A stretch of DNA of 64,000 nucleotides from positions 1 to 64,000 of the forward strand of contig CASFCH010000065.1 in the NCBI GenBank assembly GCA_949293315.1. Reading direction: 5' to 3'. Below the pieces are notes generated by a model. It saw only the letters and a list, made by a program, of their open reading frames with translations, was not told the DNA's origin and did no database searches. This stretch comes from an uncultured Oscillospiraceae bacterium (GTDB lineage: Bacteria > Bacillota > Clostridia > Oscillospirales > Acutalibacteraceae). This document shows, in pieces, positions 1 through 64,000 of this stretch. How positions within the stretch are numbered: the first letter of the stretch is position 1; each line of letters starts with the position of its first letter. The translations under genes were made by a program, and so were the position numbers.

Positions 1-334
1 CTTCTTTTTGCTCCAATCCAAAGGCAGCAGCATAGAAGATCAGATTTTCCATGCCGGTCAGATTATCATACATCTGTGCGTGTTCGGTTACGATCCCAGA
101 CAGGAGATGGGCCTTTTCCGGTTGGGCATTGGGATTGACGCCCATGATATCACAGGAACCGCCGGATGGAGTAAGGACTCCGGTGAGAAGTTTTACGGTT
201 GTTGTCTTTCCGGCTCCGTTGGGGCCGAGAAAACCGAACACCTCCCCTGTGTTCAGCGACAGTGAAAGTTGCTTTAATGCTTCTTTTCCGCCGGGATAAG
301 TTTTGGATAGTTTCTGTATGGTAACGGTCTCCAT
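1..334 (-). CDS. ABC transporter ATP-binding protein (partial, runs off left edge)
   Basis: The N-terminal 111 codons of an ABC ATPase read leftward from an ATG at 334. Walker A is GPNGAGKTTT near residue 38, and the usual A-loop tyrosine (KTYPGG) lies before it; the Q-loop region follows. The rest, with signature and Walker B, is outside the window. The start abuts the stop of the XRE regulator with no gap and has a good GAGGAGG site, so the two are co-transcribed. Substrate unknown; the layout resembles drug or peptide exporters controlled by an adjacent regulator. Confidence 0.9.
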   Translation of the reverse strand, partial: METVTIQKLSKTYPGGKEALKQLSLSLNTGEVFGFLGPNGAGKTTTVKLLTGVLTPSGGSCDIMGVNPNAQPEKAHLLSGIVTEHAQMYDNLTGMENLIFYAAAFGLEQKE

Positions 335-1453
335 TTATTTTTCCTCCTCGTTTGCCCTCAGTCTATCAACCATTGTCTGAAACCGTGGATTTTCGGCTAA
401 CGGCAGGAAGACAGGATTTTCACTGAGAGCTTGTGTCATACTGTGCCGGATAAGCGTTTCATCTCTTGGTGGAAAGGAACCTAACATGAGTTCGCTGTTA
501 AACCACTCATCCAGAAGATTGAAGAAGTTGTCCCCATGCAGACGCAATGGGTAAATATCACTGACGGCCAGATCCGTATACTGCGTGAGAATATCCAGCG
601 CCTGTTCGGTATCTCCAAGCGCCAGCCATCCCTGAGCAATCGTGATATAGACACCTAAAAGAATGCCGGGATGCAGGGCTTTCATTTGAAAAGTATCCGC
701 AATCTGATAAAATCGCTGACAGGCTTCTGCAAATTGCTCCTCATCGTTCAGACATAAGTTCAGATAGGACGGGAACAGATCAAAGAGCGTCATAATCTCT
801 TTGTAGATTCCAGCCTGAAGGATTTTTTTGGCTTCCTGGTCATGGCCGGTTGCCCGATATGCGGAAGCCAGAAGAGGCTCAGGAGAACCCGCTTGTATTT
901 CAATTGGCTCCAGAATATCAATGACCTCTGATGGACGCTGGAGCTGCAGCAGACAAAACGCTTCCATAAGCAATGCCTCTTTTTGCAGATTAGGCTCATC
1001 CGCTTCGGACCTTACACGACGGAAGCATTCCAGAGCTTTTTCCGTAATCTGTGCCATTTGCGCCGGATTTGAAGCCTGCGCAATATGATTGATCAAAAGA
1101 GATCCTAATTGGAACAAGAGAGGATAGCAGGAATAGTACTTTTTTATAATCTCAAGGCACTCAGCCAAGACCTCATCAAAGGGCAGTACAGAAAAGTCCT
1201 TTGAAAGGCGGAGATATAACTTCTGGATATCCTCTTTTTCCATCTGTGGCTGGTATCCGATCAGCTCGTCAATGCTGATATCGAAATAAGACGCCAGTTG
1301 TGGCAACAGCGAAATATCCGGCAGCGAAGAGCTGGTTTCCCATTTGGAAACAGCTCCTTTTGAAACGCCGATATGGGCGGCCAGTTCATCCTGTGTGATT
1401 CCCCGTTTATGGCGATTCTCGATCAGGATACGGCCGAGATTCATTTCCTTCAT
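335..1453 (-). CDS. XRE-family regulator with TPR-like C-terminal region
   Basis: About 372 residues. An N-terminal helix-turn-helix of XRE type (residues ~8-62, with GVSKGAVSKWETSSSLPDI) is followed by a long all-helical region rich in alternating Leu/Ala that resembles TPR-like ligand domains of regulators of the Rgg/PlcR kind. The ATG at 1453 is preferred over an upstream GTG because it sits correctly behind GAGGTG. It ends exactly where the ABC ATPase gene begins, so it probably controls that transporter, perhaps in response to a peptide; the ligand idea is inference. Confidence 0.85.
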   Translation of the reverse strand: MKEMNLGRILIENRHKRGITQDELAAHIGVSKGAVSKWETSSSLPDISLLPQLASYFDISIDELIGYQPQMEKEDIQKLYLRLSKDFSVLPFDEVLAECLEIIKKYYSCYPLLFQLGSLLINHIAQASNPAQMAQITEKALECFRRVRSEADEPNLQKEALLMEAFCLLQLQRPSEVIDILEPIEIQAGSPEPLLASAYRATGHDQEAKKILQAGIYKEIMTLFDLFPSYLNLCLNDEEQFAEACQRFYQIADTFQMKALHPGILLGVYITIAQGWLALGDTEQALDILTQYTDLAVSDIYPLRLHGDNFFNLLDEWFNSELMLGSFPPRDETLIRHSMTQALSENPVFLPLAENPRFQTMVDRLRANEEEK

Positions 1454-1473
1454 AGTATTCACCTCATGTTGTA

Positions 1474-1502
1474 ATTATAAGGGAAGAAGATAGCAGATTC
1501 AA
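1474..1502 (-). promoter_or_regulatory. Sigma-A promoter for the regulator/ABC unit
   Basis: Read on the minus strand: TTGAAT (1502-1497), a 17-bp spacer and a perfect TATAAT (1479-1474), about 20 bp upstream of the regulator start codon. Confidence 0.65.
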
Positions 1503-1559
1503 TGGAGGCGTGTTTCACTTTTGGCGAAAAAGTCTACCGTAAGGAAACTTTTTGAAATA

Positions 1560-1592
1560 AAAAAGCTCTCTGCCTCAAAACAGAGAGCTTTC
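1560..1592 (-). terminator. Rho-independent terminator after the C45 gene
   Basis: Inverted repeat AAAGCTCTCTG / CAGAGAGCTTT with an 8-nt loop, followed on the minus strand by a T-rich tract, just past the stop of the C45 hydrolase gene. Confidence 0.8.
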
Positions 1593-1596
1593 GTAA

Positions 1597-2604
1597 TTAA
1601 AACAGGAAACGCTGATCGAGTTTATAATCCGTCCTGCTCGGATTTTTTTCGGTGCGATAGATTTTTCGTTCTTTTAGATCATATAAGACGGACCAAACGG
1701 TGTCTTTTCCGGTGAATCTGTCATACTGACAAAGAAAGCCATGTTCTCCGCGCAGCAATTGCTTGGATTCTTCCAGACTCATTTCTTTTGCGTGAGTTTC
1801 CAGAAAATTGACCAAAGTCTGGTATCGTGTTTCCGCTTGCCAGTCGTCAATTCCCTGAGGGTTTACTGAAGAAAGTTCATCAGAATGAAATCGGTTTGTG
1901 GCGCAGACATAAGGCTTTTCTTTGGTTGGACGCAGTACGATCACCTTGTCACAATAGCATTCAAGGACAGCTAAGTTTCCGGAAGCGTCGGCAACCGTAA
2001 ATGTTTGTGCAGAGCTGATAGGAAACTTATTCAGATAAATAATTACTTCATCAACGCTGCTGCACTTTTCTAAAAAGAAACGGAGCAGAAGTCCGGCGTT
2101 CATCCCAGGACGAATAGATGGAGGATACACGGAGGTCAAGCCAACGGCCAGCCTCTTTTCATTCACTCCATCTTCCATCTGAACAAAAGCGGTTGTGTTC
2201 CCGGTAAAGGAAAAGGAGCCAGCGGGAAATCGGTAAATCACATTCAAATTGTTTTTTTCAATGGCAGTCAGAAAATCGCTGTTGCGGCCAAAGAAAATGG
2301 AGTGTTCATTGGAAATTGCAAAACAGGAGCATTGACAGGCCGGCGGCATAGCATAGATGCTGAATAAAAGACTCTGAAGGAGTTTTACATCACAGGATTG
2401 TCCGTCTGCAATCCCTTGTATTTCATCCAGGATTTCCGGGAAGTATTCCCGATAGATAGGGAGGCATTCTTCTGCAAACCTGATGCGTTCCTCAGTAATC
2501 GGAAATGGAATATTGTTCAAAATATAATTTGCGTGCTTTGCCAGCCGGGAACCCCACCGAAATCCAATTTCATAGTGGTTCCCATAAAATCTTGCGTGAT
2601 ACAT
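1597..2604 (-). CDS. C45-type autoproteolytic hydrolase (penicillin acylase / Ntn-hydrolase-like)
   Basis: 335 residues. The fold signature is that of the C45/acyl-CoA:6-APA acyltransferase-like Ntn hydrolases: an N-terminal helical prosegment, then a Cys-rich cleavage site ACQCSCFAI where Cys92 is the likely nucleophile exposed by self-cleavage, then FFGRNSDF and ECYCDKV. Relatives cleave amides such as N-acyl amino acids, penicillins or acyl-homoserine lactones; the substrate here is not predictable. The ATG at 2604 is chosen because AAAGGAGAG lies just upstream; a longer ORF has no such site. No signal peptide, so cytoplasmic. It looks like cargo. Confidence 0.8.
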   Translation of the reverse strand: MYHARFYGNHYEIGFRWGSRLAKHANYILNNIPFPITEERIRFAEECLPIYREYFPEILDEIQGIADGQSCDVKLLQSLLFSIYAMPPACQCSCFAISNEHSIFFGRNSDFLTAIEKNNLNVIYRFPAGSFSFTGNTTAFVQMEDGVNEKRLAVGLTSVYPPSIRPGMNAGLLLRFFLEKCSSVDEVIIYLNKFPISSAQTFTVADASGNLAVLECYCDKVIVLRPTKEKPYVCATNRFHSDELSSVNPQGIDDWQAETRYQTLVNFLETHAKEMSLEESKQLLRGEHGFLCQYDRFTGKDTVWSVLYDLKERKIYRTEKNPSRTDYKLDQRFLF

Positions 2605-2741
2605 ATTTTGCTCTCCTTTATATGAATTAGAGAGCTGCCGGCAACTCTGATTATAAGGGTAACTGAATAAAAATTTTATGTCAATAGGGATTTGCAAAAG
2701 ACCGAGCCGAGTAATGAATAGCTGCAACACATAAAAATGAA

Positions 2742-2768
2742 AGCACAGAAGATCAACTCTTCTGTGCT
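2742..2768 (-). terminator. Terminator after the XRE gene
   Basis: Perfect 11-bp stem AGCACAGAAGA / TCTTCTGTGCT with a 5-nt loop, followed on the minus strand by a T-rich tail; it lies 4 bp past the XRE stop codon. Confidence 0.85.
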
Positions 2769-2772
2769 CATT

Positions 2773-3375
2773 TTACTCCATAAACGCCAGCCATTTGTTC
2801 CCATAGGTATCCAGATAAAACCGTTGTCCCAATTCATTCTCTACAAACCGATCTTTGACTGTATACCAGCCGCGCATTTCCTGACGCAGAGGTTCATCTT
2901 TGGAAATGGGTTCCACCCAAACCCGGATGTAAGTTCCAATCTCATCGCGGGACAATTTTCGACCTTCCGGAATGCTGTTACTCTGAAATATCGGCGGTAG
3001 CGCTGAAATCCGTGTAGCATCGCTAAATGGCAGTTCGTTGCCATCCAAAAACCGGATACGCTCATTGACAGCGTCTACCAAGCCCCAACGATTATTATTT
3101 ACGAAGACAGGATGGTCGTGAAGAAATGGAAGGATATCCTTGTCTATGGATTCCGCAATACGGCGAAACGGATTTGCGGCATCTGTTCTGCCAAGCAAAT
3201 AGTCCGTAGAAACGCCATATAGGTCTGCCATTTTCTCCAAGGCATCAATCGTAGGAAGTCTTCTTCCGGATTCCCAGTTGTTCACAGTAGCAGCGGAAAC
3301 TTGTAATTGCTCTGCCGCGTCCTTTTGGCTAATTCCCGATTGAACTCTTGCGTCTTTGAATCTGTATGGCATCAT
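2773..3375 (-). CDS. XRE-family transcriptional regulator
   Basis: 200 residues. Classic XRE HTH at the N-terminus (KDAAEQLQVSAATVNNWESG), a linker ending in DYLLGRTD, and a C-terminal region of unknown fold. Start: AGGAGG is 5 nt upstream of ATG 3375; the GTG at 3381 lies inside the ribosome site and is rejected. It follows a small HTH gene on the same strand with a 33-bp gap, so they form a two-gene unit and probably autoregulate. It resembles repressors of mobile elements, but the target is not known. Confidence 0.85.
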   Translation of the reverse strand: MMPYRFKDARVQSGISQKDAAEQLQVSAATVNNWESGRRLPTIDALEKMADLYGVSTDYLLGRTDAANPFRRIAESIDKDILPFLHDHPVFVNNNRWGLVDAVNERIRFLDGNELPFSDATRISALPPIFQSNSIPEGRKLSRDEIGTYIRVWVEPISKDEPLRQEMRGWYTVKDRFVENELGQRFYLDTYGNKWLAFME

Positions 3376-3408
3376 GTTCACCTCCTGCTGATTAAACTAT
3401 TATGCTGG

Positions 3409-3606
3409 CTATTCCGAAATTTGTTTTTTGCAATACTTTCCTGTTTTTATTCGTGCATCCGCAGGCTTTTGCGCATCTTCAGGAATGATCCAATTGTTCC
3501 CTGCCTTTTGGGCACCTTCAATTCTGTTTTCCGAACAGAGAATAGCAATACGCCTTGCAGAGAGGTTCCATTTTTTGGCGATTTCAAAAGTTGACAAGTA
3601 TTTCAT
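3409..3606 (-). CDS. Small helix-turn-helix DNA-binding protein
   Basis: 65 residues with an excisionase/MerR-like winged HTH: STFEIAKKWNLSARRIAILC, then a recognition stretch and NNWIIPEDAQKPADAR. Proteins of this size are common beside recombinases in Firmicutes elements, where they act as small regulators or directionality factors. It leads the operon with the XRE gene and diverges from the resolvase, sharing the ~320-bp region between them. A role as excisionase for the resolvase is possible but not shown. Confidence 0.8.
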   Translation of the reverse strand: MKYLSTFEIAKKWNLSARRIAILCSENRIEGAQKAGNNWIIPEDAQKPADARIKTGKYCKKQISE

Positions 3607-3647
3607 ACTATAAGGGATCCTTTCTCTTTTTTCGTGGCTCTATGCTT

Positions 3648-3692
3648 ATTATATTCAATTTCCTGAACAATATCAAGCGAGCAGTTCGCTTG
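3648..3692 (-). promoter_or_regulatory. Promoter and inverted-repeat operator for the HTH/XRE unit
   Basis: Minus strand: TTGATA (3676-3671), a 17-bp spacer and TATAAT (3653-3648). A 7-bp inverted repeat, CAAGCGA / TCGCTTG (3674-3692, 5-bp gap), overlaps the -35 box, a natural spot for autorepression. Confidence 0.65.
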
Positions 3693-3780
3693 GTTTGGCT
3701 TGGACAGCGCAATTTGCTCTTTAAGGTGAATTTGTCTGATCCGATGTGTTGCAAATTTTCTGTTAAACCTGTGTAATAAG

Positions 3781-3810
3781 GTATCTATAAAGGTACACCT
3801 TTATAGATGC
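3781..3810. promoter_or_regulatory. Palindromic site, probable resolvase crossover site
   Basis: A perfect 12-bp inverted repeat (ATCTATAAAGGT / ACCTTTATAGAT) with a 2-bp centre, about 28-30 bp overall, lies upstream of the small resolvase gene. This is the size and symmetry of site I of serine-resolvase res sites. Its half-sites resemble the arms of the next repeat (GTATCTRTAAA). The intergenic stretch 3607-3925 otherwise holds only the divergent promoter and the repeats listed here. Confidence 0.55.
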
Positions 3811-3835
3811 AGGAAAGAAAAGCGGATCACGCGCA

Positions 3836-3910
3836 AAAATGTATCTGTAAACCTTCAGATTTCTTTTATGGACATATTCAAAAACAAACGGAGGTTTACA
3901 GACACATTTT
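3836..3910. repeat. Inverted repeat with 19-bp arms upstream of the resolvase
   Basis: Arms at 3836-3854 and 3892-3910 match 18 of 19 bases in inverted orientation, separated by 37 bp. The right arm ends just before the ribosome site of the resolvase gene. Together with the 3781 palindrome this gives four similar half-sites, consistent with accessory resolvase sites or autoregulation; an invertible segment is a less likely alternative. Confidence 0.6.
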
Positions 3911-3925
3911 CAAGGAGGACAGAGG

Positions 3926-4534
3926 ATGAAAAAGGTATATGGATATGCCCGTGTATCTACAAAAGAGCAACACTTGGATCGGCAGCTGAAAGCGCTGCTT
4001 GATTTCGGTATTGAGGAACGAGATATCGTGACGGATAAGTCCAGTGGAATGTCGATGGATCGTGAAGGATATCAGATGCTGAAAACAAGGTTGCTGCGTG
4101 ACGGCGATACGCTGGTGATTAAATCTTTGGACCGGCTCAGCAGAAACAAAGGCTATATCAAAGCAGAGCTGGAGTATTTCAAACAGCGGCACATCCGGGT
4201 GATGGTACTTGATTTACCGACAACCCTTGCGGAACTGCCGGAAGGTCAGGAATGGGTTTTCGAGATGATCAATACTATTCTGATTGAGGTCCTGGCCAGT
4301 ATAGCAGAGCAGGAACGCTTAACGACAAGGCAGCGGCAGCAAGAAGGCATTGCAGTTGCAAAAGAACAGGGAAAACATCTTGGTCGCCCCAAAGCGGAGT
4401 TCCCGCCAGATTGGGAAGGAACATATAAAAGCTGGAAGCAAGGTGATTTGACAGCAATTGCTGCAATGAAGCACCTTGGGCTGAAACGAAGCACATTTTA
4501 TAATTTGGTCAAACTACAGGAGGGGCGCACATGA
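3926..4534 (+). CDS. Small serine resolvase/invertase
   Basis: 202 residues. The N-terminal catalytic domain has YARVSTKEQ with Ser11 as nucleophile, IKSLDRLSRN, and a long E-helix. The C-terminus (~155-200) is a HTH (TAIAAMKHLGLKRSTFYNLV). This is the Tn3/Hin class, not a large integrase. Ribosome site AGGAGG with ATG at 3926. It overlaps the sortase start by 4 bp (ATGA), so the two are one operon. The likely job is resolving dimers or inverting a segment at the palindromes just upstream. Confidence 0.9.
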   Translation: MKKVYGYARVSTKEQHLDRQLKALLDFGIEERDIVTDKSSGMSMDREGYQMLKTRLLRDGDTLVIKSLDRLSRNKGYIKAELEYFKQRHIRVMVLDLPTTLAELPEGQEWVFEMINTILIEVLASIAEQERLTTRQRQQEGIAVAKEQGKHLGRPKAEFPPDWEGTYKSWKQGDLTAIAAMKHLGLKRSTFYNLVKLQEGRT

Positions 4535-5292
4535 AGAAAAATATTTTTGTGCTCATACTGACTTTGCTACTTGCAGGAATATTAGTTTTTTCCGGATATC
4601 AAATCTACAAAATCATTTCTGAATATGAGTCTGGGGAGCGCACTTACGACGACCTTGAGATATATGTTTCGACGCCGTCGAATACCAGTACACCACAAAA
4701 CTCATCTGAGTCTGATGAGAAAATCGAGAACGCATGGCCTGAAGTGGACTTTGAAGGTTTAGCAGCCATCAATCCAGATATTGTAGGTTGGATTTATTCT
4801 GAAGGTACGCCCATCAATTACCCGATTGTGCAGGGCACAGACAATTCCTACTATCTAAAACACCTCTATACCGGAGAATATAACGGCGCCGGCAGCATTT
4901 TTCTTGACAGCCGCAATTCTTCGGACTTTTCAGATCGCCATACCATTGTTTATGGGCATCATATGCAGAATGGCTCGATGTTCTCCTCCCTAACTGACTA
5001 TAAAAAGCAGGACTACTATGAGGCTCACCCCATCCTGTATCTGATGACACCAGAGAAAAACTATGAGATAAAGGTATTTGCCGGGTATGTAGCAAGCACC
5101 AAAGACGATGCGTGGCAGATTACCTTTGATAGCGAGGAAAGCTTCCAAGCATGGATTGGAAGAGCGATAGAAAAATCCACCTTCAGCAGCAACATCACGC
5201 CCGCAGTCACAGACCGCATTATCACGCTTTCGACCTGTAGTTACGAGTTTGACAATGCGCGATATGTACTGGTAGGAATTTTGAACGGATAA
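4531..5292 (+). CDS. srtB: Class B sortase
   Basis: 253 residues: an N-terminal uncleaved signal anchor (residues ~4-28), a Ser/Thr-rich linker, then the sortase domain. Catalytic residues are visible: His143 in YGHHM, Cys235 in TLSTCS and Arg243 in NARYV. Sortase B enzymes cut a C-terminal sorting signal at the cell surface and attach the protein to peptidoglycan or to another protein. No LPXTG- or NPQTN-type substrate is seen in the window. Translational coupling to the resolvase gene is unusual but is a layout seen in mobile elements of gut Clostridia. Confidence 0.9.
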   Translation: MKKNIFVLILTLLLAGILVFSGYQIYKIISEYESGERTYDDLEIYVSTPSNTSTPQNSSESDEKIENAWPEVDFEGLAAINPDIVGWIYSEGTPINYPIVQGTDNSYYLKHLYTGEYNGAGSIFLDSRNSSDFSDRHTIVYGHHMQNGSMFSSLTDYKKQDYYEAHPILYLMTPEKNYEIKVFAGYVASTKDDAWQITFDSEESFQAWIGRAIEKSTFSSNITPAVTDRIITLSTCSYEFDNARYVLVGILNG

Positions 5293-5296
5293 TAGA

Positions 5297-5372
5297 GAGC
5301 CGCTTGCAGAAATGCTGGCGGCTCGATTACATAGAAAATCCGAAGGGCAATACCTCAAATGAGATATTGCCC
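5297..5372. terminator. Convergent terminator region between sortase and secreted-protein genes
   Basis: Two hairpins fill the space between converging genes: GAGCCGC / GCGGCTC (5297-5324) and GGGCAATA / TATTGCCC (5345-5372). Neither has a long T run, so termination efficiency is uncertain. Confidence 0.5.
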
Positions 5373-5419
5373 CAGTAGTTTGTATTAAGCGCTGTTGCTC
5401 AGGTTAAAGAGCTGTTAGT

Positions 5420-6100
5420 TTATGCCGGGCAATATGCCTCATACCATATGCGCCAGCCCTCACTGGTTACAGTGTACTCGTTGAACCAGCTGGTATATGT
5501 TTCCTCTAAATCGCCCCACACTTGAACATAATAGGTGCGTCCACCGTCGATCCGCTGGATTTCGCAATCCGTCTCGTCCCAACTATCACCCATTCCAGAA
5601 TAAAGGCTGCTTCCATTGCTTACGACACCAGCCCACAGGTCGCGTTTATGGAACTCGCTGTAGGATACATTCCCGGTGATGTAACAACGAATTGTTGTAG
5701 CATTGGGATAATAATAGCCGATGGTTTGATAACGATATACAGTGTGGGTTGCACGAGGAGAAATTGCACTTACAGAACCGCTCGTATCTTCATCATATCT
5801 TTCGGAAGCGACAATAGCTGCATAACTTTCTTCTGCAAGGCGATTGTTTTCTGCAAGAGCTGCCTGCCCTGCAACCAGTCGTTCCTCTAAAGCGGCCAAT
5901 TCCGCCTCTTCATCTTCAGCAGATACAACGGAAGTGCGCTGTTTGGACTCTACTGTAATTGTAACGCCATATTTCTCGCCTAAAGCGGCTACTTTGTCTG
6001 CAAAGTCGCTCTCCGCATCTGCCGCAAAAGCGGTAGTAGCTAAAGACATCATCAGGCAAAGTACAAGCGTCGCACTCAGCCAGGTCCTAATTTTTTTCAT
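5420..6100 (-). CDS. Secreted protein of unknown function
   Basis: 226 residues. A clear Sec signal peptide ends near AFA (residue ~26). After it comes an acidic helical stretch (residues ~30-110), then a Tyr/Trp-rich beta region with repeated short patterns such as YRYQTIGYYY. I do not recognise the family. The gene is the last of a leftward PadR-HAAS-secreted protein unit and overlaps the preceding gene by 14 bp; AAAGGTG precedes the ATG. Export through the Sec pathway is likely; no sorting signal or anchor is visible at the C-terminus. Confidence 0.75.
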   Translation of the reverse strand: MKKIRTWLSATLVLCLMMSLATTAFAADAESDFADKVAALGEKYGVTITVESKQRTSVVSAEDEEAELAALEERLVAGQAALAENNRLAEESYAAIVASERYDEDTSGSVSAISPRATHTVYRYQTIGYYYPNATTIRCYITGNVSYSEFHKRDLWAGVVSNGSSLYSGMGDSWDETDCEIQRIDGGRTYYVQVWGDLEETYTSWFNEYTVTSEGWRIWYEAYCPA

Positions 6101-6605
6101 ACTTGTTCACCTTTTTTCGTCGAATTCTTGAAACAATGCAGTAGGCAGCGCTTAATACAAATACTACCAAAGGAATTGCTATAAACCATCTGGCGTTTTG
6201 AATCAGATCAAAAAAGGTTATTGGTGCTGATGTTATCTCGACATTAGCTGGCCCAGAGACACCTCCTGTAGAAGAAACCGATGTGTTGCTTATTGTGTAT
6301 ACCTGCAGCCCTATGGCGATACCTACAATGATAAAGGTAAGGATAAGCGAGACAATGGAAACCGTCCTGGCAATGCCATATTTCCGATTGGCTTGATATT
6401 CAGGATCATTTTTATATGAGGAATTGTAATCGGCGGCCATTTGACTTGCGGCCCCCATTCGAGTCAAGATTTCGTTCTCGGTTTCACCGTTGCTCAAAGC
6501 ATATTCAAATTCGCCCATAAGCCCTTCGACAATACGCTTCTTTGTTTTGCGGTCAACACGCAGATGCCGTTTGACTTGATTGGCATATTTTTCTAATGAG
6601 TTCAT
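6087..6605 (-). CDS. HAAS/DUF1700-like membrane protein
   Basis: 172 residues. The N-terminal ~70 residues (SLEKYANQVKRHLRVDRKTK, then a Glu-rich helix) match the HAAS type of domain found beside PadR regulators. Two membrane segments follow (~82-105 and ~137-158) and a basic tail. In known PadR-HAAS pairs the membrane protein is thought to sense envelope state or act with the regulator. It overlaps the PadR stop by 1 bp and the secreted-protein gene by 14 bp, so all three are co-expressed. Confidence 0.8.
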   Translation of the reverse strand: MNSLEKYANQVKRHLRVDRKTKKRIVEGLMGEFEYALSNGETENEILTRMGAASQMAADYNSSYKNDPEYQANRKYGIARTVSIVSLILTFIIVGIAIGLQVYTISNTSVSSTGGVSGPANVEITSAPITFFDLIQNARWFIAIPLVVFVLSAAYCIVSRIRRKKVNKYEKN

Positions 6606-6940
6606 CAGTGCTCCTCCTTGCGGTTCAGGAAATAATTCACGGATTTTGAAAATTCAGCCCAATAAGCTTTCATTGCTTCAAGCTGCTGTAGTCCTTTTTC
6701 AGTAATGTGAAAATCCTTTTTTTGCTTTCCGTTGGGTACGGACTTTATATAACCAGCATCTTCAAGCCTGTAAAATACAGGATATACAGATCCTTCACGA
6801 GCACCTGAAAAGAACGGATTGCCTTCAGTGTTTAGAATTGTCATAATCTCTCCGCCATACATCGGCTTTGCAGAGAGAAGCGATAGAAATATCATTTCAA
6901 GCGTTCCACGCTTGAGTTGCTGCAAATAGTGATCTCCCAT
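6605..6940 (-). CDS. PadR-family transcriptional repressor
   Basis: 111 residues forming a PadR winged helix: LKRGTLEMIFLSLLSAKPMY, then GSVYPVFYRLEDAGYI as recognition region, and a short dimer helix near the C-terminus. Members repress their own operon until a ligand or membrane stress releases them. It leads the three-gene leftward operon, and a 13-bp perfect palindrome lies directly downstream of the -10 box of its promoter, which fits autorepression. Confidence 0.92.
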   Translation of the reverse strand: MGDHYLQQLKRGTLEMIFLSLLSAKPMYGGEIMTILNTEGNPFFSGAREGSVYPVFYRLEDAGYIKSVPNGKQKKDFHITEKGLQQLEAMKAYWAEFSKSVNYFLNRKEEH

Positions 6941-6965
6941 TCAACCAACTCCTTAGTCATACTTA

Positions 6966-7011
6966 TTAGTGTCACTAAGAAAATTATACTATGCCAAGGT
7001 TGCAATGTCAA
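6966..7011 (-). promoter_or_regulatory. PadR operon promoter with palindromic operator
   Basis: Minus strand: TTGACA (7011-7006), 17-bp spacer, TATAAT (6988-6983), both perfect consensus. The transcription start region holds the palindrome TTAGTGACACTAA (6978-6966), well placed as a repressor site. Confidence 0.75.
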
Positions 7012-7103
7012 TATCTATTCAAAAAACGCCTGATATTTACGAGGTCCCTGTTTCCCTGCTTACCAGACTCAGACTTTATATTCCGTGTTTTTAAAATATG
7101 GTA

Positions 7104-7144
7104 TTGACAAAACTGTTTTAACTGTATATACTGTACCTATACAG
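7104..7144 (+). promoter_or_regulatory. GntR/ABC operon promoter with inverted-repeat operator
   Basis: TTGACA (7104-7109), 17-bp spacer, TATACT (7127-7132). An inverted repeat CTGTATA / TATACAG (7122-7128 and 7138-7144) covers the -10 box and start site, the usual place for YtrA-type GntR repressor binding. Confidence 0.7.
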
Positions 7145-7166
7145 AAAACATAAGGGAGGCGATTTG

Positions 7167-7538
7167 GTGAATGTATTCATAGATAATAAAAGTGGCGCGC
7201 CTATCTATGATCAAATATATACGCAAATCAAAGAGCAAATAATAAACGGCACTCTTCAGGAAGACGATCCGCTGCCTTCGATCCGTAATTTAGCGAAAGA
7301 TTTGAGGATTAGCGTGGTAACGACCAAGCGGGCGTATGACGAGCTTGAAAAAGAAGGATTTATCTATACCATAGCGGCCAAAGGCTGTTTTGTAGCGGCA
7401 AAGAATGTTGAACTATTGCGCGAGACAAATCTGAAAAAGATTGAAGAGTATATGGAGCAGATCGCCCGGCTGGCTGTCTCTTGCAACCTGACAAAGAAAG
7501 AGATTCTTGAAATGTTCGACTATATGATGGAGGAATAA
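7167..7538 (+). CDS. GntR-family (YtrA-type) repressor
   Basis: 123 residues. An N-terminal GntR winged helix (PIYDQIYTQIKEQIINGTL to GFIYTIAAKGCFVA) with the short helical tail typical of the YtrA subfamily, which regulates adjacent ABC exporters in response to cell-envelope antibiotics. The GTG at 7167 is chosen: GGGAGG is 8 nt upstream, and the protein then starts MNVFIDN like its relatives; an in-frame TTG at 7164 is the alternative. First gene of the GntR-ATPase-permease unit. Confidence 0.9.
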   Translation: MNVFIDNKSGAPIYDQIYTQIKEQIINGTLQEDDPLPSIRNLAKDLRISVVTTKRAYDELEKEGFIYTIAAKGCFVAAKNVELLRETNLKKIEEYMEQIARLAVSCNLTKKEILEMFDYMMEE

Positions 7539-7542
7539 AACG

Positions 7543-8385
7543 ATGAACGCTCTTGAAATTAGAGATTTATGCAAATCATATCCCGGCTTTTCACTGCAGA
7601 ATTTGACCCTTACACTGCCCCAGGGCTGCATTATGGGACTGATTGGTGAAAACGGGGCAGGCAAAAGCACGACCATTCGATTGATTCTCGAAATGGCACA
7701 GAAAGATTCGGGAAGTATCCGGATTCTTGGAAAAGACAATACTGAAAATATTTCTCTTGCGAAAGAGGATATAGGTGTTGTACTTGATGAGGTTGGATTT
7801 CCGGAATGCCTGACCGCACAACAAGTCGGAAACATTATGAAAAATACTTACCGCAACTGGGATATGGATGTATATAAAAAGTATATGAAAGAACTGGCAT
7901 TGCCAGAAAACAAAGAATTCAAAGAGTTCTCACGCGGTATGAAAATGAAGCTGGGTATCGCAGTGGCCTTGTCTCATAATCCGAAGATTCTGATTTTGGA
8001 TGAGGCGACCAGCGGACTGGATCCGGTGATCCGGGACGAAGTGCTGGATATCTTCAGTGAATTTACGCGGGATGAAAATCACGCAGTTTTGATGTCGTCT
8101 CATATTGTGAGCGATCTCGAAAAAATCTGTGATTATATCGCCTTCCTCCATAAGGGAAGATTACTCCTCTGTGAAGAAAAGGACAGGATCATGGAGGAGT
8201 ATGGGATTTTACGCTGCTCCGCAGATCAGTTGGCAGAACTCGATCCGGCTGCAGTGAAAGGAAAAAAGGAATCCGCATACGGTGTTGAAGCCATTGTAGA
8301 GCGGGACAAAGTTCCGGCGGCGCTGCAGCTGAGTCCCGTTGATATCGAACAGCTGTTTATTTTTATGGTTAAGGAGGCCAATTAA
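7543..8385 (+). CDS. ABC transporter ATP-binding protein (YtrB/BcrA type)
   Basis: 280 residues. Walker A GENGAGKST (~residue 35), signature FSRGMKMKLG (~126), Walker B ILILDEATSGLD (~146), and the H-loop His in MSSHIVSDL. The ~60-residue C-terminal extension is typical of the BcrA/YtrB group. With the permease that follows 1 bp later it should form an ABC-2 exporter, likely acting on peptides or for envelope stress, under control of the GntR repressor immediately upstream (4-bp gap). Confidence 0.92.
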   Translation: MNALEIRDLCKSYPGFSLQNLTLTLPQGCIMGLIGENGAGKSTTIRLILEMAQKDSGSIRILGKDNTENISLAKEDIGVVLDEVGFPECLTAQQVGNIMKNTYRNWDMDVYKKYMKELALPENKEFKEFSRGMKMKLGIAVALSHNPKILILDEATSGLDPVIRDEVLDIFSEFTRDENHAVLMSSHIVSDLEKICDYIAFLHKGRLLLCEEKDRIMEEYGILRCSADQLAELDPAAVKGKKESAYGVEAIVERDKVPAALQLSPVDIEQLFIFMVKEAN

Positions 8386-8386
8386 G

Positions 8387-9019
8387 ATGAAAGGATTACT
8401 TCTGAAAGATTTTTATATGGCGATGAAATATTGTCGCGCATATGTTGTGATTGCAGTTGTATTTTCTCTTTTGTCAATCTGGGGCAATACTTCATTCCTG
8501 CTGGCGTATCCCGTATTATTGGCAAGTGTTATTCCTGTTAACCTGATATCCTATGATGAAAAAAGCAGGTGGAGCAGATACTGCGGTGTTTTTCCATATT
8601 CCAGGCAGCAGCTTGTGTCGGTCAAATATCTGATGGCGTTAATTTTCCTTGCTTTTGCGATTGTACTCGTATTGATCGGTCAGATTGCGAGAATGTTACT
8701 AAACAATACCTTTGATGTGAATGTAGTGATTTCTTTAGTCGCATTGTTACCGGCGATGGGAATTTTGGCCCCTTCTTTGATGCTCCCTGCTATTTTTAAA
8801 TTCGGAGCAGAAAAAGGCCGTGTCGTGTTCTATGTGATTATTTGTGGATTTTGTGCTGCCTTTGGAGTCCTTGGCGCTATTGGAGAGGAAGCGGATTTAG
8901 CCAATCTGATGATATCCATGCAGTCATGGCTCATTCCAGTCATTACTTCTGTATCCGTTGTTCTGCTGGCAGCATCGTGGCTTCTTTCCATAAAGGTATA
9001 CAGGAAGAAAGAGATATAA
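8387..9019 (+). CDS. ABC-2 type permease
   Basis: 210 residues with about six hydrophobic segments (for example AYVVIAVVFSLLSIWG, LMALIFLAFAIVLVLI and LIPVITSVSVVLLAASWLL), the usual topology of small ABC-2 permeases. The conserved N-terminal GLLLKDFYMAMKY is characteristic of permeases next to YtrB-type ATPases. The ATG at 8387 follows AAGGAGG; a longer frame overlaps the ATPase and is rejected. It completes the GntR-regulated exporter. Confidence 0.88.
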   Translation: MKGLLLKDFYMAMKYCRAYVVIAVVFSLLSIWGNTSFLLAYPVLLASVIPVNLISYDEKSRWSRYCGVFPYSRQQLVSVKYLMALIFLAFAIVLVLIGQIARMLLNNTFDVNVVISLVALLPAMGILAPSLMLPAIFKFGAEKGRVVFYVIICGFCAAFGVLGAIGEEADLANLMISMQSWLIPVITSVSVVLLAASWLLSIKVYRKKEI

Positions 9020-9020
9020 G

Positions 9021-9236
9021 ATGAGCATGGTTATACCGGTTGGTGGTATCAGAAAGAAAATGCTGATTCGGCATTTTCTTGATGTAGGGGCGACATCTCC
9101 TGAGACTGCACAAACATTGCATGACATTGGTGTGTGGAAGGGTATTGGGCTTGTTTTCGATAAATTAGAGCGAAAAGGCATCATAGTTTGTTGCCCGGAC
9201 GGAAGGTATTATATCGACAAAAATAAGATCTCATAA
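9021..9236 (+). CDS. Small winged-helix-like protein
   Basis: 71 residues, one base after the permease stop. The pattern (MLIRHFLDVGATSPETAQTL, then LERKGIIVCCPDGRYYIDKN) looks like a minimal winged helix with a beta wing. Its position at the tail of the exporter operon suggests a regulator of that module. No named family recognised. Confidence 0.65.
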   Translation: MSMVIPVGGIRKKMLIRHFLDVGATSPETAQTLHDIGVWKGIGLVFDKLERKGIIVCCPDGRYYIDKNKIS

Positions 9237-9256
9237 TAAAGGGGTAGAAAAAAGCA

Positions 9257-9445
9257 ATGAGCGATAGATTCAAGATAGCATATTCTCAGAATTCATTTGG
9301 TTCAACGATAGAAATTTTAGTGGACAGGGAAACTGGCGTAAATTATATCTGGAGGCGCTCGTGCAATGCGGGTGGAATGACACCCTTGCTGGGAGCGGAC
9401 GGACGGCCAGTCATTTCGGTAAAGGATGAGTGCGATGAAAAATAA
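9257..9445 (+). CDS. DUF6440-like small protein
   Basis: 62 residues. The pattern FKIAYSQNSFGSTIEILVD, then TGVNYIW and GGMTPLLGADGRP matches what I know of the DUF6440 family: short, beta-rich, found in phages and Firmicutes elements, function unknown. Ribosome site AAAGGGG lies ~15 bp upstream. It overlaps the zinc-ribbon gene by 11 bp. Confidence 0.7.
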   Translation: MSDRFKIAYSQNSFGSTIEILVDRETGVNYIWRRSCNAGGMTPLLGADGRPVISVKDECDEK

Positions 9446-9650
9446 TCATTGTTGTCCTAAATGTGGATCAACAGAGATCAAACGCATTCCTGATAACGGC
9501 AGGTATGCGAGCGGGAATAATATCTATACGACCACAGTTACTTTGTTCGGAAAAATCCCTGTTATCCGCTATGTATGCTGTAACTGCGGTTATGTAGAGA
9601 ACTGGGTAGAAAATCAAGAAGATCTGAATAAAATTCGTAATTCTTTTTAA
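9435..9650 (+). CDS. Small zinc-ribbon protein
   Basis: 71 residues with two CxxC pairs (CCPKCGST near residue 6 and VCCNCGYVENWV near residue 43), enough to bind one zinc. The ATG at 9435 is placed behind AAAGG at 9421; ATG 9426 is too close to it. Members of this kind are usually annotated only as zinc-ribbon domain proteins. The overlap with the DUF6440-like gene implies coupled translation. Confidence 0.7.
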   Translation: MKNNHCCPKCGSTEIKRIPDNGRYASGNNIYTTTVTLFGKIPVIRYVCCNCGYVENWVENQEDLNKIRNSF

Positions 9651-9667
9651 GGAAAGTCGAGAATGAT

Positions 9668-9817
9668 ATGAAGGAAAATGAAATGGTAAACAGCGAGGAA
9701 TTCAATCAACAAAAAAGTGAAGATTCCGTTGATACCGATCCGAACGGAACGATCCATAATGAGGATTTAGATTCGGATGAGGTGGTATCACTCATGATGT
9801 TATTAGGACTCTTATAA
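9668..9817 (+). CDS. Short acidic ORF (49 aa)
   Basis: ATG at 9668 to TAA at 9817. The product is very acidic (many Asp/Glu) and ends in a hydrophobic run, VVSLMMLLGLL. The ribosome site is weak (GGAAAG about 15 bp upstream). It sits at the end of the exporter operon. Plausible as a small gene, but nothing identifies it. Confidence 0.4.
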   Translation: MKENEMVNSEEFNQQKSEDSVDTDPNGTIHNEDLDSDEVVSLMMLLGLL

Positions 9818-9867
9818 CCCGAAAAAGCGGCGATTCAATTGTGCATGGATAAATTCAGCCAAACATC

Positions 9868-9896
9868 TTGCAAAATCAAGTGAAGTCCGCTATAAT
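9868..9896 (+). promoter_or_regulatory. Promoter of the long rightward operon (leader unit C)
   Basis: TTGCAA (9868-9873), 17-bp spacer, TATAAT (9891-9896). It drives the structured leader at 9915-10187 and, past it, the operon that starts at 10,245. Geometry matches the promoters at 24,661 and 35,919, each of which also precedes a hairpin/terminator leader. Confidence 0.75.
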
Positions 9897-9914
9897 AATA
9901 ACATCAGTATCAGT

Positions 9915-10187
9915 AATTGCTTTTTAGCGATTAGAGTTTTCCGGTTACACAGCGTCTGAGAGTATTGGCTTTCAGGCGCTTTTTTTGTTTCTACTGCCTC
10001 TCATCAATAAGAGGCACAGAACCAGTTTCGCGGAGGAGTGGACATTCCGTCCGCCTTTACAATTTAATACTTTGACTCCAATTGAGTCACAAAGGCACTC
10101 AGAGAAAGAAATTTCTTTGGGTGCTTTTTTTATATAGATCTGGAGTCGATACAGGCTCCCCCTATCCTTTGTTCCGGGGAGCCTTTT
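9915..10187 (+). ncRNA. Structured leader with three terminator-like hairpins (unit C)
   Basis: In order: hairpin AATTGCT / AGCGATT (9915-9932); conserved GGTTA linker; terminator AGCGTCTGAGAG / CTTTCAGGCGCT with seven T (9951-9987); small hairpins near 9995-10017, 10030-10054 and 10073-10088; terminator with GCAC / GTGC ends and a T run (10095-10131); terminator AGGCTCCCC / GGGGAGCCT (10153-10187). No ORF occupies 9818-10244. The first two hairpins share architecture with the leaders at 24,707 and 35,965. It probably attenuates or gates transcription of the operon; the trigger is unknown. Confidence 0.7.
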
Positions 10188-10244
10188 GGCTTATCCCGTT
10201 TACATATATAAAATTCAAGCGCTGAGCGCAGAAAGGAAATGTTT

Positions 10245-10586
10245 ATGACGCTATATTTAGACGCAAGAACAAACTGCTCTGACCTGATGGTTGACTTTAT
10301 CGAAGTTCAGCTATCAAACGGAGAGGTCGTATCTCTCAACTGGGATGAAAGCGGAATTGACCGTGATAATGCCGGATTTAGTGCCCGATATAAGGGACTC
10401 TACTTCGATGAAGAGTACGCCGATGGACGGTTAGATGATCTTCGGGAAATGAAGATTCAGACGGTTCAGGTATATACGGAGCTGGGTGTTCCCGTAACAT
10501 TCCAAATTGACGAGATGCTTTTTGTGGATGCAGAAGAAGAGCTTCGGTTCAAATCACCTTCCTATGAAGAACTGGAGGTGGAGTGA
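10245..10586 (+). CDS. Conserved-looking protein of unknown function
   Basis: 113 residues, acidic, alternating beta strands (TLYLDARTNCSDLMVDFIEV, then NGEVVSLNWDESG), no motif I recognise. The ATG at 10,245 lies 7 nt behind GAAAGGA; ATG 10,239 is inside that site and is rejected. First gene after the leader; its stop overlaps the start of the methylase-like gene by 1 bp (TGATG), implying coupled translation. Confidence 0.7.
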   Translation: MTLYLDARTNCSDLMVDFIEVQLSNGEVVSLNWDESGIDRDNAGFSARYKGLYFDEEYADGRLDDLREMKIQTVQVYTELGVPVTFQIDEMLFVDAEEELRFKSPSYEELEVE

Positions 10587-11290
10587 TGGCGGCCAAATTA
10601 CAAAACTCAAAATCTGCGAAAGATGAGTTGCGGGAGGTGATTCGGTCTCTTGGCACAACGATGGGGCTGAACAATGCGTTCACCAAATTTCTGGAACTGA
10701 CCGCCACAGCCTTAGGTGCCGAACTGGATCCTGTCAACGCCAAAGTGCGTGATCAGCAGTATGAAGATGCTCAAAAAGGCTTGAAGCCAGATGAGCTATC
10801 TGAGTTTGCCCGGATGACAGCGCTGATGTGGCTGTCTGTACTCGAACATCAGGAAGAACCGATAGATATCCTTGGAGATATTTATCACAGTCTGCGCCTC
10901 AATAATGAATGGAACGGACAGTTTTTTACTCCGGATGATGTTGCGAGGATGATGGCTATGATCGTTAATCCTGTTTTGGAACAGGGTGATTCCCAAGACT
11001 ATCTGACACTCAATGAACCGACCTGCGGTTCCGGTACGATGGTCATTGCGAGCATTTGGGCAATGAAGAAACACGCCTTCGATTATCGGAATAAAGCCTT
11101 CTTTGTGGCGCAGGACATTGATATCCGCTGTGTGTGGATGGCATATATCCAGCTGACTCTATATCAGATTCCGGCTGTAGTCATCCATAGCAACACACTG
11201 ACGATGGAAGAATGGTCATACTGGTATACGCCATATGCCGCGCCTTTCCTCCTGAAACAGCAAGGTGATGAGATGGAGGTGGCAGGATGA
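10586..11290 (+). CDS. N6-DNA-methylase-like protein lacking the catalytic NPPF/Y motif
   Basis: 234 residues. The helical N-terminus and the segment NGQFFTPDDVARMM, then EPTCGSGTMV (SAM motif I, ~143-152) and AQDIDIRCVWMAYIQLTLY are those of HsdM-like adenine methylases. Where the catalytic NPPF/Y should follow, the protein reads EEWSYWYTPYAAPF and then ends. It may bind SAM and DNA without methylating, or represent a divergent catalytic form. ATG 10,586 overlaps the previous stop; its end overlaps the next gene by 4 bp. Confidence 0.75.
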   Translation: MAAKLQNSKSAKDELREVIRSLGTTMGLNNAFTKFLELTATALGAELDPVNAKVRDQQYEDAQKGLKPDELSEFARMTALMWLSVLEHQEEPIDILGDIYHSLRLNNEWNGQFFTPDDVARMMAMIVNPVLEQGDSQDYLTLNEPTCGSGTMVIASIWAMKKHAFDYRNKAFFVAQDIDIRCVWMAYIQLTLYQIPAVVIHSNTLTMEEWSYWYTPYAAPFLLKQQGDEMEVAG

Positions 11291-11733
11291 ACCGAGAACC
11301 CAATCAAGTTTATCTTGATGTGTCGCTTGCGTTGGCATACGCTGAACTTTTAATGTCAGAAGAACTCAAGCAATCTGTTTGGGAACTGAGGCTTACGGGA
11401 CTGAGGCGGCTGCAGGCGCAGCTGACATATTATGAGAAGCTCGGGTATAACCGATCCCTTTTAGAAGCAATTTCTGAAAAGAAATCGCAGATGATTTTGC
11501 AGGTTTCTTCTCAGACTGAGTTTGACAAGGTGATACGCCCACGAGCGCCGCGTTTTGACGGAAACAAGCTCATTCCGGATGAACATAGCATTCCAGAGGA
11601 AGAACTGATCTGCTGGTGCGAGACATCTCTGCGAGGGCCGCTCAATGAGTATGGATTTCTCCGGTATATGGAAGTGTTTCGGCAGGTATTCCCTGAAAGC
11701 AGCAAAGAAATTGACATGAGGGAAAGCCTATGA
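11287..11733 (+). CDS. Hypothetical protein in the methylase/PP-loop cluster
   Basis: 148 residues. The N-terminal half is helical with heptad-like Leu spacing (LRLTGLRRLQAQLTYYEKLG), the C-terminal half mixed. No family recognised. It is embedded between the methylase-like and PP-loop genes with 4-bp ATGA overlaps on both sides, so it is translated with them and probably acts with one of the two. Confidence 0.7.
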   Translation: MNREPNQVYLDVSLALAYAELLMSEELKQSVWELRLTGLRRLQAQLTYYEKLGYNRSLLEAISEKKSQMILQVSSQTEFDKVIRPRAPRFDGNKLIPDEHSIPEEELICWCETSLRGPLNEYGFLRYMEVFRQVFPESSKEIDMRESL

Positions 11734-12578
11734 AAATTTTGTCCTTTGGAGCCGGAATGCAGTCAACTGCACTCGCTCTTATGAGTTGTGAGAATGTGTT
11801 TGCGAATTCAGACGGTAAGGAATTACCATATCCCCTGGTTCCGATCTACGACATCGTGATTTTCTGCGATTTGGGTTTGGAGCCGGTATGGGTACGCAAG
11901 CAGGCGGATTTTGTCCGCAGAGCCTGTGAAACGGCAGGGATCCGATATAAAGAACTGGATGCTCCGCTGTATCAGGATCTGATGCGTGACTTTGGAAAGA
12001 AGCGTGTTGTCAGTATCCCGTGGTGGACGATTGACGAAAAAGGACATAAATCTAAATTCCCACGCAACTGCACGCTCGATTACAAGGTTCAGGTGATTTC
12101 AAAGTATGTCCGCTGGGAGCTACTTGGATACCAAAAGCACCAGCGGCTGCGCAACGAGGATAAGAAGGCTCACGAGATGCACTTGGGGTTTAGCTTTGAA
12201 GAAAAGAAACGCTGCAAAGAAAGCCCTAATCCAATGTTCGTAAATAAGTTTCCGCTTGTCGATATGAAGCTGGAGCGTAAAGACAACTATGCCTACATTA
12301 AAGATGTGTGGGGACTGGATACGAAGGCATCTGCTTGCTGCTTCTGTCCGTTTCATCGAAACTACTTCTTTGAGCATCTAAAACACAATGAGCCGTCAAC
12401 TTACGGGAAACTGCTCGCTGTGGATAAATTGCTTGAAGAGAATACGCCCAAACCACCGACTGAATCGAAACTGTATATCTCTCGTAGCCGGAAACGACTG
12501 TTGGAGCTTACTGCCGAAGACTGTAACGATGCGGAATGCTTTCTGTATCATGGAAATTCGGTATGGAACGGTTTTTAA
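11730..12578 (+). CDS. PAPS reductase-like PP-loop protein
   Basis: 282 residues. The N-terminal SFGAGMQSTALAL is the PP-loop pyrophosphatase signature (SxGxxS/T) of PAPS reductase and adenine nucleotide alpha hydrolases, which adenylate or split an activated substrate. A Cys-rich segment SACCFCPFHRNYFF (~205-218) could bind zinc or an iron-sulfur cluster. Phage and element homologues are annotated only by fold; a role in base or nucleotide modification is inference. It sits three genes before the DNA ligase, with ATGA overlap to the gene upstream. Confidence 0.8.
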   Translation: MKILSFGAGMQSTALALMSCENVFANSDGKELPYPLVPIYDIVIFCDLGLEPVWVRKQADFVRRACETAGIRYKELDAPLYQDLMRDFGKKRVVSIPWWTIDEKGHKSKFPRNCTLDYKVQVISKYVRWELLGYQKHQRLRNEDKKAHEMHLGFSFEEKKRCKESPNPMFVNKFPLVDMKLERKDNYAYIKDVWGLDTKASACCFCPFHRNYFFEHLKHNEPSTYGKLLAVDKLLEENTPKPPTESKLYISRSRKRLLELTAEDCNDAECFLYHGNSVWNGF

Positions 12579-12592
12579 GGGAGGTGCGAGCG

Positions 12593-12766
12593 ATGGAGAA
12601 AATCGTCATTGTTGTAGAAAAAGGTATGGTGCAGAGTGTTTACGGCACTCACCCATACCAAACTGACATTGAGATACTTGATCTCGACTGTACGGATCCT
12701 GAATTTGAGCATATTTTACGGGATCGTCTGCAGGAAGTGGAGCAAGTACTCTGCAAAATTTATTGA
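12593..12766 (+). CDS. Small acidic protein of unknown function
   Basis: 57 residues (MEKIVIVVEKGMVQSVYGTH, acidic C-terminal helix). ATG at 12,593 behind GGGAGGTG; a longer frame overlaps the PP-loop gene without a ribosome site. It resembles short beta-alpha proteins common in Firmicutes elements. Followed 14 bp later by the ligase gene. Confidence 0.65.
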   Translation: MEKIVIVVEKGMVQSVYGTHPYQTDIEILDLDCTDPEFEHILRDRLQEVEQVLCKIY

Positions 12767-12780
12767 AAGGAGTTTGCGCT

Positions 12781-14757
12781 ATGAGTGCGAATAAGTACAA
12801 AACCAATCATGAGCGAATGCTTGAACTGATTGAAAAATTGAATGAAGCGGATATCGCTTACTACCGGGATGACAACCCTATAATGAGCGACCGTGATTAT
12901 GACATCCTGATGGATGAACTCAAAGGGCTGGAGAAAGATACCGGTCTGACCCTTTCCAACTCTCCGACGCAGAAAGTGTCCGGAGAGATTTTGGAGGAAC
13001 TGACGCCGGTCCGTCATACCCGCCCGATGCTCTCTGCGGATAAAATCAAATCCGTGGATGATTTGATTAAATTCGCAGCCGGCAGAGATGTGCTGCTGTC
13101 CTGGAAGATGGACGGTCTGACGCTGGTGCTCCGTTATGAACACGGTCAGCTGGTGCAGGCAATCACCCGGGGCCGCGAAGGTATCATCGGAGAAGATGTC
13201 ACGCATACGGTGCGTACTTTTCTTAATGTGCCTCTCTCCATACCGATACAGGAATCTTTTGAGGTGCGTGGTGAAGGCGTCATTTCGTGGAATAACTTCA
13301 GAAAGATCAATATGAGTTTGGAGGAACCCTATTCCCATCCGAGAAATTACGCTTCCGGCAGTGTGCGCAAGCTGGATGCCGGCGAGGCGAAGGACCGGCT
13401 TCTTGAGTTCTGGGCCTTTGATTTGGTCAGTGACTATTTGGAGCCGAAAAGCAAAGTCAGCCAGCAGGAGTTTCTGAAGCACAACGGCTTTTCCGTTGTT
13501 CCATATATCTACATCGAAGCAGGTACAAGCGAGGAGATGATCCGGAATGCCGTTGCGACAATGGATCCGAAACATTTTGCGTATCCTGTGGACGGCCTGA
13601 TTATGGAGTACGAGGATATTGCCTACGGAAAGAGCCTGGGTGCAACAGGACATCACGAAAACAGGCTGATTGCATTCAAGTGGGAAGATGAGTTACACGA
13701 TACCAAGTTTCTGGGTGTTGAGCTCGCTACCACAAGAACCGGTATGGTAAGCATAACAGGGATTTTGGAGCCTGTGGTGATTGACGGAACAGAAGTCAGC
13801 CGTGCGTATCTGCATAATCTGGACAACTTTGAAAAGTATGAATTCGGAATCGGAGATACGGTGAAGGTCTATAAAGCCAATATGATTATCCCTCAGATTG
13901 CTGAAAATGTGACGAAGAGCGGAACCTATACGCTGCCGAGAAAGTGCCCTTGCTGTGGTGAACCACTTACGGTAAAAACCACAAGCGGCGGAACAAGGCA
14001 GCTTTACTGTGAGAACGATCATTGCGCAGCTAAACTCGTCCAGAAATTTGCCCATTTCTGTGAGAAGACCCGTATGAATATTGAAGGGCTTTCCGCAACA
14101 ACGCTGGAAAAGTTCATCAGCAACGGGTGGATTCATAATTTTGGCGATCTGTACGAACTGGAGCAGCATCGTGAGGCAATTATCAACACGGAAGGTTTCG
14201 GCGTAAAGTCCTATGAGCGTCTGCAGGCAGCTATCGAAAAGAGCCGCCATTGCACGCTGGCAAAATTTATTGCCGGTCTTGGCATTCCAATGGTGGGAAG
14301 ACACGCTGGCCGTGATCTTGACAGATACTTCAATGGTTCCTGGGTGGCCTTTGAAAAGGCAATTCAGGATGGCTTTGATTTTACACAGCTGCCGGATTTC
14401 GGAGAAACAATGAACAACAACATTTACGAGTGGTATGCGGATACCGATGAGGCAAAGCTTTGGCGTCCGCTGCTCGAAAAAATTGATTTTATTAAGGAGA
14501 ATCACGATATGAATATCAATGCAAATAACCCTTTTAATGGGAAAACAGTGGTCGCAACCGGAAAGCTTGAAAAGTATACCCGTGAAGGTATCCAGATGAA
14601 ATTGCTGGAGCTGGGGGCACATCCCACAAATTCGGTTACAAAGAAAACGGATTATCTGATCGTTGGCGAAAAAGCTGGCAGCAAGCTTGCAAAAGCACAG
14701 CAGCTGGGTGTGAAGACGCTGACAGAGCAGGAATTCGAGGAAATGATTGCCGAATAA
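12781..14757 (+). CDS. ligA: NAD-dependent DNA ligase
   Basis: 658 residues, full length for LigA. In order: domain Ia (YYRDDNPIMSDRDYDIL), nucleotidyl-transferase with adenylated Lys109 in SWKMDGLT, OB fold, four-Cys zinc finger (CPCCGEPL to CENDHC), HhH repeats and a C-terminal BRCT domain (NPFNGKTVVATGKLEKYT). It seals nicks in duplex DNA using NAD+. Chosen start ATG 12,781 behind GAAAGGAG. The host must have its own ligA, so this is an element-encoded second copy, perhaps for circle formation, conjugative replication or repair after modification. Confidence 0.95.
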   Translation: MSANKYKTNHERMLELIEKLNEADIAYYRDDNPIMSDRDYDILMDELKGLEKDTGLTLSNSPTQKVSGEILEELTPVRHTRPMLSADKIKSVDDLIKFAAGRDVLLSWKMDGLTLVLRYEHGQLVQAITRGREGIIGEDVTHTVRTFLNVPLSIPIQESFEVRGEGVISWNNFRKINMSLEEPYSHPRNYASGSVRKLDAGEAKDRLLEFWAFDLVSDYLEPKSKVSQQEFLKHNGFSVVPYIYIEAGTSEEMIRNAVATMDPKHFAYPVDGLIMEYEDIAYGKSLGATGHHENRLIAFKWEDELHDTKFLGVELATTRTGMVSITGILEPVVIDGTEVSRAYLHNLDNFEKYEFGIGDTVKVYKANMIIPQIAENVTKSGTYTLPRKCPCCGEPLTVKTTSGGTRQLYCENDHCAAKLVQKFAHFCEKTRMNIEGLSATTLEKFISNGWIHNFGDLYELEQHREAIINTEGFGVKSYERLQAAIEKSRHCTLAKFIAGLGIPMVGRHAGRDLDRYFNGSWVAFEKAIQDGFDFTQLPDFGETMNNNIYEWYADTDEAKLWRPLLEKIDFIKENHDMNINANNPFNGKTVVATGKLEKYTREGIQMKLLELGAHPTNSVTKKTDYLIVGEKAGSKLAKAQQLGVKTLTEQEFEEMIAE

Positions 14758-14768
14758 GGCGATACAAC

Positions 14769-14799
14769 AGTGGCGGAGTGGGAAACTGCTCCGCCATTT
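14769..14799 (+). terminator. Hairpin between ligase and next gene
   Basis: Stem TGGCGGAG / CTCCGCCA with a 10-nt loop and a T-rich tail. It could be a weak terminator or attenuator inside the operon, or an RNA-processing site. Confidence 0.45.
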
Positions 14800-14818
14800 C
14801 ATTTATGGAGGACTGACT

Positions 14819-15022
14819 ATGAACAAGAAAACATTGGAAATTACAGGGTATCCTTTGTACCCTATTACGGTCGGATATTCAGCGTTTATCCGTGAGACAA
14901 ATGGAATGCGCCGGACAAGTACCGTTTTGAGTATGGAGATGATTTCTCGGACTGAAATTCAGTTTGAGACCTGTAACACAAATTATTACCTGCATATCAT
15001 TTCACAGGAGGTGACGGTATGA
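14819..15022 (+). CDS. Small protein of unknown function
   Basis: 67 residues (MNKKTLEITGYPLYPITVGY), predicted mostly beta. ATG 14,819 follows GGAGG; its stop overlaps the next start by 4 bp (ATGA). No family recognised, but the pattern of a strand-rich protein beginning with a short basic segment is typical of small element proteins. Confidence 0.65.
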   Translation: MNKKTLEITGYPLYPITVGYSAFIRETNGMRRTSTVLSMEMISRTEIQFETCNTNYYLHIISQEVTV

Positions 15023-15768
15023 GCAGTGAGATCTTTTACGATAAAGCATTTATCCGTGTGGAAGAAAAGTACATTCCGGTAGTCAATCACGGTTCGTCCA
15101 ACTGCTTTGAGTTTGACAGCAGAGGACGCGAGATTCCGGAAAAAACCTGGTCGGTGTTGAATCATCCTTATATGGAACGAATGCTGTTTACCGCTGATGA
15201 GATACAGGAAATCGCTGATTTCTATGAGGAGATCAGCATGAGCAATCGTGGCGGTACTAAAAAGAGCAGGAACCGGTCTTTTGAGGAGAATGAGTTTCGC
15301 CGCTGGATTCTGGCCGGAATGAAGTCGGCTCATACCGTGGAGGAATATGTGGAGTTTGGCAATCGGGTAATTGTTATTGATTACAGCGAAGATCGCTGGA
15401 TGAAATACTCTGTTCCGACAACGGATGCACTGCTGGACAAAATTCAGGAGCTTGCGGATCGTCAGATTACCGTTGGTTTTTGGGATAATCGCCATGTGAA
15501 CCGTCCAAGTATGCGGCGCAGCGAGAGGCAGACATTTGATTTTAGTTCCTTGCCGGAATATTATGTCTTGCTTGGAAAACAGGGCTATTTTGTCAAACGC
15601 AGCAGCAGACGGATATGGTTCGCTCGAAATGTGCAATCCACCCACTCCGCTATCCGTAAATTCAAAACGGAAAAAGCGGCGCAGAAATATTTGACCGACA
15701 ATCAGAAGTTCTTTTCCAAGTGCGCATTCACGATTGAATGTGTACAGAACGGGGGTGCCTCTGAATGA
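15019..15768 (+). CDS. Hypothetical protein, 249 aa
   Basis: Mixed alpha/beta protein with several aromatic and basic clusters (RRWILAGMKSAHTVEEYVEF, RQTFDFSSLPEYYVLLGKQG). No known motif. Both ends overlap neighbours by 4 bp, so expression is coupled within the operon. No membrane segment or signal peptide. Confidence 0.65.
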   Translation: MSSEIFYDKAFIRVEEKYIPVVNHGSSNCFEFDSRGREIPEKTWSVLNHPYMERMLFTADEIQEIADFYEEISMSNRGGTKKSRNRSFEENEFRRWILAGMKSAHTVEEYVEFGNRVIVIDYSEDRWMKYSVPTTDALLDKIQELADRQITVGFWDNRHVNRPSMRRSERQTFDFSSLPEYYVLLGKQGYFVKRSSRRIWFARNVQSTHSAIRKFKTEKAAQKYLTDNQKFFSKCAFTIECVQNGGASE

Positions 15769-16256
15769 AAGAGTCAAAAGAGGATCGTTTTTGCCGTGTG
15801 GCAGAAGCGCGTGTCAATAAAATCATTAAGATGATGCGCCTGCTTGGAAACTGTTCAAACAACGCAGTCTATGCGTTTTCGCCTGAGCAGGTGGAACAAA
15901 TCTTTGAAACTCTGCAATTTGAGCTGAAGCAAGCTCGCAACCGATATATTCAAACCACAAAAAAGCGATTTTCTTTATCTGACGATAGTGCTGATCATAA
16001 CTATCCCAGTTTGGAACTGCTTTTACCAGACGGAACCAGTCTGACAGCAAAAGCAATTGATGACGAGAAATTCCCGGCTATCAATATTTACTGGGATGGA
16101 GCTGAATGCGAGTCTTATGAGGAAGTCGCTTTCGTTGAGTACAATCCCGAACGCAGCCCCTGCCACAAGGTCTGTATCGGAGCTTATCAGTCGGATCGAG
16201 ACGACACAACTTATTACCAGCCATATATGGCAGAAAGGAATACAGATGAATTATAA
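15765..16256 (+). CDS. Hypothetical protein, 163 aa
   Basis: The N-terminal half is helical (FCRVAEARVNKIIKMMRLLG, NCSNNAVYAFSPEQVEQIF), a pattern seen in small proteins of Firmicutes conjugative elements; the C-terminal half is beta-rich. Function unknown. It overlaps the next gene by 11 bp and the previous by 4 bp. Confidence 0.65.
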   Translation: MKESKEDRFCRVAEARVNKIIKMMRLLGNCSNNAVYAFSPEQVEQIFETLQFELKQARNRYIQTTKKRFSLSDDSADHNYPSLELLLPDGTSLTAKAIDDEKFPAINIYWDGAECESYEEVAFVEYNPERSPCHKVCIGAYQSDRDDTTYYQPYMAERNTDEL

Positions 16257-17031
16257 CAAACACACCGCGCTACGCCTTGAATGGTCTGAGGTCGGTCCTA
16301 TTGCTTCTAAAGCAATTGCTGATATTATCGGCCGTTCCATCACTTGCATAGGAAAAAGGGACGATGAGACTTACTGGGAGATTCAGTTTGTCGATTATCA
16401 GATGCCGCTTTCGGAGAAATTCAAAATACTGGAACGCATCGGTGTCGCGAAAGAACAGCAAAAAGAGTACGAATCGACTATCGCAACCAGCCTGTTTATG
16501 GAGGCGTCAAAGAAGCTATTACGCTATGCTTTGAAGATTGAATATGCTGAAGAGATTATCTCTCCATGCTATCTGTGGTTGGTAGGCGTTGAGGAAAAGG
16601 ATGAGGTGCATCCGCTATTGCTGGAACTTGGAAATCTGAGTCTCAACCTTGAAGAAGTCAAAAGCAAACAGGAACTTATCTCCTATCTGATGGAGCATGG
16701 TCCAAATCATTCTTCCTTGATGGATTTCTGCGAAGAATATCGGGATAGATACGGGAATGAGCTTTGCTGGTTATACCCGATTTCTGACGGAAAACATCTT
16801 GGCACCTTTATTGTATTGGTCAAAGAAGGTATCTTGAGCCTTCCCTATGATGATGCCGACAAAGATGATTATGAACTGTTCTGTATGGAGGATATCACAT
16901 TTTTCGATTTCGATTCCATCAGTTATTTCATTGATGATTGGCATCTTTTCGACCAGGATCTGTTACAGGCAATGTATGCCATAAAACACTATCTTCAAAA
17001 ACAGGAGGAACAAAATGAAAAACAATATTGA
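16246..17031 (+). CDS. Hypothetical protein, 261 aa
   Basis: Start ATG 16,246 behind GAAAGGAA; a longer frame beginning 190 bp upstream lies over the previous gene and is rejected. Acidic, with aromatic-rich segments (LCWLYPISDGKHLGTFIVLV) and no motif I recognise. Overlaps the DUF4262-like gene by 17 bp. Confidence 0.65.
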   Translation: MNYNKHTALRLEWSEVGPIASKAIADIIGRSITCIGKRDDETYWEIQFVDYQMPLSEKFKILERIGVAKEQQKEYESTIATSLFMEASKKLLRYALKIEYAEEIISPCYLWLVGVEEKDEVHPLLLELGNLSLNLEEVKSKQELISYLMEHGPNHSSLMDFCEEYRDRYGNELCWLYPISDGKHLGTFIVLVKEGILSLPYDDADKDDYELFCMEDITFFDFDSISYFIDDWHLFDQDLLQAMYAIKHYLQKQEEQNEKQY

Positions 17032-17443
17032 ATGGATCATACATCTCTGCGCCAACGGTAACTGCGATGAGTGCGGGAAACGGGAAGAAGGATTTTTGCC
17101 GTATACCTGCAATGCGCATACACACGGTATGGAACGGTATGGACATATGGATTTTCAACTGGTACTGAATATGAAAGCGGCGGAAATTGGACGCATTCTG
17201 AATACCTTTGGTTTATGGGTGCAGTCCGGCAGACGATTCAAAGCCGGCGATATGGTATCAGACATCTATCTGGACTGTGATGTGCGGTTGGATGAATTTG
17301 AAGAGACAGGCCGCAAAGTTTTGCGTGTCATCATTCCTGATGCCGAGAATCGCTTCCCGGAGGATGAGGACTGTATGGAAGTATACCGTCTTCAGCGGCT
17401 GGAAACAGACGACCTCTGGAGAAAGGACGGTACAGTCTCGTGA
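17015..17443 (+). CDS. DUF4262-like protein
   Basis: 142 residues. A CxxC-type pair at the N-terminus (NCDECGK), then PYTCNAHTHGMERYGHMDFQ and GRRFKAGDMVSDIYLDCDV, which match my memory of the DUF4262 family, a small beta-rich protein of unknown function common in mobile elements. GGAGG precedes the ATG. It ends overlapping the GTG of the YodL-like gene by 4 bp. Confidence 0.7.
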   Translation: MKNNIEWIIHLCANGNCDECGKREEGFLPYTCNAHTHGMERYGHMDFQLVLNMKAAEIGRILNTFGLWVQSGRRFKAGDMVSDIYLDCDVRLDEFEETGRKVLRVIIPDAENRFPEDEDCMEVYRLQRLETDDLWRKDGTVS

Positions 17444-18144
17444 AGGTTACAATCTATCAAATCGTACCGGAACTGGATAATGATTATATGATGTTTCGGG
17501 ATTTTAGAAATCTGTGCATTGCCTGCGGCGGCGAATTGCCAGCCGAATGCTATGAGGCGGTGTACACAGGAGAAGTCAATGCGGTCACGCTTGAAGATGT
17601 GTATCGGATTTTCAATATAGAACATCCCAAAGGCTTCCGGGGGCATTCATTGTCCCCGTCGGATGTCGTGGAAATCTATGATTTCGCAGAGGAAAGCAGT
17701 TTTTATTATTGCAATCCGGCAGGTTTTTTGAAAATCCCGTTTGACAAGAAGAAAGCGTTTTCGGAAATCCAAAACCACGATTATGAGCAGTGTGAAATCA
17801 TTCGCTGCGGAAATTTTTCCATTGTGTTTTTAGGAGCACAGGGAATGCAAAGCGCACACTGCTCAAAAGTAGTCCTAACTCGCTGCAAATACAGTAAATC
17901 ACAACTGGGCTACAGACTCAGATATTTCCCGTGGGGTGAGGATGGTTATCAAGATAAAGAATTCTTGTCTCGTCCGAAAGTGCTGTATGTGGAAAGCGGC
18001 TTCAAAAACATTCCAGTTTCAGCTTTTTATGAACGAACAGATGAAATACAAAAGAGCTGGCCAGGAAGGTTTAGCGATGATTGCTTGAAACTTGCAGAAA
18101 AATGGTGCCGTGAAAACGGATACCGGTACTCGTATTTGCTGTAA
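17440..18144 (+). CDS. YodL-like domain protein
   Basis: 234 residues, GTG start overlapping the previous stop. Residues ~1-105 carry the YodL pattern: a first strand KVTIYQIVPELD, YEAVYTGEVNAVTLEDVYRI, then FNIEHPKGFRGHSLSPSDVV and SSFYYCNPAGFLKIPF. YodL-domain proteins are very common in Clostridia conjugative elements, and their function is not established. The remaining ~130 residues are unique. Confidence 0.75.
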   Translation: MKVTIYQIVPELDNDYMMFRDFRNLCIACGGELPAECYEAVYTGEVNAVTLEDVYRIFNIEHPKGFRGHSLSPSDVVEIYDFAEESSFYYCNPAGFLKIPFDKKKAFSEIQNHDYEQCEIIRCGNFSIVFLGAQGMQSAHCSKVVLTRCKYSKSQLGYRLRYFPWGEDGYQDKEFLSRPKVLYVESGFKNIPVSAFYERTDEIQKSWPGRFSDDCLKLAEKWCRENGYRYSYLL

Positions 18145-18164
18145 AGCCACAGAAAGGATGAGCG

Positions 18165-18836
18165 ATGAAAGAATTCTTATTAAAAATGATCCCCATAAAA
18201 ACCACGGACCGATTCCCGTTTCGATGCAGGCAATGCGGCGCTTGCTGCCGAAGAGTGCGTGAAAGCGTACCGCTGGAGAGCCTGGATGTATTTCGTCTGG
18301 CAAAATTCTTCAGGGACAGCGGTGCAAAGATTTGGTCGATAGATGATGTTCTGGCTGAATACGCCGAGCCGGTACTGCTACACGAGTCAGGATATTTGGC
18401 ATTTATGCTCAAGACGGTTGGCGAAGATGATGCGTGCATATTTTTGAAAGACAACAGATGCACCATTCACGATGTAAACCCACGAGCTTGTCGTACATAC
18501 CCGATTTCGATAGGACCGGACGGCAAAGGCGGCTATGAACAATTTATCAGTATGGAGCAGCCTCATCATAATAACGGTCCGCAGATGTCGGTCAAAAAGT
18601 GGGTACAAAGGCGTTGTTCCAAACAGGACTTTGCGTTTTGGGACGAAGAATACGACACCGTAAAAGAGATCGCACAGTTGCTTGAAAGAGTGCCGGAATG
18701 CGATAAACCAAGAGCGCTGATGCTTTTCATCCGCTATAAATATTCAGATTTTGATTTGGACAAGTCCTTTATCGAGCAGTATAAGCGAAATAATAATCGC
18801 TTGATTGCTGCGCTGAGAAGGCTTGCCGGAGAATAA
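18165..18836 (+). CDS. YkgJ-type cysteine-cluster protein (copy 1)
   Basis: 223 residues. The cysteine pattern of YkgJ proteins is clear: FRCRQCGACCRRV near residue 20 and CIFLKDNRCTIHDVNPRACR near residue 95, eight Cys in all, probably binding zinc or an iron-sulfur cluster. Function of the family is unproven. A second, divergent copy lies 316 bp downstream, both in the same operon. Confidence 0.85.
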   Translation: MKEFLLKMIPIKTTDRFPFRCRQCGACCRRVRESVPLESLDVFRLAKFFRDSGAKIWSIDDVLAEYAEPVLLHESGYLAFMLKTVGEDDACIFLKDNRCTIHDVNPRACRTYPISIGPDGKGGYEQFISMEQPHHNNGPQMSVKKWVQRRCSKQDFAFWDEEYDTVKEIAQLLERVPECDKPRALMLFIRYKYSDFDLDKSFIEQYKRNNNRLIAALRRLAGE

Positions 18837-18866
18837 TAACGCCATAAAGGCAGAAAGGAAATCACG

Positions 18867-19082
18867 ATGGAAAAACTTGTACTGATCTTTAAGGGCAGAG
18901 ATGATTGGGACAGACCTGTTTATGAGTCAAATGGCCAGCTTTATGTGGATGTCAATCCGTATAGGAATCGCAGAGCGAATATCCATACGAAATGTGACAA
19001 CGACTTTTACGGCGAGCCTGATATGCCGATCAGAGATAGCCTGGAGGTAGAATTTGTTCCGAGCCGAGACACTTGGGACTAA
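18867..19082 (+). CDS. Small hypothetical protein between the two YkgJ genes
   Basis: 71 residues (MEKLVLIFKGRDDWDRPVYE), beta-rich and acidic, with GAAAGGAA upstream of ATG. Similar short proteins accompany YodL-type genes in mobile elements. No function can be given. Confidence 0.6.
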   Translation: MEKLVLIFKGRDDWDRPVYESNGQLYVDVNPYRNRRANIHTKCDNDFYGEPDMPIRDSLEVEFVPSRDTWD

Positions 19083-19104
19083 ACAGGATATAAGAAATCA
19101 CAGC

Positions 19105-19127
19105 GAGGCGCCGACTTCCGGCGCCTC
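19105..19127 (+). terminator. Hairpin between small ORF and second YkgJ gene
   Basis: Perfect 8-bp GC-rich stem GAGGCGCC / GGCGCCTC with a 7-nt loop. No T run follows, so it may be a processing or pausing structure rather than a terminator. Confidence 0.4.
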
Positions 19128-19152
19128 CACTATTTGTAGGAGGAACTCCAAA

Positions 19153-19860
19153 ATGAAAGAAAGAAATATAGAACTATTTAAGCAGAGACAGCTTGGGCTT
19201 GATGACACCTTCAAGTTTCACTGTACAATGTGTGGCAGATGCTGTATTAACCGAGAGGATATTCTTTTGCCGCCGAGAGATCTTTATGCTATGGCAAAAG
19301 AACTAAACTTTACTTCCAAAGAGTTTTTTGATAAATACTGTGAGGTATTTATTGGCTCCGATACCAGAATACCTGTTGTCAGGTTAAAACCGGTTGGTTC
19401 CGTCAAAAGATGCCCACTGCTGAAAGATCGAAGATGCTCCGTTCATCAAGCAAAACCGACCGTCTGTGCATTGTTTCCGATTGGCCGTTTTATGCTTTCA
19501 GAAAAGTCTGAAGGCAAACTGACAAAGCAGAAAACCGGATACTTTTTTGTGAATCCGGGCTGTGGAGATGATTCTGAAACACAGACCGTTCGCGATTGGC
19601 TGAACGCATTCGGCATTCCACTGGAGGATCCGTTTTTCAAAGTTTGGCAAGACGCGCTTATCAATTTGTCGATGGAAATGCAGAGAATTGAAAAAAGCGT
19701 TGGCGGTGAGTTGATGGACGATATTTGGAGTATGGTTTTTTGGGTTATGTACATTGACTATGATATGAAAAAAGACTTTATGGAGCAGTTTACAGAAAAG
19801 CAGTATAAGATGATTGCGCTGTTGAAGGCGTTGCCGCTCCCGAAAGGTGGTAAAAAATAA
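19153..19860 (+). CDS. YkgJ-type cysteine-cluster protein (copy 2)
   Basis: 235 residues. FHCTMCGRCCINREDILLPP near residue 20 and CPLLKDRRCSVHQAKPTVCA near residue 90 give the same eight-Cys pattern as copy 1, but the sequences are clearly divergent, so this is an old duplication or two independent members. Start ATG 19,153 behind GGAGGAA; an upstream in-frame start lies over the previous gene. Stop and next start share one base. Confidence 0.85.
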   Translation: MKERNIELFKQRQLGLDDTFKFHCTMCGRCCINREDILLPPRDLYAMAKELNFTSKEFFDKYCEVFIGSDTRIPVVRLKPVGSVKRCPLLKDRRCSVHQAKPTVCALFPIGRFMLSEKSEGKLTKQKTGYFFVNPGCGDDSETQTVRDWLNAFGIPLEDPFFKVWQDALINLSMEMQRIEKSVGGELMDDIWSMVFWVMYIDYDMKKDFMEQFTEKQYKMIALLKALPLPKGGKK

Positions 19861-20525
19861 TGGACGAAAATCGCAATCAAAATCAGATCATCCGAAAAGA
19901 TGCCAGGAGCTGTTTTGTAGAAAGCTTGAGTGACGCATTTGAAATCGGAAAAGTGCATCTCGCATTTGCTACCTATGACCTGACGAGACCGGCAGGTCAG
20001 CGGCAGACCAACAACATTCATATCTATATTGCCGTGGATGAGTTTTTGGATTTATGCCGTAAGATTGAATGCGGTGAACTTAGGTATATGCTGCAAAACA
20101 AAAAACAAAACAAGGATATGACTCCCCTGTATCAGTGCCTTGGCGGTACATCTGCAGAAAAATTGGCAAAATACGGTCGTTCCAGAAAAGACGGGATGAG
20201 CCTGTCCAGAACAGCAAAGCTTATATGCGGCACAAAAGCAGATTTTCTGTTTGTCGCAGACAGCGGACCGGGACAAACTGATGCCAAAGGGCTTATCGTT
20301 CCGAAGTTCGGTAACAAACCCGAAAACCATGTTTCCATCTCTATGAGTTTCGAGTCATTCAGTGAAATGATGCTGTTGACAAAGGAACATTTCAGAGCTT
20401 GGTTATCTGCTTGGTATTCTTTGAAAATACAGTCTGCAGGGAATCAGAAATCGTTTTATTCCTCAGACGAGCAGACATCGGAGAACGATTTTGCGGAGGA
20501 CTATGGTTCACAGCCAATGTTCTAA
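19860..20525 (+). CDS. Hypothetical protein ending the operon
   Basis: 221 residues with mixed alpha/beta pattern; HLAFATYDLTRPAGQRQTNN and a later KADFLFVADSGPGQTDAKGL. The first half suggests an OB-like or ssDNA-binding surface but this is a guess. ATG shares its A with the preceding TAA. A strong terminator follows. Confidence 0.6.
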   Translation: MDENRNQNQIIRKDARSCFVESLSDAFEIGKVHLAFATYDLTRPAGQRQTNNIHIYIAVDEFLDLCRKIECGELRYMLQNKKQNKDMTPLYQCLGGTSAEKLAKYGRSRKDGMSLSRTAKLICGTKADFLFVADSGPGQTDAKGLIVPKFGNKPENHVSISMSFESFSEMMLLTKEHFRAWLSAWYSLKIQSAGNQKSFYSSDEQTSENDFAEDYGSQPMF

Positions 20526-20539
20526 AGTACTATATCGCA

Positions 20540-20572
20540 GCGCAGTCCTTTTGAGGATTGCGCTGTTTTTTT
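20540..20572 (+). terminator. Terminator of the long operon
   Basis: Stem GCGCAGTCC / GGATTGCGC with a 6-nt loop and a seven-T run. Confidence 0.85.
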
Positions 20573-20641
20573 GTAATGCAAAGAAAATAAAACCACCTGC
20601 TATGCAGGTGTGTTCCCAGTCAGCTTTAGCTTCAAGCAAAA

Positions 20642-20698
20642 ACCTCCTATGTTATAATAAGTGCAGGTTCGCCAACCGCACAAATAAACATAGGAGGT
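20642..20698 (+). promoter_or_regulatory. 5' hairpin hiding the transposase ribosome site
   Basis: ACCTCCTATGTT (20,642-20,653) is perfectly complementary to AACATAGGAGGT (20,687-20,698), which contains the Shine-Dalgarno of tnpA; an inner stem GTGC..GGTT / AACC..GCAC closes the loop. This is the known IS200 way of keeping transposase translation very low. Confidence 0.85.
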
Positions 20699-20704
20699 AT
20701 CCAA

Positions 20705-21181
20705 ATGGATAAGAATAGTTTAGCCCATACGAAATGGGAATGCAAGTATCATATCGTATTTGCACCAAAATATAGACGTAAAGAGATTTATAAAAATATA
20801 CGAGCAGATATAGGACGTATATTAAGTGAATTATGCAAAAGAAAAGGGATAGAGATCATAGCGGCGGAAGCCTGTATCGATCACATTCACATGTTTGTGA
20901 GAATACCGCCCAAATATAGTGTATCAGAGATTATGGGATATTTAAAAGGAAAAAGTTCGCTTATGATTTTTGAAAGGCATGCAAATTTAAAATATAAATA
21001 TGGAAATCGTCATTTTTGGTGTAGAGGATATTATGTAGATACAGTAGGGAAAAATGCAAAAAGAATTGAAGAATATATAAGAAATCAATTAAAAGAGGAT
21101 CTGGAATACGACCAAATGACGTTAAAAGAGTATATTGACCCGTTCACGGGTGAGCCGGTAGACCCAAACAAGAGAAAGTAA
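20705..21181 (+). CDS. tnpA: IS200 transposase TnpA (Y1 HUH)
   Basis: 158 residues, full length for IS200 TnpA. The HUH metal motif is HIHMF (~residues 60-64), and the catalytic tyrosine lies in RGYYVDTVG (~residue 117). It moves single-stranded IS copies by cutting at stem-loop ends, preferentially during replication. The ORF is intact; translation is throttled by the hairpin over its ribosome site. Codon use is AT-richer than its neighbours, as expected for a recent insertion. Confidence 0.95.
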   Translation: MDKNSLAHTKWECKYHIVFAPKYRRKEIYKNIRADIGRILSELCKRKGIEIIAAEACIDHIHMFVRIPPKYSVSEIMGYLKGKSSLMIFERHANLKYKYGNRHFWCRGYYVDTVGKNAKRIEEYIRNQLKEDLEYDQMTLKEYIDPFTGEPVDPNKRK

Positions 21182-21512
21182 CCCTTTAGGGTTCGTTCGG
21201 GAATATAGTGCGGAAGGCGGACTATTCAGAGCCTCTTTAGAGGCAAGCAGGTAATGGCGGCTTATAGCCGCAGAGCAAGCCACCGGCTAAGCCGGTGGTC
21301 TTGACTATGCCTGAAAATAAACTGTCCCGGCCCGATTTGCATAATCGCTTGGTTCTGACAAAATAAGATGATAGTGTACCTGTTTCGACAAAAGTTCTTA
21401 TTTCGGAATAAATATCGCTCACATTTCATTTTTGTTCCGAAACGGGAACGGAATATTGACAAAGAGAATAGGCTGTGCTAAAATGGGAACACTAATATAG
21501 GAGGTGATCTCA
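21182..21512. other. Non-coding stretch: IS right end plus promoter of the DUF4143 gene
   Basis: After tnpA come the IS right-end hairpin (to ~21,305), then an AT-rich region with short inverted repeats around TTCCG / CGGAA (~21,434-21,452), and a strong promoter: TTGACA (21,456-21,461), 17-bp spacer, extended -10 TGCTAAAAT (to 21,484). No gene seen. Confidence 0.65.
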
Positions 21513-22739
21513 TTGGTACAACGAAAAGAATATTTAGATCAGCTCATCAATTGGAAAGATGAACAGGTTATCAAAGTGGTGACAGGCATCCGCCGCTGCG
21601 GAAAATCTACACTTTTGCTTCAGTTTCAGCAGTGGCTGAAGGAAAACGGAGTCACAGACGAGCAGATCGTTTCCGTCAACTTTGAGGAACTGGAATACGA
21701 AGAACTGCTTGATTATAAAAAGTTGTATCAGTATCTCAAAGAGCGTTTGGTAAGCGGGAAAACCACATATATTTTTCTCGATGAGATCCAGAAAGTTTCT
21801 TCCTTTGAAAAGGTTGTAGACAGTTTGTATGTAAAGCCGAATGTCGATCTGTATATCACCGGCTCCAATGCGTATATGCTTTCAGGAGATTTAGCAACAC
21901 TTTTGACCGGCAGATATGTGGAGATCAAAATGTTGCCGCTGTCCTTTGGGGAGTTTCTTTTCATGACGGGGTTAGAGCCGGAACAGGGATTTCCTGAATA
22001 TTTAAGAAGCGGCGGTATGCCGTATATTGCCGCCATGAATCGCACCGATGAAAAGGTAAGCACCTATTTAGAGGGAATTTACAACACGGTGATCGTAAAA
22101 GATATTGAGGACCGGCAGGCAAGAAAGGAAAGTGATCCTTCCAAGCGGAAAATCACCGATATAGCGTTACTCAAGACAATTGCAAAGTATCTTGCCAGCG
22201 TAATCGGTAATCCCGTATCGGTCAGAAGTATCACGGACTATCTGATCTCAAACGGAAGAAAAATCTCGCCCAATACCGTAAATGACTATGTAGAAGCCTT
22301 AACGGAGTCCTTTATCTTTTACCCGGCGGAGCGTTTTGATATTGTGGGAAAACAGCTGCTGAAGGCAAACCGAAAAATGTATATCGTTGATCTTGGACTG
22401 AGAAATCATATTCTTCCGCGCAGAAGTTATGATCTTGGTTTTTCTCTTGAAAATATGGTTTATTTTGAACTCCTGCGTCGGGGTTATAAGGTGACGATAG
22501 GCAGGGTTGGAAATACAGAGGTTGATTTTGTTGCTGAAAAGCAGGGCGCATATGAATATTTCCAGGTTACAGCAGATATGACGGCAAAGGAAACTTTTGA
22601 CCGGGAAATCAGACCGCTTGAAAACATCCGGGATAATTATGAAAAGACGATACTAACAATGGATCGGCTGACGCCCGGCAATTATAACGGGATCCAGGTG
22701 CGGTATTTACTGGATTGGCTGATAGGGACAAAGAACTGA
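21513..22739 (+). CDS. AAA-family ATPase with DUF4143 domain
   Basis: 408 residues. Walker A GIRRCGKST near residue 25, Walker B TYIFLDEIQ near residue 88, then the C-terminal DUF4143 domain (~residues 200-390) with the nuclease-like segment NTEVDFVAEKQGAYEYFQV. These proteins are widespread in bacteria and elements; a DNA-related function is suspected but not proven. TTG at 21,513 is chosen because AGGAGG lies 8 nt upstream; a GTG at 21,504 falls inside it. Single-gene unit with its own promoter and terminator, typical of a cargo insert. Confidence 0.88.
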   Translation: MVQRKEYLDQLINWKDEQVIKVVTGIRRCGKSTLLLQFQQWLKENGVTDEQIVSVNFEELEYEELLDYKKLYQYLKERLVSGKTTYIFLDEIQKVSSFEKVVDSLYVKPNVDLYITGSNAYMLSGDLATLLTGRYVEIKMLPLSFGEFLFMTGLEPEQGFPEYLRSGGMPYIAAMNRTDEKVSTYLEGIYNTVIVKDIEDRQARKESDPSKRKITDIALLKTIAKYLASVIGNPVSVRSITDYLISNGRKISPNTVNDYVEALTESFIFYPAERFDIVGKQLLKANRKMYIVDLGLRNHILPRRSYDLGFSLENMVYFELLRRGYKVTIGRVGNTEVDFVAEKQGAYEYFQVTADMTAKETFDREIRPLENIRDNYEKTILTMDRLTPGNYNGIQVRYLLDWLIGTKN

Positions 22740-22762
22740 ATAAGGCACACTGCGGCATTTCG

Positions 22763-22806
22763 CATAGCTGCTTGGTTTTACAAAAAATCGGGCAGCTATG
22801 TTTTTT
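22763..22806 (+). terminator. Terminator after the DUF4143 gene
   Basis: CATAGCTGC / GCAGCTATG with a 20-nt loop and a six-T run. Confidence 0.7.
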
Positions 22807-22895
22807 ATGGCAGATGCAGCGCAGTTCTTTCAAGAATTTCACTGTTTTTTGCGTCTGAAAATGAAATGTCCTATAAAATGGCAAGGGTTATGCCG

Positions 22896-22924
22896 ATGAC
22901 ACGAAAATCCAACTGTGATATACT
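22896..22924 (+). promoter_or_regulatory. Promoter of the zinc-ribbon/membrane gene cluster
   Basis: ATGACA (22,896-22,901), 17-bp spacer, TATACT (22,919-22,924). A short hairpin CGGTT / AACCG lies downstream near 22,956-22,973. Confidence 0.5.
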
Positions 22925-22995
22925 ATTATCGTCCACACTTAGGTCTTGACCACTTCGGTTATAAAACCGAAAAAATATATAAAGGAGTGTGCGAT

Positions 22996-23391
22996 ATGAA
23001 ATATTGTCCTTATTGCGGTGCATCCGTTGTGGATGACACCGTTTCTTTTTGCTCTGAATGCGGTAAGAGCTTGAGCCTTGCTGCTAAACAGCCTGAGGAA
23101 AAAGAACATTCAAAATCTACTAAAAAACCTACTAAGAAAAAGGGCTCCGGCACCGCGCCGCATCTGAAGAAAAAGAAACCAAAAAATTCAAATCCGGATC
23201 CGCTGGAATCTTCAGAAGAAGAGACAAAGGCGGAGGACGGATATGACGGTTACTATGATGACATTGTTCCGACTGATACCGGGAAACCACGCGAAGGTGT
23301 AGATTGGGTTCTGATGAAGAAAATCGGGCTGATAGGAGCAGCGGTTGTGGTTATTATCTGCCTGTGTATAGCGGCTATGTACTTACTTTGA
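22996..23391 (+). CDS. Zinc-ribbon membrane protein
   Basis: 131 residues: N-terminal zinc ribbon (MKYCPYCGASVV and FCSECGKSL, two CxxC pairs), a long Lys-rich then acidic linker without fixed structure, and one C-terminal membrane helix (GLIGAAVVVIICLCIAAMYL). It should sit in the membrane with the ribbon in the cytoplasm. Common type in Clostridia, role unknown. Start ATG 22,996 follows AAAGGAG. Confidence 0.75.
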   Translation: MKYCPYCGASVVDDTVSFCSECGKSLSLAAKQPEEKEHSKSTKKPTKKKGSGTAPHLKKKKPKNSNPDPLESSEEETKAEDGYDGYYDDIVPTDTGKPREGVDWVLMKKIGLIGAAVVVIICLCIAAMYLL

Positions 23392-23450
23392 TGTTGCAGT
23401 TTTTCCTCGTGATTCGTGTAATAGAATAAAACACGCAATGAGGTGAGGAA

Positions 23451-24011
23451 ATGTATATTTCAAAAGGTACGGTTATCAGTCCTTCCACAGAGGATTTGTT
23501 GTTTGTGGTACGAGGCGGAGTCAAATTTCAGTTAACTGATCAAGAGGCAGCTTTATGGCTGAACGGCAGGTTTCAGTTTATCAACGAGAAAACGGAAGAT
23601 GAGCGGCGCTGTCTAAAAAAATTAAAAAGAATGGGGCTTGTCGAAACTTCTCAAAGTCAGTCTGAAGTCGAGAAGTATCGGATACTGACGCAGTGTGTGC
23701 TATGCCCGGCGGTTCCAAAGAGAATTCGTCATCGTACCACAAGAAAAGAGAGAGAAATGCTTGATTGGCTGATAAAAGCAGAGCTGCATTTGACGGTCGC
23801 AGAGCTTGTCTGCCTGAATGAGAAAGGTATTTCCCCTACGGAGGATCTGCTGTACTCCTATAACAGGCAGGCGCTTACGGAGGCAATCTATCTGGATCAC
23901 AGCATTCAGGATAATGTCTTGGAAGCACAGATGGAACATTCTCCTGCCAGAGATGTAACGGTGGCAACAATTTTAAGCCTTCTTAGGAAAAAGAGAATTT
24001 TGTTGCTGTGA
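23451..24011 (+). CDS. Hypothetical winged-helix-like protein
   Basis: 186 residues. The N-terminal part contains a stretch (LTDQEAALWLNGRFQFINEK, then RRCLKKLKRMGLVETSQSQS) that could form a winged helix; no family is recognised. GAGGTGAGG precedes the ATG. Ten bp separate it from the next membrane-protein gene. Confidence 0.6.
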   Translation: MYISKGTVISPSTEDLLFVVRGGVKFQLTDQEAALWLNGRFQFINEKTEDERRCLKKLKRMGLVETSQSQSEVEKYRILTQCVLCPAVPKRIRHRTTRKEREMLDWLIKAELHLTVAELVCLNEKGISPTEDLLYSYNRQALTEAIYLDHSIQDNVLEAQMEHSPARDVTVATILSLLRKKRILLL

Positions 24012-24020
24012 GGTGATATA

Positions 24021-24539
24021 ATGAAAGAAAGATTTAAACGATTGCCTGAGGCACTGCAAAAGCAGGTGATCTACCGCCTGGGCGCAGGGGCGATTTTTTT
24101 ACTGTGTACCATTTTGATATTGATTTTTTTCAGGGATATCTATCTTTTGCTACCGGCCCTGTGTTTTGCTGTCTTTTTTATTTTGAATGGTTTATGGGTG
24201 TTCTTTGAAACTGACGCAGGGAAATATGTGGTAATTGAAGGACGCTGCACAGGAGTTGAAAAAACACCGCTGCGTAAGCGTATCAAAAACATTCACATAG
24301 AAACAGACGATATTACAGTCAAAGTTATTGTCAAGCAGCGAATGAAGCAGCTTGCCATCGGAGATAATATAAGGGTGTATGTTTTCGAGAAAACTCCGGT
24401 GTACGACCAGGAACAATGCAAATTGCTCTGTTCGTACCTTGCATTGGAAAAGACAAGGAGGGAAAGTGGAAATGGTGACAGCAGAGGATTTGTTGCTGAT
24501 TCTGGAGGAGATCAAGAACCTGGTTCTGACGAATTCTGA
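24021..24539 (+). CDS. Membrane protein of unknown function
   Basis: 172 residues. Two adjacent membrane helices (GAGAIFLLCTILILIFF and YLLLPALCFAVFFILNGLWV), followed by a soluble beta-rich domain (~70-150, VIEGRCTGVEKTPLRKRIKN) reminiscent of small OB-like domains attached to membrane anchors, and a Gly/Ser/acidic tail. Overlaps the next small gene. Confidence 0.65.
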   Translation: MKERFKRLPEALQKQVIYRLGAGAIFLLCTILILIFFRDIYLLLPALCFAVFFILNGLWVFFETDAGKYVVIEGRCTGVEKTPLRKRIKNIHIETDDITVKVIVKQRMKQLAIGDNIRVYVFEKTPVYDQEQCKLLCSYLALEKTRRESGNGDSRGFVADSGGDQEPGSDEF

Positions 24540-24627
24540 TAGTGACGGTAATACGGATTTCGACAGCCAGAAGGTACGAATTGCGCTTGAACTCGCAAAG
24601 ACAGAACTCATACAGTCTCTGAATTGA
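24472..24627 (+). CDS. Small acidic helical protein
   Basis: 51 residues, ATG 24,472 behind AGGAGGG: MVTAEDLLLILEEIKNLVLT followed by an acidic loop and a helix. It overlaps the end of the preceding gene by 68 bp in another frame; the good ribosome site supports it. Function unknown. Confidence 0.55.
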   Translation: MVTAEDLLLILEEIKNLVLTNSDSDGNTDFDSQKVRIALELAKTELIQSLN

Positions 24628-24660
24628 AACGGAGGGACGCGACAATTTTTATGCGGCGGA

Positions 24661-24689
24661 TTGACTGGGAGAAACAAGTATGCTATAAT
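24661..24689 (+). promoter_or_regulatory. Promoter of leader unit A
   Basis: TTGACT (24,661-24,666), 17-bp spacer, extended -10 TGCTATAAT (24,681-24,689). The same layout and nearly the same sequence occur at 35,919. Confidence 0.85.
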
Positions 24690-24706
24690 ACTTTTGATAG
24701 TTTCAA

Positions 24707-24783
24707 GGTTTTCACTCGAAAATCCAAAGTAACAGGTTATCAAAGTGTCAGTTAGCACAGTTGTGCTGATTGGCACTTTTTTT
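24707..24783 (+). ncRNA. Structured leader with terminator (unit A)
   Basis: Hairpin 1 GGTTTTC / GAAAATCC (24,707-24,725), then GGTTAT linker, then terminator hairpin AGTGTCAGTTAGCAC / GTGCTGATTGGCACT (24,744-24,777) with a seven-T run. It aligns with unit B at 35,965-36,039: the stretch TGATAGTTTCAAGGTTT is identical and both stems are kept although their sequences differ. Further short hairpins (CCTGC / GCAGG; TGCAGG / CCTGCA) lie before the SSB-like gene. Likely attenuator. Confidence 0.75.
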
Positions 24784-24866
24784 GTTTCTCTTGGTTTCCG
24801 CCTGCAAAGCAGGTTGAAATAAATATTTTTTATGCAGGTAGTCCCTGCAAGAAAGGAGTTTTAACA

Positions 24867-25370
24867 ATGATTAAAACCGTAGTAACAGAAGCCATCATTT
24901 CCAAAGGTTATGAGGGCGCAGACGCAATCAAAATCATCCAGGGTGAAAAGGGTGACATCGCCAGGTTCCGTATCGGCACAAAGGTGTACGATCCGAAAGC
25001 AGATGGCAACAGCCGTTGGTTCAATCTTTCGGTCAAGGCTTTTAACAGTGTATGTGAGCGCATAAAAAAGATGCAGCTCAAGGACGGAGCCTACATCAAC
25101 CTGAGTGGCAGACTGGATGAAGAAAGCTGGGAAGATCCCAACACGCACGAGAAGAAAAAAGCAATTGTTCTGATTGCGGATGAGGTAGAATACTGCTACG
25201 CCGGTAACAACGGCGCCAATAAGCAGAATACCGAATCTGGTAGTCAGGCAGCAGCCCAGCAGACACCTGCCCCGGCACAGAATCAGGCTCCCGCAAATAC
25301 AGCTTCTGCCCAGGCAGAGGGATTTACAGGCTTTGAAGCCTTTGGCGGGCAGAATGCTTTCTTTGGGTAA
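24867..25370 (+). CDS. Single-stranded DNA-binding (SSB-like) protein
   Basis: 167 residues. The N-terminal ~105 residues have the OB-fold order of strands with KVYDPKADGNSRWFNLSVKA and YINLSGRLDEESWED, followed by a Gln/Ala/Pro-rich flexible tail and a short C-terminal end GGQNAFFG that stands where the acidic DDDIPF tip of housekeeping SSB would be. It should coat ssDNA during element replication or transfer. First gene behind the unit A leader; closed by a strong terminator, though some read-through into the downstream cluster is possible. Confidence 0.75.
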   Translation: MIKTVVTEAIISKGYEGADAIKIIQGEKGDIARFRIGTKVYDPKADGNSRWFNLSVKAFNSVCERIKKMQLKDGAYINLSGRLDEESWEDPNTHEKKKAIVLIADEVEYCYAGNNGANKQNTESGSQAAAQQTPAPAQNQAPANTASAQAEGFTGFEAFGGQNAFFG

Positions 25371-25402
25371 GGGGTAACTGACAAATGAATACGGCACATT
25401 AA

Positions 25403-25445
25403 ACGCACATAAGTTTCGAGAAATCAGCTTATGTGCGTTTTTTTG
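25403..25445 (+). terminator. Terminator after the SSB-like gene
   Basis: Perfect 11-bp stem ACGCACATAAG / CTTATGTGCGT, 14-nt loop, T run of eight. Confidence 0.85.
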
Positions 25446-25479
25446 TGTCCGGATTTAGGCTCGGAAAGGAAAAACATCA

Positions 25480-26256
25480 ATGAATCAAAAAGAATTCAAA
25501 CGGCGAATGGCATATGAGGTGCTTATCATCCTGGGAATGCTGGCGCTGCTTACATTCATCTGCCGCTTATGGCCCATTCTGCTTCTTATCATTCTTGGAA
25601 TTTTTATCGCAGCCATTCGACTGCTGTTTCTCTCGTCCAAGAAAGTGGAAGTGATTGAGCCGATGCCGCAGCTTCCGGAACCTGTAAAGGAACCAACGGA
25701 GCGTGATGTCAGGGAACTCGCCTACGCTGTCATACTCAAACGAATTACGGAGCTTGTCACGGATGAGTATCCGGACGCAAGATGGGTCTGGGAGAATCCG
25801 AATGCAAAGCAATGTATCCAAAACGGCGAAGAGGTATATGTCCTGCTTAATCGAGCCGGTGGATACCGAAGGGCGAAGGTTGTTATCGCAAATCTTCAGG
25901 TGCTGGGCATAAAGTATTGCTCGGCTGAGGAAGGGGATACGCCTGAAAATCAGGAGCTGGATACAGAGGAGCCAGAAGAAACGGATGTTTCTGAAAGTCC
26001 TGGAGATTCCGAACCTGAGGAAGAACGCCCTGTCAACTATGAATTGCTGGCGTATGAATGGACTGAAGCGCACATTGTTGAATTAAACGCTCGCTGTAAC
26101 GAGGCAATTGCTGAGGGAAAAGAGAGCGTGCTGCTAACCGCAGAGGAACTGCCGGTAAAAGAAAGCTGGCCGGATATCTGTAATGAACTGATTCGCGCCG
26201 GTATCGAAAATGCTGTTTGTCAGGACGCCGGCATTCAAATCAATCTCACGCACTGA
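25480..26256 (+). CDS. Membrane-anchored protein of unknown function
   Basis: 258 residues. Two N-terminal membrane helices within residues ~12-52, then a helical domain (~70-150), an acidic disordered linker (many Glu/Asp, ~155-190) and a C-terminal helical domain. GAAAGGA precedes the ATG. It is the first gene of the cluster containing the AAA+ and VWA genes; placement suggests a membrane partner for them, but this is inference. Confidence 0.65.
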   Translation: MNQKEFKRRMAYEVLIILGMLALLTFICRLWPILLLIILGIFIAAIRLLFLSSKKVEVIEPMPQLPEPVKEPTERDVRELAYAVILKRITELVTDEYPDARWVWENPNAKQCIQNGEEVYVLLNRAGGYRRAKVVIANLQVLGIKYCSAEEGDTPENQELDTEEPEETDVSESPGDSEPEEERPVNYELLAYEWTEAHIVELNARCNEAIAEGKESVLLTAEELPVKESWPDICNELIRAGIENAVCQDAGIQINLTH

Positions 26257-26281
26257 AAGTGCAGAAAGGAAATGACTAATT

Positions 26282-28153
26282 ATGAGTTCAATTAAAATTT
26301 TTGATTACTCCCGCACCCTGCCATCCCCTTTTGATACCTTGAAAAGCAAGAAAATCAAGGTATCGTCAACCTATGGAGACGGTACGGAGGCAACGCTGAG
26401 TGGATCTGTCATCAAGGCAGTCCACTCGATGATCCGGTATATGGAAGCAATGTCGGAAGGCGCTGTCGGTACACGCGATAATCTGTGTATTGCCGAATAC
26501 AAATCTGCGGTAAGTCCAGACGCTTATCATCTTGTGATTTATAACAAAGCAACCGGAGCTTTGATGGCGTCTGTGTATGACAAAAGCGTGGAAACCTTTG
26601 AGCAGTATTTGGTTGGAAAGAATGGTCGCGACGGCGCGGCCATTTTGACGGCTATGATGCCGGCGTTGCTGGAAGATGAGGAATTCAATTCGCATTTTTT
26701 GAGCTATAAGGATCATATGGATAATGGTTATCCGGACCTGGATGCCGCAACGGAGGATATGGCGGTTCTTTGCGATAACGCATATCGCAGGGTCAAAGAT
26801 GAAACCTGTGCGGCACATCTCAAGGTGAGTATTGATAAAGCTGGTAATGTGCTGAATATCTCATCTACCCAGCTGGATTCCGGCAATTATGAGCCAACGG
26901 ATGTAGTTGCAGGTGAGTTTACGATTTTTGCCAGCACGCCCCGAGTCACCGTAAAAAAAGCGGTAGAAACGGTTGCGCATAGCAATTTTGTTGGCAAATA
27001 TCCGCTGGATCCGAGCCGAAAGCTATCTGCGCTGGAGCAGTCACTCGTACCGCAGTTGCCATCCTGGTATATCATCCCGGAAGAGGTGGTAGATATCTGT
27101 AAGCACGCCAGTATCACGACCGGTAAACCAACGCAGATGCGTAATTTCTTGCTTCGCGGTCCTGCCGGAACCGGTAAGACAATGGGTGCAAAAGCGATTG
27201 CCGCAGGGTTGAATCTGCCGTATATGAAGTACACCTGTTCGGCCGGCACAGAGATTTTCGATTTTATCGGAATGATCTTCCCCGAGACTGATTCGGTTTC
27301 TACGGGAGATGCGGAGCTGGACAAAGAGAAGGAAGCGCTGAAAGCAATGGGTGGTATTAACTATGCCAATGTAGCGAAGCTGATGCACTTGCCCGATCTT
27401 GACGATATGGATTATGATCCCGCAGGTGTATATCAGACGCTGACAGGCAAAGAAAAAGAAGACGCTACAGCACAGGATTGTATGGCGCTTGTACTCGAAA
27501 AGGTTACGGACAAAGTCCAGCAGCTCAGCCGTCGTGCGGAAGACGAGCAGTCCAAAGGCCAGACCTATACTTATGTGGAGACCGATTTTATCAAAGCGCT
27601 GAAATACGGTTATGTGATTGAAATTCAGGAACCCACCACCATTATGCAGCCCGGTGTACTGGTCGGACTGAACTCGATGCTGGAGCAAACGGGTTCAATC
27701 ACGCTGCCGACAGGAGAAATCATCAACCGTCATCCGGATGCGGTCGTAGTGGTCACAACCAATGTTACTTATGAAGGATGCCGGGGGCTTAATCAGTCAG
27801 TTATCGACAGAATGAGTCTGGTACATGATGTTGAATTGCCGAGTCCTGAGATTATGGCAGAGCGTGCGATGAGCGTTACCGGCTTTGACGATGATTATCA
27901 GGTTGCCAAAATGGTACAAGTAGTCAACGATATGTCGGAATATATGCGAAAGAACGGTATCACAGACGGTTCGTGCGGTATGCGAAGCTTGATTGACTGG
28001 ATTATCAGCACGGACATTACAGGGGATGCCTACACATCGGCGCTATATACCATTATCAGCAAGGCAACTTCTGACGAGGAGGACAGAGAGGCGCTTAAAG
28101 TCTCGGTTTTGGAACCGATTTTCCCACCGACAAGAAGGAAATCGGCTGTATAA
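26282..28153 (+). CDS. AAA+ ATPase of MoxR/CobS-like type
   Basis: 623 residues. The N-terminal ~270 residues are unique; the ATPase core has Walker A GPAGTGKT (~297), a pore-like segment GTEIFDFIGMIFPE, VGLNSMLEQTGSI after the Walker B region, VVVTTNVTYEGCRGLNQSVI with sensor and Arg features, and a helical lid. MoxR/CobS ATPases work with VWA partners as chaperone or insertase pairs, and the next gene, 29 bp downstream, encodes exactly such a partner. Phages and elements carry similar CobS/CobT-like pairs of unknown purpose. Confidence 0.85.
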   Translation: MSSIKIFDYSRTLPSPFDTLKSKKIKVSSTYGDGTEATLSGSVIKAVHSMIRYMEAMSEGAVGTRDNLCIAEYKSAVSPDAYHLVIYNKATGALMASVYDKSVETFEQYLVGKNGRDGAAILTAMMPALLEDEEFNSHFLSYKDHMDNGYPDLDAATEDMAVLCDNAYRRVKDETCAAHLKVSIDKAGNVLNISSTQLDSGNYEPTDVVAGEFTIFASTPRVTVKKAVETVAHSNFVGKYPLDPSRKLSALEQSLVPQLPSWYIIPEEVVDICKHASITTGKPTQMRNFLLRGPAGTGKTMGAKAIAAGLNLPYMKYTCSAGTEIFDFIGMIFPETDSVSTGDAELDKEKEALKAMGGINYANVAKLMHLPDLDDMDYDPAGVYQTLTGKEKEDATAQDCMALVLEKVTDKVQQLSRRAEDEQSKGQTYTYVETDFIKALKYGYVIEIQEPTTIMQPGVLVGLNSMLEQTGSITLPTGEIINRHPDAVVVVTTNVTYEGCRGLNQSVIDRMSLVHDVELPSPEIMAERAMSVTGFDDDYQVAKMVQVVNDMSEYMRKNGITDGSCGMRSLIDWIISTDITGDAYTSALYTIISKATSDEEDREALKVSVLEPIFPPTRRKSAV

Positions 28154-28182
28154 AATTCTGTTGAAAGGAGGATACCCTATCA

Positions 28183-30477
28183 ATGGCAAGGGTGAATCAC
28201 AAAAAAGTCAAGCAGATGCTTGAAGAAACGCGAAAAAAAATTTCCGACCGTCAATTCTTCACTTCCCGCATTCTTGCGGGGCATTATGAAGATATGGCGG
28301 CCGCACAAACAAGGCGGTATAAGTACAACCGCCGTATTAAAATGAGGATTATTTGGAAGCCGAGAGACCAGTCTATCGCGGTAACAAACAATCTGAAGAT
28401 CTTGATCAATGCGGGGCATCCGATTGTGACCAAACGAAATCGCCTTCGTCAGGATCGATATATGATTGTGACGGGGTTGTTTGCGCACGAACTGGGACAC
28501 GCCCTGTTTACGGATTTTTTGGCAAGTCAAACCTACACGAACTTCCTTGCTGCCTATAAGTGGTATCCTGCGCCGCCTGCTTTCAAAAGCAGTGCGGATG
28601 TCCGCAGGGAAAAATCGCTTTGGGAATATGCCAAAAGGGATCAAAGCAGTTTGGAGGCTTTACAGTATCTGGCGCATCATATTGGGAATATCATTGAAGA
28701 CGGATATATCGAGAGCCGAATGCTGAATCAGTTTCCCGGTACGCTCGGTCAAAGCCTTGAATTTCTCAGAACACAGTTTTTTGAGGATCAGCCGACGGTC
28801 ACGCAGCTTATCGAAGCAGAGGAGGATGAAGAACATCCCTCTCACATCTTTGAGAGCATTATGCAGATTATGCTCTGTTATGTAAAATTCGGTGAGATCA
28901 AGTATGGCGAGGAGTCGCTCTCTGATGAGCGTATTCAGGCCATATTCGATCTGATTCCTGAGCTTGACAGCGCGTTGCTCAATTCCAGCGGAAAGGAACG
29001 GTGGACAACGGTAAGCACTGTTCTTGTCCGTTGCTGGGATTACATCGAAAGTTACATTGACAGGATAAAAGAGCAGATAGAGGCTGAAAAGAAAGCCGGC
29101 AACGAAAGCTCTGCTTCCGGCGTTTTATCGAAACGGCTTGGCTCTATGGCCGGCAGCTCAGAAGAAGGCAGCGGAGACAGTACACCTGTTCCCGGTGCTG
29201 GACCCGCGCCAGGTAAGGCATCCAATGCCGCAGGTCGTGCAGCGACAAGAGCACTTGCAGCAAATGGATCCTCGGAAGAACCCGAAGATTCTGAAGAAGG
29301 ATCTACAGGTGCAGACGATTCTGAGTCTGAGGAGGATTCGGAGGAAGAAGGCGCTGGTAGTAGTCCGCAGGGAGACGAAGATACTGCTGATGGTTATGCA
29401 ACGGGTAGTATCGGGGGTGGAAAGCAGGAAACGACTGACAAAGAAGGCGGAAGAATTCCGTATCATCAGACCGAAAGTGCTTATGCTCCCGAAGGTGGCG
29501 AGATCTCTTATGATAAAGACTACCAACGGGAAAATTATGACCGCGCAGCTTCAGATATTGAGAGGCTGCTTGAAAAGATGGCAGAAAAAGAGGCTTGCAA
29601 GGACTTGGAAAACGAGAGGCTTCGTGAACTGAATGAAGCTGCACAAAACATTTCCTATGGAGATATTCATTCTGGTGTTGCCATTCAAGTTCATAGAATC
29701 ACGGATGTAGACAGGGACCTGGAAACCCAGTATGAGGAAATCTCCGCTCCCCTGCTTGCTATCTCCAAGAAATTGCAAAAAAGCATCAAACAAGAACTGA
29801 AAGACTCTCAGCGAGGCGGAAAGCAAACCGGTCTCGTTATGGGACGCCGTCTGGACGCGCACGCTCTGTGCAGAAATGACGGCAAGGTGTTCTATAAGAA
29901 TGCTCTTCCTAACGATATACCGCAGCTTTCTGTTGCACTTTTGCTGGATGAGTCCGGATCGATGGCCTGCGGAGACCGAGCAACCTATGCAAGAGCCGCA
30001 GCCATTATCCTCTATGATTTCTGTCAGGAGCTGGACATCCCGATTATGGTATATGGTCATTCAACCGGTTATAGCACAGGCGTTGACCTGTACTCCTATG
30101 CCGAGTTTGAAAGCTTTGACCGTGATGATAAATACCGTATGATGGATATTTCAGCACGAGGAAGCAATCGCGACGGTGCTGCTCTGCGGTTTGTTGCGGA
30201 ACAACTCAGCAAACGCACAGAAGAGATTCGGCTGTTAATCCTGATATCGGATGGTCAGCCGGCAGACTGGGGTTACAGTGGTACTGCAGCTGAGGAAGAT
30301 CTCCGAGGCATCAAGCAGGAATACCGCCGTAAAGGTCTGATCTTCGTTGCTGCTGCTATCGGTGACGATAAGGAAAACATTGAACGCATTTATGGAGATT
30401 CCTTTATGGACATCTCAGATTTGAATCAGCTGCCCGTTAAGTTGGCCGCTACACTAAAGCGGTACATACGGGTATAA
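28183..30477 (+). CDS. VWA-domain protein with N-terminal HExxH metalloprotease-like motif
   Basis: 764 residues. Residues ~95-180 contain FAHELGHALFTDF (HExxH, His102/Glu103/His106) and NIIEDGYIESRM about 65 residues later, which could supply the third zinc ligand as in gluzincins. A low-complexity acidic Ser/Gly/Glu region follows (~320-430), then the CobT-like VWA domain at the C-terminus with the MIDAS motif LLDESGSM (~588), NRDGAA and ISDGQP. The AAA+ gene upstream is its expected partner. Whether the zinc site is catalytic is unknown; the geometry suggests a protease or former protease delivered by an AAA+ machine. Confidence 0.85.
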   Translation: MARVNHKKVKQMLEETRKKISDRQFFTSRILAGHYEDMAAAQTRRYKYNRRIKMRIIWKPRDQSIAVTNNLKILINAGHPIVTKRNRLRQDRYMIVTGLFAHELGHALFTDFLASQTYTNFLAAYKWYPAPPAFKSSADVRREKSLWEYAKRDQSSLEALQYLAHHIGNIIEDGYIESRMLNQFPGTLGQSLEFLRTQFFEDQPTVTQLIEAEEDEEHPSHIFESIMQIMLCYVKFGEIKYGEESLSDERIQAIFDLIPELDSALLNSSGKERWTTVSTVLVRCWDYIESYIDRIKEQIEAEKKAGNESSASGVLSKRLGSMAGSSEEGSGDSTPVPGAGPAPGKASNAAGRAATRALAANGSSEEPEDSEEGSTGADDSESEEDSEEEGAGSSPQGDEDTADGYATGSIGGGKQETTDKEGGRIPYHQTESAYAPEGGEISYDKDYQRENYDRAASDIERLLEKMAEKEACKDLENERLRELNEAAQNISYGDIHSGVAIQVHRITDVDRDLETQYEEISAPLLAISKKLQKSIKQELKDSQRGGKQTGLVMGRRLDAHALCRNDGKVFYKNALPNDIPQLSVALLLDESGSMACGDRATYARAAAIILYDFCQELDIPIMVYGHSTGYSTGVDLYSYAEFESFDRDDKYRMMDISARGSNRDGAALRFVAEQLSKRTEEIRLLILISDGQPADWGYSGTAAEEDLRGIKQEYRRKGLIFVAAAIGDDKENIERIYGDSFMDISDLNQLPVKLAATLKRYIRV

Positions 30478-30501
30478 CAACATCATTATATACAACAAAA
30501 T

Positions 30502-30532
30502 GGGCAGCCGAGATTTCTACGGTTGCCCTTTT
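30502..30532 (+). terminator. Hairpin after the VWA gene
   Basis: GGGCAGCCG / CGGTTGCCC (one wobble) with a 9-nt loop and TTTT. It may partly terminate, as the next gene follows within 25 bp. Confidence 0.55.
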
Positions 30533-30554
30533 GCTGTGAGAGAGGAAGAAAATT

Positions 30555-31667
30555 ATGCACTTTATTTCATTGGTGGCTGTAGAAATGCCCAAAATCAAAG
30601 AAAACCAGGCAGAGAACCAAAAAGTTAAAAAATGTCTGGAAGAATTACGAGAAGCCTATAAGCAGGATTCAAAAAATATCGTTCTTGAACTGCAAATCGA
30701 GAGACTGTCGGGGCTTACCACAGAGTTTGCTCGTGCCCTTGACTATAGTGTGTGCCAAATTATGAAACCATATGACGCAGGCACCGAAGATCCGAAATAT
30801 CTGGAATTTGACGACCGGACGGAAGAATTGGAAGACGCATATTTTGACGGCAAAACGGACTGTATCCGATTGCCGAACGGCACGATTTTGGAAGCGACTT
30901 CCTATTATTTTTGGGATAAGTTCGTCATTTCAGACGGTAAAGTTTTTCAGCAATATGCGGGGCCGCTCCATCATATGAAACGCACAAAGAAAGCGAAGAA
31001 AATGATGGTGCTCCCGGATTATCCTCGTACAAAACTCTTTAAGACATTTGAGGAGTACGCTGAAGAACGAGGGGTGCCTTTTGATGAGCAGAAAGAGCGG
31101 TATGGTTACTGGTACAATCACAATGGAATGTGGGACTGGTATTCGATTGGCGGACGATGGGCAGATATGTTCCTTGTCAAAGATACCTGCACAGAATTTT
31201 CCCTTGGAGAGCGCAGTTGGTGTAATTCGGAAAAGGACTTCGTAGCCCCGGAAGGATACAGGTGGGTGTGCGCAGCCCGGAAGAAAGATATCGACTGGCA
31301 GAAGATGCGAGAATGGGAAATCAAAAAAAGAACCGAATGGTATGAAAGGCTGCAGCGTATGTTTGCAGATGGAAAACCAGAAGAACAATTCAGCGGTATC
31401 GTTGATGAAAAAGGAGTCCGCTATTATGGCGAGTATATCTACTATAAAGGCGAGTCATTGGAATCCTACATGGAAAGACAAGCTATGCCGAAAGAGTGGA
31501 AATACCCAATATGTATTCATGATATCGTTGATAGAGATGACTGGCAGTCTAAAGATGACATACAGGTTGGAGCTGAACAACAAAAATCTTGGCATACGAT
31601 ACTTGACGAGTATATTGATTCGCTTAGCGATGATACGGTGCTTGTCGGTGTGGATTACCACATATAA
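30555..31667 (+). CDS. Protein of unknown function with WDWYSIGGRW motif
   Basis: 370 residues. The centre holds a Trp/Tyr-rich motif, NGMWDWYSIGGRWADMF (~195-211), which I have seen in unnamed phage and mobile-element proteins; the family function is unknown. The N-terminus is a coiled-coil-like helix. Cytoplasmic, no signal. Ribosome site GAGAGGAAG. It belongs to the AAA+/VWA cluster by position. Confidence 0.65.
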   Translation: MHFISLVAVEMPKIKENQAENQKVKKCLEELREAYKQDSKNIVLELQIERLSGLTTEFARALDYSVCQIMKPYDAGTEDPKYLEFDDRTEELEDAYFDGKTDCIRLPNGTILEATSYYFWDKFVISDGKVFQQYAGPLHHMKRTKKAKKMMVLPDYPRTKLFKTFEEYAEERGVPFDEQKERYGYWYNHNGMWDWYSIGGRWADMFLVKDTCTEFSLGERSWCNSEKDFVAPEGYRWVCAARKKDIDWQKMREWEIKKRTEWYERLQRMFADGKPEEQFSGIVDEKGVRYYGEYIYYKGESLESYMERQAMPKEWKYPICIHDIVDRDDWQSKDDIQVGAEQQKSWHTILDEYIDSLSDDTVLVGVDYHI

Positions 31668-31680
31668 GGAGGTTTTGAAT

Positions 31681-32559
31681 ATGATAATCAATCAACCAGG
31701 AGCAGAGTTTATTTATGAGAATGTCTGCTATAAAATCGGTGAAAGAATCGTCGGAACAAATGCCAGCGAATACCAAGGACTTTTTGGGTCTATCATTGAA
31801 ATCCGCGATGGTGAGGATAAGGAAACCGAAAACGAAACACCGGATATTTATTGTTCGTTTGATGAACCGGTTATTCCTTATGACATTGCAGAACTGGAAG
31901 AAAGGTTTTCAGAGCTTTATCAATGCAAAAAAACGATTGAGGATATCATTTTGGATGAAGTCATTATGGCACCGGAGATGATTGAATCAATCGAACAGGC
32001 AGATAAGCAGCTGACAAAACTTGATATCTATCTTGTTTCGGAGGATTGGGCAGTAAAAGGCGAGACTGGTTATTCCGTAATCCCCTGCGCAGATTATTAC
32101 ACAGCCAAACGAATTCTGTGTGAAAAATTGGCAGAGGAACAGCGGACAGGTTGTATTCCGATGTGGGATGGCAAGGAAAAATTCCAAATCGAGTCAAGCC
32201 CCTCTTTTTACGAATGCTGGCTGGACGGCGAATATCTGATGAATCATTACAAGATAGTCTTGGTACATGAGACTCTTTTGCTGTCTCCAGAAACGGTGGG
32301 ACTTATTGGCCGCTGCTATATGGATCAGTGTCGTATTGAAGATTTTGAGGCCCAGATTGAAGAATGGGACGAAGTATCTTCTCTTACCGATGAACAGTAC
32401 CAACGCCTTTGCGCGGATCCAGAAATCCCTGAACGCATTCAGAAAGCGCTTGGACGGAATGACTCCTACTGGGAAAGTTATTGGGAAACGGTTTCGGAAG
32501 TGGCGCACATCATTGTCAGAAAATATCTGAAAGAAAATAAGGAGGCTGAGGCAAAATGA
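31681..32559 (+). CDS. Hypothetical protein, 292 aa
   Basis: Start ATG 31,681 behind AAGGAGG; a longer frame lies over the previous gene. The N-terminal 60 residues resemble a short SH3-like barrel (GERIVGTNASEYQGLFGSII, acidic), the rest is helical. No family recognised. Overlaps the PQ-loop gene by 4 bp. Confidence 0.65.
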   Translation: MIINQPGAEFIYENVCYKIGERIVGTNASEYQGLFGSIIEIRDGEDKETENETPDIYCSFDEPVIPYDIAELEERFSELYQCKKTIEDIILDEVIMAPEMIESIEQADKQLTKLDIYLVSEDWAVKGETGYSVIPCADYYTAKRILCEKLAEEQRTGCIPMWDGKEKFQIESSPSFYECWLDGEYLMNHYKIVLVHETLLLSPETVGLIGRCYMDQCRIEDFEAQIEEWDEVSSLTDEQYQRLCADPEIPERIQKALGRNDSYWESYWETVSEVAHIIVRKYLKENKEAEAK

Positions 32560-33053
32560 CATTTTTTGATTACTTACAGCTGCTGGGCGGTTTTATTTTG
32601 GCGCTTGGGTATATCCCGCAGATCATACAAATTATCACAACGCATTCCTGCAGGGACCTGAATCTGAGAACATACCTTGCAATGGTGCTTGGAATCGGCT
32701 TGATGGAGGTCTATGCGATAAATCTTGTGCTGAATGAAAGCGGTTCGATGTTTCTGATTACGAACAGCGTATCACTGCTGCTTGTGATTTTCATCTGCCT
32801 GCTGATTATAGCAATGAGAAAGACCAAAACAGGCGCAGCAGAAAAAGAAGCTCTCTATGTCTCAAGATGGGATGATGGTTCTGTTATCATTACGCCCTGC
32901 AAGGTGAATTCCAGAACAAAACGGATTTACGACATTCAGTCCTGCCCGTTCAGCCCTAATGGCTGTCTGGAAGAAGAGAGCATTATTATTGGCGATGAGG
33001 AATATCCAGTGCGGCACGAAGATGTGCTGAAGGATGACTATCACATCGCATAA
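32556..33053 (+). CDS. PQ-loop (SemiSWEET-like) membrane protein with C-terminal extension
   Basis: 165 residues. The first ~88 are a three-helix PQ-loop unit: LGGFILALGYIPQIIQI with the PQ motif, followed by two more helices. SemiSWEETs of this size dimerise to move sugars. The last ~75 residues are a soluble beta domain (ALYVSRWDDGSVIITPCKVN) not found in ordinary SemiSWEETs. Its substrate and reason for sitting between hypothetical and methylase genes are unknown. Ribosome site AAGGAGG. Confidence 0.75.
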   Translation: MTFFDYLQLLGGFILALGYIPQIIQIITTHSCRDLNLRTYLAMVLGIGLMEVYAINLVLNESGSMFLITNSVSLLLVIFICLLIIAMRKTKTGAAEKEALYVSRWDDGSVIITPCKVNSRTKRIYDIQSCPFSPNGCLEEESIIIGDEEYPVRHEDVLKDDYHIA

Positions 33054-33067
33054 AGGAGGTGTGAGCA

Positions 33068-34009
33068 ATGCTTTGTACGAGCGAATCTATTCGGCCTCTT
33101 ACCAGTATCGTATCCTATCCGGAACGCGGTGAAGGCGGAAACAACAAATATCGTGGGAACTGTTCTCCGAAACTGATCGAGGACTTAATTGGCTTTTTCA
33201 AGCCGTCTGAAATCTGTGATTATATGTGCGGCAGCGGTACGACAGGTGCTGCTGCAGCCAAATGTGGCATCAGCAGTAAGCTCTACGATTTGCACAGCGG
33301 GTTTGATCTGATGAATTCTGAAATACCTGATAGACCGGAATTTATTTTCTGGCATCCCCCGTACTGGGACATCATTAAATATTCCGATGTAATGTACCGG
33401 GCTTCAGATGTTCAAAACAGGTATGGATATAACCCCTGCCAGTTCGATTTGTCGCGCATCGCAGAGTGGGATGCGTTTGTCAAAGCAATGAACTATGCGA
33501 TGATGAAACAGTTTTCTGCTCTCGAAAAAGGTGGCCGTATCGCCGTCCTGATGGGAGACATAAAGAAAAAAGGAAAGCTGTTCAGTATGCTGGCGGAAAT
33601 TACAAAGCCGGGGACACTGGAGAACATCATTATCAAGGCACAACACAACTGCTTTTCGGATAACATACAGTACAGCGGAAAATTCATTCCGATTCTGCAC
33701 GAATATGTGATGATTGTACGCAAAGACGATGCTCTTTTTTATCCGATTTTGTTTTCGGAAAAGCGGAAAGTGGATATTCGGGATATGCCGGGAGCCACTT
33801 GGAAAGATGTCGTTGCGTCTGTGCTGGAAAGCGCCGCAGGACCTGTAACGCTTTCCTGGCTTTATGAACAGATTGAGCCATACAAAAAAGCGCAGAACAA
33901 TCAGTGGTGGAAAGAAAAAATCCGGCAGACCTTGCAAATCTATCCGTCTCATTTTATGAATAACGGACGAGGATTGTGGAGCCTTCGGACAAGCGCACAG
34001 AGCGCATAG
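33068..34009 (+). CDS. DNA methyltransferase with C-terminal winged-helix-like domain
   Basis: 313 residues. SAM motif I is ICDYMCGSGTTG (~48-59), and the catalytic motif is HPPYWD (~97-102), as in N4-cytosine or N6-adenine methylases (DPPY type). The last ~65 residues (TWKDVVASVLESAAGPVTLS, then YPSHFMNNGRGLWSL) look like a HARE-HTH/wHTH domain used for DNA binding. No restriction gene is adjacent, so it is an orphan methylase, probably for protection of the element or regulation. AAAGGAGGTG precedes the ATG. Confidence 0.85.
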   Translation: MLCTSESIRPLTSIVSYPERGEGGNNKYRGNCSPKLIEDLIGFFKPSEICDYMCGSGTTGAAAAKCGISSKLYDLHSGFDLMNSEIPDRPEFIFWHPPYWDIIKYSDVMYRASDVQNRYGYNPCQFDLSRIAEWDAFVKAMNYAMMKQFSALEKGGRIAVLMGDIKKKGKLFSMLAEITKPGTLENIIIKAQHNCFSDNIQYSGKFIPILHEYVMIVRKDDALFYPILFSEKRKVDIRDMPGATWKDVVASVLESAAGPVTLSWLYEQIEPYKKAQNNQWWKEKIRQTLQIYPSHFMNNGRGLWSLRTSAQSA

Positions 34010-34020
34010 TTGATGAGATC

Positions 34021-34050
34021 AAGGGGTGTTGCTGCGGCGGCACCTCTTTT
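34021..34050 (+). terminator. Terminator after the methylase gene
   Basis: GGTGTTGC / GCGGCACC (wobble pairs) with a 4-nt TGCG loop and five T. Its sequence is closely related to the hairpin at 34,268. Confidence 0.7.
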
Positions 34051-34086
34051 TCTATATATGTCAAAACGGGAAAGGAGCTGAGAGAT

Positions 34087-34194
34087 ATGGGATGGATATG
34101 CTTTTTTAGTGGTCTTATGTTCGGCGGACTCGTTGGGGTTGTCGTGATGTGTGTGTTGCAGATCAATCGTACCAATCGTTTGGAAAGAGAATGA
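34087..34194 (+). CDS. DUF3789-like small membrane protein
   Basis: 35 residues: MGWICFFSGLMFGGLVGVVV, then a short basic/acidic tail. The size, the single membrane helix and the Gly-rich centre fit DUF3789, a tiny membrane protein of Clostridia mobile elements. AAAGGAG lies upstream of ATG 34,087. Role unknown. Confidence 0.7.
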   Translation: MGWICFFSGLMFGGLVGVVVMCVLQINRTNRLERE

Positions 34195-34267
34195 TTGGTT
34201 TTGGATTTGGATGAATGTGAGCAAAGGAGGGGTGATTTTCGGGTAGGCATATAGTTTCGATGATGAA

Positions 34268-34295
34268 AAGATGTTGCTGCGGCAGCATCTTTTTT
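34268..34295 (+). terminator. Terminator upstream of the abiE unit
   Basis: AAGATGTTGC / GCAGCATCTT, TGCG loop, six T. It isolates the toxin-antitoxin promoter from read-through. Confidence 0.8.
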
Positions 34296-34369
34296 GCGAT
34301 GTTATGAAAAAAACGGTGAAGAGCATAGTAAATGGTCAAAATCCGGGCATACTAATCTTTAGAAATAAG

Positions 34370-34416
34370 TTTACATTCGTGCTACAGTATGCTATAATAA
34401 GTAGCACGAATGTAAA
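34370..34416 (+). promoter_or_regulatory. abiE promoter embedded in a perfect 16-bp inverted repeat
   Basis: Arms TTTACATTCGTGCTAC (34,370-34,385) and GTAGCACGAATGTAAA (34,401-34,416) are perfect inverted repeats. The left arm contains the -35 box (TTTACA); a 17-bp spacer leads to TATAAT (34,393-34,398) in the 15-bp centre. AbiEi antitoxins are known to bind inverted repeats in their own promoter, so this is the expected autorepression operator. Confidence 0.9.
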
Positions 34417-34458
34417 AAGAGCCGGAGGTGTGTTGTCACGGATAAGTTTCTAAGCATA

Positions 34459-35034
34459 ATGAAAAGTATCGCTGAACAGAATAATGGCTTTATCAGAACA
34501 GCTGATGTGGAAGCAGCAGGAATCAGCAGACCGATGTTGCGTAAATATACCGAGGCAGGCAATCTTGAGAAGATTCGTAAAGGATTATACATTATGACGG
34601 ATGAGCTTGGAGATGAATTTGCATTGCTTCAGGCAAGGAGTACAAAGGCTGTTTTTTCCTACGGAACGGCGCTGTATTTGTGGGGGATGTCGGACAGAAC
34701 ACCGCATACCTACGACATAACATTGCCGCGTGGAACCAACATAAGCCGCATAAAACGCGACAATCCGAATTTACGCTGCCACTATGTTCCACTTGAGATT
34801 TATTCGTTGGGAATTACGGAAACGCGCTCTCCCCAAGGCGCCGAGGTTCGTCTTTATGACAGGGAGCGTTGTATTTGTGACCTGATTCGAGATAAGGATC
34901 AAATTGAGTTGCAGCTCTTCACCCAAGCAATCAAAGAGTATTTTAAAAATACGCCAAATAATCGAAAGCTGCTTAAATATGGCAAGCTTTTTGACATTGA
35001 AGAAAAAATTAGAACCTACATGGAGGTATTGTGA
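34459..35034 (+). CDS. abiEi: AbiEi-family antitoxin (type IV toxin-antitoxin)
   Basis: 191 residues from ATG 34,459. Winged HTH (TADVEAAGISRPMLRKYTEA) and a C-terminal domain with the family features FSYGTALYLWGMSDRTP and YDRERCICDLIRD. It represses its own operon and neutralises AbiEii. The start is doubtful: GGAGG lies at 34,424, about 30 nt upstream, and the in-frame codons before the ATG would read VTDKFLSI, a stretch similar to normal family N-termini, but no ATG/GTG/TTG lies in that frame. A non-standard start or an indel is possible. Confidence 0.88.
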   Translation: MKSIAEQNNGFIRTADVEAAGISRPMLRKYTEAGNLEKIRKGLYIMTDELGDEFALLQARSTKAVFSYGTALYLWGMSDRTPHTYDITLPRGTNISRIKRDNPNLRCHYVPLEIYSLGITETRSPQGAEVRLYDRERCICDLIRDKDQIELQLFTQAIKEYFKNTPNNRKLLKYGKLFDIEEKIRTYMEVL

Positions 35035-35873
35035 TGAAAACACCGGAGCAATTAAAGGGTAAGATCCGCAGTATAGCGGCTAAGAACGATCTTCGAGCGC
35101 AGGAAGTGTTGCAGATGTTCCTTTTTGAACGAATATTGGAACGCCTTGTGAACTCGGAGTATCGCAGCAACTTTATTTTGAAGGGCGGACTGCTGATTTC
35201 ATCAATGATAGGAATTGGTGAGCGAACAACGATGGATATGGATACGACTGTTCGAGGCATTCAGATGGAAGAAGATGAAATCGTCAAAGCCGTTAAGGAG
35301 ATTCTCGCGGTTGATGTGGATGATGGCATTCAGTTTGAATATAAGAGGATAGAGCCTATTCGCGAGGATGATGCGTATAACAATTTCCGTGTTCATTTAC
35401 AGGCGAAATACGGGAAAATCGACAGTCCGATGAAAATAGATGTTACGACCGGCGATATAATTACTCCAGCTGCAGTCCGGTATGATTTTCAGATGCTCTT
35501 TGAAGATAAGACAATCCCGGTTATGGCATATACGCTTGAAACCGTGCTGGCCGAAAAATACGAGACAATCATCCGAAGAAATATCGGTACGACCAGAGCA
35601 AGAGATTTTTATGATCTGCATATTCTTTATCGTAGCCGCAAAGCTGAAGTTCGATGGGAAGTATTAAAAGAAGCTGTATTACATACGGCGAGGAAGCGAA
35701 ATTCCACGGAAGATATGCAAGCGTGGAAGGAGATCTTAACAGATATTCGAGAAGAACCACATATGTACCTGCTTTGGGACAATTACATTGCTGAAAATAA
35801 ATATGTTGGAACGCTTGAATTCAGTGAGGTTCTTGACAGCGTAGAGGAGATCGCAAAGCGTTTAACGATCTAA
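35034..35873 (+). CDS. abiEii: AbiEii-family toxin (nucleotidyltransferase)
   Basis: 279 residues. The nucleotidyltransferase core shows ILKGGLLISS (~44) followed by TTMDMDTTV, the GG/S plus DxD arrangement of AbiEii/MenT-like toxins, which transfer nucleotides to tRNA or other targets. A C-terminal helical domain contains the conserved ARDFYDLHILY. It overlaps the antitoxin stop by 1 bp; GGAGG precedes ATG 35,034. The system gives phage abortive infection and stabilises mobile elements. Confidence 0.92.
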   Translation: MKTPEQLKGKIRSIAAKNDLRAQEVLQMFLFERILERLVNSEYRSNFILKGGLLISSMIGIGERTTMDMDTTVRGIQMEEDEIVKAVKEILAVDVDDGIQFEYKRIEPIREDDAYNNFRVHLQAKYGKIDSPMKIDVTTGDIITPAAVRYDFQMLFEDKTIPVMAYTLETVLAEKYETIIRRNIGTTRARDFYDLHILYRSRKAEVRWEVLKEAVLHTARKRNSTEDMQAWKEILTDIREEPHMYLLWDNYIAENKYVGTLEFSEVLDSVEEIAKRLTI

Positions 35874-35918
35874 TTGATCAATCGATCATAAGTGAATGCT
35901 CTTTTTTGCCCCGATGAA

Positions 35919-35947
35919 TTGACTATACGGGAAAACTCTGCTATAAT
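35919..35947 (+). promoter_or_regulatory. Promoter of leader unit B
   Basis: TTGACT (35,919-35,924), 17-bp spacer, extended -10 TGCTATAAT (35,939-35,947), the same boxes and spacing as unit A at 24,661. Confidence 0.85.
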
Positions 35948-35964
35948 AACTATGATAGTTTCAA

Positions 35965-36039
35965 GGTTTCCAAGTGGAAATCCATAGTATTCAGGTTATT
36001 CAGAGTGTCATTTGCAATTTTGCAGATGGCACTTTTTTT
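35965..36039 (+). ncRNA. Structured leader with terminator (unit B)
   Basis: Hairpin 1 GGTTTCC / GGAAATCC (35,965-35,983), GGTTAT linker, terminator hairpin AGTGTCATTTGCAA / TTGCAGATGGCACT (36,004-36,033) and seven T. Compared with unit A, paired positions change together while the stems are preserved. Downstream lie a second terminator-like hairpin AGCCAGCA / TGCTGGCT (~36,066-36,096) and GACGGTA / TACCGTC (36,109-36,125) before the first gene. Confidence 0.75.
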
Positions 36040-36148
36040 GTTTTCCGGCCAATTTTTTGGGCATAAGCCAGCAGTCCTTAGGGGGTGCTGGCTTTTGTTA
36101 TATATCAAGACGGTAGCATACCGTCAATAACAGAAAGGAGCATTTCAT

Positions 36149-37291
36149 ATGCAAAAACAATGTGAAGACAACTTCTACACAACCTTCAGTTCTGCGTTAA
36201 TGCTGCAGGACTACCATGACACGCAGGCGAAAAACAGCCGGTGGTATCGCTGCCAGGTCAACGAACTGCAGGTAGAGCCGCTGGACAGTAATTCACCCCT
36301 CTATAGTGATATTACGAAGTTCGCTGCCGGTGTCACACAAGACGCTGTCACAGATACAGCGGAAAATCTGGGCATTGCCATACGGGTCGATGGGCAATAC
36401 TATCCCGTTCGTATGACAGCCTATAAAAGCCTTTTGGACAGGGCAAAAATCGGCGGTACGGCGCTACCCAAACTCAGCCGAAAGGTGCTGGCGGAGGTTC
36501 TGAACGAATGCCTCCACTTATTTTCGTCTGAGGCACTGCTTTTGATTCGCGATGAAAAGGTATCGGCGGTTCATTCCGGTGACTCATCGGATTACTCGGT
36601 TTTACCGATTAACGAGCTGCTTGCTGTGCTGACTAAGAAACTGGATGAAAGATTCCCGGGCAATGAATTTGAGTCTGGGTACAGCGATCATTCCGTTTCC
36701 AGCGCTGCATGGATCCTGCCAAATCAGCGAGAAGAATTGATCGGCACCTATACCAAGATGCTCATAGCAGAAGGTAAAGCTAAAATGGCGAGCAAGCTGA
36801 TGCCGGGCATTCGGTTTACCACATCCGATACCGGTGTGGCCTCTGCTAAAGTGACCGCATTCTTGAGCGGTATGCGCTATCCGTTCCACATTGGAAGCTG
36901 CATTGCCGTGGATCATCGGCATCAGAAGAAAGTCGAGGATTTTGAGGCGGCTCTCGATCAGTTGTTTGCGCAATTTGGCGACACAGTGAAGAAGCTGGAA
37001 AGCCTGATGGATATCACACTGGAGTATCCGGTCAATGCAATGACTCGTATTTGCAAGAAACTCAGTCTGCCGAAGAAAGCAGCACTTGAGGCGATTGCAA
37101 TGTTCGAGATGTCCTATGGCGGCGGAACGGCGACAGCGCACGATGTTTTTATGGCCCTTCAGGAGATTCCGTTCAGCCTGAAAGCGCAGAATACACCGGA
37201 AGGAAAGATGCTGGTCATAGAGGAAAATATGGCTCGCGTCCTGACATTACGGTGGAGCGATTATGATCTGGCAAAGGCGGTGAATTACTGA
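36149..37291 (+). CDS. Protein of unknown function at the head of the recombination cluster
   Basis: 380 residues, no signal or membrane segments. Contains SEALLLIRDEKVSAVHSGDS, SSAAWILPNQREELIGTY and FTTSDTGVASAKVTAFL; the overall pattern recalls DUF932-type proteins that accompany YqaJ nucleases in elements and phages, but I cannot assign it firmly. AGAAAGGAG precedes the ATG. The stop overlaps the YqaJ gene start by 1 bp. Confidence 0.65.
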   Translation: MQKQCEDNFYTTFSSALMLQDYHDTQAKNSRWYRCQVNELQVEPLDSNSPLYSDITKFAAGVTQDAVTDTAENLGIAIRVDGQYYPVRMTAYKSLLDRAKIGGTALPKLSRKVLAEVLNECLHLFSSEALLLIRDEKVSAVHSGDSSDYSVLPINELLAVLTKKLDERFPGNEFESGYSDHSVSSAAWILPNQREELIGTYTKMLIAEGKAKMASKLMPGIRFTTSDTGVASAKVTAFLSGMRYPFHIGSCIAVDHRHQKKVEDFEAALDQLFAQFGDTVKKLESLMDITLEYPVNAMTRICKKLSLPKKAALEAIAMFEMSYGGGTATAHDVFMALQEIPFSLKAQNTPEGKMLVIEENMARVLTLRWSDYDLAKAVNY

Positions 37292-38325
37292 TGGCAGCTC
37301 CTATTTTATTATGTGATACTGCTGGAATGGACAATGACCGCTGGCTTGAGTGCAGAATGCACGGACCGGACGGAAAGATTCCTTATACAGTCGGAGGCAG
37401 TGATGTGTCGGCTATTTTCGGAGTTAGTCCGTGGACAACGCCGTTAGAACTGTGGATGATTAAAAAAGGAAAAATGAAACCTCCTGTCAAAGCAAATTCC
37501 AGTCAGCTTGAAATGGGACATCTGTTAGAACCTATTGCGGCGTACTGGTATGAAAAGAAGAGCGGCAATACCGTTTATGAAGATACTGGTCTTTATCAGC
37601 ACGCTGACCATCCCTATGCTTTGGCAAACTTCGACCGCAGGTTTATTCGCGCAGAAGATAACGAGCCAGGGATTTTGGAGTGTAAAAGCTGTACCTACCA
37701 TAAGGCAGGTGACTGGGCGGATGACGCTATTCCTATCTATTATGAGCTGCAGCTGCGTTTCTACTTGGGCGTAGCAGATGTGAAAATCGGCGCATTTTCA
37801 GCCCTATGGGGAAACAATCCGGATAATGACCTTGCGATTCCATCCATCGAAAGGGATCAGGCCAAAGAGGATCTGATTTTTGAGCGCTTAGATGAATGGA
37901 TTTGGAGCTTGGAACATGATAAACCGCCTACGATGAGCACTGTTAAACCAAAGCTGGCTTTGGAATCGCTCGCGAGGATTTACGGCGCAAGCAGTCCGAC
38001 CCTTCCTACCATTGAACTGCCTCGGAAATTGGAAAAGCAGGTCAAACGCATTGCTGCCTTACAAGATCAGATTGCTGATCGAAAAGCAGAAATCAAAACT
38101 TATGAAAAGGAGATTGAGGCACATACTGTGCGAATTGCAGAATTGATGAAGGCTCACGAACATGGATTTCTTGAGACCACGACGGATAAATATCTCATTG
38201 ATTTTGCCACTAAAACAAGCCACAGAACCGATACGAAAGCGCTCAAGGAGAAATATCCTGGCATCTATCAGGATGTTCAGAAAACCTCCGAAAGCCGCAA
38301 GCTGACGGTTACAAAGACGGTATAA
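37291..38325 (+). CDS. YqaJ-family exonuclease
   Basis: 344 residues. The viral recombinase YqaJ (lambda-exonuclease-like) core is seen in the first ~215: VGGSDVSAIFGVSPWTTPLE, the acidic QLEMGHLLEPIAAYWYEKKSG region, NFDRR and the PD-(D/E)xK end ILECKS, then QLRFYLGV. It resects DNA ends to leave 3' tails for annealing. The C-terminal third is a coiled coil followed by a small domain. It usually works with an annealing protein; the 42,068 gene is the best candidate here. Confidence 0.88.
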   Translation: MAAPILLCDTAGMDNDRWLECRMHGPDGKIPYTVGGSDVSAIFGVSPWTTPLELWMIKKGKMKPPVKANSSQLEMGHLLEPIAAYWYEKKSGNTVYEDTGLYQHADHPYALANFDRRFIRAEDNEPGILECKSCTYHKAGDWADDAIPIYYELQLRFYLGVADVKIGAFSALWGNNPDNDLAIPSIERDQAKEDLIFERLDEWIWSLEHDKPPTMSTVKPKLALESLARIYGASSPTLPTIELPRKLEKQVKRIAALQDQIADRKAEIKTYEKEIEAHTVRIAELMKAHEHGFLETTTDKYLIDFATKTSHRTDTKALKEKYPGIYQDVQKTSESRKLTVTKTV

Positions 38326-38341
38326 GAAAGGATCGATATTG

Positions 38342-38869
38342 ATGGAAACAAACATTTTTACAGACAACTGGGAAAGCCGGCTGGAGTCGCAGTTTCTTAA
38401 AAACAACCGATGCTGCAAGAAAGTATATATCTGCTCGCCGCTCAGCGCAGAGACCGATGAGGAAATGCTCTCTAATATGCGGAACGCCAGAGCGTATATG
38501 TATTACGCAATGATTGTAATGAGCCATGCCGCAAGGGCGCCTCATGCGTATCTGCCAATGCTTTTGTGCGACAAGATTCCTTCAGAACGCGCAGCAGCTC
38601 TGACATTCGGGCTGCAGCTACTGTCAGACAGCGATATGCTGTTTGTGTGCGGCAGTCGTATCAGTCAGGGTATGCGTGGTGAAATTCTTCACGCAGTCTC
38701 TCTGAATATGCCGATTTACACCTTTGACGATGCAATGTATGTTATGGCGCAGAAACTCGTGACGCAGAACGGCGGCACTAAGTCATTGGTGAAATTCAAG
38801 CCGGAGCATTATATGCTCAGCTTTGATGCACCCTTGTCCCATATGCAAAATGCGGTGATGTTCAAATGA
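38342..38869 (+). CDS. Nucleoside-deoxyribosyltransferase-like (DUF4406/7768-type) protein
   Basis: 175 residues. KKVYICSPLSAETDEEML, PHAYLPMLLC, DMLFVCGSRISQGMRGEI and NMPIYTF make the Rossmann-like nucleoside 2-deoxyribosyltransferase fold used by DUF4406-type proteins of phages. An enzymatic role in nucleotide salvage or base exchange is possible. ATG 38,342 behind AAAGGA; a TTG 3 nt earlier is less likely. Confidence 0.75.
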   Translation: METNIFTDNWESRLESQFLKNNRCCKKVYICSPLSAETDEEMLSNMRNARAYMYYAMIVMSHAARAPHAYLPMLLCDKIPSERAAALTFGLQLLSDSDMLFVCGSRISQGMRGEILHAVSLNMPIYTFDDAMYVMAQKLVTQNGGTKSLVKFKPEHYMLSFDAPLSHMQNAVMFK

Positions 38870-39396
38870 GAAAGTTTTATCAGTCGGTGGATCTGCGATC
38901 CCGTAAGGCAATGGCGGATTTTCTTGAGCATCACTTCCGATACCCTACAATGAACTCCTGGAACAGCTCATATTCGTATGCGTGTAATCTCAAAATTTAC
39001 AAACTTGGTTTGGATCAAGAGATTACAGACAAACTGTATGAAATGCTGGATATTCCGGAGTTTTTTTATTTCCAAAGTGACCTGGCGCATGACTTTGCCC
39101 AGAAGCACGATTATGTGTGGCAGGCAAGATTTAATGGTCGCAGCGGAGGGTATTTGGTGCTCTACCAGGGGGATTGTGAACACTATTACCCCAATCGTGG
39201 GACAGACGATGACGCAGATTTCAAGGAATGGGAAATGTACGAACTGAGAGAGCGCGTCAAATTGGTTCAGGAGTTTGATAAGCTGGCGGACGATATGGTT
39301 CGCACCGCTGTCAGGCTCACAAAAGAATATGTAGTCAGGGAAGAAGAATATTTTGTGCCGCAAACACGGAAAATTCTCGTTCCCGTTTTGTCATAA
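38866..39396 (+). CDS. Hypothetical protein, 176 aa
   Basis: Mixed alpha/beta, Tyr/Asp-rich (YQGDCEHYYPNRGTDDDADF), beginning with a segment similar to small hypothetical proteins in Firmicutes elements. Overlaps the previous gene by 4 bp (ATGA). Unknown function; consistently placed before the helicase suggests co-expression with recombination genes. Confidence 0.65.
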   Translation: MRKFYQSVDLRSRKAMADFLEHHFRYPTMNSWNSSYSYACNLKIYKLGLDQEITDKLYEMLDIPEFFYFQSDLAHDFAQKHDYVWQARFNGRSGGYLVLYQGDCEHYYPNRGTDDDADFKEWEMYELRERVKLVQEFDKLADDMVRTAVRLTKEYVVREEEYFVPQTRKILVPVLS

Positions 39397-39417
39397 CAGT
39401 AGAAAGGAGCAAAGATT

Positions 39418-41598
39418 TTGATATGTCAGTTTGAACGATTGATTTATCCGCAGAATGTCACGGTTGTGAACCCGGGCAGTTATATGATTGCCCTGTATCG
39501 CACCTGTGAGAAGGTTCAGGATTTCGTCGGAAATGATGTCACTCAGATAAAAGCGGTGGGGTACTGCTTGCCGACAGCTAACAATCTGCGCTATCAGCTA
39601 AATGGGCATTGGAGTAAAAATCCAAAGCACGGTGTCCAATTTGAAGTAGAGAGTTATAACGAGGTAATTTCACCGACAAAAGAAGGGATTATTGCCTATC
39701 TCTCCTCTGGCCAGATTAAAGGCATTGGGCCAAAGATAGCTGAGAAAATATTCGAGGAGTTTGGTGTGCAGACCCTTGAGGTGCTTGACAACGAACCCAA
39801 GAGGCTGCTCGCGATTCCCGGTATCAGCAAAAATAAGCTACAAAAAATCTGCGAGTCCTATCTTGCCAATCGAGGTGCCCGTGATGTGGTTGCCTTTTTG
39901 GTGCCCCACGGTATCACACCGAACAGAGCCGTCCAGTTTTACCAGCTTTATGGCAATGAGACGATGGATATCGTGAAAAATCATCCCTATAAACTCTGCG
40001 AGGTTCCAGGCATTGGGTTTCATACCGCAGATAAGATCGCAATGAGTATGGGATTTCAAAAGCTTACTCCAGAGCGTGTGGATGAGGGACTCCTTTACAC
40101 ACTTCAGGAAGCAGAAGGGAAAGGAAATCTGTGTATGGAAAAGCACAGTTTCATCAAAGAGGCGCTGAAGATTCTCGAAACACCGGAATTGACAGAAGAT
40201 ATGGCGGCAAACCGTGCTGCCAGACTGGTTTATTCCGGCAGGTTGGTCTGTTATAAGGACAGTGTATACCGTCCCGCAACAGCAGAGGCTGAGGAACAGC
40301 TGGCAAAGATGCTTCACCGCAAAACAAAGCAGCGTGTTCAGTTCGTATGCAATAACATCGAGAGAGCGCTGAATTCGGAAGAGAAAAATCTGGGTATCTG
40401 TTTGGATCCAGAACAGCGGAATGCAGTCTTGACAGCGCTCCAGTCCCCCATTTCTGTCATTACGGGCGGTCCCGGTACGGGTAAAACTTCGATTCAGAAA
40501 GCGATTCTTGATATTTATCGGAGTCAGTGCCCCGGGAATCAGGTCGTTTGCTGCGCTCCTACTGGCCGCGCAGCGAGGCGTATGGAACAGTCAACAGGAT
40601 TTCCTGCATCAACGGTTCATAAAGCGCTTGGCCTTTTCGCTGGAGAGGACGGAATGTTTGGGGAACCGGAACCATTAGAAGCCGATTTGGTATTGGTGGA
40701 TGAGGTTTCAATGCTGGATGTTTATCTGGCCAAGCACATTATGCAAGGCATTCCGAACAGATGTCAGGTAGTGTTCATCGGAGACTCAGATCAACTTCCC
40801 TCTGTTGGCCCGGGCGCAGTACTCAGTGAGATCATCAAAAGCGGTGTTATACCGGTTGTACGGTTGGATAAGGTTCACAGGCAGAGCGCAGGCAGCAGAA
40901 TTGCAACGAACGCAAAACTGATCCGCCACGGCAACCTGTCTATGGATTATGGCGATGATTTTCGGTTCGTGGATTCCAGTGAGCTTCCGAAATCCGCAGA
41001 GATTTTGGAACGCATTTATATGGAAGAAACGGCGAAGTTCGGTGTAGATAATGTAGCGTTGCTATCGCCGTATCGTCAGAAAACAGATACCGGTGTCAAT
41101 GCACTGAATGAACGCATCCGATTACAAATCAACCCGCCTGATGCCGCCAAGAAGGAGATCGTGCTCGGAAAGCGCACTTTCCGCGTTGGAGATAAGGTGA
41201 TGCAGACCAAGAACCGAGAGGATATCAACAATGGCGATGTCGGGTACATTACCGAAATTTCCGGTTCCGGCAGTGAAACCGTTGTAAAGATTGATTTCGG
41301 AGATGGACGGATGGCTGAGTACGACATTACTGAGCTTGGCCTGCTGGACCTTGGTTATGCGTCAACGATTCATAAATCACAAGGGTCTGAGTATCAGTCG
41401 GTTATCATTAACCTGCAGTGTGCGCACGCGATCATGCTCGTAAGACCGCTTATTTATACAGCGATTACAAGAGCAAAAGAGCGAGTCATTATTGTGGGAG
41501 AACGCCGCGCCCTGTGTATTGCCATCAAGAAACAGGACACGGAAAAAAGAGGAACTTTATTAGCACAACGGCTGATTGAATTCAGCGACAGCAAATAA
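39418..41598 (+). CDS. recD2: RecD2-like ATP-dependent DNA helicase
   Basis: 726 residues, TTG start 8 nt behind AAAGGAG. N-terminal OB/HhH region, then superfamily 1B motifs: Walker A GGPGTGKTS (~356), Walker B LVLVDEVSMLD (~427), GDSDQLPSVGPG, and the C-terminal UvrD-like TIHKSQGSEYQSVII with YTAITRAKERVIIVG. RecD2 unwinds DNA 5' to 3'. Encoded by an element, it likely helps recombination, replication or circle processing together with YqaJ and the primase. Confidence 0.93.
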   Translation: MICQFERLIYPQNVTVVNPGSYMIALYRTCEKVQDFVGNDVTQIKAVGYCLPTANNLRYQLNGHWSKNPKHGVQFEVESYNEVISPTKEGIIAYLSSGQIKGIGPKIAEKIFEEFGVQTLEVLDNEPKRLLAIPGISKNKLQKICESYLANRGARDVVAFLVPHGITPNRAVQFYQLYGNETMDIVKNHPYKLCEVPGIGFHTADKIAMSMGFQKLTPERVDEGLLYTLQEAEGKGNLCMEKHSFIKEALKILETPELTEDMAANRAARLVYSGRLVCYKDSVYRPATAEAEEQLAKMLHRKTKQRVQFVCNNIERALNSEEKNLGICLDPEQRNAVLTALQSPISVITGGPGTGKTSIQKAILDIYRSQCPGNQVVCCAPTGRAARRMEQSTGFPASTVHKALGLFAGEDGMFGEPEPLEADLVLVDEVSMLDVYLAKHIMQGIPNRCQVVFIGDSDQLPSVGPGAVLSEIIKSGVIPVVRLDKVHRQSAGSRIATNAKLIRHGNLSMDYGDDFRFVDSSELPKSAEILERIYMEETAKFGVDNVALLSPYRQKTDTGVNALNERIRLQINPPDAAKKEIVLGKRTFRVGDKVMQTKNREDINNGDVGYITEISGSGSETVVKIDFGDGRMAEYDITELGLLDLGYASTIHKSQGSEYQSVIINLQCAHAIMLVRPLIYTAITRAKERVIIVGERRALCIAIKKQDTEKRGTLLAQRLIEFSDSK

Positions 41599-41612
41599 GA
41601 AAGGAGCCGGTT

Positions 41613-42071
41613 ATGGCAACATTATTAGAGAAGTATACCGATCTTCGGACGGGATTAGCAGAAAAGGTCATGAACGGAGTTTTACCGCTTGACAAGGTGC
41701 TTGTATATCAGGAGATCTTATACCGTATTGATGTCCTGGAGTCTTGCCAGCTTTTTGTGAAAACAGCGCCTGTTACAACTGATACCAAGGTGCTTGCTTA
41801 TCATTATCAGATGTGGGATGTGTATATCTACCATATGCTGACCGATCACAAGTTTGGACAGCCGGCAGATGAAAAGCAAAAGCAGGTGCGGGAAACAGCA
41901 GCAAACAGTTTGTTACAGGTTGTGCTCAACTGTAGGAAACAGTTCAGCAGCTTTAAGCCCACCACAGCAGAACTTTATAAACAAAGTATCAATACCCTGA
42001 TTACGACCGTGCTTCCTGCGTGGGTTCAGTATCGGGAAACCTATATCAGTCTGAAGGAGGAACAAAAATGA
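41613..42071 (+). CDS. Hypothetical helical protein, 152 aa
   Basis: Almost all helix (MATLLEKYTDLRTGLAEKVM and following), no motif. Fifteen bp after recD2, overlapping the next gene by 4 bp. Perhaps a partner of the helicase or annealing protein; nothing in the sequence proves it. Confidence 0.6.
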   Translation: MATLLEKYTDLRTGLAEKVMNGVLPLDKVLVYQEILYRIDVLESCQLFVKTAPVTTDTKVLAYHYQMWDVYIYHMLTDHKFGQPADEKQKQVRETAANSLLQVVLNCRKQFSSFKPTTAELYKQSINTLITTVLPAWVQYRETYISLKEEQK

Positions 42072-42826
42072 GTTTGAACTCGAATGAACAAAGCAAGATG
42101 TTGGCTTTGAAACAGCTTAATACTATCAACAATGTGGAAGGGTTTGACCCGGAGGCGTTTGCCGTAGAATTTACTGATCTTTCGACTGGTGAAAAAATGA
42201 AGCGGTTGCCCGTGGTCATTCAAATGGCGTGGTTCCGGCTGGTGTATCCGCAGGGAAAAATCGCTGTTCAGGTATCCAGCGGGAAGGATTGCTTTGTTGC
42301 GTCTGCTCGTATCTATGCCAACTATCAGGATCCGGTAGAGTGCTACTTGGCGGAAGCCACAGCATCAAGAGGTGTATCGACAACAAAGCCATCAGTCTCT
42401 CCAAGGGAATGGGCGCAGACAGCGGCCATTGGGATTGCGCTGAGAAATGCTGGGTTTGGATTACAGTTTGCGGTTGCCGGCGAAGAAGTAGAAAATATCC
42501 CTTCGGAACTTCCGGAGGAAATTCAACTGACAGCCAACGCAATGCCAACAAGCACAGCTGAAGCAGTATCAGAACCGGCGCCTGAAAATTCTCGCGAAGA
42601 AGAGTATGAGACAGTTCCTGCCGAGCTGTCCTATGATGACAAACTGAAACTCGCGATGCAGACACCATGCCCCATCAAGAAATACAGTGGAAAAACTTTG
42701 GGAGATTTGATTACGATTGATCCAAAGGCGTTGAACTGGGTTGCAACTAAGTTTACAGGAGCGCCCGAAATCACTGAGGCGGCAAAACTGATATGTGAGG
42801 ATGCCGTACAGAAAACATCAGCTTGA
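42068..42826 (+). CDS. Possible ssDNA-annealing partner of YqaJ (unassigned)
   Basis: 252 residues. FDPEAFAVEFTDLSTGEKMK, then KIAVQVSSGKDCFVASARIY and REWAQTAAIGIALRNAGFGL look like the beta-alpha core of phage annealing proteins (Rad52/Sak or RecT-like), but I cannot name the family. A flexible acidic linker (~155-200) precedes a small C-terminal domain. Position in the same operon as YqaJ and RecD2 is the main argument. GGAGGAAC precedes ATG 42,068. Confidence 0.5.
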   Translation: MSLNSNEQSKMLALKQLNTINNVEGFDPEAFAVEFTDLSTGEKMKRLPVVIQMAWFRLVYPQGKIAVQVSSGKDCFVASARIYANYQDPVECYLAEATASRGVSTTKPSVSPREWAQTAAIGIALRNAGFGLQFAVAGEEVENIPSELPEEIQLTANAMPTSTAEAVSEPAPENSREEEYETVPAELSYDDKLKLAMQTPCPIKKYSGKTLGDLITIDPKALNWVATKFTGAPEITEAAKLICEDAVQKTSA

Positions 42827-42840
42827 TGTTCAGAAAATTA

Positions 42841-42863
42841 GGGGGACGGATTATCCGTCCCCC
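42841..42863 (+). promoter_or_regulatory. GC hairpin just upstream of the primase ribosome site
   Basis: Perfect 10-bp stem GGGGGACGGA / TCCGTCCCCC with a 3-nt loop, immediately before GGAAAGGAGG. No T run, so it is not a terminator; it may stabilise the mRNA or affect translation of the primase gene. Confidence 0.5.
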
Positions 42864-42877
42864 GGAAAGGAGGCTGT

Positions 42878-43942
42878 ATGGATATTTTTCATATGTCAGA
42901 TATCATTCCGCTGCTTGGATTGCCATATCCGCCATACGGCAGATCTGCATATAACATTTCCTGTCCGTGTTGCGATGATAATCCGCGAAAAAAACATCTG
43001 AATATCAATCTGAAAAAAGATGTGTTTCGATGTCCGCGCTGCGGATTCTGCGGCGGTGTATTCGATCTGTATTCTCATTACACCGGCATACCGCGTAATG
43101 AAGTTCGGGATGCTCTGATTGCGAGACTGAATGTGCAGGGCGAAGTAAAAAAACCTCGGCAGCAGATTGTTGTCAAAGAGGTTCCTGATTGTCCGCTTAC
43201 CGATGTGGACAGCAGGCATGAAACCTATCAAACATTACTCTCGAAATTATCGCTGGCCTCTGATCATCGGCAGAATTTACACGATAGAGGGTTATCTGAT
43301 GAGATGATTGAGCGGCTTGGATATAAAACAACACCGGTTATCGGAATGAAAGCGCTTGCAAAACAGTTGATGAGTGAAGGACTTTATCTTGCCGGTGTTC
43401 CTGGATTTTATAAGACGGATAGCGGCGAATGGTCGTTTATAAATGAAAAGCGTGGGATTTTGATACCGGTTCGGGAAGAACATGGCTCAATTCAAGGTCT
43501 TCAGATACGACGGGATAATGTGACTCGTCGAAAATTTCGCTGGGTTTCCAGTGTGGGAAAAAGCGACGGCTGCGGCGCTGAAGCATGGGCACATCTTGCC
43601 GGACCGCCGAGGCAAACCATTTTGCTTACGGAAGGTCCGATGAAAGCGGATGTCATTCATAATCTGACAGGTCAAACCGTAGTCGCAGTGCCGGGCGTTA
43701 GTTCTCTTACACACTTAGAGCGAATGCTTACTTATTTGCGAGAAATGGGGACAACAAAAATAATGACCGCATTTGATATGGATTTTCTCAGTAATCCAAA
43801 TGTTCAAAACGGTTATAACAACCTTGTAGGAATGCTCAGCAGCATGGGATTTGTGTATGGAACCTATCTCTGGGATCCGCAATATAAGGGACTTGATGAT
43901 TATATCTGGAAATATCTCATCCGGTCATCAATCTCACAGTAA
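42878..43942 (+). CDS. DnaG-type primase (CHC2 zinc finger plus TOPRIM)
   Basis: 354 residues. N-terminal CHC2-type zinc finger (SCPCCDDNPRKKHLNI to CPRCGFCGGVFDLY), then a TOPRIM region with LLTEGPMKADVIHNL and MTAFDMDF. Much shorter than chromosomal DnaG (no helicase-interaction domain), as in element primases that start complementary strand synthesis after transfer or during plasmid-like replication. Last gene of the unit B operon. Confidence 0.88.
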   Translation: MDIFHMSDIIPLLGLPYPPYGRSAYNISCPCCDDNPRKKHLNINLKKDVFRCPRCGFCGGVFDLYSHYTGIPRNEVRDALIARLNVQGEVKKPRQQIVVKEVPDCPLTDVDSRHETYQTLLSKLSLASDHRQNLHDRGLSDEMIERLGYKTTPVIGMKALAKQLMSEGLYLAGVPGFYKTDSGEWSFINEKRGILIPVREEHGSIQGLQIRRDNVTRRKFRWVSSVGKSDGCGAEAWAHLAGPPRQTILLTEGPMKADVIHNLTGQTVVAVPGVSSLTHLERMLTYLREMGTTKIMTAFDMDFLSNPNVQNGYNNLVGMLSSMGFVYGTYLWDPQYKGLDDYIWKYLIRSSISQ

Positions 43943-43950
43943 ACCAAAGG

Positions 43951-43984
43951 CGGGCGGAAGTTGCAACTTTCTGCCCGTTTTTTT
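43951..43984 (+). terminator. Terminator after the primase gene
   Basis: CGGGC / GCCCG outer stem with a complementary inner GAAGTTG / CAACTTTC part, then seven T. Confidence 0.85.
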
Positions 43985-44078
43985 ATGCGTATTTCAAATA
44001 AAATGAGTATTTAATGTTGCAAATGCGGATAAACATCCGTGTAATAAGATAAAATATAAACTCAGGAGGTATCTCAAA

Positions 44079-44999
44079 ATGATTATTGCAATTGATCACG
44101 GCAATTACGCCATAAAAACCCTCAACCATTCTTTTGTTGCGGGACTTTCCGAGCATACAGTAAAACCGCCGATGACCGATGAAATAATGGAATACGACGG
44201 AAGATTTTGGACGCTTACCGGCAACCGACTCTCCTATATGCGCGATAAGACACAGGATGAGCGGTACTTTATTCTTACACTGTTTGCGATTGCCAAAGAA
44301 CTGGAAAGCACCGGACGGCTGTCTGCTTTTGAACCCATTGACCTTGCGGTTGGTCTTCCGCCAGAACATTACGGCATACTGAAGAACAAGTTTGCTCAGT
44401 ATTTCAAGCGGACAGGCACGGTCAATTTTGTTTACAAAGACAATCCTGTCAGCATTATTATCCGCAATGTGTGCGTTTATCCTCAGGCATATGCAGCGGT
44501 TGTACCGTATGCTGGGAAACTCCTCAGCACGCTGATGATGTTTGTTGTAGATATCGGAGGATACACTACGGATGTGTTGCTTCTCAGAAATGGCAAACCG
44601 GATTTACAGTTCTGCCGCAGCCTGGAGCTGGGCGTCATCACAATGAATAATGATATCATTCGCAGAGTTGGTGCTTTGCACGATATGAAGATCGAGGACG
44701 AGCATATCAGTGCTGTGCTGCGTGGTAAAGAAACATTTTTGCCGGAGGATGTGATACAAACAATTACGAAAGCTACAGAGACACATACCAGAGACATCCT
44801 GCATAAGCTTCGCGAGTTGCAGGTAGATCTAAGAGCGAATCCGGCAATGTTTATCGGAGGCGGTTCTATTCTTTTTGAAGATTATATCAAGGCGTCTAAC
44901 CTTGTTAGCAAAGCGGATTTCATTGAAGATCCCAAAGCGAATGCCATAGGATATCAGATGCTTGCCTCCAAACAGTTAGGTTATCGCCCGACAGCATAA
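44079..44999 (+). CDS. parM: ParM/StbA-like actin-family partition ATPase
   Basis: 306 residues with actin-fold motifs: phosphate 1 IAIDHGNYAIKT (residues 3-14), phosphate 2 FVVDIGGYTTDVLLL (~residue 160) and adenosine motif MFIGGGSILF (~262). ParM-type proteins form filaments that push apart plasmid copies. It is followed 16 bp later by a ParR-like gene, giving a type II partition operon. GGAGG precedes the ATG. Partition genes are expected on plasmids and point to a maintained circular form of this integrated element. Confidence 0.85.
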   Translation: MIIAIDHGNYAIKTLNHSFVAGLSEHTVKPPMTDEIMEYDGRFWTLTGNRLSYMRDKTQDERYFILTLFAIAKELESTGRLSAFEPIDLAVGLPPEHYGILKNKFAQYFKRTGTVNFVYKDNPVSIIIRNVCVYPQAYAAVVPYAGKLLSTLMMFVVDIGGYTTDVLLLRNGKPDLQFCRSLELGVITMNNDIIRRVGALHDMKIEDEHISAVLRGKETFLPEDVIQTITKATETHTRDILHKLRELQVDLRANPAMFIGGGSILFEDYIKASNLVSKADFIEDPKANAIGYQMLASKQLGYRPTA

Positions 45000-45015
45000 C
45001 AGGGAGGCCGATAGC

Positions 45016-45372
45016 GTGAAGAAGGATGGTAAGTATAGATATACCTTGGGATTTGGTGATTCGTCAGAGAAAAACCATATGGTTGGCGAATTTTTGGAAA
45101 GGATAGGAAATAAGAAAAGCGCTATTATTGTTGAAGCTGTAGCGCAGTACTTGGAATCACATCCGGAAATCAATATGGATTGCAGAAGAATTCAAGTAAA
45201 GATTAAGCCGGATATTTCTTGGGCTGAGTTAGAAGAAAAAATCCGCAGTATTATAGACGAGAAAATATCAGTCGCTCAGGCCAGTGGCGGCTTGGAGAAC
45301 ACTGGTGGCCAGCCTATAATTGCAGATGCGGATATAGACGAGATGCTACACAATTTGAACTTATTTGATTAG
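45016..45372 (+). CDS. parR: ParR-like partition adaptor
   Basis: 118 residues, GTG start behind GGGAGG. The N-terminal half (KYRYTLGFGDSSEKNHMVGE, then KKSAIIVEAVAQYLESHPEI) fits the ribbon-helix-helix centromere-binding domain of ParR proteins, and the acidic C-terminus ending in DIDEMLHNLNLFD would contact the ParM filament. The assignment rests mainly on gene order and size. Direct repeats forming the parC centromere are not obvious in the 95 bp upstream of parM. Confidence 0.65.
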   Translation: MKKDGKYRYTLGFGDSSEKNHMVGEFLERIGNKKSAIIVEAVAQYLESHPEINMDCRRIQVKIKPDISWAELEEKIRSIIDEKISVAQASGGLENTGGQPIIADADIDEMLHNLNLFD

Positions 45373-45379
45373 TAAGCAA

Positions 45380-45410
45380 GAAGGGGTTCTCCGAGGGTGA
45401 GGATCCCTTC
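45380..45410 (+). terminator. Terminator after the ParR-like gene
   Basis: GAAGGG / CCCTTC stem with partly paired interior, followed by a T/C-rich tract. Confidence 0.55.
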
Positions 45411-45523
45411 TCTCTTTCATTTTCAAACATTTCTTATACAATTCCACTTATACTGCGTGTTTTGGAATTTTGCTTTCTTCAAACTGTGTTGATGATGGAA
45501 TAAAATTGAGATATAAGGAGTGT

Positions 45524-45868
45524 ATGAATTTGGAGTACAAAAAGCTGGGTGCTAATGTGAGAAAGTACCGTAAAATTGCAGGACTCACACAGGAAGAGCT
45601 TGCAGAAATCATAGGCTGTTCCAATAGCCATATCGGGCAAATTGAAAATGGACGAGGTGTTCCGAGTTTGGATACGATGGTCAAAATAGCAAATGCTTTG
45701 GGTGTGATGATTGACCAGTTTGTGGTAGCAGACTCAGATCACCCGGAGCTTATTTATTTGCACGAAATCAGTGCAAAGCTAAAAAGCTACCCACTGAATA
45801 AGCGTATCCTTGCGTGTGAAATGATAGAAAACCTTTTGAAGGTCATTGATAATTCGGATCAGAAGTAA
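45524..45868 (+). CDS. XRE-family regulator
   Basis: 114 residues. Canonical HTH: LGANVRKYRKIAGLTQEELA, IIGCSNSHIGQIENGRGVPS, followed by a short helical dimer region. ATG 45,524 behind ATAAGGAG; the longer frame lacks a ribosome site. It stands alone between the partition genes and the Tn916-like regulators and is a candidate master repressor of the element. Confidence 0.85.
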   Translation: MNLEYKKLGANVRKYRKIAGLTQEELAEIIGCSNSHIGQIENGRGVPSLDTMVKIANALGVMIDQFVVADSDHPELIYLHEISAKLKSYPLNKRILACEMIENLLKVIDNSDQK

Positions 45869-46195
45869 ACAGGGAGGAGTGCAAATGACAAAATATCATT
45901 AGCGATGCCAATAGGCGAAAAAATAAAAGACGAAGACAAATACATAGGATAAACTACAACGACCTTATTGAGGTGGTTGTTCTATTTTGCGCTTTTGAGC
46001 GGTTACAGTATGCCTTTGTGTGCTGTGGCCGCTTTTTTATATTCACTTTGAAAGGGGGTGGTTCCAATGATTGTTTAATGCTATGTACAGGAGAGGCATC
46101 ACGGTCACTAATAATCATAGCGTGCCGTTTCGGCATTTTACCATATATACCTTCCTTCCACCGCCGCAGCGGCGCGTCTGGAAGGGGGTTAAAAG
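45869..46195. other. Non-coding region with stacked hairpins before the sigma-like gene
   Basis: Three hairpins: ACAACGACCT / AGGTGGTTGT (45,956-45,980); AGCGGTTACAG / CTGTGGCCGCT with six T (45,998-46,038), a terminator; and CTTCC..CGCCGC / GCGGCG..GGAAG (46,151-46,184) right before the ribosome site of the next gene. The hairpin-then-terminator order and a GGTTACA segment resemble leader units A-C, but sequence similarity is too low to group them. No convincing ORF. Confidence 0.6.
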
Positions 46196-46606
46196 GTGTC
46201 GAAGGACACGGATCGGGATGAACTGCGTGCAAGATTCACTGTCTACATATCGCAGGTTATCATCCACGCAAAACTGGATTATATCCGACAGCTTAAACGA
46301 AAGGCGCAGGAAACCTATCTGGAGGATTTGGAAATAGAACCTTCTATAGATTTTGAAGAGCAGTATGTGCAAGCATACAGCAACAGGCAGTCCTTTGAGT
46401 TTGAGGAAGAGAAGCTGGCCAACGCTTTTTCATCTCTCCCATTGATGCGGCAGAGAGTGCTGGAAATGCTCTTTATCGAAGAATTGACCGCTATCGAGAT
46501 CGCACAGAAAATGAACTGTTCCGTTAAGTATGTGTATGACCAAAAATATTTGGCTCTGCAGAAGCTTCGGAAAAGTTTGGGAGGTGAAACAGATGACCAA
46601 AAGTGA
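46196..46606 (+). CDS. Sigma-70-like regulator (Tn916 Orf7 type)
   Basis: 136 residues, GTG start behind GAAGGGGG. The C-terminal half has a sigma region 4-like HTH (LPLMRQRVLEMLFIEELTAI, then MNCSVKYVYDQKYLALQKLR). Similar proteins lie upstream of the integrase in Tn916-family elements. It overlaps the following small gene by 14 bp. Expected to influence excision or transfer genes. Confidence 0.8.
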   Translation: MSKDTDRDELRARFTVYISQVIIHAKLDYIRQLKRKAQETYLEDLEIEPSIDFEEQYVQAYSNRQSFEFEEEKLANAFSSLPLMRQRVLEMLFIEELTAIEIAQKMNCSVKYVYDQKYLALQKLRKSLGGETDDQK

Positions 46607-46784
46607 GTTTGCTGAAATTCTGACTCGTGCAACAGAGGGCGACCACGCAGCGCTGGATAAAATCTTTGAGCTTTATATGCCGCTCATTGATAAACACAGC
46701 GTTGTAGGCGGCAGGTTTGACGAAGACTGCAAGCAATACATTATGCTTCAGGTAGCACTGCAGATCGCTCGCTTCAAGATTTAA
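46593..46784 (+). CDS. Conjugative-transposon-type HTH protein (Tn916 Orf8 type)
   Basis: 63 residues: FAEILTRATEGDHAALDKIF, ELYMPLIDKHS and a C-terminal helix. This is the small helix-turn-helix protein that pairs with the sigma-like gene in Tn916 relatives. GGAGGTG precedes ATG 46,593, inside the end of the previous gene. Confidence 0.8.
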   Translation: MTKSEFAEILTRATEGDHAALDKIFELYMPLIDKHSVVGGRFDEDCKQYIMLQVALQIARFKI

Positions 46785-46797
46785 GACTTTTATAAGA

Positions 46798-46832
46798 GTA
46801 CGCCGGCTTTCTGGTAGAGTCGGCGTGCTTTT
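46798..46832 (+). terminator. Terminator after the regulator pair
   Basis: GTACGCCGGC / GTCGGCGTGC (wobble pairs) with a 12-nt loop and four T. Confidence 0.7.
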
Positions 46833-46898
46833 ATAAAAATTTTAAATCATCTGCGAAATCCGATGTCCCCTATTCGCTTTTATTTAACGAAGGCATCC

Positions 46899-47200
46899 TT
46901 CTGCACCTTGAAAACTGAATAGCAAACCTCGGTACATCCCCTGATGATGAGCGGCTATCCCTTTGTGTGGCGAACAAAGTCAAGAGCACTGATATGCAGG
47001 TAGCCCCTGCATAACGCGAGGAGGCATCAGGGATAATAATGGTACTTCCGTAATTCGCGGCTCGGTCACAATGAAGGCGGAGAGATGAGATTTCTATGGA
47101 CCCAGTAGCTATGGGCGCCGAGTTAGGCACTATATGATATTGCTATCTCTTGAATAGGACTGGTCTATTTTGGCAATAATTTTAGAGAAACCATAAGGGA
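46899..47200 (+). ncRNA. Structured RNA-like intergenic region upstream of the recombinases
   Basis: No ORF occupies 46,785-47,213. The stretch begins with GCACCTTGAAAACTGAATAG, which resembles the 16S-23S spacer end of Firmicutes. Then hairpins CTTTGT / ACAAAG (46,960-46,979) and ATGCAGG / CCTGCAT (46,994-47,012) are enclosed by a long-range pairing of ATCCC-c-TGATG (46,936-46,946) with CATCAGGGAT (47,024-47,033). CCCA / TGGG (47,101-47,115) and CTCGG / CCGAG (47,061-47,122) close a second domain. It may be a regulatory RNA or leader; identity unknown. Confidence 0.5.
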
Positions 47201-47213
47201 AAGGAGTGTTTTA

Positions 47214-47474
47214 ATGGGCACGAACATTAACCGCAAAAGTTTGAATGAAATGCAACAGGTAGACATTCGGACTGTAGATAAATCGGCATTGATTGATCTA
47301 AATAGCGTAAAAATTGACGAATCGCTTCCCATACCGGAGAGAGTTGCTTCATTTGTCAGTCAAATCGGAAACCCCTATTGCTTCCGGGTAGGCGATGTGG
47401 CTGTAAAAGTGGTATATAAGACGGACGGCCCCACATTTCAACAAAATATGGAGGAAATTTTACGCACGATTTGA
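47214..47474 (+). CDS. DUF6870-like protein
   Basis: 86 residues (RKSLNEMQQVDIRTVDKSAL, then RVASFVSQIGNPYCFRVGDV). The pattern fits the DUF6870 family of small proteins found just before serine recombinases in Clostridia elements; function unknown, perhaps connected with recombination control. AAAGGAGTG precedes the ATG. Confidence 0.7.
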   Translation: MGTNINRKSLNEMQQVDIRTVDKSALIDLNSVKIDESLPIPERVASFVSQIGNPYCFRVGDVAVKVVYKTDGPTFQQNMEEILRTI

Positions 47475-47613
47475 TTCTGGGAATGTATGGAATATGGCAA
47501 ACTGGGTAGAAAATCCGGTTTGAATGTGCTACAATACGGGTGGACTAAAAATTTGCATACTCACCCAGAAGCAGTGGTTTGTGGCGAACTAATTGCTAAA
47601 GGAGTGAGTATAT

Positions 47614-49266
47614 ATGATCAATCAGAAGGTGCAGCAGTATAATGCTGCTATTTATCTGAGACTATCCAAAGAGGATATGGACTCTGCTCAAAAAGCGGAG
47701 AGCAATAGCATTGTAAATCAAAAACAGCTTATTTTGGGCTTTTTACAGGATAAGCCTGATATTAAGGTTGTATCTATAAGAATAGACGATGGATATACTG
47801 GGACGAATTTTGATCGCCCACAGTTTCAGCTGATGATGGATGACATCAAGGCTGGGCTCATTAACTGTGTGGTGGTCAAGGATTTGTCCCGTTTTGGGCG
47901 TGAGTACATTAACGCCGGAAAGTATATTGATCGTCTATTTCTTTATAATGGCATAAGGCTGATTGCGATCAATGATGGGATTGATACCATCACAAGGACG
48001 CAGTCTGACGAACTGAATATTACCCTGAAGAATTTAATCAATGACAGCTACTGCCGTGATATGTCAATTAAAGTGCGCAGCCATCTACAGGTCAAAAGGA
48101 AGAATGGCGAATATATCGGTGCCTTTACCCCATTCGGCTATCGTAAAGCAGAAAATGATCACAATCAGCTGGAGATTGACGATTATGCTGCATCTGTCGT
48201 AGAGGATATATTCCGATGGAAATTGGAAGGCATGAGTCAGGATGGCATTGCAAAAAGGCTGACGGCAGATGGCGTTCTTTCTCCGATGGAATATAAGAAG
48301 AGCCAGGGTGAGCGGTTCAAAACCGGTTTTGAGACTGGAAAGCAGACACAGTGGACATCGGTTGCTGTTCGCAGGATATTGACGAATCCCGTGTATATCG
48401 GCACCTTGATCCAAGGAATCCGTACAAAACCAAATTATAAAATCAATACGGTTATTGTGAATGATGAGGACAAATGGGTTAAGGTTGAGAATGCCCACAA
48501 ACCGATTGTATCAGAGCGGATTTTTAATCTTGTGCAAAGACTTTTGCTGCTGGACACACGAACTTCACCCAAGGAAAAGGTTGTGCATCCATTGGCCGGG
48601 CTGGTTATTTGCGGAGACTGTAAAGGTCCGATGGTTAAGACATCGACCAGTTCTGGTGGCAAAAAGTATTGCTACTATATTTGTGATACTAACAAAAAGC
48701 ACAAAGGCTGTACCAGCAGTCATAGAATTTCCGAAAGTGATTTGGAGCAAACTGTCTTGATTCTGCTCAGAGAGCATATCCGTATGGTGTGTGAGTTGGA
48801 TTCCTGCTTAGAAGTAATCCGAAAGGTTCCGTTCCAAAAGATAAAGCTAAAGAAAGTTCAGGAACGGCAATTGAAGATAGAGGAAGAATTGGAACGGTAT
48901 CGCAGGCTTAAACTTTCGCTCTATGAGGATATGAAAGATGGTCTTATCTCGAAAGAGGACTATGTGGATATCAAAGCGCAGTATGATGAGCGTATTGCCT
49001 CTCAGAAACAGGCATATGATCAGGCGCAAAAGGAAATTGATATGTACTTGGACGACAACTCCAAACCGCATCAGTGGATACAGGAGTTTATGGAGCATCG
49101 CAATATAACAGAACTTACGCGGATGGTCGCTGTTGAATGTATTGATGAAATTGCAATCTATGAGGATCGAAAGATCGAGGTTTCATTCACTCATTGGCAA
49201 GACTACTCGGCATTATCTGAACAAGTGCGAGAGTATTATCAGGAAAATCATAAGGAGGTTGTATAA
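47614..49266 (+). CDS. Large serine recombinase 1
   Basis: 550 residues. Resolvase catalytic domain with YLRLSKED (Ser18) and VVKDLSRFGREYI, a Recombinase domain (GAFTPFGYRKAEND onward), a zinc ribbon (VICGDCKGPM to HKGC) and a coiled-coil insert (~395-470). First of three consecutive integrase-like genes; its TAA shares a base with the next ATG. An extended -10 (TGCTACAAT, ~47,528-47,536) and AAAGGAGTG precede it. Any of the three could perform integration in spoVAC; triplets of such recombinases are known from some streptococcal integrative elements. Confidence 0.95.
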   Translation: MINQKVQQYNAAIYLRLSKEDMDSAQKAESNSIVNQKQLILGFLQDKPDIKVVSIRIDDGYTGTNFDRPQFQLMMDDIKAGLINCVVVKDLSRFGREYINAGKYIDRLFLYNGIRLIAINDGIDTITRTQSDELNITLKNLINDSYCRDMSIKVRSHLQVKRKNGEYIGAFTPFGYRKAENDHNQLEIDDYAASVVEDIFRWKLEGMSQDGIAKRLTADGVLSPMEYKKSQGERFKTGFETGKQTQWTSVAVRRILTNPVYIGTLIQGIRTKPNYKINTVIVNDEDKWVKVENAHKPIVSERIFNLVQRLLLLDTRTSPKEKVVHPLAGLVICGDCKGPMVKTSTSSGGKKYCYYICDTNKKHKGCTSSHRISESDLEQTVLILLREHIRMVCELDSCLEVIRKVPFQKIKLKKVQERQLKIEEELERYRRLKLSLYEDMKDGLISKEDYVDIKAQYDERIASQKQAYDQAQKEIDMYLDDNSKPHQWIQEFMEHRNITELTRMVAVECIDEIAIYEDRKIEVSFTHWQDYSALSEQVREYYQENHKEVV

Positions 49267-50966
49267 TGGCACGAAAAAGCAGAAAAGCAGTTAATCAAGT
49301 AATATTGCCAGCAGCCCCTTCTGAAAAAATATATCGCGCCGGCCTTTATGCTCGAATCTCAGTAGAAACAGAGAGAAAGCGCGAGGCAGATACGATTGGC
49401 AACCAAATTCAACTGTTGAAGGACTTTGCCAGCGAAAATTTAGATATTGATGTCGCAGACATTTATGTGGACGATGATATTTCGGGTACAGACTTTGTCC
49501 GTCCAGAGTTTTCAAGAATGATGAATGATATTCGAGATGGAAAGATCGACTGCGTGATAGTTAAGGACCTTTCCAGGCTTGGGCGAAACCTGATTGAAAC
49601 CGGCGAATATATTGAAATGGTGTTCCCTGTCCTTGGCGTTCGCTTTATTGCAATTACAGACAGATTCGATTCAAAGACGATGCAGGTCGATATCGGCGTA
49701 CAGATCAAGAATATGACGAATGAAATGTATGCAAAAGACGCCTCTCAAAAAATCTGTTCCGTAATGCGATCAATTCAAGAGCAAGGAAAATTTGCAGGCA
49801 GCAGGGCACCCTATGGTTATGTAAGAGATCCACGGGATAAGCATATGCTGTTAGCCGATGATGAAACCGCACCGATTGTCAGGGAAATGTTTGAAATGGT
49901 TGCAGATGGCGCTACCTTGCATTATGTTGCGACCACTTTGAATGAGCAAGGTGTTGCTTCGCCAGGCCGGCGTTTATACGAAACCGGCATTTCAAAAAAA
50001 GATAAGTATAAGAATTCCATATGGTATATGCAGACCGTTCGCAGGATCTTACAGGATAGAATATATCTTGGCTGGATGGTTAGCGGCAAGTATGCTTCTG
50101 AATTCTATATTACCGGTCAAAAAGGAAGTAAAGCCGTACCTCCGGAAGAATGGATTATCACAAAAGGCACTCACGAGCCTATTGTGACAGAGGAATTATT
50201 TAATCGGGTCCAGGAGTATTTTGCTAAAAATAAGGAAGAGCACGCCCTGGCTACGAAGTACGATCACAAAAGTAAGCGTGAGAGTATGTTCCGGGGGCAT
50301 TTGTTCTGTGGTGAATGCGGAAAAGCTATGCACATCCGTCGAAAAGTAAATCACGGGAGAGAAAGTTACTGGTATTGCTGTATGATTCACGAACACTACA
50401 ACAGCCAATATTGCAGCAAGAAGGCTGTTAAAAGTGAGCAGCTGGAATCAATGGTTCACACACTGATCCAAAATCAGATGGCTCTGTACTTAGATGCCAA
50501 AAGTATTATTGCGGAGCTCAACAAGAAAAATACCAGCCAAGTCCGCTATAAAGTGTACAAAGAACAGATTAACAACCTGCAGCGGCAGATTGACCGCTAT
50601 ATGGAACTGAAAGCGGCTTTATACGAAGATTATGCGGAAGGCACGATTACCGCAGAAGACTATGTGGCTATGGGACAAGAATATGCACAAAAAGCTGATG
50701 AATTGCGGATTTTCCTATCGGAAATAAAAAAAGAATCCCGCAAATATGATCCGGAATATATGGGTGGTGAACATTGGGCAAAGCTTGTTACCGACTTTAA
50801 GGATCAAAAAACTTTGGATAGAAAGATGGTCGAAGCATTTGTAAACAAGCTGACGCTCTATAACGATGGCCGAGCGGAAATTGAATTCAATTTCCGTGAT
50901 GAATTGGAAGAAGTTTTGCTTTGGGCAGCAATGCGAAAAAAGGAGGTGAACAAATATGCCGGATAA
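49266..50966 (+). CDS. Large serine recombinase 2
   Basis: 566 residues. A 22-residue N-terminal extension precedes the catalytic domain (AGLYARISVETE, Ser32; VVKDLSRLGRNLI), then Recombinase domain (GSRAPYGYVRDP), zinc ribbon (LFCGECGKAM to YCSKK) and coiled coil. The gene overlaps the third recombinase by 11 bp, so translation of all three is coupled. Sequence is clearly diverged from recombinases 1 and 3, arguing for different DNA-binding specificities or a division of labour rather than a recent duplication. Confidence 0.95.
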   Translation: MARKSRKAVNQVILPAAPSEKIYRAGLYARISVETERKREADTIGNQIQLLKDFASENLDIDVADIYVDDDISGTDFVRPEFSRMMNDIRDGKIDCVIVKDLSRLGRNLIETGEYIEMVFPVLGVRFIAITDRFDSKTMQVDIGVQIKNMTNEMYAKDASQKICSVMRSIQEQGKFAGSRAPYGYVRDPRDKHMLLADDETAPIVREMFEMVADGATLHYVATTLNEQGVASPGRRLYETGISKKDKYKNSIWYMQTVRRILQDRIYLGWMVSGKYASEFYITGQKGSKAVPPEEWIITKGTHEPIVTEELFNRVQEYFAKNKEEHALATKYDHKSKRESMFRGHLFCGECGKAMHIRRKVNHGRESYWYCCMIHEHYNSQYCSKKAVKSEQLESMVHTLIQNQMALYLDAKSIIAELNKKNTSQVRYKVYKEQINNLQRQIDRYMELKAALYEDYAEGTITAEDYVAMGQEYAQKADELRIFLSEIKKESRKYDPEYMGGEHWAKLVTDFKDQKTLDRKMVEAFVNKLTLYNDGRAEIEFNFRDELEEVLLWAAMRKKEVNKYAG

Positions 50967-52563
50967 GACGCTCGCATTCTATATCCGTCTGTCAATGGAA
51001 GACGGAGACCTAAAAGGTTCGGCGGATAAAAAAGAAAGTAATAGTATTACCAACCAAAGAAAATTGTTGATAAACTATTATGAGAGCCATCCGGATCTAA
51101 AGAAATACCAGATTATTGAGTTTTGTGATGATGGTTTCAGCGGCACAAACTTTGATCGCCCGCAATTCACGAGAATGATTGAAATGCTGCGTAACCGAGA
51201 AATTGATGCGGTTATGGTAAAAGACCTTTCACGATTTGGACGAGACCATTTAGAGGTCGGCGGGTACTTGGAATTATTGTTTCCCCTATTCGGAACACGC
51301 TTTATTTCCGTCAATGATAATTTCGATACGAACGATTATGTCGGGACAACAGGCGGTCTGGAACTGGCAATCCGAAATCTCGTCAATGGAATGTATAGTA
51401 AGGATCTTTCGCTGAAAATACGAAGTGCAAATCAGGCTCGGAGAAAGCAGGGATTTTATCATTCCTGCGGTCACGCCTTTTATGGCTATCAGCTTGATCC
51501 TAAAGATAAGCGCAAACTTATTGTGGACGAGAATGTCCGTGAGGTCGTAGTCAAAATATTTGACTTGTGTATTGAAGGACGCAGCACTAAAGAGATTGCG
51601 CAATATCTGAATGACGAAAAGATTCTATCGCCGCGACAGTACAAGCTACAAAATGGAATGTTTTATAACGGCAGAGTGGTTGATAATGAGAGTATTTGGC
51701 TGGCTTCCACGATCCGAAAAATGCTCAATGATGGAAGATATACAGGCAAGATGATTTCTAACACACGAGAGATGGTAGGAATACGAAGCAATAACAGCCG
51801 TGTGCTTCCGCGTGAACAGTGGATAGTTGTAGAAAACACCCACGAGGCCATCATTTCAGAGGAAAAGTTTCAAGCCGCTGCCGCTTCGTTGGCTTCTCGA
51901 ATCAAAACAGTCAATATGAATACTTCCGGTAACAGGGCCGGTAATTTATTTGTTTGCGGTTATTGTGGAAGGAAGCTACAGAAAGCACCTGCGATTGATA
52001 CACACCTGTTTTGTTTGAAGGCATCCAGTCAAAACCAAGCGGAATGTGCCGCTATCCACGAAAGTCTGGAAGTACTCCAGGACAAGACGCTGAGTGTTGT
52101 GAAGGCAATCGCACAAATTCTGCTGGATAAGTCCAAGTTTGTGAAAAAATATGATGTCACAGAACAGGCGCAGCTTGAAAGACTGATCGCAGATATGGAA
52201 CGAAGGCGCAGGCAAATTGCGAATGGAAAAAGCTCTCTATATGAGGAGTATCGGAATGGGCATATAAGCAGAGAACGCTTCATCAAAATTCAGTCTGATA
52301 ACAAAGCTGAAGACGAAAGGCTTCAACAGAAGATCGCAGAAAAGAATGTGGTATTAAATGAGTGTATTCAAAAACAAAAAGCTCTTGCCCTCGCAGGGCG
52401 GGATGCGGAACAGATTCAGGCTTTGACTGAGTATCGCCCGGAGGTTATAAGCCGACTGATAGATAAAGTACGAGTATTTGAAGGTGGGCGAATTGAGATT
52501 GGACTAAAAAGCAAGTATCTGACAGATATAATAGGAGAATGTATTCCGGAGCTTGCTTCGTAA
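50956..52563 (+). CDS. Large serine recombinase 3
   Basis: 535 residues. Catalytic FYIRLSMED (Ser13), VMVKDLSRFGRDH, Recombinase domain (GHAFYGYQLDPKDK), zinc ribbon (FVCGYCGRKL; second Cys pair less regular: LFCLKASSQNQAEC) and long coiled coil. ATG at 50,956 lies inside the end of gene 2 with AAAGGAGG upstream. It is the last gene of the element; a terminator and then the spoVAC fragment follow within 70 bp, so attR is next to it. Confidence 0.95.
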   Translation: MPDKTLAFYIRLSMEDGDLKGSADKKESNSITNQRKLLINYYESHPDLKKYQIIEFCDDGFSGTNFDRPQFTRMIEMLRNREIDAVMVKDLSRFGRDHLEVGGYLELLFPLFGTRFISVNDNFDTNDYVGTTGGLELAIRNLVNGMYSKDLSLKIRSANQARRKQGFYHSCGHAFYGYQLDPKDKRKLIVDENVREVVVKIFDLCIEGRSTKEIAQYLNDEKILSPRQYKLQNGMFYNGRVVDNESIWLASTIRKMLNDGRYTGKMISNTREMVGIRSNNSRVLPREQWIVVENTHEAIISEEKFQAAAASLASRIKTVNMNTSGNRAGNLFVCGYCGRKLQKAPAIDTHLFCLKASSQNQAECAAIHESLEVLQDKTLSVVKAIAQILLDKSKFVKKYDVTEQAQLERLIADMERRRRQIANGKSSLYEEYRNGHISRERFIKIQSDNKAEDERLQQKIAEKNVVLNECIQKQKALALAGRDAEQIQALTEYRPEVISRLIDKVRVFEGGRIEIGLKSKYLTDIIGECIPELAS

Positions 52564-52577
52564 TATAGAAAAAAGAA

Positions 52578-52616
52578 TTCCTGCCGAAGTTCGACAGGAA
52601 AATAAAAAAATCTTTT
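52578..52616 (+). terminator. Terminator at the right end of the element
   Basis: Near-perfect palindrome TTCCTGCCGAA / TTCGACAGGAA followed by A/T-rich sequence ending in TCTTTT. Confidence 0.7.
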
Positions 52617-52645
52617 AGGGTTTACTTGACACAAGCAGAGGGCAG
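52617..52645. other. Probable attR junction (element/chromosome)
   Basis: Base composition changes from AT-rich to GC-rich here, and the frame of the spoVAC C-terminus becomes recognisable from about 52,632 (AEGRIMGTGV). The exact crossover dinucleotide cannot be fixed without attL or an empty-site sequence. Confidence 0.6.
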
Positions 52646-52757
52646 GATCATGGGCACCGGCGTGCAGATGTTCACCATTGCCGGACCCGTGATCGTCTAC
52701 GGTACGGCTGCGGCGGTGCTCTACGGCCTGATCATCTATCTGTTCAATCTGTATTAA
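52632..52757 (+). pseudogene. spoVAC: 3' fragment of spoVAC, cut off by the element
   Basis: About 41 codons are conserved SpoVAC C-terminus: EGRIMGTGVQMFTIAGPVIV, then YGTAAAVLYG and a hydrophobic end. SpoVAC is a membrane channel component for dipicolinic acid uptake in the forespore and is needed for normal spores. The rest of the gene must lie at the far left end of the element, outside the window. The reading frame stays open back to 52,569 but no start codon with ribosome site makes sense. SpoVAD follows 14 bp later, as in normal spoVA operons. Unless the element is excised, the strain lacks intact SpoVAC. Confidence 0.85.
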
Positions 52758-52770
52758 AGGGGGGAGCCGT

Positions 52771-53793
52771 ATGCCGATCAGAACAGGGCGGTACGTCCTG
52801 ACGCTGCCCTCCCGTCCGGTCATCGCGGGCAGCGCCGCCGTAGTGGGCAAAAAGGAGGGCGAGGGCCCGCTGGGGCAGGAATTTGACCATATTTTTACCG
52901 ATACCACGATGGGGGAGCCCTCGTGGGAAAAGGCGGAGAGCGCCCTCGTGCGCGAGGCGGTCATCCGTGCGCTGGCAAAGGCGTCGCTCTCCTCCGCGGA
53001 GATCGACGTGATCTTTTCCGGCGACCTATTAAACCAGTGCATCGCCACCACCTTCGGCCTGCGGGAACTGGATATTCCCTTTGCGGGGCTGTACGGCGCA
53101 TGCTCCACCATGGCGCTCTCCCTGGCGATGGCGGCCGTGTTTACGGACAGCGGCGCGGCCAATAACGCCATCGCGTCCACGTCGTCACACTTCGCCTCCG
53201 CGGAAAAGCAGTTCCGCTATCCGCTTGAATACGGCGGCCAGCGTCCGCCCTCCGCACAGTGGACGGCCACGGCGGCCGGTGCGGCGGTGGTGAGCAAATC
53301 GGGCGGCGGCCCGCGGATTGAGCAGGTGCTCTTTGGCCGGATCCAGGATCTCGGGATCAAGGACGCCAACAACATGGGCGCAGCCATGGCGCCCGCAGCC
53401 TGCGCCACGATCGCGGACTTTTTACGCGATACCAATACAAAACCGACGGATTATGATATGATCCTCACCGGCGACCTCGGAGCCGTAGGTTCCAAACTGC
53501 TGATCGAACTGATGCAGAAGCAGGAGGGGATTGATATCTCTCCGGTGCATGCGGACTGCGGCCTGATGCTCTACTCGCTCGATGAGCAGGATGTCAACGC
53601 CGGCGCTTCCGGCTGCGGCTGCTCCGGCAGTGTGGTGTGCTCCTATATTATGAAACGCCTTGCCACCGGGGCGCTCAAGCGGGTGCTCTTCGCGGGGACG
53701 GGGGCGCTGATGTCCCCCACCTCCTCACGGCAGGGGGAGAGTATCCCGGGCGTGGCCCATGCGGTGCTGCTCACCTCAACGGGAAGGGAGTGA
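52771..53793 (+). CDS. spoVAD: Stage V sporulation protein AD
   Basis: 340 residues, full length. Thiolase-like fold protein that binds dipicolinic acid: features VIAGSAAVVGKKEGEGPLGQ, FAGLYGACSTMALSLAMA, STSSHFASAEKQFRYPLEYG and ASGCGCSGSVVCSYI. It acts in the forespore inner membrane complex with SpoVAC and others. AAAGGGGGG precedes the ATG. With spoVAC broken upstream, its transcription from the native forespore promoter is also separated by the element. Confidence 0.95.
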   Translation: MPIRTGRYVLTLPSRPVIAGSAAVVGKKEGEGPLGQEFDHIFTDTTMGEPSWEKAESALVREAVIRALAKASLSSAEIDVIFSGDLLNQCIATTFGLRELDIPFAGLYGACSTMALSLAMAAVFTDSGAANNAIASTSSHFASAEKQFRYPLEYGGQRPPSAQWTATAAGAAVVSKSGGGPRIEQVLFGRIQDLGIKDANNMGAAMAPAACATIADFLRDTNTKPTDYDMILTGDLGAVGSKLLIELMQKQEGIDISPVHADCGLMLYSLDEQDVNAGASGCGCSGSVVCSYIMKRLATGALKRVLFAGTGALMSPTSSRQGESIPGVAHAVLLTSTGRE

Positions 53794-53803
53794 TTCGAAA
53801 GTG

Positions 53804-53983
53804 ATGAAGGATGTCCGGCGCGATCTGGGGATCATCTCCTACGCGGCCAAGTCGATCAAATGGATGTATATCCTGCGCAAGGCGCTCACCTTCGGCGTGA
53901 TCGTATTCACCGGCGTAGAGCTGATTCGGCTTTTTTTAAAAAACAAGGATGAATTGAGTGAAAAAGTCGGCATGTTTTTTTAA
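53804..53983 (+). CDS. Small single-span membrane protein downstream of spoVAD
   Basis: 59 residues (RRDLGIISYAAKSIKWMYIL, then one membrane helix and a charged end). In many Clostridia spoVAE follows spoVAD; this is not SpoVAE (too short, one helix). Start ATG 53,804, 10 bp after spoVAD, so same operon. Unknown role, plausibly sporulation-linked. Confidence 0.65.
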   Translation: MKDVRRDLGIISYAAKSIKWMYILRKALTFGVIVFTGVELIRLFLKNKDELSEKVGMFF

Positions 53984-53998
53984 AATGTGGTATACTAT

Positions 53999-54039
53999 AG
54001 CTGCTCCCATAGACAATCTGCGTGGGCGCAGCTTTTTTG
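53999..54039 (+). terminator. Terminator after the spoVA segment
   Basis: AGCTGC-t-CCCA / TGGG-c-GCAGCT with a T run of seven. A -10-like TATACT lies right before it (53,991-53,996), so it could also be a leader terminator for nagA. Confidence 0.7.
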
Positions 54040-54077
54040 ATTTTACATATCCTTGTTTTGAAACGGAGTTGAATGTG

Positions 54078-55199
54078 ATGATTTTAAAAAATGCAGTCGT
54101 TTACGGAAATGATTTTATTCCGCGGCGTGTGGATCTGGCAGTGGAGGGGGAGCGAATCGCCCGGCTTGGGGAAAACTTGGACGGAGCGGGGGAGACGCTC
54201 GACTTTTCCGGCTGTACGGTGATCCCCGGCTTTATCGATATCCACACGCACGGCTGCGCCGGGGCGGATACGATGGACGCCACGGAGGAGTCCCTGCGCA
54301 CCATGTCCGAGTGCCAGGCGAGCCACGGCGTGACCTCCTTTTGTCCGACGACCATGACCCTCCCGTATGAGGAGCTGGCCGCAGCGCTCACCGCCGCCAA
54401 ATCGTACATGGGCCGCGAGACGGGCGCCTATATTCAGGGGGTCAATATGGAGGGGCCGTACATCTCCATGGAAAAGAAGGGCGCCCAAAACCCGGACTAT
54501 GTCCGCAGGCCGGATTTTGAGGAGTTCAAAAAGCTCAGCGCGCTCTGCCCCATCAAGCTGGTCGATGTGGCGCCGGAGACGGAGGGCGCATATGACTTCG
54601 CCGATCAGGCGAGTGCGGTCTGTACCGTCAGTCAGGCGCATACCGCCGCCAACTATGCGCAGGCGCAGGAGGGGTTCCGCCACGGTTTTACCCACGCCAC
54701 CCACCTGTACAACGCCATGACGGCGATGACCACCCGCGAGGCGGGCGTTGTGGGCGCTGTCATTGAAAACAGCGGTGTGACGGCGGAGCTCATCTGCGAC
54801 GGCTTCCACATCGCGCCGCCGGTGCTGCGTGTCACATTCCAGGCCCTTGGGAAAGACCGTGCCTGTGTGGTGAGCGACTCCATGAAGGCGGCCGGCCTCC
54901 CGGACGGCGACTACGATCTCGGCGGGCAGGCGGTCTACGTTCGCGGCGGCAAGGCGCTGCTGAAGGACGGCACCATCGCCGCAAGCACCTCCAATATCCA
55001 TGAGGAATTCAAGAATCTGATCGCCTTCGGTATTCCGTTTGAGACGGCGCTGCGCGCCTGCACCATCAATCCCGCGCGCGCCATCCGGGCGGATCACACC
55101 ACCGGCAGCATCCAGGTGGGCAAATATGCCGACGTCGTCGTCCTCGACCGCGACAACGAGATCAGGGCGGTCTTTATCAAGGGCGTGCGCCGCGTCTGA
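54078..55199 (+). CDS. nagA: N-acetylglucosamine-6-phosphate deacetylase
   Basis: 373 residues. Amidohydrolase fold: GFIDIHTHGCAGADTMDA (metal His pair), EGPYIS, THATHLYNAMT, and VSDSMKAAGLPDGDYDLGG near the active Asp. It removes acetyl from GlcNAc-6-P, sending amino sugars from peptidoglycan recycling or mucin into glycolysis. ATG 54,078 is the start matching the usual N-terminus; longer upstream frame has no ribosome site. nagB is not in the window. Confidence 0.95.
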   Translation: MILKNAVVYGNDFIPRRVDLAVEGERIARLGENLDGAGETLDFSGCTVIPGFIDIHTHGCAGADTMDATEESLRTMSECQASHGVTSFCPTTMTLPYEELAAALTAAKSYMGRETGAYIQGVNMEGPYISMEKKGAQNPDYVRRPDFEEFKKLSALCPIKLVDVAPETEGAYDFADQASAVCTVSQAHTAANYAQAQEGFRHGFTHATHLYNAMTAMTTREAGVVGAVIENSGVTAELICDGFHIAPPVLRVTFQALGKDRACVVSDSMKAAGLPDGDYDLGGQAVYVRGGKALLKDGTIAASTSNIHEEFKNLIAFGIPFETALRACTINPARAIRADHTTGSIQVGKYADVVVLDRDNEIRAVFIKGVRRV

Positions 55200-55218
55200 T
55201 TTTCAGGGGGCGGTCGAT

Positions 55219-55590
55219 ATGTTTTTCCGTCAGGACTGGCTGATGCGTCAGATCGATATGTTTATTCAGGAACTGGCGCACCTGCTCGGCGAAGAGATCC
55301 CGGACCCCTTCTCCGCGGAGCTGGAGGATTATGGCACCGCAGGGGAGGCCGATCCTTTTGGGGCCCAGTTGAACGCCCTTGTGCATGCGGGCAGGATCAA
55401 CGAGGCGGAAAATCTGCTTTTTGAGAAAATCGGAGATGGAGATCATCATTACATAAAGCAGGGCCTTGATTTTTACGCGCTGCTCAATCAAAAGAGTGAT
55501 GACTATTTGGAGTTGCACGGCTTTTCCCGGGAGGAGATCCGGGAGGGTTTGGAGGACTTCGGACGTGTATATGGGATTGACCTGAAATAG
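55219..55590 (+). CDS. DUF6483-like helical protein
   Basis: 123 residues, ATG 55,219 behind GGGGG. MFFRQDWLMRQIDMFIQELA then a helical body and ITYPIC-free C-terminus. Matches DUF6483, a short helical family common in Clostridia; function unknown. Twenty bp from nagA, probably same transcript. Confidence 0.7.
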   Translation: MFFRQDWLMRQIDMFIQELAHLLGEEIPDPFSAELEDYGTAGEADPFGAQLNALVHAGRINEAENLLFEKIGDGDHHYIKQGLDFYALLNQKSDDYLELHGFSREEIREGLEDFGRVYGIDLK

Positions 55591-55921
55591 AGCTGATTCT
55601 ATATGATAAACAGCCACACACCAGCTTGTTGGTGTGTGGCATTGCTTTTTTATATAAAAATAATACTAAAAATAAATTATTTATTGTTGATAATTGGAAT
55701 AGATTACAAATTTTTTCAAAAAACTTTGACAAACTTTCGGGAAACAACCTATACGCCTTTCACGAACTTACGTAAATTACCGATAAATCTATTTACAACC
55801 CTGCACGGAGATGATACTGTTTTTACAGAAAAATGACGTTAAAAAGGTGCATCTCAGGCGGGCGCAACCTGCCCAAAATGTGATTTTTATTTTCTATTGG
55901 AAAGAGGTCGTGAACACAGAG
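55591..55921. other. Non-coding region: terminator and promoter
   Basis: Terminator GCCACACACCA / TGGTGTGTGGC with T run (55,613-55,651), then an AT-rich stretch and a possible promoter TTGACA (55,726-55,731), 18-bp spacer, TATACG (55,750-55,755) for the ABC genes. No ORF supported. Confidence 0.65.
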
Positions 55922-56605
55922 ATGGCGGGATTGATACGGACGCAGGGATTGCGCAAAACATACGGCTCAGGTGAAAATGCGGTGCGCGCACTCCTGCCGT
56001 GCGATCTGAAGATCGCGGAGGGGGAGACGGTTGCCGTCGTCGGCGCGAGCGGCTCGGGCAAATCGACGCTCCTGCACCTGCTCGGCGGGCTGGATACGCC
56101 GACGTCCGGCCAGATCTTTTTCCGCGGGAGGGACCTCTCCGTGCTCGATGACGATGCGTTGAGCGAATTCCGCCGCCGCCACGTGGGCTTTGTGTTCCAG
56201 AATTACAATCTGGTGCCGGAGCTTACGGCGGGGGAAAATATTGAGCTCCCGCTTCTGCTGGATGAGAAGCAGGCGGACCGCGCCTATCTTGATGCCGTGA
56301 TCGGCCGGCTCGGTCTGCGGGACCGGTTGGCGCACTATCCCGGCGAGCTCTCCGGCGGCCAGCGGCAGCGGGTGGCCATCGCCCGTGCGCTCAGTGCGCG
56401 GCCGGAGCTGCTGCTGTGCGACGAGCCCACCGGCAACCTCGATTCCGCCACGGGCCGGGAGGTCGTCCGGCTGCTGTATGAGATCGCGGCGGAGTACGGC
56501 GTCACGCTCGTCCTTGTCACGCATGATCTTGGGATCGCCGCCACGGCGCAGCGCGTGCTCACCATTGCGGATGGTCAGGTAGGCGGTGATCTGCATGCGT
56601 GCTGA
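55922..56605 (+). CDS. MacB/LolD-type ABC transporter ATPase
   Basis: 227 residues. Walker [10 protein letters not shown] (~41), Q-loop [20 protein letters not shown], signature [15 protein letters not shown], Walker [17 protein letters not shown]. The type-VII (MacB-family) ATPases pair with FtsX-like permeases, here directly downstream with an 11-bp overlap. Substrates in this class are often antimicrobial peptides or lipids. ATG 55,922 chosen; a GTG at 55,910 is possible. Confidence 0.92.
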
Positions 56606-59162
56606 ATGGAAGCTGGCGCGTGCCTATCTGGGGCGCCACTGGCGGCAGTTTGCGTCGCTGTCCGTCTGCGTAGCCGTGTTTCTGGCGGCGATCTTCAGCC
56701 TGCAGATGTTCTTTCTGGCGTACAATGCCTGGTCGGAGGAGCAGATCCGGCAGGAGTACGGCCGCTGGGATTCGGCCTGGCTGGATGTGGACCCCGATCA
56801 GGCGCAGCTGCCGCCGGCCGATCACGCCGGCGCAGCGTTCACGACCGGCTATGTGCAGGCGGAGCATGCGTCCGTCCAGCAGCGGCCGTGCGTCGGCTAC
56901 TGGACGGGGGAGACGCAGTATCTCATCAACGGGACCCTGCTCTCCGGCTCCATGCCGCAGCAGCCCGGCGAGGCGGCCGTTGCGGAGGACGCATGTTACC
57001 TCCTCGATATCCCCATGGAACCCGGCACGCAGTTCACCGTGCCGGTGACGGATGCGGCAGGCCATACGGCCGAGCGGACCTATACCCTGACCGGCGTGCT
57101 CGCCGCCTACCGCAGCCGGTGGTCGGAAATCGTTCAGTTTCAACGTACAGAGGTACATGATCAGCCGAACATCATCGTAGTCCCTACGGGGGAGCCCGTT
57201 ATCACGGCGCACGTGCTGATGCAGGATGCAAAGCCGATGGGGAATATTTTTGGCGGCGGAGATTACTGCGTCAATTACGTTGTGGCTCCGGAATATCGAA
57301 GTGCGACGGGGCCTCAGGTACTTCTCTGGGCGGTCAGCGGCGTGTTGGTCGTCTTATTCCTGCTGCTCACCGTGATCGGGATTCGCCACGCCGTGCAGCT
57401 GACGCTGCAGGACCAGCGGCGCTTTATCACCCTGCTGCGCTGTACCGGGGCCTCGCGCCGTCAGGTACTGCGAATGATCACGCTGGAGGGGCTGGCGCTC
57501 GCCCTGTGTACGGCGGCCGCCGGGATCGTGATCGGCATTGCGCTCTTTGCCGCCACGGCGGCGGTGCTCAATCAGTTTACGTATGAACTCAGCTATCACC
57601 TCCACCTGCTGCCGTTTATCACCACGGCGGTGCTGGGGATCGCGGTGATCCTCATTACATACCGCATCTTCCTGAGCCGTTCCTTCCGCGGCGCGCCGCT
57701 GGAGACGGAGGGGCAGCGGGACCAAAGACGGCAAAAACACGCCCGCGCCTCCGCCGGAAACCGTTCCTTTATTCAGGTCTGGCGGCGGGAGACAGCCCCG
57801 GCCCACCGCGGGCAGGACTGGATCATCCGCCTGACGGCGGGCGCGTGCATGGCGCTGCTCCTTGTTGCTCCGAGTTATGCGGATCTCGCGATTGACGCCA
57901 CCTACTTCTACGACGATCTGGAGCAGAGCCGTACCGGGATGGACTACTGGTTCGGCCTTCGTCAGGGCGGGAGCGGGACGGGATCTCTTTACAATGAGAC
58001 GCCGCGCTACAAGGGCCTGACGGCGGACGCCTACCGGGAGCTGGCCGGAAATCCGAATCTCTCCGTGGACTATGCCGCCATCGGTAATATGTCCAGCGCA
58101 GCGATCGTTCTGCTGCCCGGGGAGAAGCAGATTGAAGCTGTGGAGCAGCTTGCGGGACGTGACAGCTTTTGCAGGCGGGAGGAGAAGAACAGCGCATTTA
58201 TGGAGGAACTCGGCTTCCCGGCGGGCAGCGATCTGTTGCTCTATTCCATCGTGGGCATGCCGTGGGAACAGGTACAGAAGTTGGAGGGCGAGCGCCTTGG
58301 CGGCGCGCTCAGCCGGCAATCCTTTGATTCCGGCGCGCAGGTGGCGGCCTTTGGCGAGGGGTTCCGGGTCGGCGATACGGTCACCATCGCCGTCACCTCA
58401 TTCCCCTCGGCGCCGACGCAGGAGGAGATTGAAAACGGACTGAACTACGGCGTGCCGGAGATCTCGTATCTGCATGCGACGGTCGGCGCGGTGTACGGCG
58501 CGGGGGACTCGTTTGCGGCCGGCAGGCTGAAGAGCAATTTTCCGCAATGCCTGATCCTCTCCGCGGATCTGCTGCAGCAGCTCGACCCCGGCGCGGGGTA
58601 TGACGACGTGTGCCTCTCCCTCGCGTGCGACCCGGACGACGAGGCCGCCATGGCCGGCGTCCACGATTCACTCGACCGTGCAGAAACGATGTCCTTCATG
58701 ACCTTTTACCGCGACTTCACCAGCCTGAATCAGGAGAAGGCGGACGTCTCCCTGGAGGTGCGGCTGCCCTATATCGCCATGATCGCGGTATTCGCCGTCA
58801 CCATCTTCATCGCGCTGCTGATCTCCATGGATCTCAAGGTGAAATCCTCGGCGCATAGCCTGCTGCTGATGCGCGCAGTGGGCCTCGACCGCAAAAAGCT
58901 GAGCCGCCTGCTGTTGATGAGCAATGTGCTGCCCTGTCTGGAGGGCGCTGCCGGCGGAATCCTGTTGGGCGGCGGGATCGGGTTGTTTTTAACCGTAATG
59001 AACGGCCTGTCCGCAAGCTCGATCCTGCTGCGCACCCTGCTCCCGAACCTGATCGCAGGGCTTGTTCTGCTGATGGTCATGGCGGTGGTCTCCTATCTGC
59101 GTCCGCGCAGGTGGATCCTATCACGCCCGGTGATCGACAGCATCGAGAATACGCCGTTTTAA
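56595..59162 (+). CDS. FtsX-like ABC permease (two FtsX domains)
   Basis: 855 residues. Membrane segments: one near the N-terminus (~20-40), three or four in the centre (~240-360 and ~410), and three in the last ~140 residues, with a large outer domain between (~420-700). Duplication of the FtsX fold is typical of MacB-type permeases. It should form a tripartite-like exporter or mechanotransmission complex with the upstream ATPase. Start ATG 56,595 within the end of the ATPase gene; GTG 56,586 is an alternative. Confidence 0.88.
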   Translation: MRAEWKLARAYLGRHWRQFASLSVCVAVFLAAIFSLQMFFLAYNAWSEEQIRQEYGRWDSAWLDVDPDQAQLPPADHAGAAFTTGYVQAEHASVQQRPCVGYWTGETQYLINGTLLSGSMPQQPGEAAVAEDACYLLDIPMEPGTQFTVPVTDAAGHTAERTYTLTGVLAAYRSRWSEIVQFQRTEVHDQPNIIVVPTGEPVITAHVLMQDAKPMGNIFGGGDYCVNYVVAPEYRSATGPQVLLWAVSGVLVVLFLLLTVIGIRHAVQLTLQDQRRFITLLRCTGASRRQVLRMITLEGLALALCTAAAGIVIGIALFAATAAVLNQFTYELSYHLHLLPFITTAVLGIAVILITYRIFLSRSFRGAPLETEGQRDQRRQKHARASAGNRSFIQVWRRETAPAHRGQDWIIRLTAGACMALLLVAPSYADLAIDATYFYDDLEQSRTGMDYWFGLRQGGSGTGSLYNETPRYKGLTADAYRELAGNPNLSVDYAAIGNMSSAAIVLLPGEKQIEAVEQLAGRDSFCRREEKNSAFMEELGFPAGSDLLLYSIVGMPWEQVQKLEGERLGGALSRQSFDSGAQVAAFGEGFRVGDTVTIAVTSFPSAPTQEEIENGLNYGVPEISYLHATVGAVYGAGDSFAAGRLKSNFPQCLILSADLLQQLDPGAGYDDVCLSLACDPDDEAAMAGVHDSLDRAETMSFMTFYRDFTSLNQEKADVSLEVRLPYIAMIAVFAVTIFIALLISMDLKVKSSAHSLLLMRAVGLDRKKLSRLLLMSNVLPCLEGAAGGILLGGGIGLFLTVMNGLSASSILLRTLLPNLIAGLVLLMVMAVVSYLRPRRWILSRPVIDSIENTPF

Positions 59163-59508
59163 AGAAAACAAACACCAGAAAAGCACCCCGAACGCCGGAT
59201 AGCATTGTGTGTCCTCCGGCAGCGGGGTGCTTTTGACGAATCAATCGTGGGTTTTGAAATCAAAGCGTGTATAATAGAACAGGAGGCCATTTCTAACGAT
59301 CGTGGAAGTATAAAGGCCGGTTCCATTCTGTGAATACGCCCATACAGGAGATCCCCCATACGTTGTGTGTGGGGATTTTTGCTGCCGCTGTCACGTTTAA
59401 CATTCGATTAATATTCGATTTAATTTCAAAAAACAATGCCCCTGTATTCTATTGAACAGAGACAGACACAGCGAGTCTGGTAAAAATCAGTTACTGGGGG
59501 CAATCATT
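59163..59508. other. Non-coding region: terminator, possible small transcript, direct repeat
   Basis: Terminator AAGCACCCCG / CGGGGTGCTT (59,181-59,232, loop contains CCGGA / TCCGG). A TATAAT at 59,270 and a hairpin-plus-T terminator ATCCCC / GGGGAT (59,351-59,380) could bracket a ~100-nt RNA. Then the tandem ATTCGATTAAT ATTCGATTTAAT (about 59,402-59,424), a possible response-regulator site, precedes the epimerase gene. No ORF supported. Confidence 0.55.
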
Positions 59509-60543
59509 ATGACGGGAAAAAGGTATATCATCACAGGGGCTGCAGGGCATTTGGGGAGTACGATACTTCGGGAATTGCAGGATTCGGGCGCCGAGTTGTA
59601 CGGCCTGCTGCTGCCCGGTGAAAAACCGGCGGCGGATGTACAAAATGTCCGCTACGTATATGGGGATGTGTGCCAGCCGGAGAGCCTGCGGCCCCTGTAC
59701 CGCGGGGCGGCGGATAAGGAGATCATTGTCATTCACACGGCCGCGATTATCAGCATTGCACAGGGAATCTCCCCGCAGATGTACAACGTTAATGTAAACG
59801 GTGTAAAAAACATGATCCGAATCAGCCGGGAATATCAAGTGAGCCGTTTTGTGTATGTCAGCTCGGTCCACGCCATCCCGGAGCTCCCGCACGGGGAGAC
59901 GATCCGCGAGGTCGGTTCCTTTTCACCGGATCGGGTGGTGGGCGGTTACGCCAAGACGAAGGCGGAGGCGGCGCAGGCGGTTCTTGATGCGGCGGCGGAC
60001 GGGTTCCCTGCGGTGATCGTCCATCCCTCCGGAATCATTGGCCCGTATGACAGTGGGCGCAACCACTTGCTTCAGATGGTCGCCAGCTATATGGACGGCA
60101 AGCTGCCGGCGTGTGTGAAGGGCGGCTATGACTTTGTGGATGTGCGCGATGTTGCGGCGGGCTGTCTGCTCGCAGCGGAAAAGGGGAGGACCGGCGAATG
60201 CTATATCCTCAACGGGTCGTACTGCTCCATCCGCGATCTGCTTGAAAAAGTCGGACACCGCTGCGGAAAAAAGGCGATTCCCGCACTTCCGCTCCCCCTG
60301 GCCAGATTGGCCGCACCGGCCATTGAATGGGTGGCCAAATGCCGCGGCAAGCGGCCGCTCTACACGCGCTATTCCCTGCACACCGTCACAAGCAACGCCA
60401 ATTTCTCCCACGAAAAGGCACAGCGGGAGCTGGGGTACCGCCCGCGGTCGATCGAGGAGACAGTCCGCGATATGACGGATTGGCTGTTGAACAGTCGGGA
60501 TCAAAAACGCGTTTTTCGGGGTGAAAAACAGATGGCTTTGTGA
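59509..60543 (+). CDS. NAD-dependent epimerase/dehydratase (SDR)
   Basis: 344 residues. Rossmann motif ITGAAGHLGSTIL at the N-terminus, VSSVHA, GGYAKTKAEA with the active Tyr-xxx-Lys, and VHPSGIIGPYDSG. Extended SDR family; relatives act on nucleotide sugars, flavonoids or aldehydes, so the substrate is open. ATG 59,509 gives the standard N-terminus. Lies between an ABC transporter and a two-component system. Confidence 0.88.
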   Translation: MTGKRYIITGAAGHLGSTILRELQDSGAELYGLLLPGEKPAADVQNVRYVYGDVCQPESLRPLYRGAADKEIIVIHTAAIISIAQGISPQMYNVNVNGVKNMIRISREYQVSRFVYVSSVHAIPELPHGETIREVGSFSPDRVVGGYAKTKAEAAQAVLDAAADGFPAVIVHPSGIIGPYDSGRNHLLQMVASYMDGKLPACVKGGYDFVDVRDVAAGCLLAAEKGRTGECYILNGSYCSIRDLLEKVGHRCGKKAIPALPLPLARLAAPAIEWVAKCRGKRPLYTRYSLHTVTSNANFSHEKAQRELGYRPRSIEETVRDMTDWLLNSRDQKRVFRGEKQMAL

Positions 60544-60581
60544 TAAAATAAAAGCAGCATATTGCTTGTGGAGGGATTGGA

Positions 60582-61253
60582 ATGATCCGCATTTTAGTCG
60601 TGGAGGACGACCGGGACCTGAATCTGATCGTCTGCCGCCATCTGAATTCATATGGATATCAGGCGTACGGATGTTTTTCTGCGGGGGAGGCGATGGAACT
60701 CTTATATGCCGGTCCCTATGATATGGTGATCTCCGATATCATGATGCCGGGTATGGATGGGTTTGCCTTTGCCAAAGCGATCCGGGAGCAGGATCGGAAC
60801 CTCCCCATCCTGTTTATGACGGCACGGGATGATTTTACGGCAAAGGAGCGGGGATATCATCTGGGGATAGACGACTATATGGTCAAGCCGATTGATCTGA
60901 AAGAGCTGGTTTTACACGTGGAGGCACTGCTGCGCCGGGCGAACATCGCCGCGGAAAAAAAGCTGGTGGTGGGCGATCTGGTGCTCAATGAAGATGAGCT
61001 CTCCGCTACGCTGGAGGGTGAACCGGTGGAACTTACGCCGCGGGAATTTCAGATCCTGTTCAAGCTGCTGTCCTATCCCAAACGGATCTTTACCCGCAGC
61101 CAGCTGCTGGATGAATTCTCCGGCGTGGAGAGTGAGAGCGGTCTGCGCACGGTGGATGTATTTATCGCGAATCTGCGCACCAAGCTGGCGAACTGCACCT
61201 CGTTTAAGATCGTCACGGTACGCGGAATGGGGTATAAGGCGGTGCTGTCATGA
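60582..61253 (+). CDS. OmpR/PhoB-type response regulator
   Basis: 223 residues. Receiver domain with acidic pocket VVEDDRD, phosphorylated Asp52 in SDIMMPGMDG and Lys in YMVKPIDL; C-terminal winged helix with VELTPREFQILFKLLSYPKR and DVFIANLRTKL. The end overlaps the kinase start by 4 bp (ATGA). It probably controls the nearby MacB-type transporter genes, as in BceRS/other envelope-stress systems; no binding site proven. Confidence 0.95.
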   Translation: MIRILVVEDDRDLNLIVCRHLNSYGYQAYGCFSAGEAMELLYAGPYDMVISDIMMPGMDGFAFAKAIREQDRNLPILFMTARDDFTAKERGYHLGIDDYMVKPIDLKELVLHVEALLRRANIAAEKKLVVGDLVLNEDELSATLEGEPVELTPREFQILFKLLSYPKRIFTRSQLLDEFSGVESESGLRTVDVFIANLRTKLANCTSFKIVTVRGMGYKAVLS

Positions 61254-62329
61254 AAACAACGCGCAAACGGACCAGGGATCCCCGCATCAACGCAAAAGTT
61301 TTTACTTTTCGCTACTATTGTGCAATTTTTCTGATGATTCTCTTTTCGTGCGGCACCAGCATCCTGATTTACAGGGGACAAAACCGAACGGGGCAGGACA
61401 TTGACGATATTTTTGTAATCCTATCCATTCTGACGTATCTCATGATCCTCGCGGTTCTGGTGATGGCGATGATGGTACTGATTCGCCGGCACTATATCAT
61501 GCGGCCGGTCCGGCGCCTCAGCGATGCGGCCCGCCGGGTGGCGCAGGGCGATTTTACCGTAAGGATCCCACCTTACCGCCATGACGGCAAAAAAGATGAG
61601 TTCGAAGTGCTGTATGAGGATTTTAACGCCATGGCCGCGGAACTGGCCAGTACGGAGATCCTGAAAAGTGATTTTGTATCCAATGTGTCGCACGAGCTGA
61701 AAACACCGCTCTCCGTCATCCAAAATTATGCCGCGATCCTGCAGGAAGACGATCTGACTCAGGCAGAGCGGCAGCTGTATGCACAGCGGATTGCCGCCGC
61801 GTCCGAGCGGCTCACGGTTCTTGTCACCAATATTTTGCAGCTCAGCCGCCTGGAAAATCAAAAGATCGTGCCCAGCCCCAGGCGCTATAATCTCAGCGAA
61901 CAGCTCAGCCGATGTGCCGTTGGCTTTGAGCAGATCTGGGAGGAGAAGGGGATTGAACTGGATGTGGATTTGGATCAGAGTATCACAGTGGACACCGACG
62001 AAAAATTACTGGATATCGTCTGGAACAATTTGATCTCCAACGCCCTCAAATTCACCTCCCGGGGCGGTTCCGTCTATCTGGGCGCGAAACGGGAGGGCGG
62101 AGATGTTTTGGTCCGGGTGGCCGACACCGGGTGCGGGATCAGCCCGCAGGATATGAGCCGGATTTTTGAAAAGTTTTATCAGGCGGAATCTTCGCGCGCT
62201 GTGCAGGGGAACGGGCTTGGCCTGGCCATGGTCCGGCAGATTATGGATCTGGTGGGCGGCACGGTCACAGTGGACAGTACGCCGGGCTCAGGGTCAGTCT
62301 TTACTGTTCGTCTGCATTCGGCGGAATGA
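61250..62329 (+). CDS. Sensor histidine kinase
   Basis: 359 residues. Two membrane helices (~25-43 and ~58-80) with a very short outer loop, HAMP domain (~80-130), phosphoacceptor His in FVSNVSHELKTPLS (~147), N box NNLISNALKFT, G boxes VADTGCGISPQD and GNGLGLAMV. The intramembrane-type sensor (short loop) suggests it detects signals within or via the membrane, often with an ABC transporter partner. Confidence 0.93.
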   Translation: MKTTRKRTRDPRINAKVFTFRYYCAIFLMILFSCGTSILIYRGQNRTGQDIDDIFVILSILTYLMILAVLVMAMMVLIRRHYIMRPVRRLSDAARRVAQGDFTVRIPPYRHDGKKDEFEVLYEDFNAMAAELASTEILKSDFVSNVSHELKTPLSVIQNYAAILQEDDLTQAERQLYAQRIAAASERLTVLVTNILQLSRLENQKIVPSPRRYNLSEQLSRCAVGFEQIWEEKGIELDVDLDQSITVDTDEKLLDIVWNNLISNALKFTSRGGSVYLGAKREGGDVLVRVADTGCGISPQDMSRIFEKFYQAESSRAVQGNGLGLAMVRQIMDLVGGTVTVDSTPGSGSVFTVRLHSAE

Positions 62330-62389
62330 GCGGATCGGGCAATGCAAAACCATTTCCAAAACCTAAATAATTTATTAACAAATTCTATC

Positions 62390-62418
62390 TTGACTTTGCG
62401 CATTTCCGGGGCTATCAT
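62390..62418 (+). promoter_or_regulatory. Promoter of the second MacB-type ATPase gene
   Basis: TTGACT (62,390-62,395), 17-bp spacer, TATCAT (62,413-62,418), 38 bp before the ATG. Confidence 0.65.
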
Positions 62419-62455
62419 GGTTAACAATAGATCAAGATGAGGCGGTGTTTCCACC

Positions 62456-63154
62456 ATGGAGCATTTGATTGACGCGCGCAATCTCTATAAAATCTATAAT
62501 CCCGGAGAGAATGAAGTCCACGCCCTGGACGGCGTCTCCCTCACCATTGACCGCGGGGAGTTTGTGGCGATCATCGGCCAGTCCGGCTCCGGTAAGTCCA
62601 CCTTTATGAATATGCTCGGCCTGCTCGATACCCCCACCAGCGGCGAGTATTATCTGGAGGGGAAGGAGGTCTCCAAGCTCTCGGACGATGAGCTCTCCGA
62701 GATTCGGAATAAGGAGATCGGCTTTATCTTCCAGGGCTTTAACCTGATCCCGAGCCTGACGGCGATTGGCAACGTGGAGCTGCCGCTGATCTACCGGGGG
62801 ATGCCCGCGGCTCAGCGCCATGAGCTCTCGGATGCGGCGCTTGAGCGCGTGGGGATCGGCCACCGGAAGAATCACCGTCCGTCGGAGATGTCCGGCGGCC
62901 AGCAGCAGCGTGTTGCGATTGCGCGCGCCGTCGCGGCCCGACCGCCGATCATTCTGGCCGATGAGCCGACGGGGAATTTGGACACCCATTCCGGCGAGGA
63001 GGTCATGCGGATCCTCAAGGAGCTCAACAACGAGGGGCGCACTGTGATCCTGATCACGCATGACAATTCCATCGCCGCACAGGCGAAGCGGATCATTCGC
63101 ATTCAGGATGGAAAGATCGTCTCTGATTCGGGCGATGAAAAGGCTGTAAATTGA
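62456..63154 (+). CDS. MacB/LolD-type ABC transporter ATPase
   Basis: 232 residues. Walker [10 protein letters not shown] (~41), Q-loop [20 protein letters not shown], signature [15 protein letters not shown], Walker [17 protein letters not shown]. Same type as the 55,922 ATPase but clearly a different paralogue. Its permease is not in the window; it may be beyond the right edge. The two-component system upstream is the likely regulator. Confidence 0.92.
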
Positions 63155-63204
63155 TTGAAGGGCGGTCCGCGCGCCGGGCGTGAGAGCAGGCGCGTAAGAC
63201 CCGT

Positions 63205-63290
63205 TACGGCGGCACGCCAGCGATTTGAGAGCGCGGAACTTTTTCCGCTTCGCTCTTTATCAATCTGGCCGTGCCGTCTTTTTTTAAATT
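63205..63290 (+). terminator. Terminator between ATPase and lipoprotein genes
   Basis: Long stem ACGGC..GCACG / CGTGCCGT with inner hairpin GAGAGCG..CGCTCT, then seven T. No gene lies in 63,155-63,388. Confidence 0.5.
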
Positions 63291-63388
63291 TTGCGAGATT
63301 TAGCTGGCAGCATATTGCTTTTTCCCGGAGCGCGTTTTTTAATTTAATTATCATATGGGCTGGAACCCAAAACAAGGAGGAGAATGAA

Positions 63389-63820
63389 TTGAAAAAATTT
63401 GCTTTGCTGGTGATGGGGCTTGTGCTGGTTGCCGCGCTGTCTGCGTGTACGGGCGCCGCCGGAAATCAGGACGGCACGGACCCGGTGCCTTCCGCGTCAC
63501 AGGACGGCGGGGTGCAGTCGGCGGATCAGTTTGCCCGGTTTGAGGCGGGACTGAGCGATCTGGGGCTGACTTATTCCGCGAAGACAGACGCGGCTGCGGA
63601 GATGATCGGCGGGTTGAAGGGACAAAAATACACGATGGATGGTTATACCATCGAACTTTATCAGTTTGACCCTGAGAGCGACGCCTATAAGGCCGCCGAG
63701 GAAAAGCAGGCCGTGACGCTGGAGGGCTTTGGCGATTTTGCCGTCTATGTCCATAACGGCATGGTGATGATGAAGGATGGCGTTCCGCAGAGCGTGGTGG
63801 ATCTGTTTAATACCCTGTAA
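63389..63820 (+). CDS. Small lipoprotein
   Basis: 143 residues with a lipoprotein signal: basic MKKFA, hydrophobic run and lipobox LSAC (Cys20). TTG start chosen: AAGGAGG is 8 nt upstream, whereas the ATG at 63,384 stops after two codons. The mature part is alpha/beta (AGLSDLGLTYSAKTDAAAEM, MDGYTIELYQFDPESDAYKA) of unknown family. Attached to the outer face of the membrane; probably works with a transporter here. Confidence 0.8.
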   Translation: MKKFALLVMGLVLVAALSACTGAAGNQDGTDPVPSASQDGGVQSADQFARFEAGLSDLGLTYSAKTDAAAEMIGGLKGQKYTMDGYTIELYQFDPESDAYKAAEEKQAVTLEGFGDFAVYVHNGMVMMKDGVPQSVVDLFNTL

Positions 63821-63833
63821 ATGATTTTTGATC

Positions 63834-63862
63834 GGGACCGGATTTGTGCCGGTCCCTTTTTT
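63834..63862 (+). terminator. Terminator after the lipoprotein gene
   Basis: GGGACCGG / CCGGTCCC with a 7-nt loop and six T. The last ~140 bases of the window hold no supported gene. Confidence 0.85.
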
Positions 63863-64000
63863 ATGGATGGAAGAAGCGGAAGAAAATCGGCCGCTCATTC
63901 TCATTTTTTCCCTTTACATATGGCCGGTTATGAAGTAAAATAGATAGGAAGACAGGCCGGCGCTTGCAGGGCCGGATATTTGAACAGGGGAGGCTTTCGG

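Follow-up and report, generated by a model that had tools for sequence, protein, structure and literature searches.

We propose, at roughly even odds (a probability of about 0.5), that two adjacent genes in a 64,000-nucleotide stretch of DNA from an uncultured Oscillospiraceae bacterium (the window) encode an ATP-driven MoxR-VWA remodelling machine with a gluzincin-type cutting head, which would serve the single-strand-DNA and recombination, or maintenance, module of large mobile elements. We document the gene pair and its co-conservation, the conservation of its motifs, its predicted folds, and its neighbourhood.

Results

The first gene (26282..28153, + strand) encodes a MoxR-type AAA+ ATPase of 623 amino acids, assigned by a match to PHROG 249 and by its predicted fold. 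The second (28183..30477, + strand) encodes an HExxH-headed, CobT-like VWA protein of 764 amino acids, as judged from motifs, Pfam matches, and alignment. The first-pass annotation had described an AAA+/VWA pair of a mobile element; both open reading frames were found at these coordinates on the + strand, and the pair sits in an integrated mobile element. The gap between the two frames is 29 bases, and an AGGAGG sequence lies at about 28166-28171, 5' of the ATG of the VWA gene. In 61 of 66 loci, the gene directly upstream of the VWA gene is the AAA gene; a natural AAA-VWA fusion occurs in E. faecium. One further locus, L058, was considered as a natural AAA-HExxH-VWA fusion and rejected, as its chains were joined after a deletion of the ATPase lid and the start of Walker A is altered; we read it from its sequence as a probable decayed copy.

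The MoxR/CobS-like label given earlier to the ATPase was borne out by a Walker A motif GPAGTGKT (residues 293-300; 27158..27181, + strand), a match to PHROG 249 (CobS-like) with an E value of 1.7e-20, and a CbbQ/NorQ-type fold. In structure comparison of the predicted model, CbbQ and NorQ were found at Z 19-24 and the next best match at 14.8; the closest matches to the predicted AAA module were CbbQ at Z 23.6 and NorQ at 22.3. Residues G293, G298, and K299 of Walker A were invariant in an alignment of 55 homologues, as were E447, Q449, and E450 of an unusual Walker B, VIEIQEP (residues 445-451; 27614..27634, + strand), which has Gln at the usual Asp position. The pattern E-[IVL]-Q-E-P recurs at this site in nearly all loci. 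The Asp-Glu pair of Walker B is common to AAA+ proteins and is not MoxR-specific. Despite the Gln-Glu (Q449, E450) found here in place of the canonical Asp-Glu, the predicted fold and the remaining motifs place the ATPase with MoxR. Its N-terminal domain (about residues 1-248; 26282..27025, + strand) gave nothing above cut-off in a Pfam/NCBIfam scan and is predicted to consist of beta strands (60-108) followed by helices (119-172).

Phage and plasmid relatives of the pair are often annotated as cobaltochelatase, a function also suggested for viruses (PMC8651126). That the window encodes a true CobS/CobT pair for cobalamin synthesis is nevertheless very unlikely, given that the CobS equivalog scored 23.4 bits against a cut-off of 558.6 and that of CobT 14.1 against 759.1, and that no CobN match was found among the flanking open reading frames scanned.

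The head of the VWA protein is probably a metallopeptidase, as suggested by conservation and by the predicted model. As previously noted, HELGH is present at residues 102-106 (28486..28500, + strand), where it forms a predicted metal-binding and catalytic motif seen across Clostridia homologues. The possible third ligand placed near residue 172 falls within the motif NIIEDGYIE (residues 169-177; 28687..28713, + strand), in which alignment and model point to E172 or D173 as candidate ligands and which lies on a single helix (residues 154-183) of the AlphaFold2 model. A lone HExxH could be due to chance, since 459 of 20000 shuffles of the VWA protein contained one. However, HExxH and NxxEDxxIE (169-177) are retained in all intact Clostridia homologues (about 70), with H102, E103, H106, N169, E172, D173, and E177 kept in every intact member of the clade, and the motif pair recurs in phage and plasmid relatives at low identity, which argues against chance. 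In one plasmid relative, Leu stands in place of E172. Alignment A3 was composed of sequences chosen for having the motifs, so that its "invariant" columns are biased; the members of the Clostridia conservation table were not chosen by motifs, with the caveat that the scan used two patterns, one covering NxxEDxxIE and the other the metal-ion-dependent adhesion site (MIDAS).

The gluzincin-like head (residues 1-310; 28183..29112, + strand) was delimited from an AlphaFold2 model (pLDDT 93.9, pTM 0.88) and structure comparison. A zincin fold had been put forward as a check. In the structure comparison, the first 39 rows were almost all HExxH zincins (selecase, jannalysin, BepA, Wss1, ZMPSTE24, DPP III, BlaR1, IRAP, and thermolysin), yet scores were middling (Z of 7.0 or less). 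NorD and CobT, considered as structural relatives of the head, did not figure among the 1000 chains compared. Foldseek alone gave no match in the PDB with an E value below 0.001 (best, 0.7). Overall, conservation and the predicted fold support the earlier suggestion of a protease-like head on the VWA partner of an AAA+ motor. The minigluzincins and M48 peptidases (selecase, jannalysin, BepA) that are its nearest solved folds, unlike the window head, are not coupled to AAA+ and VWA modules. DUF2201_N/DUF2201 (PF13203), described as a "putative metallopeptidase", resembles the window protein in combining an N-terminal HExxH with a C-terminal VWA-like domain; PF13203 had no Pfam match to the window proteins up to E 1, and profile comparison of DUF2201 with the head was weak (13-40% probability).

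As described in the first-pass annotation, a long acidic linker joins the head to a CobT-like VWA domain. The linker (about residues 311-480; 29113..29622, + strand) is of low complexity and weakly conserved in the alignment. The VWA domain (about residues 584-752; 29932..30438, + strand) was matched by Pfam VWA (residues 584-736, E 5.9e-6, above cut-off) and CobT_C (residues 655-752, E 9.4e-9), and its MIDAS motif DESGS (residues 589-593; 29947..29961, + strand), of the DxSxS type, is conserved together with D664 and D690. Among solved structures, CobT and NorD have the sequences most similar to this domain, and NorQ-NorD and CobS-CobT likewise combine a MoxR ATPase with a partner bearing a C-terminal VWA domain and a flexible linker. 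This likeness is consistent with a possible, though doubtful, alternative in which the head binds metal without cutting, HExxH being metal-handling or structural, and the pair acts as a cofactor-insertion or conformational chaperone like those two systems: NorQD twists its target to insert iron (PMC13036017), CobST acts in the insertion of cobalt, and a Bacillus VWA protein has LLEDIRIEE without HExxH. However, the predicted catalytic Glu103 is as strictly conserved as both histidines, and metal binding alone needs no such glutamate. Moreover, the NorD heads examined lack HExxH and show no detectable likeness to the window head, and neither Rhizobium NorD nor Clostridia host VWA heads had any profile similarity to it. 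Counting against the cutting head, HExxH is absent from several phage CobT-like relatives and from the E. faecium fusion, so that such machines can do without it.

The gene pair is a fixed core component with constant neighbours and not variable cargo. Just 5' of the ATPase, a probable membrane-anchored protein of 258 amino acids (25480..26256, + strand) had no family match in the Pfam scan; its cluster occupies this position in 56 loci. The same conserved cluster includes a single-stranded DNA-binding protein (SSB; 24867..25370, + strand), matched by SSB models at E 9.4e-8 (below the curated cut-off) and 1.3e-5, and in 53 of 66 loci the 5 kb upstream of the pair contain an SSB gene. A YqaJ/lambda-exonuclease family protein (37291..38325, + strand; Pfam E 1e-28) is carried by the same element. 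This constancy and the neighbours bear on a further, clearly unlikely reading, in which the pair would cut proteins of the host or of rivals in host takeover, defence, or counter-defence. Predicted conflict systems do hold MoxR-VWA cores with peptidases (PMC7159879), and the pair lies on a mobile element; against this, besides the fixed context, PADLOC gave no match for the VWA protein and short P-loop matches only for the ATPase, and a Pfam scan of the flanking open reading frames found no VMAP-type third gene beside the pair.

Other HExxH-VWA proteins and their neighbours, a search proposed earlier, proved numerous. Relatives of the VWA protein were found by tblastn on 1145 plasmids, 965 of them typed as conjugative. 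Viral contigs gave no matches when scanned with one protein, and relatives were found when the alignment was used as query. In profile comparison, the head matched the VWA-protein heads of IncC, IncHI-like, IncP-7 (pCAR1), and pAQU1 plasmids and of tailed phages at 97-99%; with hhalign, pCAR1, IncC, IncHI-like, and pAQU1, the plasmids covered (R478, Rts1, SXT, and R391 were left out), gave 97-98% singly and 99.0% together. Neither the head nor the machine is peculiar to the window's element. Plasmid relatives are annotated as NorD, CobT, VWA, or hypothetical proteins.

The gene order is AAA-hyp-ssb-bet-exo-DUF3150-VWA in IncC, ssb-recT-exo-hyp-MoxR-DUF3150-VWA in IncHI-like plasmids, and AAA-hyp-bet-exo-DUF3150-VWA in pAQU1. 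Across several kinds of large conjugative plasmid, integrative element, and phage, the pair's companions are SSB, Bet/RecT, lambda-type exonuclease, ligase, or resolvase genes, not structural genes. Two plasmid relatives adjoin type IA or other DNA topoisomerases. Phage neighbours include Holliday junction resolvases, DNA ligase, DNA polymerases, and Hsp20, and the 25 commonest phage-neighbour families contained no head or tail families. The pCAR1 MoxR-VWA genes (ORF101/103) are conserved in R478, Rts1, SXT, and R391, and were reported as AAA+ and VWA only (PMC2642839). Here, the VWA proteins of pCAR1, IncC, IncHI-like plasmids, and pAQU1 have the same head as that of the window and are encoded next to or close to recombination genes; pCAR1-type pairs differ in a shorter ATPase and an extra DUF3150 gene, and at least pCAR1 and IncHI have a canonical DE Walker B where the window ATPase has QE.

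Discussion

The pairing of MoxR with a VWA metallopeptidase is already known from jumbo phages (group 2.2), for which virion assembly and peptidolysis were proposed (PMC7824862), and the window pair would be a variant of this kind. By its description, that pair has the same architecture, a MoxR AAA+ beside a vWA protein whose N-terminal domain is a metallopeptidase; it is found in phages with a proposed virion role, whereas pairs of the window type occur in conjugative elements beside SSB and recombination genes. Phage Atu_ph07 was rejected as the source of the cited protein since accessions did not fit. Extended to the window, the proposal would give the pair a role in processing or assembling components of a particle (virion) or of the transfer apparatus (pilus or type IV secretion), which we consider unlikely. 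Distances of 10-80 kb separate several Clostridia relatives from a type IV secretion (T4SS) coupling protein, and in one complete element T4SS and pilus-type genes lie upstream. In the window's own genome, the sole T4SS coupling protein is on another contig, and a search for relaxase PF03432 found none, so that the window's element is at most a candidate for conjugation. The pair occurs, however, in elements without virion genes, and its phage neighbours are recombination genes. In addition, deletion of bet, exo, s067, s068, or s070 in the equivalent region of SXT reduced transfer by 10-fold or less (PMC2791158), with gene numbers matched to the window pair by inference from gene order. Loss of s063 reduces transfer 100-fold, but this gene encodes neither CobS nor the VWA protein; it was rejected as the ATPase, since its pAQU1 homologue, CDS 091, is hypothetical, CobS being CDS 096 and VWA CDS 102 (PMC4036041). 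The earlier suggestion that the machine acts on host or transfer proteins gains no particular support from these deletions or from the pair's surroundings, which in three kinds of element hold genes of single-stranded DNA and recombination.

Under the preferred reading of a remodelling machine with a cutting head, a ring of AAA+ subunits would be the dock for the VWA domain, by analogy with NorQ-NorD, a pore-docked complex (PMC13036017). The target would be held at the metal-dependent adhesion site of the VWA domain and cut or clipped by the gluzincin-type head of that polypeptide, zinc binding and proteolysis both being predicted. Because the machine belongs to a single-strand-DNA and recombination module, its targets may be proteins on the element's DNA intermediates, the likeliest being SSB/recombinase complexes or proteins trapped on DNA in replication, transfer, or recombination, although gene neighbourhood points to a target only indirectly. 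More tentatively, and with less confidence than in the machine itself, MoxR ring, VWA clamp, and gluzincin head might constitute an ATP-powered metalloprotease that is a core component of recombination modules in phages and in conjugative elements with no other kinship (Clostridia elements, IncC, IncHI-like, IncP-7). There it would remove proteins from DNA intermediates or trim them, in a role comparable to that of SPRTN/Wss1 with p97.

Relatives of the VWA protein are carried by more than 1000 plasmids, mostly typed as conjugative and including IncC. The predicted metallopeptidase site makes recombination-module genes of the SXT/IncC type that lack an assigned function directly testable by one point mutation. 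If the proposal is true, the pair would represent a new coupling of an AAA+ motor to a protease, beside known ones such as FtsH, Lon, and Clp.

Domain organization of the ATPase and VWA proteins

The two genes lie exactly where the first-pass annotation had placed them (positions 26282 to 30477), separated by 29 bases, with a good ribosome-binding site ahead of the VWA open reading frame (ORF). The ATPase ORF encodes an AAA+ protein with an N-terminal domain of about 250 residues, for which no family was matched. Predicted-structure comparison identified the AAA module as MoxR-type (Z scores of 23.6 for CbbQ and 22.3 for NorQ, versus 14.8 for the next fold). Its Walker B motif (27614 to 27634) follows an E-x-Q-E pattern, here E-I-Q-E, with Gln replacing Asp of the usual x-x-D-E; E447, Q449, and E450 do not vary among 55 homologues, and this Gln-type motif possibly alters hydrolysis. 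Distant plasmid ATPases have E-E (Ruminococcus albus and Alkaliphilus) or A-E (Alkalihalophilus) at this position, and those of pCAR1 and IncHI the usual D-E. The VWA protein has three parts, as had been described: a head with HELGH at residues 102 to 106, an acidic linker, and a C-terminal domain with Pfam matches to VWA and CobT_C.

Conservation and predicted fold of the head

At least one HExxH occurred in 459 of 20,000 shuffles of the 764-residue VWA protein; a single such motif is not remarkable at this length, and conservation is the deciding evidence. Homologues from 78 loci on bacterial genomes and 33 on viral contigs were aligned on the window protein. HExxH played no part in their selection; one bacterial-genome scan pattern covered NxxEDxxIE, which slightly enriches the set for this motif but not for HExxH. 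H102, E103, H106, N169, E172, D173, E177, and the MIDAS residues are kept in all intact Clostridia homologues, the exceptions within the clade being truncated or split ORFs. The R. albus plasmid relative keeps HEVGH and NIIEDTSIE, and in another plasmid relative Leu takes the place of E172. Environmental tailed phages fall into two groups: about 15 keep HEKLH and NxxEDxxIE, and the others (e.g., loci L093, L095, L097, and L098) have lost both. The Enterococcus faecium plasmid p114-2 (L006, 8609 to 10837) encodes a natural 742-residue single-chain fusion of an ATPase of the present type, with Walker B LLEIQEP, to a VWA domain, without the HExxH head. At locus L058 (8447 to 12010), a deletion removing the ATPase lid has joined the two genes in frame; this copy has likely decayed.

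The AlphaFold2 model of the head (72 sequences; pLDDT 93.9) shows three strands followed by the HExxH helix (89 to 109) and a later helix (154 to 183) bearing NxxEDxxIE. Conservation and this predicted fold lend partial support to the proposed protease-like character of the head. In the PDB structure comparison, HExxH zincins, with gluzincins in the majority, filled almost all of the top 39 rows. Because the Z scores are middling (7.0 selecase, 6.3 BepA, 6.1 Wss1, and 6.0 ZMPSTE24) and Foldseek alone gave no significant PDB match, assignment to the zincin class rests on the uniformity of this match list. The viral models matching the head came from haloarchaeal tailed viruses and Gordonia phages, and were VWA proteins. 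Candidates for the third ligand are E172 and, alternatively, D173 with backing from E177; each of the three residues is conserved.

Relatives on plasmids and phages

The MoxR and VWA genes of pCAR1 are conserved in R478, Rts1, SXT, and R391 (PMC2642839); therefore, plasmid VWA proteins were tested for the head. Those of pCAR1, an IncC plasmid, an IncHI-like plasmid, pAQU1, and a Methylophaga plasmid carry HExxH, then TD or SD after a few residues, and an NxxEDxRIE-type motif (IMEDIRME in Methylophaga) followed by PGT or PGA. Comparison of their joint profile with the window head gave a match probability of 99.0% (E value of 2e-18). The search for further HExxH-VWA proteins succeeded on these plasmids and on tailed phages. 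With the pCAR1 protein as tblastn query, 1,145 plasmids were found, 965 of them typed conjugative, HExxH having been read directly in the five proteins only. Profile comparison also related Bacteroides phage BS162P1 and an Alkaliphilus plasmid to the head (98% each). A Bacillus velezensis VWA protein (48%) keeps LLEDIRIEE and PG without HExxH, and is perhaps a degenerate form. The Clostridia genomes with the pair also encode VWA proteins on the host chromosome, and these lack the head's motifs.

Genomic neighbourhood

The Clostridia gene order is single-stranded DNA-binding protein (SSB), probable membrane protein (250 to 300 residues), ATPase, and VWA protein. The ATPase lies directly upstream of the VWA gene in 61 of 66 loci, and 53 of the 66 have an SSB gene within 5 kb. 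Elements bearing the pair repeatedly contain genes for a ligase, a RecD2-type helicase, a YqaJ exonuclease, an actin-like protein, and a sortase. A 230-residue family without Pfam match (L061, 1751 to 2443, and relatives) is encoded 3' of the VWA gene at some 50 loci of Lachnospiraceae type. The window's element also contains an IS200-type Y1 transposase (20705 to 21181; Pfam E value of 8.6e-40), a small PQ-loop/SemiSWEET-like membrane protein extended by an additional C-terminal region (32556 to 33053), and a ParM/Alp-type actin-like protein (44079 to 44999) with a homologue in the CE91-St61 element. Three successive long ORFs (47614 to 52563), of which the first was compared with protein families and is a large serine recombinase, are directly followed by spoVAD at 52771, probably marking the element's right end.

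One such element in a complete genome carries a type IV secretion system (T4SS) coupling protein, a VirB4-like ATPase, T2SS E and F-type genes, a thioester surface protein, and a tyrosine integrase, and most of the long-contig genomes encode a T4SS coupling protein 10 to 80 kb from the pair. The genome holding the window's own element has no PF03432 relaxase, and its only T4SS coupling protein sits on another contig, so this element may or may not be conjugative.

The IncC, IncHI-like, and pAQU1 plasmids have the pair on either side of, or next to, ssb/bet or recT/exo and a DUF3150 gene. At the IncC locus (L155, 2792 to 10785), ssb-bet-exo-DUF3150 is bracketed by the AAA and HExxH-VWA genes, the latter annotated simply as VWA domain-containing; on pCAR1, the ssb/recT/exo genes lie about 10 kb further on.

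Proposed mechanism and role

A MoxR plus vWA-metallopeptidase pair has already been named in jumbo phages (PMC7824862), and Pfam describes DUF2201_N, which occurs with VWA-like domains, as a putative metallopeptidase; no description of the head in conjugative elements was found in the open-licence literature. In the solved NorQ-NorD complex, a finger of the VWA protein occupies the MoxR pore and a long linker leads to its N-terminal domain (PMC13036017). If the present pair works in a similar way, its ATPase would turn or pull the VWA domain, the linker would stretch, and a bound target would shift relative to the head, with cleavage as the outcome, given a metallopeptidase head.

A virion-assembly role was proposed for the jumbo-phage pair (PMC7824862). 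This is mildly disfavoured, because the 25 commonest phage neighbour families include Holliday junction resolvase and DNA ligase, as well as Hsp20, whereas head and tail proteins are missing from them. The neighbours overall (SSB, annealing protein, exonuclease, ligase, resolvase, polymerase, and topoisomerase) suggest that the targets are located on DNA intermediates.

In SXT, deletion of s060-s073 reduced transfer more than 100-fold, mostly via s063, and deletions of bet, exo, s067, s068, and s070 cost at most 10-fold (PMC2791158). We considered s063 as the ATPase or VWA gene and ruled it out, its pAQU1 homologue being a different hypothetical protein (PMC4036041). Gene order suggests that s067/s068 include the DUF3150 and VWA genes. 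Overall, a role in maintenance or repair fits better than an essential role in transfer.

Follow-up and report, generated by a model that had tools for sequence, protein, structure and literature searches.

The window analysed here, a 64,000-nucleotide stretch of contig C65, was found to carry three overlapping open reading frames at 47614-52563, all of which encoded large serine recombinases with both Resolvase and Recombinase domains (E 1e-18 to 1e-26), so that the element, like those of the skin type, encodes site-specific recombinases of its own. Behind the third recombinase came a terminator-like hairpin, the 3′ end of spoVAC and an intact spoVAD (Table 1), and this order of genes, already read in the original prediction, was confirmed by the open reading frames and their Pfam domains. 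The distance from the stop codon of recombinase 3 to the crossover core was 75 bp. The stretch 52629-52733 matched positions 83-117 of the SpoVAC_SpoVAEB family (PF03862, E 5.5e-6), and the spoVAC fragment was 95% identical to the C-terminus of the intact SpoVAC of a same-genus genome (G001).

Table 1. Features of the element and of the adjoining host genes in the window.
Feature	Position	Strand	Evidence
DnaG-like primase	42878..43942	+	TIGR01391 1.3e-10; DUF3854 7e-8
ParM-like actin homologue	44079..44999	+	PHROG 691 partition protein 9e-33; ALP_N 8.5e-10
Possible ParR partner, 118 aa	45016..45372	+	ParR-like by position only
Sigma-70 region 4-like regulator	46196..46606	+	Sigma70_r4 4.2e-6; PHROG sigma factor 1.7e-11
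HTH_16 regulator	46530..46784	+	PF12645 7e-13
DUF6870 protein, 86 aa, candidate recombination directionality factor	47214..47474	+	PF21757 1.1e-29
Large serine recombinase 1, 550 aa	47614..49266	+	Pfam Recombinase 2.7e-21, Resolvase 1.5e-19, Zn_ribbon_recom 3.4e-13
Large serine recombinase 2, 566 aa	49266..50966	+	Pfam Recombinase 6.6e-26, Resolvase 2.1e-21, Zn_ribbon_recom 3.8e-10
Large serine recombinase 3, 535 aa, adjoins right attachment site	50956..52563	+	Pfam Recombinase 2.8e-24, Resolvase 2.5e-19
Terminator-like hairpin 3′ of recombinase 3	52580..52598 (approx.)	+	inverted repeat CCTGCCGAAGTTCGACAGG in sequence
attR: element arm TTTACTTGACACAAGCA, core GA (52638-52639), then spoVAC	52621..52664	+	alignment with attR/attL/attB of relatives
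spoVAC 3′ fragment, 39 codons and stop	52638..52757	+	PF03862; frame checked
Intact spoVAD, host gene	52771..53793	+	PF07451, positions 3-328 of 329, E 1.5e-142

The original prediction had also placed partition genes and a primase on the element. Profile matches upheld the ParM-like protein and the DnaG-like primase, whereas the 118-aa ParR candidate, which gave no family match in Pfam, NCBIfam or PHROGs, is ParR-like by its position. No relaxase, VirB4 or VirD4 was found among the scanned proteins of window 1-47 kb, and no virion structural genes were found among the scanned window proteins, a set that covered the on-contig part of the element with only some of the first 20 kb and not every small open reading frame. 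An AbiEi/AbiEii-type toxin-antitoxin pair was located within the element (34459-35873), and farther to the left lay an N6 DNA methylase domain protein (10583-11290) and, as judged by eye, an NAD-dependent DNA ligase-like protein (12763-14757).

Since the window starts at base 1 of contig C65 and already within the element, the left end of the element lies off the contig. Neither the spoVAC 5′ half nor the left-end motif of the relatives described below was found when the whole 2.37-Mb, 97%-complete assembly was searched; the 5′ half, which had been expected on the left, was thus found in relatives and not in the assembly itself. A second intact spoVAC, which would have spoken against the idea of a developmental switch, was likewise found nowhere in this assembly. 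The other PF03862 match (C4:6768-7094) was considered as a second spoVAC and rejected, being SpoVAE-like and 36% identical to SpoVAC; a SpoVAE-like gene away from spoVAD was also observed in G001. An empty site was recovered as anticipated, in that G001 carried a whole spoVAC next to spoVAD at the corresponding position.

Both halves of spoVAC, each joined to an element end at the identical crossover, were found in two relatives, G126 and G414 (Candidatus Faecousia excrementipullorum), and the left half was found in a third, G185; all spoVAC-split genomes are draft assemblies in which the element ends fall on separate contigs, and the two both-ended relatives are metagenome-assembled, G414 being a named one. 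Two relatives of recombinase 3 in spoVAC were 96% (L078) and 52% (G126) identical to it. In G126, spoVAC was cut at the same place behind the recombinase, with spoVAD next in line, and the 5′ half, located on another contig, ran into element DNA and a stop. G414 carried a 96% identical recombinase and the same right junction, with the 5′ half entering a similar left end, again with a stop soon after the junction. The left end of G185 was that of G414 on the element side and differed in spoVAC. When attR, attL and attB were aligned, the crossover core in all spoVAC junctions was the dinucleotide GA within a Glu codon that is invariant in the motif EF[K/Q]xEG, a site also conserved in intact spoVAC; the element arms were common to the junctions, and the host arms differed. 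Joining the halves of the relatives at the core in silico gave complete SpoVAC proteins of 149 and 146 aa, so exact excision would restore the reading frame. That the element splits spoVAC was thus substantiated by both halves in two relatives and the left half in a third; the window itself holds the 3′ half, and its spoVAC appears to be split in the same manner, the split being seen directly only in the relatives. The circular form is predicted to carry the attP junction TTGACACAAGCA-GA-GGAGCGTG. Neither this junction nor the left-end motif was found in IMG/VR, which contains viral contigs only, and the single attR match there (L202) was dismissed as a chance match on a phage contig without recombinases or spoVAC.

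An insertion of this kind need not cost the host its gene if the left end of the element supplied a replacement spoVAC 3′ end, in which case the fragment at 52638 would be a spare copy. Such an arrangement does exist at the very same site in three other genomes, G034 (L018, G034:C8), G217 (L160, G217:C59) and G201 (L159, G201:C2), where an intact spoVAC was followed by one to three cassettes lacking a recombinase, each closing with the same right-end arm as the element (TTGACA..AGC[A/C]-GA), to which a spare 3′ end of spoVAC was joined. In G201 three cassettes stood in a row, and about 65 bp past the core were identical or nearly so in the four copies of the spoVAC 3′ end, after which the C-termini diverged. 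These genomes showed that the site has been used repeatedly with spoVAC kept whole. However, the left junctions of G126, G414 and G185 ran from the 5′ half directly into element DNA and held no spoVAC 3′ end, and no full-length spoVAC was present in the assembly of the window. Restoration of the gene by the left end was therefore rejected for the recombinase-bearing forms, and for the window element we consider it highly improbable.

The junctions with attL and attR established site-specific integration of the kind expected for an integrative conjugative element, and horizontal spread was evident as well. Over 1599 bp the element DNA at the right end was 94.5% identical between the window genome and G414, while the spoVAC fragments differed, which indicates movement between species. 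The left end of G414 carried weakly matching TrbC/VirB2-like (0.0018) and TrbL-like (1.6e-4) genes, which suggest a conjugative element. Site-specific insertion into a coding site that is conserved, together with horizontal spread, is shared with integrative conjugative elements that use large serine recombinases, and the putative type IV secretion genes at the left end of a relative would be in keeping with them; unlike these, the present element targets a late sporulation gene, and its conjugation machinery is putative.

Smaller elements were found in the neighbouring gene, spoVAD, both halves of which were present in six genomes of the order and the right half only in one more. The element of G381 (L161, G381:C4:108000-117000) was about 4.7 kb long and consisted of a methyl-accepting chemotaxis-like (chemoreceptor-like) gene, a DUF6870 gene and one serine recombinase, and that of G338 (L162, G338:C30) measured about 8 kb. 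The latter appeared by eye to carry host-like cargo, namely a TepA/ClpP-like gene and an alcohol dehydrogenase-like open reading frame. Neither of the two contained recognised partition or primase genes, and such genes are thus unnecessary for persistence in a forespore gene. The suggestion that the ParM/ParR pair and the primase serve to keep the excised circle found no support.

In genus g127, split spoVAD genes with both halves were found in 4 of 25 species, and in the tree of the genus they were interspersed with intact ones. The split halves contained no stops; compared with the closest congeners having an intact gene they gave dN/dS values of 0.03-0.17, and across three host species the recombinase dS (0.70-0.96) roughly tracked the spoVAD dS (0.64-0.79). 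This pattern would fit a maintained function, although the insertions may be recent; the constraint on spoVAD looks normal but does not date the insertion, and hence the selection test does not decide. The insertion shared by G428 and G421 was set aside as evidence because the two were 98.7% identical over 4.8 kb and too close to inform, and the intact spoVAD of G421 was rejected as a restored gene because it was too diverged (dS 0.33). These data bear on the possibility that the insertion is permanent and marks a lineage without DPA-filled spores, for which the target is dispensable during growth in the gut. Such a dead end would agree with the lack of an intact spoVAC in the 97%-complete assembly and with the landing of part of the family in dispensable recombinase genes of other elements. 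On the other hand, the recombinase frames were intact, the element has moved between hosts recently, and the split spoVAD genes were free of stops and constrained, even if insertion may post-date most of that divergence. We regard a permanent loss as unlikely. The alternative named in the original prediction, that the strain is simply unable to form normal spores, is on a par in likelihood with excision during sporulation.

The wider family was surveyed by searching recombinase 3 against 394 genomes of the order and reading the DNA 3′ of each recombinase; 69 loci, 29 from this search and 40 further ones that were fetched, represented the best-scoring relatives of one recombinase. In sixteen of them the sequence past the recombinase led directly into the 3′ portion of a sporulation gene, with seven in spoVAD, five in spoVT and one each in spoVAC, spoIVA, cwlD and pdaB, making six different sporulation genes in all (target identity was checked with NCBIfam for one spoVT fragment, spoIVA, cwlD and pdaB, and with Pfam for spoVAD). 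Given this sampling, and the sharing of sites among related recombinases, the 16 loci are not independent events, and no p-value is attached to the targeting of sporulation genes. At least 10 other loci led into genes for serine recombinases that seem to belong to other mobile elements (L044, L047, L049, L050, L053, L054, L056, L059, L060 and L102). The sporulation gene spo0A was present in all 19 hosts checked.

A further feature of the family was the gene for a DUF6870 protein (PF21757), which lay 90-268 bp upstream of the serine recombinase in 20/20 loci that contained it, and 140 bp before recombinase 1 in the window. This constant position makes DUF6870 the best candidate for the directionality factor. 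Its AlphaFold model (pLDDT 85) gave no significant match in the PDB, solved SPbeta recombinase-RDF entries included, and the proposed role thus rests on gene neighbourhood only; no paper on DUF6870 was found in the open-access literature.

Several known systems resemble the present one. The gin element in gerE of Bacillus cereus ATCC10987 is likewise a non-phage element with three serine recombinase genes that splits a sporulation gene restored by precise excision (PMC5595907). However, gin occupies a mother-cell gene, its girC lies far from girA and girB, GirC acts together with GirX, and its excision in sporulation has been demonstrated, whereas the spoVAC element has its three recombinase genes in one right-end operon and its excision is putative. 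The elements skin in sigK, SPbeta in spsM, vfbin in spoVFB, phi3T in kamA and yin in yabG also are serine recombinase elements inside sporulation coding sequences with intact halves (PMC6957869, PMC10747680, PMC5025042). A survey of large serine recombinases similarly reported distantly related recombinases converging on one conserved coding site, but its main text describes an enrichment of competence genes among the targets with no mention of sporulation genes (PMC10083194).

The targets of the present family also differ from those of the skin-type elements in their compartment of expression. Of the two compartments of a sporulating cell the mother cell is the one that dies, and intervening elements that split mother-cell genes are cut out of a genome with no descendants. 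Published intervening elements lie almost only in such genes, and the germ line thereby keeps the element (PMC6957869). The spoVAC element departs from this generalisation when the compartment is taken from C. difficile, where sigma-G controls spoVAC and spoVAD, sigma-F/G controls spoVT and sigma-E controls cwlD (PMC3789822). The original prediction rightly saw that excision in the forespore would cost the element its place in the germ line, and this is the central problem; reintegration would avert the loss. Two outcomes follow for a forespore target: spores of the integrated host are defective, or the element exits and later comes back.

A return would be achieved if the element left spoVAC in or just before the forespore, allowing DPA uptake, persisted in circular form in the spore, which does not divide, and reintegrated at germination. 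The repeated targeting of late sporulation genes, among them the C. difficile forespore genes spoVAC, spoVAD and spoVT, would be in line with such a cycle, as would the presence of spo0A in every host checked, the undecayed state of both halves of the split genes, the persistence of a minimal 4.7-kb spoVAD element with little besides a recombinase and DUF6870, and a recombinase dS similar to that of spoVAD, which is compatible with long co-inheritance. There being no cell division in the dormant spore, the circle could await germination without partition genes. However, undecayed halves are equally expected from recent insertions, split spoVAD genes were scattered among intact ones, and a circle in the forespore is lost if it fails to reintegrate. 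A search of the open-access literature yielded no forespore excise-and-reintegrate cycle, and forespore targets may have been described earlier in papers outside it. Developmental excision with return from spoVAC seems to us doubtful. Its extension to the family as a whole, which would live in forespore genes (spoVAC, spoVAD, spoVT), exit the chromosome in the forespore, re-enter it at germination and by its excision turn on host spore genes in the germ line, is in our estimate quite unlikely.

We instead favour, with a probability of roughly 0.6, a conjugative-type element that lands in late spore genes and disables spoVAC reversibly, its excision being tied to transfer and not to a forespore programme. 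On this view the window would contain the right-hand end of an element that is integrative and probably conjugative, and whose recombinase operon may insert it by site-specific crossover at the GA of the invariant Glu codon. Since the integrated element splits spoVAC, the host should lack SpoVAC as long as the element stays in place. Excision would occur by the reverse reaction, probably with a directionality factor for which DUF6870 is the candidate, and would restore spoVAC exactly; it is most likely linked to transfer of the element. The broad family to which it belongs lands in late sporulation genes and in the recombinase genes of other mobile elements, targets that are conserved yet dispensable for growth. 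That sigma-G forespore genes have been hit repeatedly among gut Clostridia breaks the rule that such elements sit almost exclusively in mother-cell genes. It means either that mobile elements switch off sporulation in many gut lineages, which bears on transmission between hosts, or that a hitherto unrecognised excise-and-return cycle operates; if the latter were true, the dormant, non-dividing spore would make exit safe for the element.

The element arm next to the core was shared well beyond spoVAC. Of 26 right-end junctions, 19 had TTGACA a few bases away from the core, whatever the target, as against 0.9% of random 25-nt windows. Five genomes (L040-L043 and L045) carried elements about nine codons into spoVT, and in several spoVT insertions the TTG of the TTGACA arm was in frame and could act as a new start codon. 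At one further locus (L055, G169:C4) a related element opened into a collagen-like gene with GPAGPAG repeats, possibly encoding a spore-surface protein.
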